NCBI GenBank assembly: GCA_903813345.2
Contig: CAIIXF020000008.1
Location: 8,707,278 to 8,771,277, forward strand
Direction: 5' to 3'
From: Owenia fusiformis
Lineage: Eukaryota; Annelida; Polychaeta; Sabellida; Oweniidae
Length of the DNA: 64,000 nt
In this document: positions 1-64,000 of the stretch, one piece after another
Layout of the letters: every line of letters starts with the position of its first letter
Position numbering within the stretch: the first letter of the stretch is position 1
Position numbers and translations under genes: made by a program
Notes under the pieces: model-generated
What the model saw: the letters and a program-made list of their open reading frames with translations, nothing else
Told to the model about the DNA's origin: nothing
Databases searched by the model: none

Positions 1-952
1 TCCAGGAAAATTTGGATGTCGGAAACTTGCAAGCTTGAGATGCTGTTATTATACAGTTAATTGAAATCCAATATGTAGTAAATCATAAATTGCAGTGTTG
101 GTTTTTATGTTTTATTGAACTAGCTATTTTGTCTATCACCAAGGGAAATTATTGTAATGTAATTGACAAATGGAACAAAGCAGCACTTTTCTCTTAGAAG
201 TAATTTTAGTCACCATTGCTTTATATATTTATTATTAATTAGGATGTTGTTTTATGCAACCTAGATGGTTAATAAGTACCCTTTGCATTTGTTTGACTTC
301 ACTTCTTAAAAGAGAGCTTCGTCTTCACTCTTTTAAACTAAATAAACCTGTGAACTCACCGGCCAATCAGTGTTCGTCGGCCAAATTTGACCGACGTTCT
401 ATATATAGTCATTCCTTCTGACGTCATTGTTGAGCCCGGAATTGACCAATGACATGCGCATATTTAATTAGCACGCATATTTAATTAGCACGCATGTATC
501 TTCAAGCTCGCTGATTGGTGGAAGAAAGGTCAGCGCCTAGGTCAGAAGTGATTTATTACCCAAACTGTCACCGGTACCTGTCGTGGGGGCGGGGCTACTA
601 AACTGTAATATGGTCTCTACTAGGCAGAGTGTAGTTTAACTAGACTCTGCGCGCAGGGTAGTTAATAAGTATCTCATCAAAAAATATGTGTTGCCTTAAT
701 CAGTCGGTTCAGATTAGTATTTCCTGTATAAACCAAAAAGCCCACTTTATGTATTGCTCCATCAGCATTTGGTCTTAATTCAATGAAGTAGGTCCACCTG
801 ATCCTTTAATTAGCTAATTAAATTGATCTGTATTTGAAATATAGATATACAACCAACAAGGAATGTAACTGATGATTGCATTCTGTTTCTTTTCATTGGA
901 TTTGCTATACCCTTATTCTAATTCAATTTATCTTGTATTGATGGTTTGTGTT
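1..952. other. Upstream calpain intron, no exon recognised
   Basis: No calpain-like reading frame was found here, so this is taken as the intron before exon 1156. Positions 340-660 are less AT-rich than their surroundings and hold CCAAT-like words, a TATATATAG at about 402, and two adjacent copies of a motif containing CATATTTAATTAGCAC (about 455-492). This could be a mobile-element fragment or an internal regulatory region; nothing decides between them. Confidence 0.4.
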
Positions 953-1255
953 TACTGGTCATTTTGTCATGTTAATGCCTTGCCTTCTTGTGTTCTATTT
1001 CCAGTTTTGGCAATATGGTCGTTGGGTCAATGTGATTGTGGATGATCGTCTCCCTACATACTATGATCGCCTCGTGTTCATGCATTCTTAAGAGAAGAAT
1101 GAGTACTGGTCATTTTGTCATGTTAATGCCTTGCCTTCTTGTGTTCTATTTCCAGTTTTGGCAATATGGTCGTTGGGTCGATGTGATTGTTGATGATCGT
1201 CTCCCTACATACTATGATCGTCTGGTGTTCATGCATTCTGAAGAGAAGAATGAGT
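953..1255 (+). repeat. 151-bp tandem duplication across a calpain splice acceptor
   Basis: The segment starting at 953 recurs at 1104 (period 151). Each copy holds the end of the intron, the TTTCCAG acceptor and about the first 99 bases of the exon. The downstream copy (acceptor at 1155) leads into the intact exon. The upstream copy (acceptor at 1004) leads into a damaged one. Confidence 0.9.
1005..1103 (+). pseudogene. Truncated duplicate calpain exon with in-frame stop
   Basis: From the acceptor at 1004 the sequence reads [20 protein letters not shown] and onward, matching the start of exon 1156-1289, then hits TAA at 1089-1091 where the intact exon has GAA. It has no donor of its own, since the duplication restarts the intron end at 1104. 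Splicing to this acceptor would give a truncated product or trigger decay of the transcript. Confidence 0.85.
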
Positions 1256-4200
1256 ATTGGTCAGCTCTGCTGGAGAAAGCTTATGCTAAGTATGATATTG
1301 ACCATATATTGCCAGTGAATGATTGATCGAGACATAGAGAGAATATTAATGAATTACAAAGAAACATTATTAAACCAATTATGATATCAAACAAATCTGC
1401 ATATGTAAATGTCTTTATGATTACTGGATATTGTTCTTTTTAGTATTATTGAATGACATAGAAAATGCAAATGACCATTTTCATTAATTTTCTCATTCAG
1501 ATTGACAGGTTCCTATGAGGCACTGAAAGGTGGCAGCACCAGTGAGGCTATGGTTGACTTCACAGGAGGTGTCGTTGAAATGTATGACTTCCGTAAAGAA
1601 GTACCAGCTAACATGTTCACAATACTCACCAAAGCTATGGAGAGAGGCTCCCTAATGGGCTGCTCTATTGAGGTATGCTGCATATAACCACTTTGTTATT
1701 TGAAAAATTATTCAACAGTGTTATTTACAATAAGCTCATGTTCAATGTACAGTTAAGGCAGCATTGTAAATTTTCAATATTTATTTATTTATCAAAAAAT
1801 ATTATCAATGCTGTACATGCAACACGTCATAATCTAAGATACCGCAATTATTATGATTATTAAGATTTTCCCTGTCTACTTATTTATGTGTGTACATATA
1901 TCTAGTTAGGATGGTAATTTGATTGATTACAATTTTTTCTAGGCAAAACCAGGACAGCTTGAGGCTGAACTACCCAATGGTCTGATTATGGGCCATGCTT
2001 ACAGTCTTACTGATGCAAGAGCGGTAAGTTACCAATGGTGATACTTTTACTGTTCAAGTCATTTATACTTGCTAAAATTATCTTGAATTGCTTGAAGTTC
2101 ACTTGTTGAAAATATCCTTGCCCCAAGAATCTTGTGTCTTAGAATTACTGAAGAAATTAAATAAGAAGTTATGACTGTATTTTGTTGGGTTTATTCAGTA
2201 GAGCCTCTGTTTAAATGCCCCTAGTAGTATTGATTATGGATTATTGTAGGTACATATTAAAACCAAGAGATCAAGTGGTGAAATGGAACTGGTTAGAGCC
2301 AGGAATCCTTGGGGTAATGAATGTGAATGGAAAGGAGCCTGGAGTGATCAGTAGGTTACCATGCAGATTGTTCCATTGCTATGGAAATTGATTGGTTGCT
2401 ATGGTAATGACACATGGTCACCATGGTGTTATATTACCAATGTTAATTCCTGAGAGGCTTTTTGTTAAGCTTTACTGATGCATGGTGTTTCTTCCTTTTC
2501 AGACTGCTGAATTGATGTGTTAAACTTTGATTGAGGAGTTTTTATCTCAAAATACGCCTTCCAATTGTTTAAAATGTTTTTACCAAATGGTTCTGAATAT
2601 TAACATGTTGGATTGGCATTTCATCATTCCATTTCAGACTGACAGATTTCTTCATACATGTCATACATCATCACCTTGCTTCATTCAGCTGATTGAGTCC
2701 TCACACTTGTGTATTGTATATTGTTGTGCTGATGCGCTTTAACATGCAGTTAATGCATGACTATGATGTTCAAGATTTGTAATTCTCTCTTGCTTCAATA
2801 CATGCTAACAGGTTAAGATCAAGACTCGCAGGTCTGAAGGTCAGATGCAGTTGGTGAGGTGCCGTAATCCATGGGGTAATGAGAATGAATGGAAGGGTGC
2901 CTGGAGCGATAAGTAGGTTGCTATGATAACCTTGTGTAACCATGTGTGTTACTAAGGAAACCGAATGCAGTGCACCTTGATTTAGTTTCTTCTTATTTTA
3001 AAAAAGGATAATAACAAACAACTTATTTTTCATCTATTATTTTTCCTTTGTACCTATCTGCAGCAGGATTGTATGCAATTATCATAGGATTGAGATCTCA
3101 ATTCTATGTGTCATTTAATGTTTTCCACTAAATTCTACATGATTGACTTTGCTTAAGATCTTTAAGAAAAGGCTGAACCTCTAAATAAAATGTGTGTAAA
3201 TCTTGCAATAACAATTCACACTTATAAAAAGTGTGTTTTCTTAACAAGGGTGGGTGGTTGGACAGAAGAGATGGACTGATGTAAGGGCATGTAGAATTTG
3301 GCGCAAAACTTTTGGGATGACAAAACTAATTGCAAAATGATGTGCTTAAAATCAAAAGCATGTATGCAGTGAAATACAAACAACAGTGTGATGTGAACTG
3401 TGAACAAAATAATATTTGTGCATTAGAATTTAATTTCAGGATGTGCATGACATGTGTGCTGAACTCATTGAAGTGATGATAACATTTTATGTATAACATG
3501 CTCAACTTTCAAGACTCCTTACCCCTTCTGTCTTACTCGGGTTGAGTTGGAGCAGAGGGTGTACAGGGTGTGGAGAGTTAATAACCAAAGACTTGGATTG
3601 TGTATAACAATTTTTTGTCTTAAAGAATGAACTAAGAACAGAGAATTTTGAATAATCCATAGTGTGTACCCATTTTAATTTTGTACTTGATAACCAGCAT
3701 ATGGCATGGAATTCTAGGTTAATATTCAAACCTCCAGGACAAGTGGGGTCATACCAATGGTGCGTGTCCGTAACCCATGGGGCAATGAGTGTGAATGGAA
3801 GGGGGCCTGGAGTGATAAGTAAGACAACAGGAGCTTCTTTAGTGTTGTCATAGAGATTTGATTTGTAGACAAGGGATGATGAAAGTCAGTCCCATGATGC
3901 ATCAGCATTATGTTGATTTCATTGTGATGCATCATTTGATTGGCTGTCACCTTAGATGTTGTGCATGGTGATAGATCTCAGAAGTCATTTGTGAATTATA
4001 CGAATGTCTTCATCACTTTTCCTTTAAAGACATTTTTAGTATATATCACAAATGATCAAATATTTTTGACATTAGATACAGTGTAATGTTACATTGCAAA
4101 ATCAGGATTAATAGCATGTGCCTGTTATGAATACATGAATACAAAAAGCTATTTTGTTCAGTGGTAAGAGTTGTAAGATGCTATTTGATTGCTTCATTTG

Positions 4201-7200
4201 TTGATAACATTAATTTCCAGACTTTAGATCATTAATTGTTATGGAATCTCTACTGGGCCTCTAGGGAGACCAGTTTTGGACTAGTAGAGCTACCCAGAAT
4301 AAATATAGTTTTCAAATCAAATCTTTTTAATGGGACGGGGTAGAATGAAAAGGATATACATGTACATGCATTTGTGTTTTGTTGTGATCACTGAGATTTC
4401 AATGTGACATGCCACACAGTTCACAAAATGAGTTGTAGATTATATTTATTTCATACTTCGTAGATTTCTTGTAGATGTACAATCATATCATATTGTAATA
4501 TTTCTTTGTATTTTGATGTGTATGTTTTTGCTATTTTGACTATTAGATGATTTGGTTGCCTAACATGTATGACTTAATATGTTGTATTAACACAATATTA
4601 TCATTTAGATGAAGACTGGTTATGTTGATTTGCATAGCATGGCTCACATATGGCACTAGGAGTACTGGATTTTGTTGCCCCAATATACAAATGTATTTCA
4701 ATTGTAGATACAAGTTAATATTCTATTTGGCTTGGTCATAATCAGAAAAGTTTAAATTATATTGAGGCCTTATCTGCCTCAAGTCTGACTGTGACCCTGC
4801 TTAGACCCTGGTGACACCATCAGACCCTGGTGACACCATCAGACCCTGGTGACACCATCAGACCCTAGTATGTAGCACCCTGTAATTAATATGTCACTTT
4901 ACTTATGTTTGTTATTGCTAATTTTGGTATTACTAGAGAAAATCTACTTGTTCATTCTGGAATAAAGTTTGCACTCATTTATATAGGAAGAACTGTCTAA
5001 AGTGAATAAACATTATTACTTTATTTCCCATTTGTGTATTTGAATATCGTTTGTCAGTCTGTGTGTTTACACTTTAGACAGGTTAAGCTATTTAGAAACA
5101 CGACTCATAAGGATGTCATTCAGATTTGAGAAACAAACATTGTGTTCAAATTTGAGCATGGTGACATTTTAATGAATAGCTGCATGTATCACCATTGTTG
5201 AGTTTCTTAACAGCCTTGTTTTGTGCCTAATAGCCAACCTGTTTGTCTTATGTAGTGCAATATTAGAACCCCCCGATCCGAGGGTAAGATCCAGTTGATC
5301 AGAGCCCGCAACCCCTGGGGCAATGAATGTGAGTGGAAGGGGGCGTGGAGTGACAGGTACACCCTGGTAATGTATTATAGAGTGATGATTCAACATCACA
5401 TTGTGTTAAGTTTAGTATGAGGAGCTGGTGGCTTTGGTGGTATATGGGTATGTAATACGAAGCCTATTGTCTGGATGCTAATATTCCAATAATATTGACT
5501 AATATGCTAAACTGCTAAACTTACTAAAAAAGATTATTTAACTAATAAAAGAACCTGGTTATTCCATTAACTTCCTATAAGATACTTGTGATATCTTAGA
5601 ATAATAAGTATCTAAAACTGGTGGAGTAAATGTATATTAACTGCTTTGGTGAAAGTAGCATTTATTTGATGTCTTTCTAAAATTAAAGATTAAATAAAGT
5701 AAATTTTCAACATCTTTTAAAATATAATTAATTGATTTGATATTTTGTTAAATTAATTAACATTGTATGCATTCCATAAATAATATATGAAGGAAAACAC
5801 AAAAATCTTAACAATCAAAGAAGTCATGCATTTTTACAACATCATGGACTTTTTACAATAATATTCTTTGTTTATAATAATAAAGCTAATTTAGCATAAA
5901 GTATTGATTTGTTATATATTCATTAGTATATGTGTTTTGAATGATACACTTAGGTAGATACGCATTTGCAGAGTAAATTTTTAGATTTAAAAAACATGAG
6001 ATGCTATAAACCCTAGCTCTGGGGGTGGATAACCCCTCCTTGGTAAGATATACATCAGTTAAATTGCTATATTGAGTATTTTGTGAAGAACTCTTATAAC
6101 ATGATTTGAATGTTCTTGCAGGTCTCCTGAGTGGAACTACATCCCAGAGGATGAGAGACAAGAGATGGGACTCACCTTTGACTCAGATGGAGAATTCTGG
6201 TAGGAGAATCTGACATATGATCATAAAATATAACCACAATAATTGAAGTCTCCAATGCCTTTTGACATTTTTGAAATACCTGAGCACAGTGTGCATTATA
6301 CAGATTTCATTATACCTACCTGTCTTAAACTGAAATATGAACTATTTTTTGAAAAATCATCATCAGATTGAAACTAGCTGGCCACTGGTTTAGTGCTAAT
6401 GTCTCATGTCACCTTGTATGTAAATGTACACATTTTTGATTCCAGGATGTCATTCCAGGACTTCACCCACAACTTCCAGAAGATTGAGATATGTAACCTG
6501 GGGCCTGATGCCCTCACAGAGGAGGAATCTGGTGGCAAGAAGAAATGGGAAGCAACCAGTCAAGATGGATCTTGGCGTAAACGAGTGAATGCTGGAGGTT
6601 GCAGAAACTTCCTTGGTAATTCATGCATTTTATGGTATTTTGAGGAGAGATTAAAAAGTAGTTGTTTTATGAGAACTAATTTAAACTAGGCTGAGCTAAC
6701 ATTTGCGAATTAAACTGCCGGCTGTCAGCTGATGACTTGACAGTGATTTGATTGCCATTTTGTGGCACTCATTTAAATATGAATAATACCTGCAGCTATT
6801 CATATTCATATGTAAATAAGTTGGCCATGGAATGGCAGTCAGCTGACAGAATCAAATTTCTTCGTGAATGTTAGCCATGACTCACCTGAATCTGTTCTTT
6901 ATTTCAACTTCTACATTTTGTGACCTACATGTATGTGCTTTGACATTCTTTAGATACGTTTTGGACCAACCCCCAGTATCGTGTACATGTAACAGACCCG
7001 GATGATGATGACGATGAAGACCTGGGCACAATTTTAGTTGCATTACTCCAGAAAGAACGTAGAAAGAAACGTAAAGAAGGATTGGATCTTTTAACCATGG
7101 GATACTCCATCTATAGGGTAAATAATACATGTTGTTTTGTCATCTATTGCTACATTGTGCAAGAGCTTTCTTAAAATAGAGACAATTCTTTGACCTAGCT

Positions 7201-10200
7201 TAAACAGATATTCATCAATACACAACATTTTCTGCCTATGTTATGGTTCCAGTTCCTACTCTTTCCTTCATTATAACAAAAACTAGTTATGAGTCAGTAT
7301 TTGGTGTCAGATGGTTTCAAATTTTCAGTTAAGTATGGTTCAGTTTTTAAATCCCTTGGTTCTGTTTTCAGTTGGGTCATTCGGTTCTTATCGCACTTTT
7401 ATATTCTGCTATGCGCATAAGAATGTAAAACAGAACTAGCCTGCATGATTGCCATGTATTTGATCTTACTGGCTATGTCTTGATATTTCACAAATGTAAT
7501 TCTAAACATTTAACTGTTAAAATAATATGTGTCGGCTGAATCTGATGTTTTGATGCTTATAACTGTCTTACCCATCAGCGTCTTTCTCAGCATCCACAGC
7601 AGACATTTTCTTTTACTACGTTATTTAAGCAAACGTGCATTTACAAATGGTAATTTTCCCGCAATTAACATTGGACCTGTCTAGGCCAATAACAGTCCGA
7701 GCACTGCAGTTTTGGTTAAATGTCTGTAGTCAGTATTCATATATTATGTGGATTCATTTTCTAGGACTCTGATATCTGAGGTAAAAATTGGAAATAATAT
7801 AAAACAATTGGAATGAAATTTCTTATGGTACCAGAATCAGTGGCATAGCGTGGGTATTTTGTGAGTGTAAGAATCGAACGATCTTTGAGGGGGTTCCCCT
7901 CCTTTGAAATTGAGAATGCAGTTGAAGCGTTCTGGGGCATTTTAAAATACCAATTCCGACTAATATGGACTAATGAAATGTAAAATATTAGCCATTTTTA
8001 AAGTGTGGGGCAATTCAATCTAAATAATCAAATTTTCTCTAAATTTTGAGAGTACGACATGGCGTTCTATGAGAATATTCACCAAACATCTAATCTTGTA
8101 CGTTACTATTTCAGCTGAAAGACCCAGACTGTGGACCGCTGGATCTAACTTTCTTCAAGTACAATGCATCCTGTGCCAAAGCCCCTGCCTTCATCAACAT
8201 GCGTGAGGTTTGTGGACGTCATAAGCTACCTCCAGGTCATTACTGTGTCATGCCTTCAACCTTCGAACCCAACCAGGAGGGTGACTTTCTCTTGAGGATC
8301 TTCTCAGAAAAGGCTGCCGAGGCTGGGTAAGATTCTTTATCATTTGTTTTGTCATCACCAGAGGCCTTATTCACAAAGCATTGCAATTTGAATGCGACAT
8401 CGCAATTTTGGCGCGGTATTCACAATGACAAGATATCGCAATCGCGTAGCAATAGCAATCGTATTAGGATAGCAATGTGTTAGCAGCTTTACTGTAACAA
8501 ATAAAGTAAACATAGGATGGTTGAAATGGTATTTAATTGATTTACGACTGTCCGTGAGTTAATAATAAAAACAAAGATTAAATAAAATAAAATTGTTGTG
8601 TTTAAATGATTTTATAGACCCAACATCCATTTATTTGAAATCGCGTAGCAATAGCAATCGCATTAGGATAGCAATGTGTCAGCAGCTTTACTGTAACAAA
8701 TAAAGCAAACATAGGATGGTTGAAATGGTATTTAATTGATTTACGACTGTCCGTGGAGCTAATAATAAAAACAAAGATTTTAAATAAAATAAAATTGTTG
8801 TGTTTAAATTCTATTTTGATGGGTATGGGAGGGGACCCGCTCAACCCTCTCAAAATTATATCTTCTAGGAACTTTGTTTATGTTAGCTGTTTTCCAATAA
8901 TCGTTCCATCAATCCCCTTCATTGCCTCAAATCGTCCACTCCTCCATATTTTTACAATACAACGACGATACCTCTCGATCATCTCATGATCATCGTAAAT
9001 ATCCAATGGATGTGTTCTGTCACGAATAAACCTCGGTCTTACTAGATGCTGTCTGCGGTTCACCGCTATCACCGCCATTTTGTTTTACAGTGTCTCAGAC
9101 GACTGATAATGGCGGGAATTATAAAATTGTGATTCATTGATAGCAATTTTAGATGAAACATAGAAAATATTCTTCCATTATTTAAGACAACTTTAGAACC
9201 TTAGTATCTCGTCAGAACACATGAAATGACGATTTTTTAAAATCATATGTTGGTTAGTATACCGAAAAACGACATATTAAAATAGCAAATAATTCTGAGA
9301 ACGCTAAACGCATTTAATTAAAACATAAAGCAACCCTTAATATTGCGACTGTATTGGGGCTGGTAGAGGGTAGTCGCAATTATATGACGCTATTAATGCG
9401 ATTGAATTGCTAAGTCGCAATCGCACTTTGATTGTGAATAAGAATTTTAGCGATTTTTGCGATGGCGATTGCGATGTCGCAATCGCATAGGATGTGACAC
9501 ATTGTGAATAAGGCCTCAGAAGTGGATATATTGCTATAGTCTCCACCTTTTTGTGGATGGTGTTCGGTGTTTTATGATATGTGGTTGGTGTCATTCAGGC
9601 TCTGTAACAAATGGCAGGTGGTGACATTTTGCATGTTAATGCCTTGTTTTCTTTATTTATCATATAAAGAGGAAACTTACATGTGATTCTTGCTAAAAGG
9701 CATTTGAAACTTAGTAACAGTCATATAAAAGAGATGTAGCTTCACAGGGCTGTTGCAATGCTGAGTCAGAATTACTTTTTTCTTATCTCACACAGTGCAT
9801 TGAATAATATGGCTTGCTTGTGGCAAGTTAGTATATTCAGTTAAATAAAATCCTTATTGGCAAACAATTATGAAACAAGAAATCTTCTATTGTCTTACTG
9901 AGTGTTAAAAGATTGTCCTTCTTTAGGTTTTGAAGTTCGGTTTCAAGTTTCTGTACATGAAACCTCTGTTATGAAAATAAAATATTCCTGCTAGTATCTT
10001 CTCTTACAACCAGGCTATAACCAACGTTATAATCTGGCAATTAGTTATAACATGGGCTTTTAAGAGAAGGGCATGCATAAATATTGCCTAAGGTTTTTAA
10101 AATTGGAGGAAAATGCTCCATGTACTCAAAAATAAAAACATGATTATCTGCATACATCTCGTATAATACAGAATGGAATTCATCATAATTTGTTTTATAT

Positions 10201-13200
10201 GCCTCTGTGAAATCGGAACATTCCTCACAAATTACATTTTTATTGGAATGCGTTCTTGAATAACTACCCGCTATACAATATTCAAGGATAAGCGTTTGAT
10301 ACCTCTTTTTCTTATTTGTTCAAAATTGATTTTTTTTTCAAGATAAAAAATATACATCCATCTAATACTCTCTGAAATATGATCAAAAAAGGGAAGCATG
10401 ACAATGCTCATTTTGAAGTTCTCATGTTTATAACACAGAGTAGCATACCCTTCTCATGAAAGCCTATGGTTATAAATAATATTTATTGTCTCTGTACATA
10501 CATATACGATGGCGTAGCGTCATATGCGCATAAAACGCCATGGCGTACTCTCAAATTTTAGAAAACAGATTTTTTATATTGAATTGCTCCACACTTCAAA
10601 AATGGATAAAAATGGCTAATAATTTACATTATATTCGTCCATAATAGTCGGAATTTCGTATTTCAAACGCCCCAGAACGCTTCAAATGCAATCTCATTTT
10701 CAAATTTTCTTGGGGGGACCTACCCCGAAGCTCCCCCCCCCAGAGCACGTCTATGTCGCTCACTCGTGGCGTACACTCACAAAATACCCACGCTACGCCA
10801 CTGATATATGTTTTTGTCAAATGTTAAAGGGAGTGAAAGTAGAAATTACATTAAACTTTTTCAATCATTGAAAGATGTCACTTCAGTAAAAGTGGCAAAA
10901 TAGATGGCAGCACAAATCATCTTTGAACTAGGAAGTGAAATGAACAACTTTGACCTTTAGAAATCTTCCAACTTTTACAAGACAAGTAGTTTCCTGAAGT
11001 TCAGAACCAAGCCATGATATAAATAGCAATAATTACATCTGCAAGGTGCTGTTCTTGATTAGAGCTGATATTGATATCTGGTGAATGTAAAGGTTACAAA
11101 GATAAACTTGTGTATAGGTGCAACTAGGAAGCAAGATGGAGTCTTGAGGTCAAACTGGCCTCTGATATGTCTGTTCATAGACTCGGGTAGACAAACATTA
11201 CGTTGATTCTGGCAGGAAGTTGGGATGTTATAATGGATGCATTGTTTAGATAGTATATCTTGGATAAACAAATATTGTGTCAATAACAGACTGAAAAAGT
11301 GATAAGCTAAATCTACCTGTTGATATCAAACTGCATCATATCATACGTACTTAGCTTGTACAAACAAACACTGATAGCGATCTAGAGAAAGCCTTAAAGT
11401 ACAATTAATCAGCTATGGCATATCCAAGGTCTCGATACCACCCTACTATGAAGCTAGGGATGGATCCCAGGAGATGGGCTTATGTAACAGGACAGCAGGG
11501 AGGTTACCCCTCAGCTGGGTTTAGCTACCCTCAATCTGGGGGCTTTGGACAAACACCATATCCTGCACAACCAGGACTAGGCTTTGAATCATTAACAATA
11601 AGTGATGGGGGAGCAGGTTATCCACCCACAAATCACGGATATCCATCCCAAATGCCTGGAGGATATCCCCCATCTGGACAATCTGGATACCCTCAAGCAG
11701 GTTACCCACCAACACAAGGTGGTTACCCACCAACACAAGGTGGTTACCCACCAACACAGGGTGGTTACCCACCAACACAAGGTGGTTACCCACCAACTCA
11801 AGGTGGTTACCCACCGACACAAGGTGGTTACCCACCGACACAAGGTGGTTACCCACCGACTCAAGGTGGTTACCCACCCCCTTCTCAAGACTTACCGACT
11901 CAAGGGGGGTATCCTTCAGGCCAACCTTCATATAATCCAGCATATGCACCAGGTGCTCAACCAAACTATCCTGCACAACCAAGTTATCCAGCTCAACCAA
12001 GTTATCCATCCCATCCAGGTGCCCCTGGGAGTGCACACCCAGGGGGAAGCTATGGCCAGGGGTATGATGCAAGTCAGGCATCTGGTCCAGTAGATAGGTA
12101 TACAGGGTGACTCATACTTAATGAGTTCTATACCACTACATTAATTATGAGACACCCTGTGAACAGACCCGAAGATTCCCAAAATTTGATATTAGCCCTT
12201 TGGACATGTAACTGAAATTCTTTTTCATCCATGATGATTTTACAAGATGGGGAGTAGCAGTTGTGGATCTGGCTAAAATGGGCATTGTGTGGTCCTCATT
12301 TTAGAAAAAAGGTCTCATATTAATTGATAAATGGGCTTTCCTCGAAAAATAATACATTAATAGAGTTTATGTTTTCAATATTTTCAAGATGTTACTTAAA
12401 AAGTCACAAAATTTGACTAAGTAAAACATATTGAGCCTAAAATACATGTGCCTGTCGACCTTGCCAGCTATATAAGGAAGAGGGGTATGTTACCTTTGAA
12501 CAATGAAAATATTGCAGAATCATAGTAGGACTCTAATACTGCAGTTGCACTTTAGCTATGCTCCAGTAATGAGACTCCCACTATTTTCAGATAAAGTTTA
12601 AGAAAATTTTATAAGAAAGTGTTTCTCTTTTCTTGGATTATTGATTGAGTATTGAAAAGGGTTATTATCAATATGGGCATTCAGTACATTAATTTGACTT
12701 GTCTGAATTGTCTGTTTTCGTTTCAAGTCAAAAGTATTTGTGGAGCCATACTTGCTTGATAAAAAAGTAACTTGTGAATCTGAGGGTCTGTCTGTGCATG
12801 GCTTGTACTTTTAGAGAAAAGTTATAATGGTTGAAACTTATTTTTAACTACTATCCACCAGTATGGGTAATGAAACAACACTGTCACATAATATTATCTA
12901 GCAGCCACAAATAATATATTTTGAATAGCATGTAAGTTGAGCTAGTGGTTGGTTGTATCAGTCACCGATCTGTTGATTCCGCATTTGCAGATGTCAATGT
13001 TCATGTTAACCATTAGGTCATAATGCCCTAGAGATAATACATTAATTGTTAGCTTTTTTTATCAAATACCTAAAAGAATGTAAAAAATATATAAATAGGG
13101 CTTCATATAAACTGTATGTAGCATTGACCTGAAATGACATGTTGCCGAATTCTGTACAAGCACCATCACAAAACATCATGGTTTCATTGCATATATTATT

Positions 13201-16200
13201 TTTGAAGTATATGTGCATTTTTAAAATGTTATCCATTGCTATACTATAGAGCACCATCAACACATATTAACTTGGCAGATAGTTTGTGAATTTTTACACT
13301 CACTGTCAGTTAATAGCTGATCGAGAAAAAATTCAAGGGGTTAATCAAAAGTTATGTTATTTTGAATATGTAAATTCAGTAAATTTTCGAACCACTTTAT
13401 TGACTCATATCTTGAATCTAAATCCTAAATCACTCAGTAAGACTATAGGAGGATAAATTAAAGAAGTAAGAAACAAATGTTTAATTTAAATTTCCACAGT
13501 TAAAATGTTATGTTTTTATGTCCCCACCACATAGTGTGGGGCCATATTGTCGGCCTAGGCGCGTCCGTCCGTCCGTCCGTCTGTCCGTCCGTACGTCCGG
13601 GAGTTTTCTCCAAAACCGCTACAGATATCACCTTCAAATTTTCAGGGATAACTTATGAGTGCATACAGATGTGGATGAAAAAATTTGAACTCGATACCTA
13701 CTTCCTGTCGGCCATTTTGAAGTCAAATGCTAAAATCCTTGTCTGCAAACTTTAAGAAAAACGGCTTCACAGTTGCTTTTAAAACTTTAACATCTTGTTC
13801 AGCTCACTTCATTCTAGATCTGATTAGGTTTTGGACCTGTTAGCTCAGTCATGTCAGCCATTTTGAATGTCTTAAGAAAAGTTAGCGCACGATAATACTT
13901 TGTATCATATTGAATGGTGTTTCTGAGTTTTCATACTTTAACTATTTTGTAGCTTTATAAATAATTGCAGATGTACTTTGTTGTAAAAGCCTATGTTATT
14001 ATTAAAAGTAGTTATATGTGATAATTTTGTAAAAAGAAATCAGCAAATACTCATAATCACTTTTTTATTGTCGGCCATTTTGGATTTTTCCGTCCTAAAA
14101 TCTTGTCTGTGAAGTCTTGTCTACGTGTTTTCAGGTGAACCGTTTGGTGGATCAATTTCAAATTTTCAGGGATGATTTTTAGTATGAAAATCTAGATCTG
14201 ATTAGTTTTTGGCATTCTGGGTAAATGTCAAGGCAGCCATTTTGGATTTTCCGTCCTAAAATCTTGTCTGTAAAGTCTTGTCTACGCGTTTTCAGGTGAA
14301 CTATTTGGTAGATCAATTTCAAATTTTCAGGGATGATTCTTAGTATGAAAATGTAGAACTGATTAGTTTTTTGGCATTCTGGGTAAATGTCAAGGCAGCC
14401 ATTTTGAATTTTCCGTCCTAAAATCATGTCTGTAAAGTCTTGTCTACGCATTTCCAGGTGAACCGTTCTGTAGATCAATTTCAAATTTTCAGGGATGATT
14501 CTTAGTATGAAAATCTAGATCTGATTAGTTATTTGGCATTCTGGATAAATGTCAAGGCAGCCATTTTGGATTTTTCGTTTTAAAATCATGCCTGTAAAGT
14601 CTACACGTTTTTAGATAAACCGTTTGGTAGATCAATTTCAAATTTTCAGGGATCATTCTTAGTGTGAAAATCTACATCTGATTAGTTTTTTGGCATTCTG
14701 TGTAAATGTCTTGTTTACATGTTTTCTATTGAACTGTGTGACGGATCAATTTAAAATTTTCAGGGGTGGTTCTTAGTTCTTAAATTTTAAGGTGGCCATT
14801 TTGGATTTTCCGTCCTCAAATTGTGTTGGTAAAGTCTTGTCTACTCATTTTCAGGATAACCATTTGATGGGATCACCCATTGGTGGGGACATATTGTACA
14901 CATTTGTGTTCTTGTTTCAATTTGTTACAGGGTGTTCACCAGTTTTGAGACTGAACATGACTGAGAACATTTAGATAATAACAATCCTGAAAAATTCTAT
15001 ATGTTTTAAGGAAATACTGTTTCCAAATTTTTGTTAAAAACTGTTCAGTTATATTTTTTTTATTATTAAGAATGAAAAAGTTGTCAACTTTCTTAATTGA
15101 TACTGTTTTATTTAGAGTGTTCGAAGAGAGGTTGGGCCAAATTGGAGTAATGTGCTGCATCTCAGTCTATAAACCTTGTGGTCACCCTGTATTTTTGGAA
15201 GTAAATTGCAGTTGTTTTATTTCATTTTTTGTGTATTTGCAGAGAAATTGATGAGGAGACAGGAATCCAGGATATTGATGTAAGTTTACATTTAATATTT
15301 GCATCTTCATATATATATACAGATGTACTGTATTCTTGTTTCAACCTTTTATTTCTATCTTTGTTGAATAATATACATTACAGTTTTCATAGACAACCAT
15401 TTGTTTATCATTTAGATATTAATACACAAAAGAAACGATGTACAAATAGGAGCTTCGTTATTACATCTATACATTATTTCCACTGCATAAATTTCTTACT
15501 AGAAATGAATCATTTAAAATTGAAAAACTGGAATTACTTTATTGGAAGAAGTTCATTTGATTTAACCAGGTATGAAATTATCCAACAGAGATAAAAATAA
15601 GAGTCCCAAGAGTGTATCTTGTCAGGCTTATGTAGATGAATTCGAGGTATGTCCAAGAAGTTCCTTGAGCTAGCCGGAACTTTTTGGATAGCCCTCAGTG
15701 TAGGCACCTTGTAGTTTAGGAGGTTCATACTGAACACACTTTGAGAGTCTAGTCATAAAACTGACACAAGTGCATGGTATCTCAAGCAATGTGGTCATTA
15801 AAAGGATTTTTGCCCACAATTCTTGTGCAGTAATTTGATGAAGATGTAAAAATGAAAAAAAGTCTTGCATCAAGTTCCTGTGTCAAGCTCACACTTATTT
15901 TTCTCCCAATGTAAGGTTAAGGAATAAATACTGAGGGAAAGGGTTAGAGAATGGGTAGAGGTGAGGAAAGGGTAGAGACTAGGGGAATGGGTTAGATTAG
16001 GGGAAAGGGTAGAGACTGAGGAAAGGGTAGAGACTAGGGGAATGGTTAGAGATTAGGAGAATGGGTAGAGATATGGGGAATGGGTAGAGACTAGGGGAGG
16101 GGCAAAGGCTTGATGCAAGACTTGAAGTTGAACAATCTTTATTTAAATATCACCCAAAGTGTGCACAGTACATTTTGTAGTCAATTATTAAGAGTCTAAT

Positions 16201-19200
16201 GTAATGTAGTTTACATCTACATTTACATGATTGATTCTTAAAGTTGTGTAATAATACCCAAAGACTCCTTTACATATTGTTTGCATAGTTCATATATTTA
16301 TATTTTATTGACTCTCTGATGTCATTACAATGACATATTAGTCACAAATATCATTATTTGATAATTTGATGTAACAAATTCTTATATTATAGAATATATT
16401 TAAATACATGTCATACAATGTCTTCAAATCAATTTAAACATAAAAGTCTCATTCTCTTCTCAGTGGTACACATGTAAATTCTGTATGTTCAGTAGAGAGC
16501 CTTATAGACTATTAGACTATCTTTCCGTCTCTTATACTCTTGAAACCAATATTATAAACTCCAACCATTGAATAGGCTCAGCTGTTAGAGCTTAACTGTA
16601 GAAGATCAACTGTTGAGGTATACTGTTGAAGATTTATACTGTTGAAGATTGACTGTTAGAGCTCATCTATGGAAGTTCAACTGTTATACCTTAACTTTTA
16701 AACTATTAGCCAAACTGTTTATTATGTTGCTATATGTTTAATTTTACCTATAGTACTATGTAGTTAATGTCAGTGAATGATAACTGATATTGAACATAAA
16801 ATTGAAATATCATTAAAATATGTAATATCAGTCATCAAGCATTGGCTCTGGTAGATAGTAAGCTTAATTTTACATGATCCCCTAGGAGCCGGATGAAGCT
16901 AATGACGCAGCAGTTGTAAGTGCTGACACCTGGTGTCTGTTTTGCTTCCCATAGTTAGTCGAGGAATGCTTTCTTCTAGCTTGCCAAAGGATGTTTTTCC
17001 ATAATTTACTAAACTATGTGCGATTTTCCATTCTGGGATTTGACCTTTAGTCCCAAGAGGTTTCTTCCCATAATCCAATGATTCAGAGGTGATGCTGGTT
17101 TCTTTTAGATATAAAGTTTAACTTATACAGACTTAATAAATACAATAATGTTTAAAGGAAGTAGAAGGGATATAGAGAGTGTATGTTAGCAGAAGTCTTG
17201 TTCAAAAAGAATGCCAAACAGTTGAGATATCTCATCAAATATACATGTAGAAGTTATTGATGATTTAATATGTAGAAATTCAATAGCATTAAAAATTGGT
17301 TGTCCCCTTTCTCAAAACTTACGCATTGCCAAGACAACCTAAAACATCAAAAGATTATCCTGAAAACTGTTGGACCTTTTAGAAAATAGGCACGACGTAG
17401 AATCAGATGAGAGCAAAATTATTGCAAAAATGTAATTATTTTCTCAAATTGTACTCTCAGTTTGTTGGTAGCCCTTCTACTTCTTTGCACTGGGGGTAGG
17501 GATGATCTGTTCCTTTTTATCTAGATAGCACTGTAATTCAACATGGCGCTCTTCTAAAGGAAAATCAGTTCAATTAACATTTTACATTGATAAATGTTTA
17601 ATGCTATTAAATTTAAAGTCTCTTTCATGTGTTTGACACGTATTGTTAAATGTGTGCTTGTGGACTGATGTGAACTGAAGTGAATACTTGTGTGTTTCTT
17701 ATAACTCCTCCATGTACAATTGCCCTTGATTGAAACTAGGTTTTATATCAATAATCTTGTCTCAAAATGATGTTCTTTGGGTGTTGACATTGATTGAATG
17801 TCTAATACTACTCAACTGCTACATGTTACACATGTATTTCCACATGTGTTCTGTGATATCGAAAACTAACACAAACAAATACTTCATTGTATACAATATA
17901 AATATTTAAAGCATTCTTTATTGAATATTTTTTCAAAAGGCACTACATTATTTAAAATTTTGTAGTTTAGACTTTATATTTCTTATTCTGCTTCAAAGCT
18001 AGTATAGTTAATAAGACCATCTCTGTATCAAGTAGATGCTTTGCTATATTATTTCATCTTGAACATTATCTTCATACTGTGCTTTCACCCTATATGTGAG
18101 GAGAACAATAGAACAATGGTGATTTTTGCTGAGAAATTACAATATGATGTTTGCTGAAAAGTCACCCTATGTCTGCTCCTTCCACTTAGGATGCCTTTGT
18201 TCTGTTGCATTATTTCTATTTATAATATATAGCACAACTGTTTTGTTAGACTATGTTATTCTTTAGATAGTATGTACATACAGCCTCTACAATATTTTGT
18301 GATAAGTTTCAGGCCTGTGGCCAAGATTTGCCAAGGGGGTTCACTTTTTGAAAAATTCCAGGGGGGTTTACTTTTAACAACTTGGCCCAAAAATGCCCAA
18401 AATACTAGTGAGTGAGTTTTTCCTTGTTGCTTGTCAATGAAACATAAGCACCAGCTCTGAGACCAGTTAGGTTTGTATCCCAGTTAGCTTATTTTATTCA
18501 GTATATGTGAGAAAATAACATGGTGACAGTCCATCATTCAGTTTTCACCAATTTGTCAAGAATCATTTCAGAACCATGTTTTGGTCCTGTTTTGTTCTTA
18601 AAGCACCACTGTATTTTAAATTTTACCTGATGTACATACTACTAAAATCTATAGAATATTTTTCATCCATGATAAGGCAAAAGCAAATACAAGAAATGAC
18701 AAGGTAATTATTATGCATAACATCCCAAGGTTTTCATTCCAATTTTGTAATATCAAAAATGTTTTTGCCTAATCATGAGATACTTCACTGAATATTTACT
18801 TAGATGTTTCACTCTGCTATACTTTCTATTAAGGAATTTCAGCCACACGAGCCACTTAAAATCCAAATCATATCAGCCCAGCGTGCGTACAAGTCGGGCA
18901 GTGGTGTAGGTGATCTCTAACACAGACACTCCCCATCCTTTCCTCTAACTATATCCTAACACTCTTGGCTTTAAACTCAACAACTTACAAACGCAAAAAT
19001 TGTTAGAGTTACAACAATTTTGGTTTACTACTAAATCCTCTTTTGATGAAATCTGAATTTTGAAATACTCAATTTGTTAAATGCTGCTCTTTCAGTTGAA
19101 GGCATCAGTTTTATTCATGGTTCACTTTTATCAGATCTTTGATGGTGACTATTCATGAGAAAACATTTTCAAAGTACTTTAAAAATGTCTCTTGGTCTTT

Positions 19201-22200
19201 AGTGTCACATTTATTCTGATCTGAAATATTATTTAAGGTAAGCCTGGTAGAGTGAGTTATCTTGTTGTGACCTTTCACAAGAAGGTTTACACATTGATAT
19301 CATGTATGATCAGCAGGGATTGAAACTTACAGCTGCCTGACTGCCAATAGCAATTACGTTGCACTCTTGGCAATGAACTTGGAAAAATGAGTTGCCTATT
19401 GGGCAATGGATTGAATGCCAATATGTTGAATTGGGCAATCATATATTCGAGCTTAGTCATGAACCCTGATGATCAAGTTTAAAAAATTATTCTACAAGGC
19501 CCTCCTTAAAGCTTGCTTAATTTGGAAGGTTTTATTGTATTTCTCTCTATAATTAAGGTATTGCTTATCTAAAATATTTGTTTTTATTTTTATATTGTTT
19601 CCCTATGCACAATAAGTATTATTTAACTACTCTTTTTGATTGATATTTACTTTTTGCTCATGATTTTGAAATTGTCATTTGCACAGTTTTTACTGTCTCA
19701 TTGTGTAAATAATATGTCCCAGCACAGTGTGTGTAAGAGTGTTGGAAGTGAATGCAACTTAAAGTAGAACATGCATCTCGCCAATCAGGTGCAGAGTTGT
19801 ATTCACTTCATTCGTTTCTATGATACCACCATAACAGTGTGAACTTTGAGAGTGATTGTATGAAATATGACGTGTATGATTAGATTGTACTGATGAATAT
19901 CTCCATCCTATGACAGAAGAACAATCCATGTGTACTAGATTTCAGCTCTTATTCAATTACATGGGTTTAACACCTGCAAATTATACATTTATTTGGTATA
20001 CCCCCAGGAATAATTTCTGTAACTTTGTTGAGTTTGTCTATGGAATAATGGAACATATGGCTTGTATTGGTCATACTTAGTATGTATATCGGAATTAGCA
20101 ATATGTTTGTATAATCTTGTATGATAATGCCAAATAGGTATATAATTCTTGAAAAGTTTTGATATGTCCATCTATTCATTGTTCAATTCTAAAGGAGAAA
20201 TGCATTTTTGCGATTATCTGATTGTTTAAAGACATGCTAAGGCAAATGACACTTTCCTCTCAATTAATTGTGCCGTATAACATGTAGTTCCAAAAAAGTT
20301 CTGGTTTTGACATTTTTGAAACAATTATTTATCTTAGCAATTCTTCAAGAACCCTATAGCCCCAGCATGTTCTCCGGGATGTGTAAGTTAGTCTATACTT
20401 CTAATAAGATAGTATCCACATCATTTAAAGTCCCCGTCTAAAGTTTGAAAATATTTTTTTATCATTCATTTACTATTTGTCAGGACTTAAAAAGTGATTT
20501 TAGAGATTTTTGAACAAAAAAAAAATTTTGGAAAAAAAAGTTGTGAGCATTTCATTTCTCAAATATTCAAATTTCCCGCCATTTTTCAAAAAGAGTTGAA
20601 ATTTCTTAATCATCAAATATTTCTTAATGCATTTCAAAAAAGATTATCTTTTTAATACTTATGCAAAGGTTGAACAAAGGACACACTATTTCAATAATAA
20701 AATGCCATATTTAATGGGCCACTTCAATGTTTTAACATATCAAAAATATTTTGAAACATTAGTGATGTCACTAAGGTACCAATATCTTTTTGAAAAAAAT
20801 TGAAATTTTTTTTTCGATGTCAATCTTTTCTAAATATGTTACACTTTCATAAAAAAAACAATGTTGATTGTCTAACCAGGTTAAAAGGAAGAATAAATTA
20901 TGTTTTAGGTATCATTGTACCATTGGTTTCTATGAGAACTAAAATTTTGAAATGCATTTTTCTCAAAACCATTTTCATGCACTGATAAGTTCATTTCTCG
21001 CTTATTTATGCACCGATTTTCTTAATTTTTTCGGCAAAAAACGTGAGAGGATGAATGCTCTGCATTCGTATGAATTGTGGCTAATTAGAAGATATGAGTG
21101 ACCTCTAAAAGTTGGTTTTAAATAAATTCACAAATTTTGGAACAAAAAGTCTATCAAAAACCACTTTTTGAAATTAAAAAAAAAGTTTCACATATCACAC
21201 TTTGATAACATTGGGTAAGACTACAATATAAGCCAAAGTGGTTTAAACTTTATATGGGGCCTTTAAGCAAAAACCAGCCATATACAAGTTAAGAATCTTT
21301 AAAATCATATCACATTCTATTTCTAACAAGTATCAACTTTTTCTCTTTTAGCCTCCACCAAAGACAGATGAGGACGTTGCCCAGGATGAGGCTCTTAAGT
21401 CAGCTTTTATTGGCATTGCTGGTGAAGACATGGAGATTGATGCTTATGAATTAAAGGATGTCCTTGATAAGGCTTTCAAGAGAGGTAAACATGCACTGTT
21501 TATGTTTTTGAATCAGTAATTTTTGAATGTAATGAATTAAGCATCTTTATTTGACTGGGTGTTCATAATGTTTGTTACTTGTTTGTGTAAACAGCAGTAT
21601 ATTGTTGAAACAAACGTTTTCTGCCTCGCAAGTTGCATGGATATTTCCAGATATATTGTTGCTCTTATCATCTTAGTCTTTGTAATATCAAAATGATCAT
21701 TGTGAAAAAGTAATACAACAGATAAATGACTTTTGATGAATTACATTTTGATGAGATTTTGGTAGATTATTAATAAATCTCCATAGTAACTATATATTAT
21801 ATATATATTATATATGCATGTTATCTATTTTTGTGTCGGAATAATAGCCATACGTAAGGTTTTATAATAGTATGGATGTGACACTATAGAAATATAGAAG
21901 TGCTTAGAATTTGATATATGTGTGCTTTAACTGACTTCGTTTCAGGGTTTGGTTCAGGTCTTTACAACTAGCAATGATTCTCTCCTTGCTTTATATATTT
22001 TATAAATTTCACAATTTCTAACCATGATTTTGAAATTATTGTAAAAGAGCCTGTTGTTAAAGATAATATTTTTATGTTTTGAAGGGGTTTTCAATCAAGA
22101 TAAACTATTTCTTTGTGAGAACTGTTGTATTTTTGTTGTACAGTGCATATACACATGTAGTATCCAAGTTATATAGCCCCTTGCTACAGCCATCAAGCCA

Positions 22201-24553
22201 ATACTTCTTCCAACAAAATCAGGATATGCCGATACAATACAACATGTAGCTGTCATGCCCTTCTTGATAATTTGGATACTGCATGTGTTATCAGATGTCA
22301 TAAATTCACAGATTTATTTTCCCAAAACATTTTTTGAATATGTAGTATTGCTTTAGATGTTGTTAACCAAAGTAACTGAGAGAGTGTAATGTTAAGATAT
22401 CTATGAACTTTTCTTTATGAAAATGACCTGAAATATCCAAAATGACAAATGTTTAGAATATTCTGATGCAGAATGTTCCAATAATGTTCAACACACATTT
22501 TAATACATTCCATCAAGAAAAATGTCTCTCTCCATCATTGACTTGCATGTTAGATAATAAAAAAATTGTTGTTTAACTTCATAGAAGGACACAGCTAATT
22601 TACAATAAAACCTGTGTATATGAAGACCTCTTTTAAGTGAACACTCAAAAATGAACATGCAGATATCTCCTGAATTCCCCCATTTGATCAGAACCTTTGA
22701 GTGTGTCCCATTGTTCCATTTTTCCAGTTTTAACAGACAATCTATGTTCACTGATGTTTTACTGTACTTATTATTCATTATTGGTTTACTTTTATTTCAG
22801 AGTTCAACTTTGATGGCTTCAGCAATGAGACCTGTAGGAGTATGGTGGCTATGAGAGATGTATCCTTATGAGGCAATTAAGAATCACTGTGAAATTAATG
22901 AATGGCAATTATAGTTATTTCATCACAATCATGTTTTAGCAAAATTACTGCATTCCCACTGACCCTCGAAAAAAATATTTGAGATAGTTGTACTGTTCTC
23001 ATTGAACTTGATTTCCCAGCCTCTGTTGTACTTTTGAATTTTAATGATCATCGATGTTAGATACCATAAGATTCTTTATAATTCACTTCCTTAACCCTGC
23101 CAGTTTGATCGCTCTGGTAAGCTAGGATTTGATGAGTTCAAGGAGTTATGGGCAGACTTGAGAGTGTGGAAGGGAATGTTCAAGAAGTTTGATCAGGACA
23201 AGAGTGGACACCTCAACAGTTATGAGCTGAGGAAATGCCTCAATGGAGCAGGTATGTGATAAGTTATGGCACTAGATTATGAACTCTTGATCTTTGTTAC
23301 AGATCCTGCCTTCAAGTAGTTACTAAACCTCTACAAATTTGGGTAAAAATATTTTTAAGTAGATACCCTTACATTCAATAATTAAAAAAAAATACAGTTC
23401 TAATGTACAGTGCCATAATAAAAAATGGTACTATACTTTCTTTTTCATATATAACATACGATACGTATATTATACATGTACTTTCCTTATACATGACAAT
23501 ACTTTCCTTGTGCATGAAATGTACTAGTATTATAATTTTCTTACTTATTTCTTTCTGGTTCAGGCAAGATTGTTTGTGCTAGTTTGAGTGGTCCACGACT
23601 CGTATAAAAGACTGTGGTGTGTAATTGTATGTCTTTGTACTGGTGCACACTAAAGAACACTGGGTTCCAAGGGGTTCCTGGCTCTGTCTTCGAGTGTAAA
23701 ATACATAAAATACAGAAAATACCAATTAGGAATTGCTTGCCGATTATGGCAGTAACCAAGATACAATACAATACACATGTACTTTCTTTTTAGGCTTCCG
23801 TATCAGCAACTCTACATTCAATGGCCTGGTGATGCGTTATTGCCACAAGGACGGTCATATTTACTTTGATGACTTCATACTCTGTGCCGCACGACTCAAG
23901 ACAATGTTTGGTAGGTTAAAGCAATATATATTTTGACACTAGGGTAATAGTTAGGTGAAATGTATTCATTTTGAGCCTTCTGACCTCTTTTTGAAAAATG
24001 TTTTGTCAGCCTATGGTAGATCACAGCCTTTTCTGACTGGCCTCCCTCCTGGCATCCATATCATAGGATATCTTCTCTTCACATTGATATACAAGTATAT
24101 TTCATGTTACAATGTTCTTTGCTTACAGATATTTTCAAGGAGATGGACCCCAATAAGACAGGCACAGCTGGGTTCACTCTCGATGCAGTAAGTATTATGA
24201 TTATATATATTTGTACAATTTACCATTACAATATACCAGTATACAAATAAAATGTACCAAACAACTAAGTTGCACGCAATAAATACTGGGAGTAAAGTAT
24301 TGGCTAAATTAATGTCAAACTTTGCAACCAGCATATAATGTCAAACTTTGCAGACAGCAATCTTTATGACCAAAATTGTAAGTTTTGAAAATTGGAATTG
24401 AAATGATCCTGTGTTCCAGTCACATCATAATATCCAATAGGAGTTTCTTGAAATTAATTCCTGAACACGTTTACTTGTTCTATTTTATCTGTTTTTCAAT
24501 TTAAAATCATTGTTTTCTTGTTTCAGTTTGTGCAGACTACAATGTACTCATAA
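1156..24553 (+). CDS. Classical calpain (PEF-type cysteine protease), 3' part of gene
   Basis: Calcium-dependent cytosolic cysteine protease. Coding exons read: 1156-1289, 1501-1672, 1943-2023, one of four 101-bp exons (2250-2350, 2812-2912, 3718-3818, 5256-5356), 6122-6199, 6446-6615, 6954-7117, 8115-8326, 15243-15279, 16886-16915, 21352-21484, 22801-22859, 23104-23251, 23794-23910, 24129-24187 and 24527-24553 (TAA). Phases agree throughout and give 573 residues in this window. Seen: [20 protein letters not shown] and [14 protein letters not shown] of the protease core, the catalytic His in [13 protein letters not shown], the catalytic Asn in RNPWG, a C2-like domain with acidic loop [11 protein letters not shown] and the [12 protein letters not shown] motif, then a penta-EF-hand domain ([25 protein letters not shown]) ending FVQTTMYS. 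The catalytic-Cys exon is upstream of position 1. The family is certain; the paralogue is not resolved. Confidence 0.95.
2250..2350 (+). CDS. Calpain alternative exon 4a (catalytic Asn loop)
   Basis: 101 bp, preceded by TTGTAG and followed by GTAGGT. It starts in phase 0 and ends two bases into a codon. It encodes [20 protein letters not shown] and continues [13 protein letters not shown]. The Asn of RNPWG is the catalytic Asn of papain-fold calpains. It is the first of four exons of equal length and phase that fill the same slot between exons 1943-2023 and 6122-6199. Confidence 0.9.
2812..2912 (+). CDS. Calpain alternative exon 4b (catalytic Asn loop)
   Basis: 101 bp with acceptor AACAG and donor GTAGGT, same phases as 4a. 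It reads [20 protein letters not shown] and continues [13 protein letters not shown]. It has a Cys just before the RNPWG motif and NEN where the other copies have NEC. If 4a and 4b were both included, 4b would be read out of frame and reach a TGA after about 15 codons, so co-inclusion is not productive. Confidence 0.9.
3718..3818 (+). CDS. Calpain alternative exon 4c (catalytic Asn loop)
   Basis: 101 bp with acceptor TTCTAG and donor GTAAGA, same phases. It reads [20 protein letters not shown] and continues [13 protein letters not shown]. The residues before the Asn motif (IPMVRV) are the most divergent of the set, while the RNPWG core and the EWKGAWSD end are unchanged, as expected if the copies stay functional. 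Confidence 0.88.
4803..4868 (+). repeat. Short minisatellite in calpain intron
   Basis: Three copies of the 19-bp unit AGACCCTGGTGACACCATC, followed by a partial fourth, lie between alternative exons 4c and 4d. Confidence 0.85.
5256..5356 (+). CDS. Calpain alternative exon 4d (catalytic Asn loop)
   Basis: 101 bp with acceptor ATGTAG and donor GTACAC, same phases. It reads [20 protein letters not shown] and continues [13 protein letters not shown]. It lies closest to the common downstream exon (6122-6199). It uses more G and C at third codon positions than the other copies, which suggests the copies are not very recent. Confidence 0.88.
7841..8072 (+). mobile_element. MITE-like repeat, copy 1 (GTGGCATAGCGTGGG family)
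   Basis: The sequence begins GTGGCATAGCGTGGGTATTT and matches, in opposite orientation, the repeat at 10510-10800 over most of its length (shared GAAGCGTTCTGGGGC, TTAGCCATTTTT and GAGTACG-CATGGCGTT blocks). It lies in the calpain intron just before exon 8115-8326. Its outer end is worn. Confidence 0.65.
8362..9516 (-). mobile_element. PIF/Harbinger-like element with transposase fragment
   Basis: Terminal inverted repeats AGGCCTTATTCACAA are flanked by CAG on both sides (8359-8361 and 9517-9519), a likely 3-bp target duplication. On the - strand, 9078 down to 8878 encodes a short peptide with [20 protein letters not shown] followed by [11 protein letters not shown]. This resembles the N-terminal end of Harbinger transposases (arginine-rich, then NPL-x-Y-DD-x-E-RYR). 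No catalytic domain is present, so the copy is non-autonomous. Subterminal regions are rich in GCGATTGCGATGTCGC-like words. Confidence 0.7.
8441..8790 (+). repeat. ~200-bp direct duplication inside the Harbinger-like element
   Basis: The block starting TCGCGTAGCAATAGCAATCG at about 8441 recurs at about 8641 and includes CATAGGATGGTTGAAATGG and the ACGACTGTCCGTG segment, with only a few differences. It is an internal tandem duplication of the element. Confidence 0.8.
9590..9650 (+). repeat. Dispersed repeat with copies at 49890 and 61110
   Basis: CTGTAACAAATGGCAGGTGG followed by TGACATTTTGCATGTTAATG. A close copy is at 49890-49945 (+) and an inverted relative at about 61105-61160. It begins 70 bases after the Harbinger-like element. 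Family unknown. Confidence 0.6.
10510..10800 (-). mobile_element. MITE-like repeat, copy 2 with TGGCGTAGCG terminal repeats
   Basis: The ends TGGCGTAGCG and CGCTACGCCA are inverted repeats. The interior is an inverted relative of 7841-8072. It holds a run of C (about 10732-10741) and no convincing reading frame. No clear target duplication was seen. Confidence 0.65.
11018..11026 (+). promoter_or_regulatory. Candidate TATA box upstream of GYP-rich exon
   Basis: TATAAATAG matches the TATA consensus about 390 bases upstream of the ATG at 11415. If used, transcription would begin near 11050 and give a leader of roughly 360 bases with several upstream ATGs. This is only a sequence match in AT-rich DNA. 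Confidence 0.3.
11415..12097 (+). CDS. GYPPTQ-repeat alternative first exon inside the calpain gene
   Basis: An open frame starts at ATG 11415 (purine at -3 and G at +4), with an in-frame TAA nine bases upstream. It encodes a Gly/Tyr/Pro/Gln-rich tract with eight tandem copies of a GYPPTQG heptad (21-bp DNA repeat, about 11699-11866), then [16 protein letters not shown] and SGPVDR. The donor AG|GTATAC at 12097/12098 leaves two bases of a codon, the same phase as the donor at 8326, so it joins exon 15243 in frame ([10 protein letters not shown]). The product would be about 227 low-complexity residues, then the linker and the penta-EF-hand domain. That is the layout of calpain small subunits and peflin. 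An unspliced reading ends at 12110. A fully separate nested gene remains possible. Confidence 0.6.
13517..14893. mobile_element. TIR element with CGTCC microsatellite and 162-bp tandem core
   Basis: The ends are TATGTCCCCACCA (13517-13529) and its inverted match at 14881-14893. After the left end come a (GTCC)n-like tract (about 13561-13600) and then direct repeats of about 162 bp, seen from GCCATTTTGGA starts at 14073, 14236, 14398 and 14560, with further degenerate copies. No transposase was found. It lies in the intron between the GYP-rich exon and exon 15243. Confidence 0.7.
15861..16122. mobile_element. Small TIR element filled with purine-rich minisatellite
   Basis: AGTCTTGCATCAAG at 15861-15874 is inverted as CTTGATGCAAGACT at 16109-16122. 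Between them is a strongly strand-biased purine tract built from variants of GGGTAGAGACTAGGGGAAT. No reading frame. Confidence 0.65.
18843..18905 (+). CDS. Candidate 63-bp calpain cassette exon (linker)
   Basis: It lies between AATTTCAG and a GTAGGT donor of the same form used by alternative exons 4a and 4b. Its length is a multiple of three, it has no stop in the phase set by the flanking exons, and it encodes [20 protein letters not shown] plus one Gly. It would insert between [10 protein letters not shown] and PPPKTDEDV, just before the EF-hand domain. It is not required for the frame, so it could be an optional cassette or a chance fit. Confidence 0.4.
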
Positions 24554-24694
24554 ACTGTAAAAAGCAGCTGCTTTGTTTACCATGCAGCTATATAATGTAC
24601 CATGCAGCTATAGGGACAGCCATATGATGTACCATGCAGCTATAAGTGACAGTAGAGATGACATATGTACATGAAACTATACCCGTATAATCAT

Positions 24695-24700
24695 AATAAA
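24695..24700 (+). terminator. Candidate calpain polyadenylation signal
   Basis: AATAAA lies 142 bases after the calpain stop codon. Other AATAAA words occur much further downstream (for example near 27400), so a longer 3' UTR is possible. Confidence 0.4.
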
Positions 24701-25076
24701 GTATATAACGATGGCAGATTTGTCAGTACAATACTAGTCAACAAATAGGGAGTTTCTGCCAATATGGATAGACCTGCTGTATAGTACAGTTCACCAGTTA
24801 TAGTCAATAGTCATCACGTATAATTCATACATAGGTTTATAGATGTAACTCCAAAGTCTGCTTAAAAGGATCTCTTGGAATCCTGGAAAGTGAAAAGTAG
24901 AAATTATTATTAAATTCAAATTTATCAATTTATTAGATCTGCTGGAGGATTTATTATCTGTATTTTCTAAATTCTTTGATTGAACATGGAAGCTTTACAT
25001 GAATAATATGCACATTGTTATGGTTTAAAAATCGATGTTTTCAATGTTTTCACAAAAAAATCTGGCATTTTATGTA

Positions 25077-26141
25077 CGAGGGTTGTCCCAGAAGTAATGC
25101 ACTACATGCTCTAACTTTCTTTAATATTCTTCAATTCAGCTGAAATTTTGTGTGTATAACAATTGAAGTTTTATCTATTATATCCTGAAGTTTCAGCATC
25201 AAACATTAATATTAAGTCTTAATATGGTTGCTATAATAACATGGGGGTAGGGGTGGGCGGGGCAGGTACCAAATTTTCTAATTATGAAAAGATTTAAAGT
25301 GTTATTTTATTAATATTTCTTTCCTTTAAATGATCAAAATAATTGGGAAATTGTTAAATTTATTCAGCATGATGTTAACCAAGTACAAATAATGACATTT
25401 AGCACTGTGATATCATAATACCACATTTCAATAGTCAAGAATTCAAATACAGTCACAGTCAAGAAATTGTAAAAATAGCTGCAATTCACACCTGATACCA
25501 GAAGGCCTTGTGTTTGGTGGCCTAATTCCATACCTCACTTGGATTCACAGCCACGCAAAACAATGCTATCATGAAGAAAGTACGTAAGGAGTATATACCA
25601 GATAGAACTACAAATATGGGGTGGCAGAAGAGATTTAAAAGAGACGATTTGACCCTGGATGACAACTCCAAACATGGGAGGCAAAATCTCCACAAGTAAC
25701 GGTGGAAGAAATTGCCAAGAGTGTTTGACCTGACAGGCATCAAAAGTACATAACATGCAAAGGGCAATATTTTGAGAAAATGTGAAATGGGACACTGTGT
25801 AATATACATCCATTGAATCTTGGATGTGCTCATGGTAATTTAGTATCTTAAAATGTATTTCTGAGCATACTTCTTATAGCTACACAAAATGGTATTTGTT
25901 GATTAATATTTCATATTTTAAATTTTTTATTCCTTTTGGCGTGACTGTATAACCTGCCCCGCCCTACCCAAACTCACCAACTTGATTTTATTATAACATC
26001 AATATAGTTTTATCAGTCAACATGAAATTTCCTAGAATAATCAAAATGTCTCTAAGGAACATTTACTGAAAATTTCATGGAAAAATATCAATTATTGATA
26101 AAGTTAAAGAATATAGTGCATTACTTCTGGGACAACCCTCG
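25077..26141 (+). mobile_element. Tc1/mariner-like element, decayed
   Basis: Inverted ends CGAGGGTTGTCCCAGAAGTA, extending through ATGCACTA, are flanked by TA on both sides, the mariner target duplication. Around 25540-25700 the + strand retains fragments resembling a mariner helix-turn-helix region (a WQKRFKRDD-like stretch followed by DDNSKHGRQ), broken by stops and frameshifts. At 1065 bp it is near full mariner length, but no intact transposase remains. Confidence 0.8.
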
Positions 26142-29024
26142 TATTAGAGCTTTCCAATTATACTTAAATGTGATTTTGATGAGAAATTCTTCATTTGAAT
26201 CTCATTTTCTTACTTATTTCTAACTTCCAGGGTTGGTCTTTAAACTTTATGTATGATGTTTATAGAACTTAATTATGATACAATATTTGATATTATTGCT
26301 GTTACTGATCCAATTACTAAATTCAATTTCATGAGCCTTATTGTTACATTTCACAAATACTATGTACTATTTTATAATGTACAATTTGAGTTATATAAGT
26401 CTTTTGTAAAATTGTGAACTTTAAGTATGCTATTATACGAGTACATAGCTTCTGCTTAGCTGCCTGTAAATAGGGTTGACACTGTGCAATGAGAAGTTAT
26501 AAGCTACCTTGATACCGTAATACCATTTGTTACATATAGTACTATATGTACTACATGTAGCTAGGTATGTATAATTAATACCTTCAGCTTTTTGTGACTT
26601 TACACTCGATATATCATGTACAAAAGTGTCATCAAATTGAGCCATTCAGTTTAATAATTATTTGTTACCAATCAATGTTTTGTATATTTTTTCATTTTTA
26701 CATGCAAGTATGAAATGTACATGTTGCCATGTCAACCATTGCCATGTTGCCTATACACTAGTTGTTTATAAAGTACTGTATATCAGTATATGCAAACAAG
26801 AAATGAGCTTTAATTAAACTAAAAACTATAAGATCAGTGTACTATGTACATGGACAATCATATTTTCTCAAATCATTTCATGAATAAGATCCTATCTCCT
26901 TCAGTTATTTTTTCATGAAATGTTATGATATCGTGAATTAAATGTAGTTTGAAATATTAGTTTTTAATATATTTTATCTGATAGTTACGATATGTTATAT
27001 AGCGAGGGTACTGCTATATATATCATTAAATTAAAGTTAGATTTTTGTTGCATGAATATACAGCAAACATGTTATATGATATGTGAATATCTTACAGGTT
27101 ATGATGTACTCTGATAATTGACTCATATGTAGAATATTTCAAATAAGGATGAATTTTATATTAATAGCCATAGATGTTTTAACCTATTATGTATAAATTA
27201 AATCATTTCAAGTTTCTTGCATGAGTTTGGTTGTCTCTTACTTGCCAAAATAAATCAGGTGAATTAAAATCAGCATTTTTATTTAGCATTTATATTTGAG
27301 TTATAAGTGTATAATATAATTGAATTAGCTATGAATTATTCAATGTGAAATCTTTGTAAATCTTTTTACACATGTAATTCTGTTAAGAATTAGGAATAAA
27401 ATGTAAGTAGACATCATTATACCATTGAGATATGATTTCTGTTGTCTGCTTTCCTGGACAGAGTTCCATTAGACCTTTTTACTCTATTACTACTCACACA
27501 TATTAAGACATCTTTACCATGTTTACCCCAGGCTATCTTCTACCTCATTGGTATTTTACTAAATTCTTTCTCAAAGTAAAACCATGTCTCATTCAAGTCC
27601 TAAAATATCTTTAATAGCAGCTCTTGGAGAAGAGTCCTTATTACAAGACCAATCTTAAAATCTAGATATAGTACACAGATATCAAAATGAAAGTCAAAAC
27701 AACCTATAACAGGCACATCATATCAAAAGACTGTAAAAAACCTTATCCGTAAATATTTCAATTGTGAAATACATTGAAGAGTATGTGAATATATTAGTTG
27801 AAAATTGGGCATTTGTGCCACTTACTGAGCCAGTTTTTCAAAGTATGAGATATCAGACAAGAAGGTTTGTATGTTGCAATTGGCAGACTTTGTTTGATTT
27901 TGGTGTACTTAGCAGTCACAGGTGACTTTCAGAGTTCAGTGTTGAAACAAGAAAACATGTGTCAATGTCATTTTTATTATAATATGAGTAAAATGTTGAG
28001 AATTGGAAAGGTTGTCATTTAGCCCAAAAATATGTTGTCTGTATTAGGCTTAACTGTGAATTGAGTAAGTTCAATGGGACAACATACATTCGAGTTGACA
28101 ACGCACACTTATGATTTTTTAAATTATAGCCAAAATGTTAATACTTTTTAAATCTTTGTGCTATTTAAAGAAACATATTCTCATAAAAATCTTTGACACT
28201 CTTAGATGACAGGGGTGGAAATGATCAAAGGAAATGTGTAAAAACACAACATTTTCCAACCGACCAATTATATGGGTAGATTGACTACGAAAAAAACTGA
28301 GCACTGTTCGAAAATCTTTTAACGTTATTAGAAAGTTAAATGTCTTCCTAAACAAATACACAAAAAATCAAACATAAAATCCTTAATGCATTCCTCAGAT
28401 TATTTTTTTGAAACCTACATCAAACTTACATCATTGTCTTTGCTTCAAATCAGTTGAATAGTGATATCATACATCTAAAGTGTACAACGGTATATTTTGT
28501 CACTGTACCTTGTCGATGGTTAGGCGTGCAATTGTTGAAGTCACATTTAAAAGGATAATAAAAAAATATTAACTCTGTATTTTTGGTTCATTATTTATGT
28601 AAGATAAAAAAAATGATTAGAGTATGGGTTTTAATCAGATCCCATGATACGGTGAAGCTGCTCAGCAATATCTTCAGGGTACTGCATTAGAAAGCGTGCA
28701 TGGCGGTATGTTCAGCCCTAATGTGAATCATCAAATGCTCACATTTTGTTGAGGTCTGGTAAGCACCCATGTAGAAGTAACCTCGGAAGTTTTGCACTAA
28801 ATTTCATGAATTTTACATGTACTTAAATTAAAACTATTTTACTCTGCCAGTCCGTATTTATGAAAAGGATCAATAAACGGGAAGTTAAAACAGGGAGAAA
28901 AGGTTCACGTTTACAACCTGATCATTTTGATTTAACCGCATTAGTTATTTAGGTTGCAGATCATTGATTTTACATACAGTGTACATACTCGAAATACAGA
29001 AGAATGTATTATGAAGCATTTATC

Positions 29025-29030
29025 TTTATT
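29025..29030 (-). terminator. Candidate polyadenylation signal for the zinc-finger gene
   Basis: AATAAA on the - strand, about 250 bases beyond the stop codon of the zinc-finger frame. Confidence 0.4.
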
Positions 29031-29280
29031 AAGTTGCACAACAGTCAACATAATCATATACATAATACATGTACTTTAACAGGTTAATATCAACAATATT
29101 ATTCATTTCAGACAAAAAGACAAAAATCAATATAATCATGCAAGTAATTACTTATTTCTGGATAAATACAAATTAGCGATATCATTCATTTTTGCTAAAC
29201 TTCATCAACCATTAAAAATATATTGGAGGTAATCTGTTGATAATTCATTAATAAATCATCAAAAAATTGGCTTACTTCAT

Positions 29281-32200
29281 CTACTCTGAGATGTTGTTTC
29301 CGCCATCTTGTAATTGATCATTGCTACTCTTCAATGGACTGAACTGTGCTATTTGAATGCCTTCAAGGGATTTTAATTGGGCATTACGAGCAGCATGTGC
29401 ATGAGTGCGTTCATGGGTTTTTAAATTGGTTGATTGCGCAAAAGATTTGTCACATATCAAACAGGTATATGGCTTTTCTCCCGTATGCTTTCGTTCATGT
29501 TTTCTGACATCATTCGATCTTATGAATGGTTTATCACAATATTGGCACTTGAATTTTTTCTCGCCAGTGTGAATCATTACATGTTCTCTGGCAGAACTCT
29601 GAGAGCCAAACGTTTTTGCACAATACTGACATTTAAATGGTCTCTCCCCAGTATGCTTTCTCTCATGTTCTCTTAAGTTACCCCTCTGTGAAAAACGTCT
29701 CTCACAATATTGGCATTTAAAGGGTGTTTCTCCAGTATGCGTTCGTTCATGAATTTTGACCCCAGCACGATTGATAAATGTTTTTTCACAGTATTGGCAT
29801 TTGAAAGGTTTTATTTTACTATGTGTTCTCTCATGATTTCGCAACCCTGTTCTACAAGAAAAACATTTTTCGCAGAATTGACATTTGAATGGCTTCTCAC
29901 CAGTATGAACTCTCTCATGTGTCTTTAAATGACACATCCACAAAAATGTTTTCTCACAGAAAGAACATTTCAGTTCAGGTTCACCTGTATGCTGCATTTC
30001 ATGAGCTTTCAAAGTTTGTTTAGAATTAAAGGCATCATTGCAGTATCTGCATTTAAAATGTCTTAAATCTGTGTGCATTTTTTCATGATCTTTTGCACTA
30101 GCTTTGTTAGTAAAATATCTTTCACATAAACTACACTTAAAGGGTTTTTCCCCAGTGTGAATTCTCTCATGAAGTCTACAGTTTCCAGCTTGGGTGAAAC
30201 CCTTTCCGCAAAAGTTACATTTAAATGGCGCTTCCCCAGTATGAATCCTTTCATGAAGTTTCAAAATACTTGCCTGTCTAAAACTTTTATCACAATATTG
30301 ACAAGGAAATGGATTCTTACCAGTGTGCTGGATTTCATGATCTCTAAAGCCACTTTTTGATGCAAAACATTTATCGCAATATTGACATCTGTAAGGTTTC
30401 AACCCAGTGTGTTTCCTCATGTGAACCCTCCAATGACAGGCCCATATAAAACTCTTGTCACAAAATCTACATTTAAATTGCTTGTTATCTTTATGCCGTC
30501 GTTCATGAAGTGATAAATAAAAGGACATTGTGAAAGTCTTACTGCAGTACTTACATTTAAATGGCTTCTCACCAGTATGCAACCGTTCATGACCAATGAG
30601 CCTTTTTCTTGTTGTAAAACTTCTAATGCAATATTTACAACTGAATGGTTTTAATCCAGTATGCACCATTTCATGTTCCTTTAAGTTACCTTTTTGTCTG
30701 AACTCTTTCTCACAATACTGACACTTAAATGGCATTACTCCTGTATGGATCCTAGAATGAATCTTTAAATTTGACGCTTGCGTAAAAGACTTATTGCACA
30801 CATCACATTTAAAAGGTTTCTGTCCACTATGAATCTTCTCGTGTTTCCTAAGATAGTTAGCTTGAATAAAACTGCGATCACATATTTTACACTTATATGA
30901 TTTTTCAGCTGTGTGGATTTTCTGATGGGCTTTACAATTGCTCGCTGATGTGAAGCGTTTCTGGCAGTAAGGGCATCTATACGGTTTATCCTCAGTTATA
31001 TGTGTAGCTTCATGTTCCTTTAACGCATTAGCATCTGTGAAATATATAGAACAGAATTTACACTTCAATATATTATTGGTGGCTTGACTAAAAATCCCAG
31101 GGGTAATCGGGATGTTAAAGTTATCTGACTGAGTTTTGTTCTCAACATGTTCCATATTCTCAATTTGTTCATTAAAGACAAACTTTTGGGTTACATTTTC
31201 ATTTTGTGGTATTGTGTCAATGTCTTGCTCTGGAGTACTTATGTGGTTTTTCTCATGTTTTGTCAGAGCCAGCTCAGATATGCAAGATTTGCCACATGTC
31301 TTACACTGGAAGTTCATCCCAGTGTGGACAAATTCATGTAGTTTACGAGTAGTAGATGATATAAATGTTTCATCACAATGTCGGCATTTAAAGGGCCTAA
31401 CACCTGTATGTACCCGCTCATGTTCAGTACGCTTATTCCTGCTCATGAACAATTCCTCGCAATATCTACATTTAAAAGCAAGTTCACTTGTGTGTGTTGT
31501 TGTATGCTCATTAAGCTTATGCTTTGTACTGAATGTCTTATCACAATACGTACACTGAAATGGTTTCTTACCAGTATGTCTCAATTCGTGTTCTTTGAGA
31601 ACATTGGCATATGTAAAACTTAAACCACAAATATCACAAATAAATGGCTTCTCCTTAGTATGTAATCGTTCATGCTCTAAAAGTTTACTTCTACTGGTAG
31701 CTGTTTTGTCACAAAATTGACATTTTAGCACATTTTCTCCAGTGTGCATCTTTTCATGTGCATTTAAACTACTTTTTGTGCCCATATTTCTACCACAGTA
31801 TTTACATTTATATGGCTTCTCTCCAGTATGTATTCTTTCATGTTGTATTAATTTACTCTCACTAGTTAGACATCTCTCACAATATGAACACTTGAACAAA
31901 TTTTCACCAGTATGAAGCCTCACATGGGCCTTAAGGGAGCCTTTAGTACTAAGATATTTATCACAAAAATTACATTTAAAGGGTTTCTCCCCAGTATGTT
32001 TTCGTTCATGTTCCTGAAGTTTGCCTTCAGTTGGAAAATATTTACAGCAATAAGAACACTGATGTGTCAGCTTCCTCCCTCTGTAGTGAGTATGTAGAAG
32101 CTCATGTTCATTTGAATCTTGACTAGTGTGAAAACTCGCTTGACAATACTGACAACCGAATAAACCTTGTATTCTGTCAAGCTCCTCACTTGAACCGGGT

Positions 32201-33159
32201 TCCTGTTTAATGTCAATGTTAATCTCTAAATTATTCAACTCTTCTTCTCTCTTAGGTGCATAAGGATCTCTCATCTCAAAAGCCTCACTTGTTACATTGG
32301 AATAACCTGTCTCATGCTTGAAATTGTCTTCCGTTATGGTTTTAATAGGGATAGCAGCATAAATGTTTTTATAATCAAGTCCTCGATCATATTCTTGTCC
32401 TTCATTTTTGAGATAATTTAAGTTGTTGAGCTCTTCAGTGTAATCAGTGACATTAGAGTACAAAGGTTCTGTTGCGTTACTATCACAAATAGTATCATCA
32501 TATTCTGTGTAATCATTAGGTTCTTGCTTTATATCAAATGTATCATATTCCTGCTTTATATCAAATGTATCAGGTTTCTGCCTTATATGAAAAGCACTAT
32601 CATCATTACCATAACTTACACAATCTTCACCCCTTTCAACATATTCATCCATTTCAGATGGTTGGATGGGTGGATCATTTTCATAATTTACACTATCTTC
32701 ACCTGGTTCATTATATTCATCAATTTCAGATGGTTGGATGGATGGATCATTTTCATAATTTAAATTATCTTCACCCCTTTCAACATATTCATCAATTTCA
32801 GATGGTTGGATGGGTGGATCATTTTCATAATTTACACTATCTTCACCTGGTTCATTATATTCATCAATTTCAGATGGTTGGATGGATGGATCATTTTCAT
32901 AATTTAAATTATCTTCAGCTGTTTCAACATATTCATCCATTTCAGATGATTGGATGGATGGATCATTGTCATAATTCATGCTGTTCTCACCAGGTTCTCC
33001 ATAGTCATCCCCTTCAGGTGGTTCCTGTTTTATATCTAATATTGGATCATAAGCTTCAACATATTCTTCGCTGTCTAAATTGTTTTGGTCATCTATGATA
33101 GTGGAATTGCTTCCAGAATGTTCTCCTCGACTCTGCTTCTCATAGTTCATTTCCATCAT
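29281..33159 (-). CDS. Poly-C2H2 zinc-finger protein, 31 fingers, intronless coding region
   Basis: Uninterrupted 1292-codon frame, predicted nuclear DNA-binding factor. Residues 1 to about 330 are acidic with no finger. They carry tandem 24-residue repeats (NYENDPSIQPSEIDEYNEPG type, about residues 50-170) and several IKQE motifs that fit the SUMO consensus. Eleven C2H2 fingers follow (about 335-640), then a roughly 55-residue gap, then twenty more (about 695-1250) joined mostly by HTGEKP-like linkers, and a short tail ending GGNNISE. No KRAB, SCAN, BTB or ZAD domain was recognised. The ATG at 33159 is followed by a second ATG. No orthologue can be named, since such poly-finger genes expand in each lineage. 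The coding region has no intron; a 5' UTR intron is not excluded. Confidence 0.93.
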   Translation of the reverse strand: MMEMNYEKQSRGEHSGSNSTIIDDQNNLDSEEYVEAYDPILDIKQEPPEGDDYGEPGENSMNYDNDPSIQSSEMDEYVETAEDNLNYENDPSIQPSEIDEYNEPGEDSVNYENDPPIQPSEIDEYVERGEDNLNYENDPSIQPSEIDEYNEPGEDSVNYENDPPIQPSEMDEYVERGEDCVSYGNDDSAFHIRQKPDTFDIKQEYDTFDIKQEPNDYTEYDDTICDSNATEPLYSNVTDYTEELNNLNYLKNEGQEYDRGLDYKNIYAAIPIKTITEDNFKHETGYSNVTSEAFEMRDPYAPKREEELNNLEINIDIKQEPGSSEELDRIQGLFGCQYCQASFHTSQDSNEHELLHTHYRGRKLTHQCSYCCKYFPTEGKLQEHERKHTGEKPFKCNFCDKYLSTKGSLKAHVRLHTGENLFKCSYCERCLTSESKLIQHERIHTGEKPYKCKYCGRNMGTKSSLNAHEKMHTGENVLKCQFCDKTATSRSKLLEHERLHTKEKPFICDICGLSFTYANVLKEHELRHTGKKPFQCTYCDKTFSTKHKLNEHTTTHTSELAFKCRYCEELFMSRNKRTEHERVHTGVRPFKCRHCDETFISSTTRKLHEFVHTGMNFQCKTCGKSCISELALTKHEKNHISTPEQDIDTIPQNENVTQKFVFNEQIENMEHVENKTQSDNFNIPITPGIFSQATNNILKCKFCSIYFTDANALKEHEATHITEDKPYRCPYCQKRFTSASNCKAHQKIHTAEKSYKCKICDRSFIQANYLRKHEKIHSGQKPFKCDVCNKSFTQASNLKIHSRIHTGVMPFKCQYCEKEFRQKGNLKEHEMVHTGLKPFSCKYCIRSFTTRKRLIGHERLHTGEKPFKCKYCSKTFTMSFYLSLHERRHKDNKQFKCRFCDKSFIWACHWRVHMRKHTGLKPYRCQYCDKCFASKSGFRDHEIQHTGKNPFPCQYCDKSFRQASILKLHERIHTGEAPFKCNFCGKGFTQAGNCRLHERIHTGEKPFKCSLCERYFTNKASAKDHEKMHTDLRHFKCRYCNDAFNSKQTLKAHEMQHTGEPELKCSFCEKTFLWMCHLKTHERVHTGEKPFKCQFCEKCFSCRTGLRNHERTHSKIKPFKCQYCEKTFINRAGVKIHERTHTGETPFKCQYCERRFSQRGNLREHERKHTGERPFKCQYCAKTFGSQSSAREHVMIHTGEKKFKCQYCDKPFIRSNDVRKHERKHTGEKPYTCLICDKSFAQSTNLKTHERTHAHAARNAQLKSLEGIQIAQFSPLKSSNDQLQDGGNNISE
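32630..33000 (-). repeat. 72-bp tandem repeat coding for acidic 24-residue units
   Basis: Within the zinc-finger gene, alternating units NYENDPSIQPSEIDEY-NEPGEDSV and NYENDPPIQPSEIDEY-VERGEDNL repeat about five times. At the DNA level the pair of units repeats about every 144 bp nearly unchanged, suggesting recent expansion or gene conversion. Confidence 0.85.
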
Positions 33160-34282
33160 GTTTTAGTGCTTTGAATAACATTCAGCTTCAATCAGTCTGG
33201 TTTCCATCAGATCATGTTGCACTCTAATCAGATCTCATAACACATCAGTCAGTTCTCATTGCCTCAGTTTTCAGTGCATTTTAATTAAATCTCTTAGCAT
33301 TTCAATGAGTTCTCACCGCATTCCATTCAGCTCTCATTACAAATCAGTTCTTACTGCAAATTTGCTTTGTTTCTCCAGGTGGCCTCCTGAGTGATGAGTT
33401 GTAGATTCATGACTTGATTGTTTGATGTTGTTTAGCCAATTCATAGAGGTCTATATATCATGGATGAATCTGAAAACAATAATGTATGACTTAATCTCCT
33501 ATGACTGAATTTTCTCATATGACTAGCCAAGATACAGCCATCTTTACCCCATGTAAGATATAGAGGTTCTTATATGAGTACCTGTGCAAGATCGTCCATT
33601 CTTGATGAGCTTTGATAATTCTTCTTTATCGAGTCAAAGACGAGATAAAGAAACATTATCAAAGCGAGTCAAGAATGGACGATATTGCACAGGTACGAGT
33701 ACAAGAAAGTTTTTCTCATATGACTCTGTATTATGCCATATTTTCACCATTTTATCATAAAACTGAGTAAAAATTGCTTCAAATTAATTGAACTTCATCT
33801 TTCAATTGTTATGACGTCATAACAATATTGAAGAAAATACATAGATACATGTGTCAACAAAGCTCCATTGTTATGACGTCACAACTTAGTTTTGTAGAAT
33901 TAGCATGGATACGCATAACAACGCTGTACCCGTTGCCATGTTGTTGATGTTTATAGACCGGTGATGTCACAAGTAAATCTCATCTTGCACGTGTGACTTT
34001 TTAGGATGAAAGATGGCAATATCTTGCATGGGGTAAAGATGGCTGTATCTTTGTTGGTCATATGAGAAATTGCAATCTTTCATCCTAAAAAGTCACACGT
34101 CTAAGATGAGATTTACTTGTGACATCACTGGTCTATAAACATCAACAACATAGCAACAAATACACCATTGGTAAGAGTATCCATGCTCATTCTACAAAAC
34201 TAGGCTGTGACGTCATAACAATGGAGCTTTGTTACCATGCGTATCTATGTATTTTTTACAATATTGTTATGACGAAAGATAT

Positions 34283-36527
34283 TGTGGGAATTTTTAATTC
34301 CCCCTGAGTAGTACTAGGGCCTGTGAAACGTTTATTTTACAGGATTTTATGTTATTTCATGTTTATTTAATGTTCCGTCCCTGTAATTTGGATGTTTACT
34401 TGATCAGCAAGCTGGGTTGGAATAAATTTGCATAATTAGGCACCCAGCAACAGAGCTCAACCAATCAGATGGCTTCATTTGAATTTACCGCCAACTTAAA
34501 TTGTATTTTCCCATGATGCAACCTGAGATGTCTGGACTTTAGCGTGAGATCGTGACCTGTAAATCAGAGTAAACCAAGACTTTGCAGAGGAAGGACCTCG
34601 TTAATTTGTATCGTTTATGTGGGAGCGTGATCGATTTGAATTGAGAACTATATTAGACAATCTACAGGTTATTTGGATTATTTGCTGTCATTATTTGCTG
34701 CAGTTTTGCATTCGTCTGTGACTGTGCGAGATACAAGAAGATAACAGCCAGTTTTGGGTGAGTTGGCAATTTGATTATTGAGTTTGACGCCATATTGCTG
34801 TCCGCCATTTTGATTTCTTCTTCCCAGAATTCCTAGTGGTCGGCCATCTTTATTTTTACGGAAGTGACGTCATTTTAAGAAGTAATTCCTCCTCCGAGTA
34901 ATTAAGGCTCTTGTCTAATCTCAGTTTGATTGATATTCGAGAGTCGTATCTGCTTTGAGGACTCACTGCTCCGAGTGATTACTCCTCCAATTATTTAAGT
35001 GTTATATCTCCTCCGAGTTATATTTGGTCCGAGTAGTCACAGCTCTGTCTAATCTCAGTTGTGATTGATATTCGAGAGTTGTATCTGCTCCGAGGATTGC
35101 CAACTCCGAGTGATTACTCCTCCATCTAGTTGAGAGCCATACCTACTCCGAGGACTCACTGCTCCGAGTGCTTACTCCTCCATCTATTCTAGAGTGGAAT
35201 CTGCTCCGAGGGTTCAGGATACAACTCAGTCTAATCTCAGTTTAATGATCGATATTCGTGAGTTGCTCCTTCTCCTCCTCCGAGTTATTGATGATCCGAA
35301 ATTGATACAAGTTGCTGAACTTGACGTACCCTCCGAGGTGATTTGACTCCTCCAGAAGTTAGATACTGTGGTTACACTACCGGAACCAAAGTATTTCTGT
35401 GTTGCAAGGTTTACTCTCATTGGAGCCAAGGTTACACTCCCGGAACTGAGGTACTCCACGATCGAGAAGTGGCAGCTCTGGTCTAATCTCACCACTTGAT
35501 TGACATTCCAGAGTTGTTATTTCTCTGTAGAAGTTGTAGTGGTCTCTCCTGTGAAGTGGCGACTCCCCGAGCAGAAGACACTCCCGGAGCCTGGACCCCT
35601 TCCACGAGACAGTTTTATAGAGACGAGAAGACTCCTGGAGTGGAAGGTACTCCAATAGCTAGGGTCTTGTACAAAAGAAGAGGTTTCTCCTGTGAAGTGG
35701 CGACTCCCCGAGCAGAAGATACTCCCGGAGCCTGGACCCCTTCCACGAGACAGTTTTATAGAGACGAGAAGACTCCTGGAGTGGAAGGTACTCCAATAGC
35801 TAGGGTCTTGTACAAGAGAAGAGGTTTCTCCTGTGAAGTGGCGACTCCCCGAGCAGAAGATACTCCAGGAGCCTGGACCCCTTCCACGAGACAGTTTTAT
35901 AGAGACAAAATAACTCCTTGAGCCGAGGTTACACTTCCAGAACCAAAACTCCTGGAGCCCTGATTCCTCCGAGGTGAGACGACTCTGAGGGACAGCGCAG
36001 TGAAGATTATTTGGAGCATTTATAACTTGGGTCTAATCTCAGTTTTGATTGACATTCCTGAGTTATTCCTCCTCCATAGATATCACATTGAAGCCGTGAT
36101 ATAGACGAGACGATACCTAGAGCAGAAGAAACTCCCCCGAGGTTAAATTCCAGTTTAGAGGTGAAGAAAGCTGCAGAGGAGCAGATCCTCCTCAGGCCAA
36201 TTTACCAGTTGGAGCAGAAGGACCTCCTAGAGGGTGAAGATCATAGGAGCAGATCCTCCTCCTCTTACAATTATTCAAGAAGGAACAATTACAAAGACAT
36301 TCAAGCTCTATATAGACATTTTGAATTTATTTGTATTATAATTTTACATTGGAATAGATTATAAAATCCCTGTATACCATTGTTATATTGCCATCTTTGA
36401 AAGGTAACTGCCGTACCACCAAACCAGGTCGGCACCCGTGTATAACACCTCCAAGATCCCTTATATCGTCCCTGGCCTTTCCTGAGTTTGCATACAGGGT
36501 ACTCCTGGGAATCGGCCCGGCGCGACA
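34283..36527 (+). repeat. 5' LTR
   Basis: 2245 bp, starts TGTGGGAATTTTTAATTCCC and ends GGCGCGACA. The first bases form the palindrome GGGAATTTTTAATTCCC. The middle is dense in CTCCGAG words. At about 35543-35910 a 141-bp unit is repeated nearly three times; because 141 is divisible by three, one frame stays open for 141 codons, but it has no ATG. Confidence 0.92.
35543..35910 (+). repeat. 141-bp tandem repeat in the 5' LTR
   Basis: Units begin near TCTCCTGTGAAGTGGCGACT at about 35549, 35690 and 35831. Each could be read as CEVATPRAEDTPGAWTPSTR followed by QFYRDEKTPGVEGTP. The same array is at about 40908-41275 in the 3' LTR. No ATG opens the frame, so translation is doubtful; a structural or regulatory RNA role is equally possible. 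Confidence 0.8.
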
Positions 36528-36528
36528 T

Positions 36529-36546
36529 TGGTGGCAGCGGTGGGAT
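36529..36546 (+). other. Primer-binding site, matches tRNA-Leu 3' end
   Basis: TGGTGGCAGCGGTGGGAT begins one base after the 5' LTR. It is complementary to a tRNA ending ATCCCACCGCTGCCACCA, as in animal tRNA-Leu (AAG type). The tRNA match is from memory. Confidence 0.7.
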
Positions 36547-36561
36547 CTGTTGCTTTAGAAG

Positions 36562-39357
36562 ATGTCTGAGATGTCACAGAAGTGCGAGCGTTTGCCTGAG
36601 ATGATGGAGCTAGAGGACTCTAGACGAGATGATGTGAGAACTGGCGGAATTGTGCGATTGATTCCAAAGTTTGGCTTGAAGCATCTTGAGACTCCTCCAA
36701 GGTATAGATGTCCAGAAGAGCAGTCTGGTTCGGAGGGAACATCGCTCCCAAGAGATGAGGAGAGAATGCTCCCAAGTGAGGAGGAGAGTCTCGGTGTTCC
36801 ACTTATGAGAGTAGATGACACTCTACCAGAGGACTTATATGATAGAGCCAGAGCGACTCTAGTCCGAGGAGAGCCTAGAGTTATTTCCCCAGATATGACG
36901 ATGAAGATACTTCCTGATGTAGAGAAGGAAGATACTGGATACCATGCTGAATCCAGGCTAAGACGAGATGTTCCAGCTCCCGCTTTGAGAAGAGACCATT
37001 GGGCTCGAGGGAAGAGAGAATTCGACTCCACCAAGTCCAGGCTGATGTCTTTAGAAGGGAGCTTGGGAACTCTGAGAGTAGATGTCCTTAAGATGCGAGA
37101 TTGTTTACTTAACAGACAATGTGAAGGGCAATTTGCGATCCATGAAGAGATGAACCACCTACATGAGGAGATAGCACATCTCTCTAATATGCAGAGGAAC
37201 CTTGGTGAAGAGATGTCCCGTCTCCATGTGGAGGCTAAGAAGAGTAAAGCTGAGCTTGATGGTACATTGAGAGAGTTGACTGGTTCATTGAGACAGATTG
37301 CCTTAGATTTGCGAGTGACCAGAGGAGGATTTGATACTCAAAAGGGAGCTAGGAAAACTCCAACAGTCGAGCAAGATGAGCTCCTGGGATTTCAGTACAA
37401 TGCTGATGGAGTGACTATGGCTCGGGAACCCCAAAGACAAGTTGTGGCTGCTCGAGAAGTAGAAGCTCCCCAGGAGGACTCCAAGGCTCATCCTACAGAT
37501 GTGAAGAAGAGCGAAGATAGCTCCAATGGTAACCAGGAGCATGCAATGGTCAAGCTCGCAGAAAAAGCGATGGAAATGTGTGGAAAAGCCTTGGACTCAG
37601 TACAGCAGGGAAGAAAAACTAAAATCAAGATAACCCAGTTGTTTGATGGGAAGACTCCATGGCTGGACTATAAGGCACACTTCCAGAACTGTGTAGAGAG
37701 CAACCAATGGAATGAGGAGGAGAAGAGACAGAACCTGACCAATCAGTTGCGGGGAGATGCTTAACAGCTCGTACAGGAGTTGGAAGAGGGGCACTCTTAT
37801 GATGATCTGGTTGAGGCACTGACAAAAAGATTTGGGCCTGGAGAGAAAGCTTCCATGTACGAGGCAGAGCTTAATGCTAGAACCAGGAAGCCAAAGGAGA
37901 CATTACAGAGCTTGGGTCAAAGTATCCGGAGGCTAGCCGCCTTAGCCTATCCGGAGATGCCTCGTTCCTCCCAGGACAGACTTGCTCGAGGGAGCTTTGA
38001 GAAGGCTATTACTGATGATGATGTCCGAGCTGCAGTGCATCGCCGAGCCCCAAAGTCTCTTGATGAAGCCATAGAGGAAGCTCAGAAGGAGGAAGCTTAC
38101 CAAGAGTCGGAACATATCCGAAGGGGACTCAAGCCAAAACAATTAGAGCATCTCATCTCAGTTGTTACCAGCGACCCTGTGGAGGAAAAGCTCCTCAAAA
38201 AGATAGATGGCATGAAGACAGAGATGATGAAGGAGATGGATGAGGCGTTAAAGCTCTTCAAAGAGCAAAGAGAACTCCGAGCTCCTCGATGTATTATTTG
38301 TAGAAGATGTGGAGAGGAAGGGCACATTGTGAGAAGATGTCCACTAGTAACCTGCTTCAATTGTTCGGAGCGAGGGCACCTCTCCACTGATTGTCCCAAA
38401 TCCAAGAAGAGTAGAGATGCTCGAGGGGTCCATCCAGTTTGTTGCCTTGATGTCAGAGATCAAGCAGTGGTAGATCCGATGAGAGCTGAATCTGCTAGGA
38501 AGATAGAGGGTGTTGTTGAGCTGTGTGGAACTCCTGTTAAGTGCCTGATAGACACAGGATCAGTGGTGTCTTTGATGAGTCTACACAGCTTCAACCAAAT
38601 CAACTACCGGAAGAGACCACAACTGAAACCAGCCAAAGATGTATTGGTCCAAGCAGATGGTTCTCCCATAGCAGTCTATGGCTCATGTTCTATGGAGGTG
38701 GAGATCGATGGAAGGAAGACTCCCTTAGAGATGGTGATTGCCGAAATCAACCAGGATGGAATCCTAGGGACAGACTACATGTTGGCTAGTAAAGCAGTGA
38801 TCCATTATGGCTCTTTACAGATGACCTTCAATGACTCCAACAGCAAAGGAATCCAGAGCTGTAGTAGCTCCCAAGAAGAAAAGTCAAAGAAGCCAGGAAG
38901 CTTTGTTACTCCCTTCCAGAACAGAAGGAAGAGACGAAGAAGAAAGCAGAAGAAAAGGGAGGTTCCAACAAATGATGAGGCTGGAGATACCATGAGAATC
39001 CAGAAGAAGAGCAAAGTTGACTCTCCTGAAGTGAAGAGCTGTGATGCCTCTAAAAGACCTGATGTACCTACAATCCTTACTGAGGGAAGGTCAAGTAGGG
39101 GGGCAAGACGTTCGAGTGGTAGCGAGTTGACAAGAGAAAAGCAAGCGTACAAACCCAGAGGGTCATCAAGTGATCAGCCAGAAGAAAGTCTACCCTACAG
39201 AGCTAGACCAATACATCAAAGAAGACAACCAGCGTGTGTTGTAAGAGACAAGATGAACTGGAGAGAAGTTGACTCCTCGCCGAAGTTCAAGAACACAGAG
39301 CAGGGTGAACTGAGGAGCCATGGAGACTCATCCCAGTGTGTGCAAGAGGAGCATTGA
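36562..39357 (+). pseudogene. Retroelement gag-protease frame with one internal stop
   Basis: ATG 36562 opens a gag-like frame: a charged N-terminal region, a likely coiled coil (about codons 155-250) and the start of a Gypsy-type capsid (LFDGKTPWLDYKAHFQN). TAA at 37762-37764 interrupts it, and the same frame then runs open to 39357. The second part has the rest of the capsid (NARTRKPKETLQSLGQSIRR), two CCHC zinc knuckles (CRRCGEEGHIVRRC and CFNCSERGHLSTDC) and an aspartic protease (CLIDTGSVVSLM, then ILGTDYM). A basic tail follows and no reverse transcriptase. The stop may be a disabling mutation or a readthrough site. The rest is undamaged, in line with the near-identical LTRs. Confidence 0.85.
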
Positions 39358-39632
39358 CAGAGGAGCCCAAATGGCTCCTTCCCTAAATGTGACAATCTTA
39401 AGTTAAGATAGTTAGTTGAATGAGCAATTACTGATCATGATCATGTGATTTTTTTGAGAGTATATAAGTGTAGATAGAGTGTTGATTGAGCGAGTATTGA
39501 TGATAATGCTGTAACTTTTTTAGAGGAGATAAGTTAGCTCTTTACTTGTATTTATTTTTGTAAGAGGTGCTCGAGCTCTCTATGTATTTTTGTAGAAGTT
39601 AAGTTTATATTGTGTGATCGTGGGCGATCAAG

Positions 39633-39647
39633 CTTAGTAGGGGGGAG
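39633..39647 (+). other. Polypurine tract
   Basis: AGTAGGGGGGAG immediately precedes the 3' LTR, the usual start site for plus-strand synthesis in LTR retroelements. Confidence 0.75.
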
Positions 39648-41893
39648 TGTGGGAATTTTTAATTCCCCCTGAGTAGTACTAGGGCCTGTGAAACGTTTAT
39701 TTTACAGGATTTTATGTTATTTCATGTTTATTTAATGTTCCGTCCCTGTAATTTGGATGTTTACTTGATCAGCAAGCTGGGTTGGAATAAATTTGCATAA
39801 TTAGGCACCCAGCAACAGAGCTCAACCAATCAGATGGTTTCATTTGAATTTACCGCCAACTTAAATTGTATTTTCCCATGATGCAACCTGAGATGTCTGG
39901 ACTTTAGCGTGAGATCGTGACCTGTAAATCAGAGTAAACCAAGACTTTGCAGAGGAAGGACCTCGTTAATTTGTATCGTTTATGTGGGAGCGTGATCGAT
40001 TTAAATTGAGAACTATATTAGACAATCTACAGGTTATTTGGATTATTTGCTGTCATTATTTGCTGCAGTTTTGCATTCGTCTGTGACTGTGCGAGATACA
40101 AGAAGATAACAGCCAGTTTTGGGTGAGTTGGCAATTTGATTATTGAGTTTGACGCCATATTGCTGTCCGCCATTTTGATTTCTTCTTCCCAGAATTCCTA
40201 GCGGTCGGCCATCTTTATTTTTACGGAAGTGACGTCATTTTAAGAAGTAATTCCTCCTCCGAGTAATTAAGGCTCTTGTCTAATCTCAGTTTGATTGATA
40301 TTCGAGAGTCGTATCTGCTTTGAGGACTCACTGCTCCGAGTGATTACTCCTCCAATTATTTAAGTGTTATATCTCCTCCGAGTTATATTTGGTCCGAGTA
40401 GTCACAGCTCTGTCTAATCTCAGTTGTGATTGATATTCGAGAGTTGTATCTGCTCCGAGGATTGCCAACTCCGAGTGATTACTCCTCCATCTAGTTGAGA
40501 GCCATACCTACTCCGAGGACTCACTGCTCCGAGTGCTTACTCCTCCATCTATTCTAGAGTGGAATCTGCTCCGAGGGTTCAGGATACAACTCAGTCTAAT
40601 CTCAGTTTAATGATCGATATTCGTGAGTTGCTCCTTCTCCTCCTCCGAGTTATTGATGATCCGAAATTGATACAAGTTGCTGAACTTGACGTACCCTCCG
40701 AGGTGATTTGACTCCTCCAGAAGTTAGATACTGTGGTTACACTACCGGAACCAAAGTATTTCTGTGTTGCAAGGTTTACTCTCATTGGAGCCAAGGTTAC
40801 ACTCCCGGAACTGAGGTACTCCACGATCGAGAAGTGGCAGCTCTGGTCTAATCTCACCACTTGATTGACATTCCAGAGTTGTTATTTCTCTGTAGAAGTT
40901 GTAGTGGTCTCTCCTGTGAAGTGGCGACTCCCCTAGCAGAAGACACTCCCGGAGCCTGGACCCCTTCCACGAGACAGTTTTATAGAGACGAGAAGACTCC
41001 TGGAGTGGAAGGTACTCCAATAGCTAGGGTCTTGTACAAAAGAAGAGGTTTCTCCTGTGAAGTGGCGACTCCACGAGCAGAAGATACTCCCGGAGCCTGG
41101 ACCCCTTCCACGAGACAGTTTTATAGAGACGAGAAGACTCCTGGAGTGGAAGGTACTCCAATAGCTAGGGTCTTGTACAAGAGAAGAGGTTTCTCCTGTG
41201 AAGTGGCGACTCCCCGAGCAGAAGATACTCCAGGAGCCTGGACCCCTTCCACGAGACAGTTTTATAGAGACAAAATAACTCCTTGAGCCGAGGTTACACT
41301 TCCAGAACCAAAACTCCTGGAGCCCTGATTCCTCCGAGGTGAGACGACTCTGAGGGACAGCGCAGTGAAGATTATTTGGAGCATTTATAACTTGGGTCTA
41401 ATCTCAGTTTTGATTGACATTCCTGAGTTATTCCTCCTCCATAGATATCACATTGAAGCCATGATATAGACGAGACGATACCTAGAGCAGAAGAAACTCC
41501 CCCGAGGTTAAATTCCAGTTTAGAGGTGAAGAAAGCTGCAGAGGAGCAGATCCTCCTCAGGCCAATTTACCAGTTGGAGCAGAAGGACCTCCTAGAGGGT
41601 GAAGATCATAGGAGCAGATCCTCCTCCTCTTACAATTATTCAAGAAGGAACAATTACAAAGACATTCAAGCTCTATATAGACATTTTGAATTTATTTGTA
41701 TTATAATTTTACATTGGAATAGATTATAAAATCCCTGTATACCATTGTTATATTGCCATCTTTGAAAGGTAACTGCCGTACCACCAAACCAGGTCGGCAC
41801 CCGTGTATAACACCTCCAAGATCCCTTATATCGTCCCTGGCCTTTCCTGAAGTTTGCATACAGGGTACTCCTGGGAATCGGCCCGGCGCGACA
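39648..41893 (+). repeat. 3' LTR
   Basis: 2246 bp, nearly identical to the 5' LTR. Differences noted include C/T in GATGGCTTC, a one-base A insertion near the end (CCTGAAGTTTGC) and a few transitions. It is followed by the target duplication ATAT. Confidence 0.92.
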
Positions 41894-42010
41894 ATATTGA
41901 AAGATGAAGTTCCATTATCTGAAGCTATTTTTCATCCAGTTTTGTCATGAAAACATGAAAGTATGGCATAATACAGAGTCATATGAGAAAAACTTTCTTG
42001 TACTCGTACC

Positions 42011-42877
42011 GAGACCCTATCTGTTGCAAGACTTACGCCTGGCGTAACTGTTACCATGTTATTCAGTGTTTTTAAGTAGCGCAAGGATCCTTCCATGACC
42101 ATGGTAGTGTAGTTGTGAAATTAATATACATTTTTATTTATCAATGAACATGAGTACCATGTACATGTATATTAGTCTTGATTTACATATTTAAGGTAGT
42201 TAAACACAAAGAAAATTGTCATTACAGTGTTATCTTGCTACTTTAATACAACCACGGTCATTAGAGGCCTTGCAAGTATTGTCACGGTCATATTAGGCTT
42301 TAACATTTCCACGGTCATGACAGGCTTTAACATTGCCATGGTCATGAAGGCTTTGCTATCATTATGACAGTCATACCCGACTTTAACATTACCACGGTCA
42401 TGTTAGGCCTTGCAAGCATTGTCACGGTCATATCAGGCTCTAACATTACCATGGTCATGACAGGCCTTGCAATATAATAATATAGCATTGTCATGGTCAT
42501 ATCAGGCTTTACATTACCACAGTCATGACTGGTCTAACAACCATATTCAAGGTCATATCAGGATTTAAAATACCGCGGTTATGACAGGCCTTGCAAGCAT
42601 TATCACTGTCATATCTCTGACATTATCACCTTCATTACAGGCTATCAAAAGATGTTCACGGTAATATAAGTCTTTAACATTACCAATGTCATATCATCAG
42701 GCTTAACCTTACCACGGTCATGACAGGCCTTGCAATATAATACAGCATTGTCACGGTTATACCAGGCTTACCCGATAACACTACCACGGTCATGGCAGGA
42801 TCCTTGCGCTACTTAAAAACACTGAATAACATGGTGACGGTTACGCCAGGCGTAAGTCTTGCAATAGATAGCATGTG
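42011..42877. mobile_element. Foldback element with tandem-repeat core and 8-bp target duplication
   Basis: CTCGTACC flanks both sides (42003-42010 and 42878-42885). The long inverted ends (about 85 bp, around 90 percent identical) share TGCAAGACTTACGCCTGGCG and AAGTAGCGCAAGGATCC. The core (about 42240-42790) is a degenerate tandem repeat of the form TTACCACGGTCATGACAGGC alternating with TTGTCACGGTCATATCAGGC. No reading frame. It sits in the right arm of the larger palindrome. Confidence 0.8.
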
Positions 42878-43505
42878 CTCGTACCTTTACAAAATCGTCC
42901 ATTCTTGACTCACTTTGATAACATTTCTTTATCTTGTCTGCTACTCGATAAAGAAGAATTATCACAGCTCATCAAGAATGGACAACCTTGCACAGGTACT
43001 CATATAAGAACTACTCCAGAATATTTGCCATTCTGGCCAGTCACATTCCAGATTTTCGAGACATACTCAGTTTTGCCCCGACTTTTCAAATTACTCTGTT
43101 GAACAACAACTTGGTAAGAATAATAATAATGAAACACACACTACGTACCACATTGCTAACACATTGTCGAAACATACTCAGACAGCCAGTATTATAGGGA
43201 GACCTATCGATTTCACATGCAGTCACACTTCAATGGTTTCCTGAAAGTCAAATGGGCGATAATATAGACGATTTTTATAACACTAAAAGACAAGAAAAGC
43301 GTCGAATAGGATTATAATTCTGAGGTGTTACGTATTGAACAATAGCAAAACCTACCTTTTGGACGATAGTTTATAATCGCAAAGTGCATTTAATTCCCCC
43401 AAAATAAGAAAAGAAAGACAATGAATTTTTCAATTAACATTGACCTAGTTCCAAAATGGTCTACTCCAGCTAAAAACATTACCAAAAAAGTCTTCTCGAA
43501 ATAAA

Positions 43506-46500
43506 ATGGCCGGATGTGCAAAACAGCTGATTAGAGCTCCTAAAATCAACGTTTTGAACGTTATACCAGCAATACCAAATCACATAAATTCGCAGAAATG
43601 CAGTCAAAATCGATGTTTGTCGACTCAGTAAGTTTTTGCCTAAGGATTTTAGGAACAAGTGAAGATTTGAATGCACTAAAGTCAAGGACAAAAGTACAGT
43701 TTTTCAAACTTTCATAATCATCTATTCATTCTGAATCTGATGTATTCAAAATAAATGAAATGACCAAATTATTGATTAGAATGCCTGTGATTACGATAGG
43801 CCTAATTGACATGGGCTGTGAAAATGGAGGTGGCTACCTTGTCTTATTCAAGACAATGTTTGAATGACATGCTTGACTGCACTGGCTGGTATGGTTGGCT
43901 CTATGGTGTTGTGGTCAAGAAGCCTGTCTGCAAATGCCAAGATCCTGGGTTCAATCCATAGATTTGGTTGCTTGACTAATGCACCAGAGATCCAATTACT
44001 AGAGTGCTGCTAACTCGATAAAAGGCCGGCACTGGCTAGAACTGTCTATGGTTGTAGCCAGGATAAAGATTCATGTCCTATCAGATTAATACGCGGATCT
44101 GTTTCTACCTTCCAAAGTATCAGGTTACAAAGGGCAGGTTACAAGTTCATATGGGGAAATTCGACCCGTACAAAATAGAATAAGATGGGGAAATTCAACC
44201 CCTAAAATAATATCTTATCGACAACAGGCAAATCGCCTAACAGCTATAGTAACCGATGATGATGATGATGATGATCCAGAGATTTATATACTTGTCATGT
44301 TGACAATGTGTGGTTGTGATTCATGATCATATCAGTTACCTTTTACTTATAGAAGTACTGCACCAAAAAACAAAGGCAAATATGACATTGCCATTGTTGG
44401 AGGTGGGATTGTTGGCATGGCAACTGCCCGACAACTGCTACTAAATCATCCAGAATTAAAGCTTGTTACCCTAGAGAAAGAAGACAGAATAGGTTAGTAT
44501 ACTGTTATATCTGGCACTGATTGTATGTGGTTTCTATTTTCTTGCACCTGGTTAAGCTGAATGCTAAAGAGTGCATGTACAGTTACAAAGAATAATACTT
44601 AACATACACTAAATAACAACATAAATGCATAAATGTAAGTTCCTTCTAGTTTAAACATGGGCATTCAATAGATTTTTGAAAGCCCTTGGTTTAAACTAGA
44701 TATAAATTGTTATTTCAAGCCGCCCACCAGAGTGGGCACAACAGTGGTGTGATACATGCTGGCATCTACTATACCCCTGGCTCTCTCAAGGCAAAGCTCT
44801 GTGTCTCTGGACTCAAAATGGCTTATGAATACTGTGCTAAAAACAACATTCCTTATAAAAAATGTGGAAAGGTACATGTATTTAAATATTAATTTTCTGC
44901 AATACTCATTCATCATTAAAAGGTACCGTTCAGCCATCTGTGTTCAGCGTATGATCAAGGTGTTGTGAATTTGCAAAAAGGCAGTATGTCACAACTCGTA
45001 TTCACTCTAGTCTATAGATACTCATGGTTCTATTTCATTAGCGATGTCTCTACTCATGATACTCATGCTTTTACTCTAATTAGTACTAATGACTACTAAT
45101 TACTCATGTCTCTACTCATGTACTCACATTTCTGTTTGTAGCTGGTAGTTGCCACCAATGAAGAAGAAAACAGTCGTTTAGGAGGTTTATTTGAACGAGG
45201 GCTCCAGAATGAGGTGCCTGATCTCAAGCTAATTGGTCCAGATGAGATTAAAAAAATAGAACCCTTTTGCAAAGTAAGTTATGTAATAATACTGGAGATA
45301 ATGGGGTTCGTGTAGTTCGACATAGACTCATAGTGTTTAAACATTTGAAACATTTGAAAAACATCTGATTTAATAACTCTGATGAATGAATGAAAGTTTG
45401 AGGGTAATATTGATTATGCACAGCATTTTTAAGTCACCATTAAGAAGTGATAACATTGATTGGTGTCTGTAACAAATTGTTACTTTTTTTCATCTCCAGG
45501 GATTACGTGCAATACACTCACCAATAACTGGTATAGTTGACTGGGGAGAGGTGACTGTTTCATATGGTACAAACTTCAAGAAGCTAGGTGGTGAAATTAT
45601 GACAAACTTTGAAGTGTCAGATTTCAAAATGTCTCAGTCAGACCCAGATTATCCAGTGACAGTTATTGGAGCTCAACCTGTAAGTTGTGTACATTTCATA
45701 TATGAAACATTTCTTATAATTTTATAATAATGAGTATCACAACCTGTAGTGGAAGGGAATTTGAATATTCAAATATTTTCCTCAAAAATTCTCAACATTG
45801 TCATTTTAACTAGGATACTGGTAGATGCTTATTTATGTTTTCCTTCTGAACCAGAAAATACCATGTAAATATGTGCTTATGTCTTTCAGAACCAGGAAAT
45901 ACAGTGTAAATATGTGCTTACGTGTGGGGGACTCCAGGCAGATAGAATAGCTGCGAAATCTGGTTGCAACCCAGAACCCAAAATTCTGCCATTCCGTGGA
46001 GATTACTTACTCCTCAAACCAGAAGCTGCCAAAATGATAAATGGAAACATATATCCAGTAAGTTAGCTTGTCTTAACTGCAAGATATTTGTTTGTTATTG
46101 CTAAGATAAGATTCAGCATTATTTTCTAAATCAGTTTGACATTATCTAGTATGAGTATATATTGCTTTATTACACCATATGTTTATTGCTTGAATTTGTA
46201 AGTGATTCCACCACTGATAATGGTTGATTTCATATTTCATGTGAGTATCATTTCTTAGATCAAAACTGACTGCTGCATGTTTATTAAACGACCTGTTTAT
46301 TTTGCATTCTAGGTGCCAAATCCTAATTTCCCTTTCCTTGGTATCCATTTTACACCAAGGATGAATGGAGATGTCTGGTTAGGTCCCAATGCTGTCCTGG
46401 CCTTTAAGAGGGAGGGCTACAAACTGCTGGACTTCAACGCAAGAGACTTTGTTGATGCTGTAAGCTTTAGGTAGGACATTAACTCTTTTGACCGGGACGT

Positions 46501-49500
46501 CAACTAACTCATCCTATCGGTAAGTGCGGGACGTCGACTATAATCGACTTTTATACACGTACTACGCTAATAAGTTTTTCGTTGCATTTATAGATGTCAG
46601 GCTATGTCTAACCTTGTGGATTATGTTTGTACAGGACGAAAAAGAGGAGGGAAAGCCCCAGAGTTTCAAGATGACAGACATAATTACCTCTCTTGCTTAC
46701 CACCTTCGTTCGTTCGAATTTTCATCGGCTAGTTATCAAATACTACACTTCGATGGGATGTTATAATTGATATAGGCAAATTCCGTACACCTTTCTTTAT
46801 CTTGATGTGAAATGAGAAGATATGATATTGGTTAACACGCCAGAAATGAACATAATATTATTCGAAGCGTATTTTGAAAATTTTGAAACCGCCATTGATG
46901 ACGTCATTTGTTTGTCGACTTTTGACCAATCAGCGACCGTGTCATCTCAATACAGATTTACATTATAAGCGTATGTCATCTTTGAACCCTGGTGTTTCTC
47001 CCCCTCTGAGGACGAAACATAAATGTAACAGGAAGTTAATGATATTTCGTCACTTTTTCATAGAATAAACCAATGTTTTTTCTAATATTATTTGAAATAA
47101 AGAAAAGGGGATTAAAAATGGCTACTGTTAGAGCTCGAACTCTCATATGTATTAGGGCTACTGAGGACAATTTTGATCAAATATTCAATGATTTGGACAG
47201 TAAAAACGATACTTGATAAAACGAGGTAAAAATTATCAGTGTTATGATTTAATTTGGATTTTTGGATGGTATTATTTTATTTTTATTATCACATAGAATA
47301 TTATTTAATTTTATTCAATTTTTCTCATTGATATCATGATCAATGATGTAATTGCTAATCTATACACTAGAATTTGTTTGTTATGATGGTTTGAAATGTT
47401 AGAACAATATATTGACAGCATGTACTGAAAATTTCATCAACATCTGATTGCTAGATAAAAAGTTATGACTGTTTGAATAAAATCGGTCAAAAGTAGATAA
47501 TTTTCAGGAAATTAATTACCGACCTTAGCAATGTAGCAAATTTGCTAATTACCAGTCGAAAGAGTTAAATACTATGAGGTTATATAATGGTTCTTTCTGT
47601 ATATCGTGTTTATACTCGAGTGAGTATATGGTATATTCACAAGTGAGCGTAGCGAACAAGTAAATATATTATATGCTCACGAGAGTATAAAATACACAAT
47701 ATACAGAATGAACCATTATATAATCTTATTATGCCACTCTAAGTTCAATTACAGTTGATTTGAACACAATCATAACAATTAATAACAAGGCACAGGACGT
47801 GAACGAGATCACACCATCAAATAGGCAGACACTATGAACCAGGAAAACTGTTCTCCTATTATGTTAACAAATTTCAAGAACAAGAAAACAAGATGGCCGC
47901 CCAAAAGTTAATCAGCTCTAGTACTTGATATCCTCTATCATTTGTGTAAATTTGAAGGAAATCCGATGAGCGCTTTTCCTGAAATGGCGATGACAAGATT
48001 TTTCGAAAAACCTTCAAAATGGCCACCAGAAAACAAGATGGCCGCCAAAAAGTTAATCAGCTCTAGTACTAGATATCCTCTATCTTGTGTGTAAATTTGA
48101 AGGAAATCCGATGAGCGGATTTTCTAAAATGGCGATGACAAGATTTTTCGAAAAAATCTTCAAAAAGGCTGCCAGAAAACAAGATGGCCGCCCAAAAGTT
48201 AATCAGCTCTAGTACTTGATATCCTCTATCATTTGTGTAAATTTGAAGGAAATCCGATGAGCGCTTTTCCTGAAATGGCGATGACAAGATTTTTCGAAAA
48301 ACCTTCAAAATGGCCACCAGAAAACAAGATGGCCGCCAAAAAGTTAATCAGCTCTAGTACTAGATATCCTCTATCATGTGTGTAAATTTGATCAAAAAGG
48401 CTGCCAGAAAACAAGATGGCCGCCCAAAAGTTAATCAGCTCTAGTACTTGATATCCTCTATCATTTGTGTAAATTTGAAGGAAATCTGATGAGCGGTTTT
48501 CCTGAAATGGCGATGACAAGATTTTTCGAAAAAATCTTCAAAAAGGCTGCCAGAAAACAAGATGGCCGCCAAAAAGTTAATCAGCTCTAGTACTTGATAT
48601 CCTCTATCATTTGTGTAAATTTGAAGGAAATCCGATGAGCGGTTTTCCTGAAATGGCGATGACAAGATTTTTCGAAAAACCTTCAAAATGGCTACCAGAA
48701 AACAAGATGGCCACCCAAAAGTTAATCAGCTCTACTACTTGATATCCTCTATCATTTGTGTAAATTTGAAGGAAATCTGATGAGCGGATTTTCTGAAATG
48801 GCGATGACAAGATTTTTCGAAAAATCTTCAAAATGGCTGCCAGAAAACAAGATGGTCACCCAAAAGTTAATCAGCTCTAGTACTTGATATCCTCTATCAT
48901 TTGTGTAAATTTGAAGGAAATCCGATGAGCGGTTTTCCTGAAATGGCGATGACAAGATTTTTCGAAAAACCTTCAAAATGGCCGCCAGAAAACAAGATGG
49001 CCACCCAAAAGTTAATCAGCTCTAGTACTTCATATGCTCTATCATCTCTGCGAATTTGGAGAAAATCTGATGAGCAGTTTTCCTTAAACGGCGATGACAA
49101 AAAGCGGGACGATCACGATCACGACCACGATCACGACCACGATCACGACCACGATCACGACCAGTATGACGACTATATCCCACCGATGGTGTGATAAAAA
49201 CCATAAAAATATCCCATAGCCAACTCAATAATACTGATGTTGATCTCGAACCATTTATGACGTGGCTTGATTCTAGCAAATCATGCCGGAACCATTTATG
49301 GCGTCACTTGATTCTAGGAAATCATGAAAGTTTTATTTTTATTCATTAGTTCCCAGAATGCACTTCTACAGTGGTATACGCTGGAGTGTATACGGAGGAG
49401 TTGCATACGATGACGATATACCACTCTCCACTGTATATCATTGTTATAGACCCATGTTATACAACTGTAATTGGACTTAGAGTGGTATAATGATATATAC

Positions 49501-50523
49501 AAGTAGTTCATCTACTGAAGATGATTACTTAGAAATGAAGCTTGATTTGTATACAAAATAAGTAAACGCCCATGGGCCTATTCGCGAGAAACTCCAGTGT
49601 ATATGTAGTTATCAGACATTGCTTAGATCCAAATACATAGCTGAGAAATGTTTGTTGTATTAAACTAAACTGTTGATTAATAATTATTTACATGTATTTA
49701 TCCATCCTTGCATTCAGAGGTCTTCAGAAACTGGTGATGCGTAATATGGGATATGCCTTCGGGGAGCTTTATCGAGGCTTCATGTTTAGTGCAACAGTGA
49801 AGGCATCTCAGAGATTTGTTCCAGACATAAGAGTAGAACATGTCACAAGGTAAAAATCATTTTCATTTTTGTGTGATGGCGGTAGTCATCTGGCGTCTGT
49901 AACAAATGGCAGGTGGTAACATTTTGCATATTAATGCCTTGTTTCTAACTATCAAATACAGCTTTTGAATCATGAGATCATGGAATAAGAAAGAACTTAT
50001 CTTGATTTACTTAGATATGATTTTATCCACTCATGGATATGGATATCTACATGAGTATAGTTCATATCATGAGTAAATCATAGGGTATTTAAATAAAATA
50101 GGGACCTAAACATTATTTTGTAGCAGCATTAAATATAAATTTTAAATACTGTACATCTTTTTTGAAAGACCAATGTCCAAAACCTTGCCAGACAGATGCA
50201 AGCACACCCACCACCACAGGAGGATGATAATATAGCAATAAAAAAATCCAATGCGAGTTTGAAATGAAAAGTAATTCCAAATATTCATCTTCAACAAAAC
50301 CTCACGTTTGTATAAATTGTATTACAGAGGTCCCTCAGGTGTGAGAGCCCAGGCCTTAGACAGAGATGGAGGTCTGGTGGATGACTTTGTGTTTGATAGT
50401 GGGGAGGGGGAACTTGGCAGTAGGATGTTACACGTGAGGAACTCTCCTTCTCCCGCTGCAACAGCCTCTCTTGCCATTGGAGAGATGATAGCTCAGGAAG
50501 TGAAAAATAAATTTTTGGTATGA
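43506..50523 (+). CDS. L2HGDH: L-2-hydroxyglutarate dehydrogenase, mitochondrial
   Basis: FAD-dependent enzyme that oxidises L-2-hydroxyglutarate to 2-oxoglutarate in mitochondria, a metabolite-repair step. Coding exons: 43506-43627, 44353-44492, 44720-44871, 45142-45273, 45500-45679, 45890-46057, 46313-46470, 49718-49849 and 50328-50523. These give 459 residues, close to the human length (about 463). Exon 1 starts [18 protein letters not shown], a basic and hydrophobic probable mitochondrial signal; it was chosen because its donor phase fits exon 2 and the ATG context is good. Seen: the FAD-binding [52 protein letters not shown] and [14 protein letters not shown] followed by [20 protein letters not shown]. 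The only damage near it is insertions in introns 1 and 7. Confidence 0.95.
43893..44275 (+). mobile_element. tRNA-derived SINE in L2HGDH intron 1
   Basis: A tRNA-like head has a box A-like TTGGCTCTATGGTGTTGTGG (about 43895) and a clean box B GGTTCAATCC (43948-43957). An unrelated body follows, and the 3' end is seven GAT repeats (44255-44275). This is the usual layout of a tRNA-derived SINE; the exact ends are uncertain. Confidence 0.65.
45849..45930 (+). repeat. 41-bp tandem duplication across an L2HGDH splice acceptor
   Basis: AACCAGAAAATACCATGTAA at 45849 is a near copy of the exon start AACCAGGAAATACAGTGTAA at 45890. The last 41 bases of the intron are therefore a duplicate of the start of the exon, with the acceptor TTTCAG formed at the junction. 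Confidence 0.75.
46483..47564. mobile_element. piggyBac-like non-autonomous element
   Basis: Inverted ends CTCTTTTGACCGG and CTCTTTCGACTGG are flanked by TTAA on both sides (46479-46482 and 47565-47568), the piggyBac target. No transposase was recognised in its 1082 bp. The insertion begins 12 bases after the end of L2HGDH exon 7. Confidence 0.75.
47577..47728. repeat. Imperfect palindrome in L2HGDH intron 7
   Basis: TTATATAATGGTTCTTTCTG near the left end is matched inverted by CAGAATGAACCATTATATAA near the right end. The middle holds ACTCGAGTGAGTATA-like words, also inverted. It directly abuts the TIR element that begins at 47729. Confidence 0.65.
47729..49490. mobile_element. TIR element carrying a 145-bp minisatellite
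   Basis: The 29-bp ends (left TTATGCCACTCTAAG through CAATTACAGTTG, right the inverted match at 49462-49490) agree at about 27 positions. The inside is an array of about eight 145-bp units (about 47885-49100) containing AACAAGATGGCCGCC and CCTGAAATGGCGATGACAAG, one unit truncated near 48390. A GATCACGACCAC microsatellite follows (about 49109-49162). No transposase. It could be a transposon that acquired a satellite. Confidence 0.65.
49890..49945 (+). repeat. Dispersed repeat, second copy (L2HGDH intron 8)
   Basis: CTGTAACAAATGGCAGGTGG followed by TAACATTTTGCATATTAATG; see the copy at 9590. Confidence 0.6.
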
Positions 50524-51888
50524 GAATGGATAATTGCAATAGCTATATCAACAGGAGCTTTAGAATGTCTCAAAATAATTCAGTGCTGGCCTTATTTGGT
50601 CATAATTGACTTAGGTATTATTATATTTGCTCAACAATCAATGACTGATGATTAAAAAATCAATGAAATTGGAATAGGCGTATATGGCAGTGGATAGACT
50701 TGATTGAACTTGGTTATTCAAAATGATTCAGAAATGCATCTTTGGCACAATAGTTAATAATGCCTGATAGTGTTCATAATATAGGTGCTCTCAATGTATT
50801 AATGAATTGTACATATTGTATACTACAATGCATAGTACTGAAATACTCAGAACCAATGACTGTGATAATAAGTTCCTATATATGTCTGTATATTAGACAT
50901 AGGATGGATGAAACAATGTACCTTGCTTGGTTTCTTAAATGATATTAATTTTAATCTTCATAAGATTGTGTGCCATGTTCCCGACATTGAATGGATAGAA
51001 TCCATGTAATATGAGTATATATGAGGGAATGTAACAACTGCTGCAATAATAATTTAAATGCACACTTTGTTCCACTGGTAAGTTTGCCAGTTTGTTGAAT
51101 TTTAGTTTTGCATCAATTCTTTAGTGTACTTCACTCCCCCTTTTCACACTTATGTGAAAATAGATAGGAGGGATGGGTCACAAGATACTTGATGCAACTT
51201 TTATATTTTTTTTGTTATTTAGACTAGGTGTTCTATACTCGAGCACAATATTGCAGTATATAAATAATAAATTAATAATTTCAATAATGATTTACAAATT
51301 CATGTGTTTGTGTATTTTTATTCGTTTTAAAATAATGATCCATGTTTGTACATAGTAATAAAATGACATATCTATGGTACAACATTCTACAAGTCATAAA
51401 ATATCTACAAATTGAATTGATCGAACTGTTGATAAATTCTGAATGGTTGGGTACTGGGTGACATTGAGATCAATTGCAAGTACAGAGTACATGAGTTGAC
51501 AAAAATAAACCTCTTGAAAGAGAAATGAGTTGACATATTTGGAATAGTCTGGACACCAGTCAAATCCTATCTAGTTAGGTTCATTTTATCACCATCTATC
51601 ACATAAATCCCTTGTATCCAACATAGGTGCCTCATCCAAGGGAGACAACCTCTAAACTATGTCCATATATTAAGTCACACTGTTTCAAGTTATTCACCAC
51701 GTGAGTGATTCCATGATCTGAGATAAGTTTATTACGGATAATCCAAGTATCAGATGGTTTAAAGTACATGTATGTCCATATAAAGTCATGATCTGAGATG
51801 TGTATGTCCATATATGGTGTGGTATTATGTACAATATGATGTCACTGTAATATACACCTCTCCCTCTATTGTTCTGTCCCACAGTTTT
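50524..51888. other. Convergent 3' region of L2HGDH and eIF4A3
   Basis: No exon was found. AATAAA words for the + strand occur near 51267 and 51357. A - strand AATAAA at 51728-51733 would give eIF4A3 a 3' UTR of about 160 bases. Confidence 0.5.
51728..51733 (-). terminator. Candidate eIF4A3 polyadenylation signal
   Basis: AATAAA on the - strand about 155 bases beyond the eIF4A3 stop codon. Confidence 0.45.
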
Positions 51889-54800
51889 CTATATCAAGTC
51901 AGCAACTGGAAAAAAATAAACATAAATTTCAATTCTGTATGACAGTTCAAAAATGCTTTTTCATTCAAACTGAAGAACATTTAAATAGACATTTTGCATA
52001 ACAGTGCAGAGCAAATCACTGGATTGAACTTTCAAACTTGTCTAAACTGAAACCCACTGTGACCAGCTAAATGTATGGAACATGGGAGTTTTTTTTTTCA
52101 TGTTATCGCTTTATTTCAAATAATAACATACATATACACAGTCAGTTGATTGCCAAAGTTTTACAACATTAGCGGCATGGGAGTCAATGGGAGAATAAAA
52201 ATGGAACTGAAAATAGATGTTCACATTGATAGTTGTTTGGATCTTGCTACATGTTATAATATACTCTACTCACCATTCATAGGCATTTCATCTATCTGTG
52301 TGGAGTAGTACTGTTCAATATCCCTCAAGATCCTGATGTCATCATTCTTTACAAAGTTGATTGCTACACCCTTACGTCCAAACCGACCCGATCGACCGAT
52401 TCTGAAAACAAAGTAAAACCAACATGAGCTAGTATTAAGTTTGGATCAAAGTACATAACTACCAGACCAATCCTGGAGCAAGTTAGTTCAAACTGGATTA
52501 ACTGATCTATACAGCGGGAAAATAACGTGGCAAATTTGATGAGTAAGTCTGCAATGAGACACTCTTCAGTTGATGTGGCACAATATCAACAGATATTCTG
52601 TATTCTTATGGTCTTATCATATCATTTATATACTACACATTTTCACCATCATAACAGATTTAAACATACACAAAACAAATATCATTTTAACAATAATTCT
52701 GAAGCTAAATCATCTTTACCTGTGGATGTACAATTCTCTGTTGTTTGGTAGATCATAGTTAATGACCAGAGACACCTGTTGTACATCTAGTCCTCTGGCC
52801 CACACATCTGTTGTGATCAACACACGACTGAAATACAAAATGTACATACATGTGTATGTATAATTCTTGCACATATTTAAAGATTCCGAATTACATTAAA
52901 GTATACTGTATATTTCCATTGCTGTTTTTTGTTTATTGAGAGCAGCAGTGCAAGTGTTTAAAGGAGTTGCCATGGAAGTAGGCAATTTTCTCTAGTTGTT
53001 TTACCAAAATTGGATGTTGTTTTGAGGAATTTTGCTACTGTTTCCATGACAAAACTTTTATTTCCCTTCCAATAATTTTGGCAGTTGTTTTCACTAATGT
53101 TGACTGTTGAGTAAAATTCTAGGTATATGCTGTTCTACAAGTATGAATCTAGCATATGAATTATGCAATTGGTCATTCATATGCAGGAAACCGCAATTTG
53201 AGATTTTCTGTATAAAAACAACTTTAGAGACCCACCTTGCTCCTGATCTGAACTCCTTCATTATGGCTTCTCTCTCCTTCTGTGGCATGTCGCCATGCAT
53301 GGAGGACACAGTGAAGTTTGCTTCCCTCATCTTTTCTGTCAACCAATCAACCTTCATAACAAGAGGGACCATTTTCATTAATCTCAGTTTGGGATGGTGG
53401 CAAAATAGATTTGCAAATGTAAATTAATCTTACTAGGGGGAGGTGGGTAAATGACAATACTGTATAAGTGGTAATTTGCCTATTGCCTAATTTTATCCAA
53501 ATGGGAAGTTTCTTGTCATTAGGACAACTAAAAAATTTGACCATTCTGAAAATTAACCACTTAAATACCACCTATACAGTATTGTTTGGCAAAATATTGA
53601 CCTTTTCTACAAATTTTGTGTGAGGGAGAGACAATCCAATTGAATACAACATTGCTTTAAATAACAATGCAGTAATTTTGCTCTTCCTCATTATCTGTGA
53701 GTAATCTAGAAAATATTCCTCACTAATTGTATTGATATCTTACCTTCCGTTTAGTATTGCAGAAAATGACAGCTTGTGTGATAGTGAGGGTGTCGTACAG
53801 GTCACATAATGTATTGATATCTTACCTTCCGTTTAGTTTTACAGAAAATGACAGCTTGTGTGATAGTGAGGGTGTCATACAGGTCACATAATGTATTGAT
53901 ATCTTACCTTCCATAATGTATTGATATCTTACCTTCCGTTTAGTATTACAGAAAATGACAGCTTGTGTGATAGTGAGTGTGTCATACAGGTCACATAATG
54001 TATTGATATCTTACCTTCCGTTTAGTATTGCAGAAAATGACAGCTTGTGTGATAGTGAGGGTGTCGTACAGGTCACATAATGTATTGATATCTTACCTTC
54101 CGTTAAGTATTACAGAAAATGACAGCTTGTGTGATAGTGAGGGTGTCATACAGGTCACATAATGTATTGATATCTTACCTTCCTTTTAGTATTACAGAAA
54201 ATGACAGCTTGTGTGATAGTGAGGGTGTCATTCAGGTCACATAATGTATTGATATCTTACCTTCCGTTTAGTATTGCAGAAAATGACAGCTTGTGTGATA
54301 GTGAGGGTGTCGTACAGGTCACATAATGTATTGATATCTTACCTTCCGTTTAGTATTGCAGAAAATGACAGCTTGTGTGATAGTAAGGGTGTCGTACAGG
54401 TCACATAATGTATTGATATCTTACCTTCCGTTTAGTATTGCAGAAAATGACAGCTTGTGTGATAGTGAGTGTGTCATACAGGTCACATAATGTGTCAAAC
54501 TTCCACTCTTCACGCTCCACTGCCACAAAGAACTGTTTTATTCCCTCCAGTGTCAACTCATCACTGGAACAAACATTAAAAGTTATAGATATGGTACATT
54601 ATATTTATATACAGTTATCTCCCCATGGTATGCTTTAATACAGGAATTGAAACTTTACATGGGGCTTTTATCAATCTGTTTTCAAGCACCTCATAAACTA
54701 GGGGTTAATTGATTAAATGATTATACATGTACTAATTAATATTGGAAGTATAGTGTCAGTTATGCTCTCAGAAAGACTAATCATGACCTCTCATTGTATG

Positions 54801-57800
54801 TCATCATCATTAGAGCTGAGATTGCTCAAGATTGCTGTTTAAATTGATAAATACATGTACATGTATATCAGTTGAACATATATTTTTGATGGTTTAGAGA
54901 ATGGGTAAAAAAAATTGTGAAAGGAAGCATTAGATGAGAACTAATCAAGATGATATCCCATCACTAATCACAAATCACAAATCTTTACTCTCTCATTCCA
55001 TAACCTAAACTTACCGTTTGACAAGAATTCTGATTGGATCTGTCATAAACTTGCTGGTCATTTCTAGTATCTCATGGGGAAGTGTAGCAGAGATGAGGAC
55101 AACCTGGGTGGCTGGGGGAAGGTACCTGTATACATCATATATCTGCTCTTTGAATCCTTAAATAAAGAATATGCAGATTATTAACACATGGAGACAAGAA
55201 TATGCAGATTATTAGCACATGGAGACAAGAATATACAGATTATTAACACATGTACAGCAAGGAGTGAGTTGTCATCATAAGCTGAAATGATTTATTATAG
55301 ATTTTACTTAGTGGAATGTGAGATGGAAGGTTTTAAATCTAGAGAAATACCATTTTAACTACCAATTTTAAACATTCCAAATGTATTCAGAAATTTTTCT
55401 GAACTTTTATTTCCTTTTAATTGCAGAGGGAAACAACCACTTTATTGCCAAACATGTATGTACACTGAACTATTTCTTACCTTTATTTAACATCTCATCG
55501 GCTTCGTCTAGGACCAACATCTTTATGGAACGTGTTCTTAAGTTACGTCTCTTGATCATATCTACAAATAGCAAAATATTGCTGAGGCTATATGAGATAC
55601 AGAAGAATTTCGAGGTGGATCTGAGATGAGAGTGGGAGGGGTCTAAAGCTCCTGTCAGAAAGACTAATCATGACCTCTCATTGTATATCAAGGGTCAGAG
55701 TGTTATCATCATTAGAGCTGGAACTATGTGCCAACATTCGTTGTTGCCATATCATTTATTTACATTTATTAGTACTGTAATAGTACATTGTTTTGTTTCT
55801 ATTTTATAAGGTATGAACTTTTCATGTCAACCCATTCAGTATATTTTCAAAATATTTATTTAATAGAAAAACTCACCAAATACTCTTCCAGGAGTACCAG
55901 AGACCACATGTTGGCCATAGTCCAGCTTGCGGATATCTTCACCAACGTTGGTGCCACCTATACAACAGTGGCACTGTACACTCATATAGTCGCCTAAAGC
56001 AAGGACAACCTGAAAATATGAGCAGGGCAATTAAATAAACAGAATTCAAATATAATATACAGTATATTGAGGTTATACATGATGGATAATATGCCTGAGT
56101 TCTGTCAATATAGGCCAGACCTACAGAGGCCTTGATATGGGCCAGAAAGAATGAATATTTCACTTCATAGTTACATAACTAATGTTTTATACTTTTCTTT
56201 CTATAGCAACTTTGTATAAATGACATCACACATCGGTGTCTGATTAGAATTTGGTAGAAATGAAACATGATGTCATCATGTTGTCAGGGTAATAAATGGG
56301 TTTGTATAGCTCACCTGCTTTTCTAAAGTATGGTAGGTATGTAATACATACATGACATCTGTATTTGAAATTCTGAACTTGGTGAAGTAAATTTGCTTTG
56401 ACAAAAGTCTTATACTATAAAAGTTAGTGAATGATTTGAAGTGCCAATACAGGATATTGAGGGCAGAATATATCCTGTATTGCACTTCAAATCATTCTAT
56501 AACATTTTTATCGTGTGATCTTAGGCCAATATATTTTACTTGGGAAATAATCCCTTGGAAATATTCTGTATTCTCTGTATTGCTACTGAGATTGACCCCT
56601 CCGTATCAATATTTTCTGTATTGCTACGGAGATGATCAATGAGGGCAATCTCAGTAGCAATACAGATTAGTACAGCACAAGAACTGACCAACCAGAGGGC
56701 TTCACTTATTTTGTAAATTGTAATTTGTCACTCTCAGAAAGACTAATCGTGACCTCTCATGATTTATCAAGGGTCAGGGTGTCATCATCATTTGAGCATC
56801 ATTTGAGTTGTTCAGAAAAGCACATACAATACCCTTACCTTTTGTATCTGTCCTGCCAATTCTCGTGTGGGGGAGAGAACAAGGGCTTGTGTTTCCCGCA
56901 CCTGGGTGTCTAAAGCCTGGAGTATGGAGATTGAGAATGTGGCTGTTTTACCCGTACCAGACTGGGCCCTATAAAGACACAGTATAAAGTATTAACAATA
57001 ATTCTTTAAACCTCACCCATCCAAAATCATGTATAAATCTATATATAATTTATTATGCAAATAAATACAATTAGCCTATGAATTTCCAGAGAGGGCCTTG
57101 ATATGAAGGGACTATTTCCTCTCTTAAAATCATCCAAGAACATGATATTACAGACAAATGTACTGAACTTACTGTGCTATAACATCCCTGCCTTTGCATA
57201 TAGGTTTACAAATGTACTGAACTTACTGTGCTATAACATCCCTGCCTTTGCATATAGGTTTACAAATGTACTGAACTTACTGTGCTATAACATCCCTGCC
57301 TTTGCATATAGGTTTACAAATGCACTGAACTTACTGTGCTATAACATCCCTGCCTTTGCATATAGGTTTGATGGCTCTCTGTTGGATTGCTGAAGGTTTC
57401 TCAAATCCTGAAATCACAACATGGTAAATTCTACATCCAGTGATAAATAAATTTAAGGAACAAGAAATAAGACAGGGAGATTAGTGCAGATCAATTGAAA
57501 AACATTTTGTTCAAGTCTTTTATGGAAAAGTCGCTCAAACCCATCGGACACCCCTGGCACATGACCATTGTGATCCTGGTCTTGTAAATGATCCATGGGA
57601 GTAGTAGGGCAAAGGAGTGTAACGCCGACACCATTATGTGGTAACTTCGACATGTGGGGTAACTTCGCAACCTTGTTGTTTATTTGCTTTAATTTCCGAT
57701 CAAGAGGGGAGCTTCTCTCGCATGGATCGAGATATTGCGAGATTTTATTTTTTCCAGAAATCAAACATGGAGGAAAACGGAAATTCTACTTCTAATAAGT

Positions 57801-60316
57801 AAGTGTCGAAGTTACCCCATGTCGACATTATCCCACACATCGACATTACACCTTTTTGGCCTAGAACTGACTGAAGGTCAAACCAGAACTCTGTCTATCT
57901 CAGTTAAAAAAAATCATGTTTTTTTTCATTTCCTGTTTGGTGTAAATTTCTATTAACTACCCAAGCACCTAAAGACGCTTTTCATGCCGTTCGATCATTT
58001 TGACCTTACTAAGAGAGGGAGATGCGGACCCTGTTCATGGAGAAAGAAATAATCCCTGAGGAGCACACGTCTGACCAAAAGTTACTTCCTGCGAAAGCTA
58101 TTTGGATTTTGATATAATAGCTTTCCCACGGAGCATTTGGACAGCTCAATGATTGTGACCTTTGAAATCGAATTAAGTCGATCAGCGGCTTACTTTTGGT
58201 CTCTAACTGTGTCTTACATCAGTATCATCAATCCGTGTAAGTATTAGAGCGCTGAAATACTACTTTTTCGATCAAGACTTGTAAATTGTTCATCGAGTGA
58301 ATGTTTTTTAGAACTATTTCCAATATGGCGGTTTGCTAGGAGCGAGATACGCAACGAAAGTAAAAACATTCACTCGACCATGGGCTTTCAATTAGAAGGG
58401 TATGCAACTCTGTGTTGTAAACATGAGACCTTCAAATGAACAATGCCATGCTTCCCCTTTTTGATAATATTTCAAAAAGTATTTGATAAATGTATATGTT
58501 TTAGTATTATTTTGAATAAAAATCAATTTTCAATATGATTAAAGCATAAAATATGTTCAGTCTCATGTAAAAGTAAACAAAAAGACCAATAAACTATCAA
58601 GATGTTCTCTTTGAGTATTGCATTGTGGGTAATTATTCAAGAACACATTCCAATAAAAACATAATTTGTGGGAGAATGTTCACTCTCTGTATTGTCATAA
58701 TTATGATGAATTCCATTTTTTATTAAATTATCAACATGTATGTAGGTGATCACGTTTTTATATTTGAGTTATTTCTTTAAATCATCCCTAAAAAGTAAAA
58801 AATAAGATTTTCTTGGAATGTGTACATTCTCCAATTCTGAAAACCAAATAGGCAATGCTTATGTATGGAATATGGGAAGTTGCCTACCCTTCTAGTTGAA
58901 AGCCCATGACTCGACTAACAATTACAAGTCTTCTTGATCGAAAAGGAAGTACCTCAGCACTCCAATACTTGCACAGAAGGATGATAATGATGTATAGCAT
59001 AGTTAGAGAACAAAAGTAGGTCGCTGATGGATTTAATTCGATTTCAAAGGTCACAATCAATGAGCTGTCCACTTCCCCGTTTGAGAGCCATAAGTTTCAA
59101 AATCTAACTTGGCTCTCGAAGTGAGTACTATTTTTTTCAAGGCCTGTCTGCGTCGCTAACATGCTAAATATAAGAGTTAGCTGACGTTTGGGAGTCTGAC
59201 TTACCTTCTAAAGGTTAGAACCCGAATCTTAATGAAACCATATCACCTTTGTTCCGTCAACCATGGAGCATTTGCCACAACATCCAAGAGGTAAATCATG
59301 GATCGAGAAAATGAATGATTTCCTTGTAAGTTCCGGAAGTTTCAATACGAAAAATTACCGAACATATGTGAAAACCGAATATTTGTTCGTTGTTTTCACG
59401 ATTTACAGGTTCGTTTGTTCTTCAATGTTTTGGTCTAAATTATAAAGCATCACCAACAGGTCTTTCTCTATTAATCGACTAATACAGCAGACGGCTCATA
59501 TTTCTACGTAGCATTTCATTCAGACCAATAGTGGGAGTGTAGATCACGCAGTTTCGTTCGTTGCGTACTTCACTTGAAATTGGTAATTTTTAATATTGAC
59601 TACTTCACTTAGCTTGGCGGATGTAGAACATTGCTTAATATTCTTTTAATTTTCACACCAGACATGCTTGGTTGACACGTCAACAAAGTAAAGTTCAAGG
59701 GTCAATGCGTTATTTCGTGATAACTACAACACCTTCCCGGAAGTCAACATTGATGAAAAATGAAAAAGTCTGAAAAGCATTTACGCTAATTTCTATCAAA
59801 TGCTATGTTTATGCATCATCATCGACGCAACAAAGGTGATATAGTTTCATTAAGATTCGGGTTCTAACCTTTAGAAGGTAAGTCAGACTCCCAAACGTCA
59901 GCTAACTCTTATATTTAGCATGTTAGCGACGCAGACAGGCCTTGAAAAAAATAGTAAACCAAAAGCTGTTTACGGACCTGTGTGGATCTACATAAATTTG
60001 TATTTTGCCTTTACCTGGTTCCTATTAAGAATATTATGTTCCCCATTTTTCAAATAGATTCAGATTAAATGCAGGGATATCACTGCTATTCCATAAGTTT
60101 GAAAAAGTGTGAAATCAAAACAACGACGTTTTTTGGACGTCGCTTTGTTGGTGTTCACTTGAAAAGTAAGATGAATACCTTACCGTATGCATATATTCCA
60201 CGAAGAAGATCTTCTCGCATACCCATTGAGTCGAATGTTGGAGTGATATCGACATCTTCACTGGTCTCAAACTCCACATTTTTCATATCATCGGTGAGCA
60301 CACGTCTTGACGCCAT
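51889..60316 (-). CDS. EIF4A3: eIF4A3, DEAD-box helicase of the exon-junction complex
   Basis: ATP-dependent RNA clamp at the core of the nuclear exon-junction complex. Exons in transcript order: 60316-60184, 57407-57335, 56968-56839, 56009-55877, 55561-55481, 55156-55015, 54563-54425, 53351-53236, 52827-52720, 52401-52274 and 51905-51889 (TAG), for 399 residues. Helicase motifs in order: Q motif (GFEKPSAIQ), [46 protein letters not shown] and [10 protein letters not shown]. The N-terminal [19 protein letters not shown] and the end MPMNVADLI point to eIF4A3 rather than eIF4A1/2. The N-terminus starts MASRRVL and is about 12 residues shorter than the human one. Two exon 3' ends are tandemly amplified together with their donors. 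The first intron (2.8 kb) holds two inverted-repeat elements. Confidence 0.97.
53740..54502 (-). repeat. 82-bp tandem array of an eIF4A3 exon end plus splice donor
   Basis: Nine copies (starts at 53740, 53822, 53929, 54011, 54093, 54175, 54257, 54339 and 54421 on +) plus a 25-bp partial at 53904. On the - strand each holds about the last 53 bases of exon 7 (GTCATTTTCTGCAATACTAA and on through CGGAAG), the donor GTAAGA and the first intron bases. Only the copy at 54421 is joined to the rest of the exon. The period is not a multiple of three. Confidence 0.92.
54764..54826 (-). repeat. Dispersed intronic repeat, copy 1
   Basis: CTCAGAAAGACTAATCATGA (+ strand text), followed by CCTCTCATTGTATG and CATCATCATTAGAGCTG. 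Similar copies lie at 55658-55725 and 56732-56800, all in eIF4A3 introns. Confidence 0.6.
55167..55257. repeat. 31-bp tandem repeat in eIF4A3 intron
   Basis: Three copies of GAATATGCAGATTATTAACA with CATGGAGACAA, starting at 55167, 55198 and 55229, next to the acceptor of the exon at 55015-55156. Confidence 0.8.
55658..55725 (-). repeat. Dispersed intronic repeat, copy 2
   Basis: It shares AGAAAGACTAATCATGACCT, CTCATTGTAT, CAAGGGTCAGAGTGT and TCATCATTAGAGCTG with the copies at 54764 and 56732. Confidence 0.6.
56429..56496. repeat. Hairpin, 28-bp arms, eIF4A3 intron
   Basis: GAATGATTTGAAGTGC-CAATACAGGATAT is followed after about 11 bases by its inverted copy ending at 56496, with one extra base between half-arms. 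Confidence 0.75.
56575..56665. repeat. Hairpin, 20-bp arms, eIF4A3 intron
   Basis: CTGTATTGCTACTGAGATTG (56575-56594) is perfectly inverted at 56646-56665. An inner CTGTATTGCTACGGAGAT copy lies in the loop. Confidence 0.75.
56732..56800 (-). repeat. Dispersed intronic repeat, copy 3
   Basis: CTCAGAAAGACTAATCGTGA followed by CCTCTCATGATTTATCAAGG and GTCAGGGTGTCATC, matching the copies at 54764 and 55658. Confidence 0.6.
57158..57372 (-). repeat. 54-bp tandem array of an eIF4A3 exon end plus splice donor
   Basis: Four almost identical 54-bp units. On the - strand each has the exon 2 end (CCTATATGCAAAGGCAGGGA, then TGTTATAGCACA) and the donor GTAAGT. Donor-matching positions on + are 57171, 57225, 57279 and 57333. 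Only the highest-coordinate unit is in the exon proper. Use of a later donor would keep the first GTAAGT in the mRNA and meet TAA at once (GCA CAG TAA). Confidence 0.92.
58127..59085. mobile_element. Foldback-like inverted-repeat element, eIF4A3 intron 1
   Basis: The left arm (about 58127-58420, GAGCATTTGGACAGCTCAAT and onward) is inverted in the right arm (about 58860-59085, with TCAATGAGCTGTCCAC). Both arms share GTGACCTTTGAAATCGAATT and GAAAGCCCATG-like blocks at roughly 80-85 percent. The centre is AT-rich and has no reading frame. Confidence 0.65.
59126..59956. mobile_element. Element with ~130-bp near-perfect terminal inverted repeats
   Basis: TACTATTTTTTTCAAGGCCT at 59126 runs about 130 bases and is inverted at the right end (59956) with only one or two mismatches. 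The 560-bp interior has a 60-codon frame (59263-59445, ATGGAGCATTTGCC) with no recognised domain. No target duplication was identified. The high identity of the arms suggests recent activity or gene conversion. Confidence 0.75.
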
Positions 60317-61949
60317 TTTTCACGCTTGTAAATCTGCAGAAAGTACTTTTTGGTAAATAAACTTATATTGATTCTTCTTGTTATGAGCTCTTCGCTAATT
60401 CAACATATTCTCTTTTTATTGTATGTTATAAAATCAATCATATTTTTACAAAAAAAAACATTACATTATTGCATTAAAGTCCATAATTCTAAACTTATTT
60501 TATTTTTAAGCAATGGTTTTGTCATGACAATATGACCCGCCATCTATAATCATTAACAGCTGTCTTTAGGTGCTGCCACCTTTAGATTTCATAATTTTCA
60601 GTTTCGATTATGAAGTCATATTACACCACAGCCATTAACAAGGAAGCAAATGGGGAATTGTTCATTTTCCAGTTCCACTTGGAGTAAAAAAGTTTAAAAC
60701 GTTGAGAACTGACCGTATGTGCATATGTTGTGGGACTCTCTTAATTGCTATATAGATGAATAAATTAAAGGTAGAGATATTGGTCAAGCCAGAATACTAA
60801 ATAAATGTAAATAATAATGAGACACCTGACAAAAGTCTGACAAAATTTCTTGATTATTAAATATTGGATATGAAATAGTGGATTAAAGTAAAACTCTAAT
60901 GGCATACAAGTACTGTATAATGTATATGTAGTTGGTCTTGTTGACATGCCTATTGATTTAACATGAAACTTGAGAGTTCAGTATTATTTCAGGAAACTTA
61001 AAAATCCTAAAACTTTTGAATAAAGGAAAATAACTGAACAGACAAAAGTTGGTTTAATAGGAAATTAAACAGAATTCAAATATGTCATCATCAGAGAAGA
61101 AAATGTTACATCCAAAATGTCACCACCAGCCATTTGTAACAGACACCAACTGCATAGCACCAACTGCTGAACACCAACTGCCATCCTCAAAGGTGGAGAC
61201 CATATGAATATGTCAACACTTGCGATGGTGACATAAAAATGCAGATCTCAATAGCCACAATAAAAATGTTTTAAAGTAGTAAAAGTACACTGCATCATTT
61301 TCCTAAATCAGTTGGCAAAAACTATAAATGTTCTTCAAAGTATCATAAATCAGACTAAAGTATGAACAAGAAAGCATACATATATACTGACATTTAAGAA
61401 AATAATTTATTTTGTTATAGTGTCTTATGAAGACACATTCAAATACATACACATGACAACAACATGATGCATGAATGATTATACATACAGTGCAGTAATA
61501 TAAAAAAATAAAAACATATATCATCAGATGTCATAGTGATTTCCAATAACTGCCATGGTAACAAAGTACATAAAATAACAATATTCTACTTTAGTATATG
61601 TAAAACGATTTCTAATCTTTCAATAAAATATAAAATCAAGATTTTTATATTAAAGGTAATCACGGAGGCAGAATAAATTTGGCATGGCCTGTGATCCCCT
61701 TTCGATTGGTACATGACCAGCATCAAAATTGTTCAAAAACATTCGGATAGAACTGTGAAATCCTAGCTTTCAAATGGTAGATAGCAAAACTCCCTGTGAA
61801 AGCTGCTTTGTGTTTGAACTGAAAATCCTCCTGGCTTTCTATTGGTGCATAACATCCTATCAAATATCATTGTGGAAGCCATATAATACTTTGATAGAAG
61901 CACCCTAGCTTTTTAATGGTATACAGTATCCTATAGAGTTTCTAGACTA
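60317..61949. other. Region between eIF4A3 and THOC3
   Basis: It holds the eIF4A3 promoter and 5' UTR and the THOC3 3' UTR, both transcribed leftward. No exon was recognised. A - strand AATAAA occurs at 61406-61411. A copy of the dispersed CTGTAACAAATGGCAGGTGG-type repeat lies near 61105-61200. Confidence 0.5.
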
Positions 61950-63875
61950 TTAAGGGTCACTTGGGAAGCCAAATACTTTAATAGTTCCTGCATCCCGGTC
62001 ACGGTCATATTTGTCTTTATCATCACAGGCAAAGGCTAGGAGGTATTTCTTGGGATGCCATGCGCAGGTAAAAGTGGGAGACTCACATGGCACTTCTGCA
62101 ACTTTCTCTCCTGAAATGTGGCGAATATAGAAACATATTAACTGATGTTTTACAGGTTTGTTTATATTTTGGATTGTAAGCTCTGAATTAGGAATAAATC
62201 AAATTCATTTCATAGAGTGACTCAAATCTTACTCGGACCATTCTCAAATATTTAAAAATTCAAAGCAATATGAAACTTTAATTTCATCAGTAGACTTTGT
62301 AACAAACTGATAAAAGCAAAGTTGCTTACATTACAATCAAATGTGTTGTTCTTAAAAAATTATATGACACAAATTCACTGCTTAGGTCTTAGTAGTTCTC
62401 ATATTGCTATGTAAGCATTTTTATTGTTCTGCTATTTTTGTTGGGCCTAAGGAGGTTTATATCATAGATCATCCATTATGTAACAAGTGAAAGATTGTGA
62501 AAGAGTACAGGTAGCTTCTAAATTAATTTTGAAAGGTAAGGAACAGTAAAACCTGTCTTAGTGGAACACCTTTGGTACCTCTACAGTGTTCCATTTGGGA
62601 GGTATTCCACTTAGAGGTTCATTTAACATTAAGTCAGTTGGTCTTGGGACTCTGAAAATCATTCCACTGACAGAGGTGTTCCACTTCTAGAAGTGTTTCA
62701 CTTTAAATGAATTGCAAACAAAAACAATTTAAGATCAAATTTCACTTATCACGAACACATAACATTAACTGGTATTCATGCATTATTAACTGAGGATGAA
62801 CCAACACATAACCTTCTTGAGAAGACAATGGTAATTCAATATGACAATAGACAATGGTAATTCAATATGACAAAAGACAATGGTAATTCAATATGACAAA
62901 AGACAATGCTAATTCAATATGACAATAGACAATGGTAATTCAATATGACAAAAGACAATGCTAATTCAATATGACAATAGACAATGGTAATTCAATATGA
63001 CAATAGACAATTCTGTTTGGTTATATCTAGGACATTCTTGGTTGTCTCACCTGTTTCACACTCTGCTATATCTATGAGAAGATCTTCAGAGGCTGACGCT
63101 AGCAACTTGCCGTCATGACTGAAACTGAGTGTTCTCACGGGCCAATCTAATCTACAATGTATGAAAGAAGAACATCATTCCTTTTCCCTATGTTTTTTTG
63201 TTAAATTACTCCTTGTTCGCTTTTGTTAATTAAAGGAAATAGGAAAGAAAATGCAGGTGATTCACACAGTCTACTGTCTAAGGCTTGGTTTTACATTAAA
63301 TAGATTTTTGCTAAATATTCATCTCTTGGATCCTTATGAAACTGTTTCTTCTATTAAGCTTGGTCTTGCAGAATCTGCCCCCCCCCCTCCTCACTTTAAT
63401 CTTACATGAGTTAAGTAGAGGGAAGCTAAGGTGGGCAGAGGTCAACAAGTTTTAAGCTGTTTAAGATGTCAGAATAAAACGTTTCTACCTAAACACTTAA
63501 GTACATACCTTGAAAGAGTTCTAACACAGACCAGTTCCTGCGCATCCCATAAGCTGACCAGTGCATCTGCGCTACCTGTTGCAAAGTACTTGTCCTTGGG
63601 GTCAAACTCTATACATATACAGTTAGCAGGGTGGGCCTGAAGAACATACTGCAGCTTTAAGTCAGGGTAACTTAGGATATTTATTGCACCTTGACCACTG
63701 GTCAAGAAAAATAAGTTCCCTTGCTTGTTCCATGAGATTTCATTCACTTCAAATTTGAATTGTTCATCGGAGCGTGCCTTGTGGCTCCTGAAGTCAATAA
63801 ATGTGACGAGATCATCTTTGTTGCCGACAGCGATTGTTTGACCATCTGGTGACCAGCAGATGTTGATGTTTTCGC
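61950..63875 (-). CDS. THOC3: THO complex subunit 3 (WD40), 3' three exons
   Basis: WD40 beta-propeller subunit of the THO/TREX complex, which couples transcription to mRNA export in the nucleus. Exons in transcript order: 63875-63509, 63151-63051 and 62110-61950 (TAA). Phases agree and give about 209 residues of the C-terminal part of the protein. Seen: GENINICWSPDGQTIAVGNK, FEVNEISWNKQGNLFFLTSG, HPANCICIEFDPKDKYFATG, SADALVSLWDAQELVCVRTL, LDWPVRTLSFSHDGKLLASA and CESPTFTCAWHP, all close to animal THOC3. The 5' exons lie beyond position 64000. Confidence 0.95.
62823..63008. repeat. 26-bp minisatellite in THOC3 intron
   Basis: About seven copies of AGACAATGGTAATTCAATAT followed by GACAAT or GACAAA, starting at 62823, 62849, 62875 and onward. 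It lies just 3' on + of the last coding exon, inside the final intron. Confidence 0.9.
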
Positions 63876-64000
63876 CTGGCAAAAGAAATGTAAATAGAAA
63901 TTATAAACTATAGGCTATACTTGAAAATTATCATATTCATAATACATTTTCATCTAATTTGGATCAATTGAATGCAATACTACAATTGTATACCATTCAA

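Follow-up and report, generated by a model that had tools for sequence, protein, structure and literature searches.

In the annelid Owenia fusiformis, a classical calpain gene appears, with a probability of roughly 0.8, to contain a mutually exclusive cluster of four tandemly duplicated exons, each encoding the catalytic asparagine of the protease. The gene lies in a 64 kb stretch of DNA, referred to here as the window, and has the domain order of a classical calpain: a protease core, domain III and a penta-EF-hand domain. The spliced product matches the Peptidase_C2 profile (PF00648) at 281.5 bits, against a cut-off of 23.8, over positions 96-297 of 297; the match starts at position 96 because the 5' part of the gene, including the Cys exon, falls outside the window. 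It also matches domain III (PF01067, 162.6 bits), and its C-terminal 192 aa match EF-hand families. Together with alignment to calpain-1, which places the triad His in the exon at 1943-2023 and the triad Asn in each of the four copies, the Peptidase_C2 and domain III matches uphold the identification of the gene as a calpain. The deposited O. fusiformis calpain P0123 is identical to the gene model containing copy 4c at 563/563 residues, supporting the joins used in the model, and includes the sequence QGELGDCWLL, which we take to be the Cys motif of the triad.

Structure of the gene and of the exon cluster

The annotated features, all on the + strand, are as follows.

1156-1289, +: first calpain exon visible in the window, protease core (Peptidase_C2 match, present in P0123)
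1501-1672, +: calpain exon, protease core (Peptidase_C2 match, P0123)
1943-2023, +: constitutive exon upstream of the cluster, with the triad His (GHAYS; calpain-1 alignment)
2250-2350, +: alternative exon 4a, 33 codons plus 2 bases (anatomy, selection and frame tests)
2812-2912, +: alternative exon 4b, 33 codons plus 2 bases (anatomy, selection and frame tests)
3718-3818, +: alternative exon 4c, 33 codons plus 2 bases, the copy in P0123 (anatomy, selection, frame, profile, P0123)
5256-5356, +: alternative exon 4d, 33 codons plus 2 bases (anatomy, selection and frame tests)
6122-6199, +: constitutive exon downstream of the cluster, contributing 1 base of the junction codon
6446-6615, +: calpain exon, end of the protease core and start of domain III
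6954-7117, +: calpain exon, domain III (PF01067 match)
8115-8326, +: calpain exon, domain III, single in Owenia; its counterpart is swapped in oyster isoforms
15243-15279, +: linker exon joining domain III to the EF-hand domain (P0123)
21352-24553, +: six penta-EF-hand exons (EF-hand matches, P0123), at 21352-21484, 22801-22859, 23104-23251, 23794-23910, 24129-24187 and 24527-24553 (with the stop)

The cluster is situated between the exons at 1943-2023 and 6122-6199. Rechecking the sequence reproduced every element of its anatomy as given in a preliminary description: the coordinates, the length of 101 bp in all four copies, the individual AG and GT signals, the common phase (0 at the start, 2 at the end) and the cores ELVRA (4a), QLVRC (4b), IPMVRV (4c) and QLIRA (4d). 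The codon spanning the junction with the downstream exon encodes Gln after 4a, Lys after 4b and 4c, and Arg after 4d. No fifth copy of the Asn exon was found in the 64 kb window, nor was an intact second copy of the gene's other tested exons found in its first 26 kb, the 27 bp last exon being too short for such a search; within the same 26 kb, the exon at 1156-1289 has a partial second copy with an in-frame stop. A near-identical tandem duplication is also present nearby, at 953-1263.

Age and selective constraint

The four copies are old and all are under purifying selection. They share 68-73 of 101 bases, with around half or more of the mismatches at third codon positions, and their pairwise amino acid identity of 22-26/33 compares with means of 12.9-15.3 when an equal number of base changes was placed at random; in each of the six pairs, the observed identity was reached by at most 1/5000 trials. 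The likeness of the peptides is thus not due to chance. Values of dN calculated by the NG86 method were 0.18-0.28 in all six pairs, while synonymous sites are near saturation: dS was 1.2 in one pair and 1.6 in another, and the remaining four were saturated, hence not computable. No similarity between the introns of the cluster was detected at E 0.5 or below, indicating that the copies are ancient rather than an assembly repeat. The notion that copies of a single exon were wrongly lined up, as an assembly or haplotype artefact, might draw on the tandem duplication nearby, but the divergence of both exons and introns makes this extremely improbable.

Reading-frame consequences of exon choice

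Only the use of one copy at a time is productive. When all 16 possible subsets of the exons were spliced in silico, the four single-copy forms remained open to the natural stop, whereas in each of the 12 others (none, six pairs, four triples and all four) translation ends early, 959-1437 nt before the last junction. Earlier claims that skipping all four copies or including two would break the frame, and that 4a joined to 4b reaches a TGA after about 15 codons, are both borne out. In the pairs 4a+4c and 4b+4c, the first stop is outside the cluster, in the exon at 6446-6615; inclusion of all four restores the length modulo 3 and fails only through a stop in 4b. The statement that exactly one copy must be chosen consequently holds at the level of the productive reading frame.

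The early stop in every wrong combination would also be expected if the extra copies were mainly poison exons, lowering calpain output through nonsense-mediated decay following double inclusion or skipping, with the differences between the peptides being minor. Such a role would leave the protein sequence free to change, whereas all four peptides are constrained, and chance alone is expected to put stops into 33 codons read in a shifted frame; we consider this explanation improbable as the main function of the copies, though poison-exon action could operate alongside exclusive use.

Variable and constant residues

All four copies have the same heptapeptide RNPWGNE, and neither the catalytic Asn nor the Pro-Trp gate nor two calcium ligands vary among them. 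Of the 13 positions that do vary, all but one lie ahead of the heptapeptide, in the segment running from the triad His to the triad Asn. The placing of these variable residues in the core is based on the calpain-1 alignment and the general calpain fold. Exon positions 19, 21, 26 and 33 align to Asn296, Trp298, Glu302 and Asp309 of calpain-1, supporting the Asn of the RNPWG motif as that of the triad (triad numbering from PMC10380737; roles of the four residues from passages of PMC4057710). The remaining variable site, exon position 25, is Asn in 4b only, and its counterpart is reported in a passage of the latter source to contact the gate Trp. The preliminary description was therefore right that the exon carries the triad Asn, but with the motif constant and 12/13 changes before this residue, 'alternative catalytic loops' is an overstatement.

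Copy 4c is canonical, whereas 4a, 4b and 4d deviate in the same two uncommon ways, having Gln or Glu at position 13 and Ala or Cys at position 17. Scored with a profile built from 148 distinct homologous segments, 4c reached 78.2, close to the segments' median of 77.4, and the others 70.0-72.2. This canonical character, along with the occurrence of 4c in the one deposited Owenia protein, is what would be anticipated were 4c the sole working exon and the rest old copies fallen out of use. However, an unselected copy would be expected to look different from the other three, and none does: all six pairs are constrained at amino acid sites with synonymous sites near saturation. Every copy also retains an open frame, both splice signals, the length of precisely 101 bp, and the residues for catalysis and calcium binding. 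Furthermore, 4a, 4b and 4d are within the range of the homologues, of which 21, 24 and 29 of the 148 score lower. The sole use of 4c hence appears unlikely.

Splice signals and a proposed mechanism

The splice signals of the variant exons are weaker than those of the gene's 13 other exons tested, with a pyrimidine fraction of 0.55 as against 0.70 (one-sided p 0.010) and a 5' site score of 0.62 compared with 2.31 (p 0.051, with approximate scoring weights). The preliminary description had suggested predicting competing RNA pairings among the introns; when this was done, no docking/selector signal beyond shuffles was found in four layouts, mostly of 300 nt zones in one genome, the best score being matched by 20/20, 2/10, 2/8 and 18/20 shuffles. 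Of the eight splice sites examined for local hairpins (four donors, four acceptors), only the 4b donor region folded unusually well, with a z of -2.49; the other seven ranged from -0.98 to 1.23. Steric exclusion was set aside given inter-copy introns of 461, 805 and 1437 nt, and U2/U12 incompatibility was set aside from the donor sequences, none of which has what we take to be the U12-type start.

We propose that the ancestral exon following that of the triad His was copied in tandem long ago, and that its phase 0 start and phase 2 end would cause mRNA with zero or several copies to be out of frame or stopped and presumably destroyed by nonsense-mediated decay. Choice of copy would most likely be made by splicing regulators acting on the weak splice sites. 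The gene therefore probably yields four calcium-activated proteases with small differences; these lie just before the Asn, and in the case of 4b also at the counterpart of the residue contacting the gate Trp. The swap may tune the enzyme's response to calcium, its stability or its binding of partners, and would not serve as an on/off switch for catalysis. Among the 120 matches listed, the sole Owenia protein, P0123, carries one copy, 4c; this was counted against the proposal, as were the negative pairing result and the behaviour of the exon in other species described below.

Comparison with other species and known systems

A single form of the Asn exon per species was found among 72 oyster proteins of six species, and none of the named isoforms in this set swaps it. 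Two forms within a species occur in Biomphalaria glabrata, Dimorphilus, Plakobranchus, Bradybaena and Contarinia (two proteins each), but these proteins are 47-86% alike overall and so look like products of separate genes. Six pairs considered as isoforms (P0012/P0047, P0002/P0039, P0031/P0032, P0047/P0227, P0117/P0226 and P0162/P0207) differ along their length and were rejected as exon swaps, being separate genes or species. A region search with 4b gave two proteins, too few for use.

As proposed for Owenia, oyster calpain-B-like isoforms of the same family (Crassostrea, Magallana and Saccostrea records) swap a homologous exon-sized segment. In the C. virginica pair P0141/P0151 and in two Saccostrea pairs, all differences are confined to a stretch of around 72 residues, of which the two C. 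virginica segment types share 45/72. By contrast with Owenia, this swap, known from protein records, affects domain III, at the counterpart of 8115-8326, and not the Asn exon. Exon swapping in calpains is consequently not unique. Literature searches found neither the Asn-exon cluster nor the oyster swap described; the earlier impression that such a calpain cluster is undescribed thus stands for print, but the oyster database isoforms mean that calpains already offer an example of the kind, and only the position of the swap, the Asn exon, is new.

Alternative exons of a single gene also change the working part of a proteolysis protein in two serpin genes of insects, Manduca serpin-1 and Pteromalus PpSerpin-1, where they encode the reactive loop (passages of PMC10513286). 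However, serpins are inhibitors in which the swapped loop sets target choice, whereas the Owenia protein is a protease with a constant catalytic motif. OGDH is likewise an enzyme with tandem exons, of which the mutually exclusive 4a and 4b change calcium regulation, 4b carrying a calcium site needed for activation (an excerpt of PMC9177970); both calcium ligands are present in all four Owenia copies, by contrast, leaving no on/off switch of the site. Dscam-type clusters similarly comprise several similar exons, one being chosen via docking/selector pairing (extracts of PMC6071210). In the single Owenia genome no such pattern was found beyond shuffles, and the stop in 4b additionally blocks inclusion of all four.

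It is conceivable, though doubtful, that annelids have long made use of the Asn-exon swap, also beyond Owenia, with a non-canonical class (4a, 4b and 4d) having a retuned calcium gate beside canonical 4c. A quick tree groups two proteins carrying the non-canonical class, P0190 and P0228, with the leech Helobdella; P0228 matches 4d at 24/24 residues from position 10 on, and P0130 and P0134 are canonical sister sequences of the two.

The diversity of calpains is usually put down to gene duplication. In the present case, the protease-core segment beside the catalytic asparagine seems to be available in four versions from a single gene, and oysters swap another segment. Transcriptomes exist for these species, those of Owenia comprising fourteen samples from development and nine from adult tissues (PMC9977687, ENA PRJEB38497), and such natural, selection-tested variants may indicate where in the enzyme calcium sensitivity or the choice of partners is determined.

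The four-exon cluster

Four exons of 101 bp, proposed in the preliminary description to have their own splice signals and identical phases, were confirmed in the sequence in both coordinates and borders, each being preceded by AG and followed by GT, starting in phase 0 and ending in phase 2. They lie between two exons of a calpain gene:

1943-2023, calpain exon carrying the His of the catalytic triad
2250-2350, exon 4a, first copy of the exon carrying the triad Asn (Asn exon)
2812-2912, exon 4b, second copy
3718-3818, exon 4c, third copy
5256-5356, exon 4d, fourth copy
6122-6199, calpain exon following the cluster

The gene could be rebuilt from position 1156 to a stop codon at 24551-24553, giving an uninterrupted product in which every join used GT-AG. 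The first 370 residues of this model matched Peptidase_C2 and Calpain_III and aligned end to end with the solved calpains 1 and 2, while the C-terminal 192 residues matched EF-hand families. A protein search, in which 8000 candidates were scored, 7023 matched and the best 120 were listed, placed an unnamed protein of the annelid Owenia fusiformis (P0123) first among those listed, ahead of a second match at 71% identity; the model carrying 4c is the same as P0123 at 563/563 residues. According to excerpts from PMC9977687, splice-junction hints were used in Owenia gene annotation; the junctions of P0123 may rest on reads. Separately, a 151-bp tandem duplication (953-1263, 96% matches) copies part of exon 1156-1289; its first copy contains an in-frame TAA and would act as a poison exon if it were spliced in; alternatively, the duplication is of recent date or arose at the level of the assembly.

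Reading frame and splicing control

Every possible combination of the copies, 16 in total, was spliced in silico. Each of the four single-copy forms was open to the natural stop, and the remaining 12/12 met a stop 959 to 1437 nt upstream of the last junction, which would trigger decay by the usual rule; the proposal that copies are used one at a time therefore holds at the level of the reading frame. Including all four restores the length modulo three, yet the shifted frame reaches a stop inside 4b, so that this combination could be blocked here, through a stop that may have arisen by chance. The exon phase was probably inherited from the original exon, so that no selection for the frame rule has to be assumed.

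In one-sided tests on a small sample, with approximate scoring weights, splice signals were weaker in 4a-4d than in 13 other exons (for donor scores only at p 0.051). The donors of 4a and 4b have GTAGGTTRCYATG in common by eye, and all four donors are presumably of the major type. Steric exclusion was rejected, as the introns between copies are too long. Competing RNA pairings had also been envisaged among the cluster introns, but in four layouts, mostly of 300-nt zones in this one genome, no docking/selector pattern (Dscam-type intron pairing choosing one exon) was better than in shuffles. Taken together, these points favour a mechanism in which trans-acting regulators would pick one copy and misjoined mRNA would be removed. 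The 4b donor region (2893-2982) has a folding z of -2.49, equalled by 3/200 shuffles, the sole such case among eight splice-site regions, and the intron separating 4c from 4d contains a 19-bp tandem repeat (3.4 copies, 4803-4866).

Sequence constraint

Any two copies are identical at 68 to 73 of their 101 bases and, in the encoded peptide, at 22 to 26 of 33 residues. NG86 estimates of dN were 0.18 to 0.28 across the six pairs, with dS of 1.2 and 1.6 in two and not computable in the other four; maximum likelihood pointed in the same direction (dN 0.16-0.25, with an unstable dS of 1.7 to 31). When an equal number of changes was placed at random, mean identity was 12.9 to 15.3 of 33 residues, and the observed identity was matched in at most 1/5000 trials for any pair. 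No similarity between cluster introns was detected at E 0.5.

Residues that differ between the copies

In papain-like folds, the stretch between the His and the Asn forms a hairpin. Across 4a-4d, 20 of the 33 residues are invariant and 13 vary (positions 1, 2, 4, 6, 8, 9, 11, 12, 13, 14, 15, 17 and 25). In an alignment with calpain-1, position 19 corresponds to Asn296, 20-21 to Pro297-Trp298, 26 to Glu302 and 33 to Asp309. Asn296 is the triad Asn in excerpts from PMC10380737; in those from a modelling study (PMC4057710), the Pro-Trp pair obstructs the active site without calcium, Val301 contacts the Trp of this pair, and Glu302 and Asp309 bind the second calcium of the core through their side chains. 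The counterparts of Asn296, Pro297-Trp298, Glu302 and Asp309 are constant in all four copies; that of Val301, position 25, is Cys in 4a, 4c and 4d and Asn in 4b. The exons had been read as alternative catalytic-Asn loops; with the Asn, the Pro-Trp pair and the calcium ligands constant and 12 of the 13 variable positions preceding the Asn, the swap is instead predicted to change the lead-in to the catalytic loop, leaving the loop itself unchanged.

An ungapped 33-residue segment was taken from 238 of 240 fetched proteins, a few of them shorter here and out of register before the Asn, giving 149 distinct segments (148 excluding 4c itself). Position 13 is Pro in 130/148, and position 17 is Ile, Val, Leu or Met in 143/148. 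Copy 4c has both typical residues, and 4a, 4b and 4d have neither, a non-canonical state found in 3/148 segments: those of P0190, P0228 and P0122, the last being a distant match that aligns poorly. A quick tree was built from 58 chosen proteins, with Asn-exon columns removed and SH-aLRT as the only support; in it, P0190 and P0228 paired (100), then joined P0130 and P0134 (98), both canonical at the Asn exon, and this group joined P0239 and the leech Helobdella (99). The non-canonical class may have multiple origins or may descend from an old annelid variant; the protein database, clustered at 90% identity, hides isoforms.

Other features of the window

11415-12097 (+), Gly/Pro/Tyr-repeat reading frame with its own ATG, no Pfam match itself, and a 21-bp unit in 8.5 copies at 11700-11878
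29281-33162 (-), unbroken frame of 1293 residues with many putative C2H2 zinc-finger motifs by eye
35487-41397, likely LTR retrotransposon, near-identical frames (35487-35921 and 40852-41286) bracketing one that gave matches to zinc-knuckle and aspartyl-protease families
63469-63900 (-), probably an exon from a gene for a THOC3-like WD40 protein (partial match to PF25174 at 181.8 bits, under the whole-domain cut-off of 305)

The first of these ends at a possible donor whose phase fits linker exon 15243-15279; joined in frame, and with translation starting inside the large-subunit gene, they would give a 420-aa Gly/Pro-rich and penta-EF-hand protein resembling a calpain small subunit or peflin.

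Comparison with other calpains

In other species, 72 oyster proteins from six species gave one Asn-exon form per species. Two forms, in two proteins each, occur in Biomphalaria glabrata, Dimorphilus, Plakobranchus, Bradybaena and Contarinia; these pairs were rejected as exon swaps, as they are only 47-86% alike overall and look like separate genes. Among the same oyster proteins, drawn from a listing limited to 120 matches, a domain III segment has at least two forms in five of the six species and one in Ostrea edulis (7 proteins). Pairs from C. virginica (P0141/P0151), Saccostrea echinata (P0132/P0147) and S. cucullata (P0133/P0155) differ solely in this segment; they are named as isoforms, and the swapped homologous segment is around 72 residues. 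In Magallana gigas and C. angulata, the pairs inspected have further differences elsewhere or in length. The swapped segment, seen in protein records, corresponds to Owenia exon 8115-8326, of which no second copy was found in the first 26 kb of the window.

Titles and abstract openings, in a literature mostly excluding subscription papers, revealed no published calpain Asn-exon cluster. Similarly, none was found in excerpts from PMC9177970 or PMC4784788, and 'calpain' and 'CAPN' are absent from the main texts of a human mutually-exclusive-exon survey (PMC5740500) and a human tandem-exon paper (PMC9741552). The suggestion that such clusters are undescribed in calpains thus stands within the literature searched, with the qualification that databases already contain exon-size swapping in oyster isoforms at another place: it affects domain III there, whereas in Owenia it would affect the Asn exon. 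The four-exon cluster is real and constrained, and is probably functional; new as far as these searches reach, it belongs to a well-known kind.

Follow-up and report, generated by a model that had tools for sequence, protein, structure and literature searches.

A candidate internal first exon in a classical calpain gene of Owenia fusiformis that could yield a small-subunit-like penta-EF-hand protein

Can a single invertebrate calpain gene encode both the protease and a small-subunit-like partner of its own? To our knowledge, invertebrate classical calpains have been described as being without a small subunit, and a literature search brought up nothing relevant on small subunits in invertebrates or on calpain promoters located within a gene. 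The question is raised here by a Gly/Tyr/Pro/Gln-rich open reading frame (ORF) that lies in an intron of an Owenia fusiformis calpain gene, upstream of the exons for the penta-EF-hand (PEF) domain. A sequence-only reading had proposed that this frame is an internal first exon, from which the locus would make a calpain small-subunit-like protein in addition to the protease. How probable we call this and the competing readings is a matter of judgement and not of computation.

Host calpain gene and the frame in its 6.9-kb intron

The window, the whole 64,000-nucleotide stretch analysed, corresponds to C8:8707278-8771277 of the 498-Mb genome, and its first 24.6 kb hold most of the calpain gene (Table 1). 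When joined at GT/AG borders, the calpain exons in the window form 564 codons with a terminal stop only. Pfam matches of the host gene included Peptidase_C2 (E 8.9e-84), Calpain_III (E 7.8e-48), and EF-hand families. The gene is therefore a classical (PEF) calpain with a Peptidase_C2 core, domain III, and a C-terminal PEF domain; the exon with the catalytic Cys (GDCWLLAAIASL) and the earlier calpain exons lie upstream of the window. Exons 15243-15279 through 24527-24553 form a single frame ending in VQTTMYS and a stop, and the EF-hand matches in Pfam bear out the earlier claim that exon 15243 leads into EF-hand exons, as the downstream exons rebuild a complete PEF domain. An AATAAA signal is present at 24695, 3' of the last coding exon.

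Other features of the window were also recorded. Four tandem 101-bp exons (2250-2350, 2812-2912, 3718-3818, and 5256-5356) have equal phase, splice borders, and intact frames, and each encodes the part of the calpain that carries the catalytic Asn motif RNPWG. They have the appearance of a mutually exclusive set, whose use would alter the protease around its active site. A tandem duplicate of protease exon 1156-1289 with an in-frame TAA is located at 994-1115, with the intact copy downstream. Outside the calpain gene, a minus-strand frame of 1293 codons (29281-33162) encodes many C2H2 zinc fingers and an acidic, repeat-rich N-terminus. The region 35487-41397 is retroelement-like, with near-identical segments near 35487-36032 and 40852-41397 flanking gag-like and CCHC/protease-like frames (36559-39357).

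The 6.9-kb intron between calpain exons 8115-8326 and 15243-15279 contains, on the same strand, an ORF of 231 codons from 11415 to 12110 (MAYPRSRY...DRYTG, then a stop). It is open stop to stop from 11409, and a TAA at 11406-11408 stands two codons 5' of the ATG, which has G at both -3 and +4. The earlier description of an ATG-started, Gly/Tyr/Pro/Gln-rich frame with eight heptads and an in-frame stop just upstream is thus confirmed. In the encoded sequence, Pro accounts for 21% of residues, Gly for 20%, Tyr for 12%, and Gln for 10%. Like the N-terminal domain of CAPNS1 the sequence is Gly-rich and, judged from its composition, disordered, being Gly/Pro/Tyr-rich and not poly-Gly. No Pfam family was matched by the ORF, and no ALG-2-binding motif (PPYPXnYP or PXPGF) or PPxY motif was found in the GYPPTQ tail. 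The only PDB match of the tail was to the RNA polymerase II CTD heptads, which we set aside as compositional likeness. The exon is single-copy in the genome, the remaining genome matches being low-complexity.

Table 1. Coordinates of the calpain exons and of the features in the 6.9-kb intron (positions in the window)
Feature	Position	Strand	Basis
Protease-domain and first domain III exons of host calpain	1156..7117	+	joined frame, GT/AG borders, Pfam
Exons within 1156..7117	1156-1289, 1501-1672, 1943-2023, one of four 101-bp alternatives, 6122-6199, 6446-6615, 6954-7117	+	
Last C2-like (domain III) exon of calpain protease, phase 2 at its end	8115..8326	+	joined frame, Pfam
GYPPTQ-rich exon proposed as alternative first coding exon (from ATG through donor 12097; 12061 equal-phase alternative)	11415..12097	+	
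21-bp tandem repeat: eight GYPPTQ heptads and a partial unit, differences all synonymous	11700..11878	+	
18-bp tandem repeat, YPAQPS-type hexapeptides, within frame of 11415 ORF	11955..12008	+	
TGA ending 11415 frame if intron retained	12108..12110	+	
Recent repeat copy in same intron, outside GYPPTQ exon	13509..14926	+	dozens of copies, many at 90-98% identity
Small linker exon (EIDEET), phase 2 in, phase 0 out	15243..15279	+	joined frame
PEF exon 1 (PPPKTDEDV..., EF1)	21352..21484	+	joined frame, Pfam
PEF exon 2	22801..22859	+	joined frame
PEF exon 3 (EF2-EF3)	23104..23251	+	joined frame, Pfam
PEF exon 4 (EF4)	23794..23910	+	joined frame
PEF exon 5 (EF5)	24129..24187	+	joined frame
Last coding exon, ...FVQTTMYS then stop	24527..24553	+	joined frame

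Coding character of the GYPPTQ-rich frame

By internal tests the frame is coding: the differences among the heptads are silent, the G+C content depends on codon position, and the length exceeds what is expected by chance in an intron. Over the 170 codons outside the heptads, G+C was 0.62, 0.63, and 0.27 at the first, second, and third codon positions, and none of 20,000 within-codon permutations was as extreme. The periodicity of this part was 0.36; among 503 windows sampled from non-coding DNA nearby, none exceeded 0.126. In 500 simulated 6.9-kb introns the longest ORF had a median of 89 and a maximum of 168 codons (vs 231 here), while the 170 non-heptad codons stayed open in 0.8% of Markov sequences with matched dinucleotide make-up. 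All three variable columns among the eight heptads fall at third codon positions. As the heptad array is open in all three forward frames, it adds little to the argument from openness. Synonymous codon usage of the exon was unlike that of the calpain exons, and codon-usage likeness was discarded as an uninformative line of evidence.

The first 28 codons (G+C 0.50/0.54/0.46) have no strong periodicity, which leaves the exact 5' end less secure than the GYPQ-rich body. The stop just upstream and the G at -3 and +4 make 11415 the likely translation start. These properties bear on whether the frame could be a decaying or chance ORF, that is, a minisatellite-containing remnant of an exon or a captured gene whose expression has been lost. 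Such a remnant would account for tandem repeats that are open in every forward frame and for a 5' end that carries no coding signal, but it fits poorly with non-repeat flanks that are intact, open, and strongly periodic, or with heptad differences that are all silent. We consider it unlikely.

Splice sites, transcript ends, and paralogous loci

Donors were scored with a matrix built from 17 donors of the host calpain gene. The donor at 12097 (TAG/GTATAC) scored 7.1, which ranks it in the top 2% of GT sites in the vicinity; the donor at 12061 (GGG/GTATGA) scored higher still, at 8.65. The exon sequence ends in ...GTAGATAG at 12097 and in ...GGCCAGG at 12061, and exon 15243 begins with AGAAATTGATG; both donors leave two codon bases, and exon 15243 opens with the one base required. 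A further in-phase donor at 12106 was rejected for its low score. The sequence-only reading had placed weight on donor 12097 being in exactly the phase of exon 15243. That observation stands, and its significance is reduced: GGG-TAT and AGG-TAT codon pairs (G-Y/R-Y) put GTAT in phase 2 anyway, which makes the phase match weak evidence. Likewise, exon 8115-8326 does end in the phase of both donors (phase 2), as had been stated and as the joined exons agree.

Acceptor scores in this region were poor. The acceptor beside the ATG (11413) scored -6.4, and those in phase for joining from 8326 ranged from -9.6 to 0.5 (-0.24 at 11429, -3.3 at 11471, -2.7 at 11474, and 0.46 at 11525), compared with a median of 6.0 for the true acceptors of the gene; between roughly a quarter and a half of random AG sites do no worse. 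Use of the acceptor at 11525 would remove GYP-rich sequence. The lack of a good acceptor, both near the ATG and in phase from 8326, means that the segment resembles a first exon and not an internal one. A candidate acceptor at 11216 (score 5.2) could serve to join a distant non-coding 5' exon, which would leave the protein the same.

The acceptors also weigh on a cassette exon, in which some full-length calpain transcripts would include the segment between 8326 and 15243, so that a long GYPPTQ-rich linker separates the C2-like domain from the PEF domain. Both flanking exon borders, 8326 and 15243, are of phase 2, and the equivalent C2L-PEF position of Aplysia AplCCal1 is alternatively spliced, with inserts a, b, and c (Hastings et al. 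2017, PMC5650170). This precedent makes a cassette a serious rival. However, the Aplysia inserts described there are only 4-14 aa long, and the acceptor scores at the present locus count against such an exon, which we regard as rather improbable.

No AATAAA or ATTAAA was found from 12110 to 13456, about 1.3 kb 3' of the TGA, although base-composition arithmetic predicts several by chance in such A+T-rich DNA. This speaks against a transcript ending there and fits an intron. It is also a difficulty for two readings in which the TGA at 12110 would be used. In the first, protease and domain III would be joined to the GYPPTQ exon as an alternative last exon, so that a GYPPTQ tail replaces the PEF domain. 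The frame does terminate in a stop, and truncated PEF-less calpains exist in molluscs (PMC5650170), but the splice would depend on the same poor acceptors as the cassette and no poly(A) signal is nearby; this outcome appears very improbable. In the second, a nested stand-alone gene would use the whole ORF in a separate transcript that ends at 12110 or runs into calpain-unrelated exons. Its strength is that the ORF runs unbroken from ATG to stop and was not found in the searched paralogous calpain loci. Against it, besides the missing poly(A) signal, stand the lack of a Pfam family and the fact that, apart from low-complexity matches, the rest of the genome showed no homologous GYPPTQ gene. A nested gene is therefore unlikely as well, if the least so of the alternatives.

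A genome search with the host PEF domain returned further loci on C5, C2 (two), C3, C1, and C6. Full calpains are encoded at C5, at C3, and at one of the two C2 loci (C2a). In C5 and C2a the intron ahead of the linker has the same phase but a length of only about 250-270 bp, vs 6.9 kb in the host gene; the linker is a separate exon in C5 and is fused to the first PEF exon in C2a. A GYPQ-rich exon on the sense strand was absent from the fetched C5, C2a, and C3 loci, which as in-genome paralogs provide a weaker test than relatives would. The C1 locus, which looks like peflin, has its own GYP-rich exon, which ends in phase 1 and not phase 2 and showed no detectable homology to the 11415 exon in the genome search; the C6 locus resembles a free-standing PEF gene. 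Among the loci of this non-exhaustive search, none was a separate CAPNS1-like gene.

Two further observations were made at the paralogous loci. An antisense frame of 291 codons, with PQG-rich repeats and hydrophobic stretches, lies within a large intron in the C5 paralog (minus strand, about C5:8714461-8715334); considered as an equivalent exon, this ORF looks unrelated and lies in a different intron. The region at C2:26917523, about 35 kb from the C2a calpain, holds a calpain PEF fragment with an in-frame stop, possibly a partial duplicate.

For transcription from within the gene, the earlier reading had postulated an internal promoter. TATAAAT at 11018 is the only nearby TATA and makes a promoter upstream of 11415 possible. 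The + strand of the window has 30 TATAAAW matches in all, and transcription from the 11018 TATA would put six ATGs ahead of the one at 11415.

Predicted short protein and its relation to known PEF systems

We favour, with slightly better than even confidence, the reading of 11415-12097 (or to 12061) as an alternative first coding exon of the calpain gene that would give a protease-free, PEF-only isoform. Coding character, single copy, compatible phase, and an intact PEF domain were directly established. The strong in-frame periodicity and a length beyond intron expectation favour this reading, as do heptads that differ only synonymously and an ATG that follows a stop by two codons with G at -3 and +4. 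Further support comes from two donors, 12097 and 12061, that match the phase of 15243 and give a spliced product in a single open frame, and from the phase-2 intron before the linker, which is common to two paralogs. A Gly/Pro-rich tail followed by a PEF domain is, moreover, a known layout, as in ALG-2 (PMC5037681), and the peflin-like gene of the same genome has a GYP-rich exon. The reading is weakened by a phase match that is partly automatic, an unconvincing core promoter, searched C5, C2a, and C3 loci with no sense-strand GYPQ-rich exon, first 28 codons with no clear coding signal, and synonymous codon usage unlike that of the calpain exons. Of the sequence-only reading, the anatomy thus holds, and it is best read as an alternative first exon leading into the PEF exons. 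The phase match carries less weight than supposed, and the promoter stays hypothetical.

As an alternative first exon, the segment would be transcribed from a start inside the calpain gene or after a distant non-coding 5' exon. Translation would begin at 11415, and splicing would lead from 12097 or 12061 to 15243 and on through the PEF exons. We infer this transcription and splice, as well as dimerisation and function of the product, from the anatomy of the locus and from family knowledge. Joined through donor 12097, the frame is open over 421 codons including the stop (420 aa); the 12061 version would be 408 aa by subtraction. The predicted short protein of about 408-420 aa would consist of a disordered Gly/Tyr/Pro/Gln-rich tail joined to a complete PEF domain, and would lack the protease and C2-like domains.

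The host PEF domain matched CAPNS1 at 152 bits (E 1.8e-43), calpain-3 at 139, calpain-1 at 135, and calpain-2 at 132 bits. The PEF domains of the C2a and C5 paralogs likewise score CAPNS1 well above vertebrate calpain-1/2, so the bias is a general property of CAPNS1 and was rejected as evidence for small-subunit identity of the shared PEF; with these two controls, the host PEF is not specifically nearer CAPNS1 than those of other invertebrate large subunits. Accordingly, of the proposed small-subunit likeness, the predicted layout of a Gly/Pro/Tyr-rich tail and complete PEF survives, whereas the bias toward CAPNS1 is generic.

PEF domains pair through EF5 as a general rule (PMC5037681, PMC12205653), and CAPNS1 has a Gly-rich N-terminal domain and binding that depends on EF5 (PMC12205653). 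Judged by this general rule only, it is plausible that the short protein acts as a partner or competitor of the full calpain: it would be expected to dimerise via EF5, whether with itself, with the full-length enzyme, or with further members of the PEF family, and in this way could stabilise or localise the protease or compete with it. Hastings et al. raise a still unidentified stabilising partner of AplCCal1 as a possibility (PMC5650170).

Vertebrate CAPNS1 (CSS1) resembles the predicted protein in having a disordered Gly-rich tail before a complete and closely related PEF domain, and both end in TMYS. However, CAPNS1 is a separate gene, whereas the PEF exons of the present locus are part of the protease gene, so that the PEF domain of the predicted short protein would be identical to that of the long one. 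Peflin, ALG-2, sorcin, and grancalcin similarly combine a Gly/Pro/Tyr-rich tail with a PEF domain but are encoded by separate genes. Aplysia AplCCal1 is a molluscan classical calpain that combines alternative C2L-PEF exons with an alternative transcription start; in contrast to the present locus, its cassettes are short, its alternative start changes the N-terminus of the full-length protease, and the part of the article available reports no PEF-only isoform (Hastings et al. 2017, PMC5650170).

More tentative is the proposition that the protease and a small-subunit-like partner for it come from one invertebrate calpain gene by way of an internal first exon; to this we give somewhat less than even credence. 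If the locus does make a PEF-only protein, small-subunit regulation would exist outside vertebrates, and the small subunit would have arisen there by internal initiation, a route independent of the gene duplication proposed for vertebrates.
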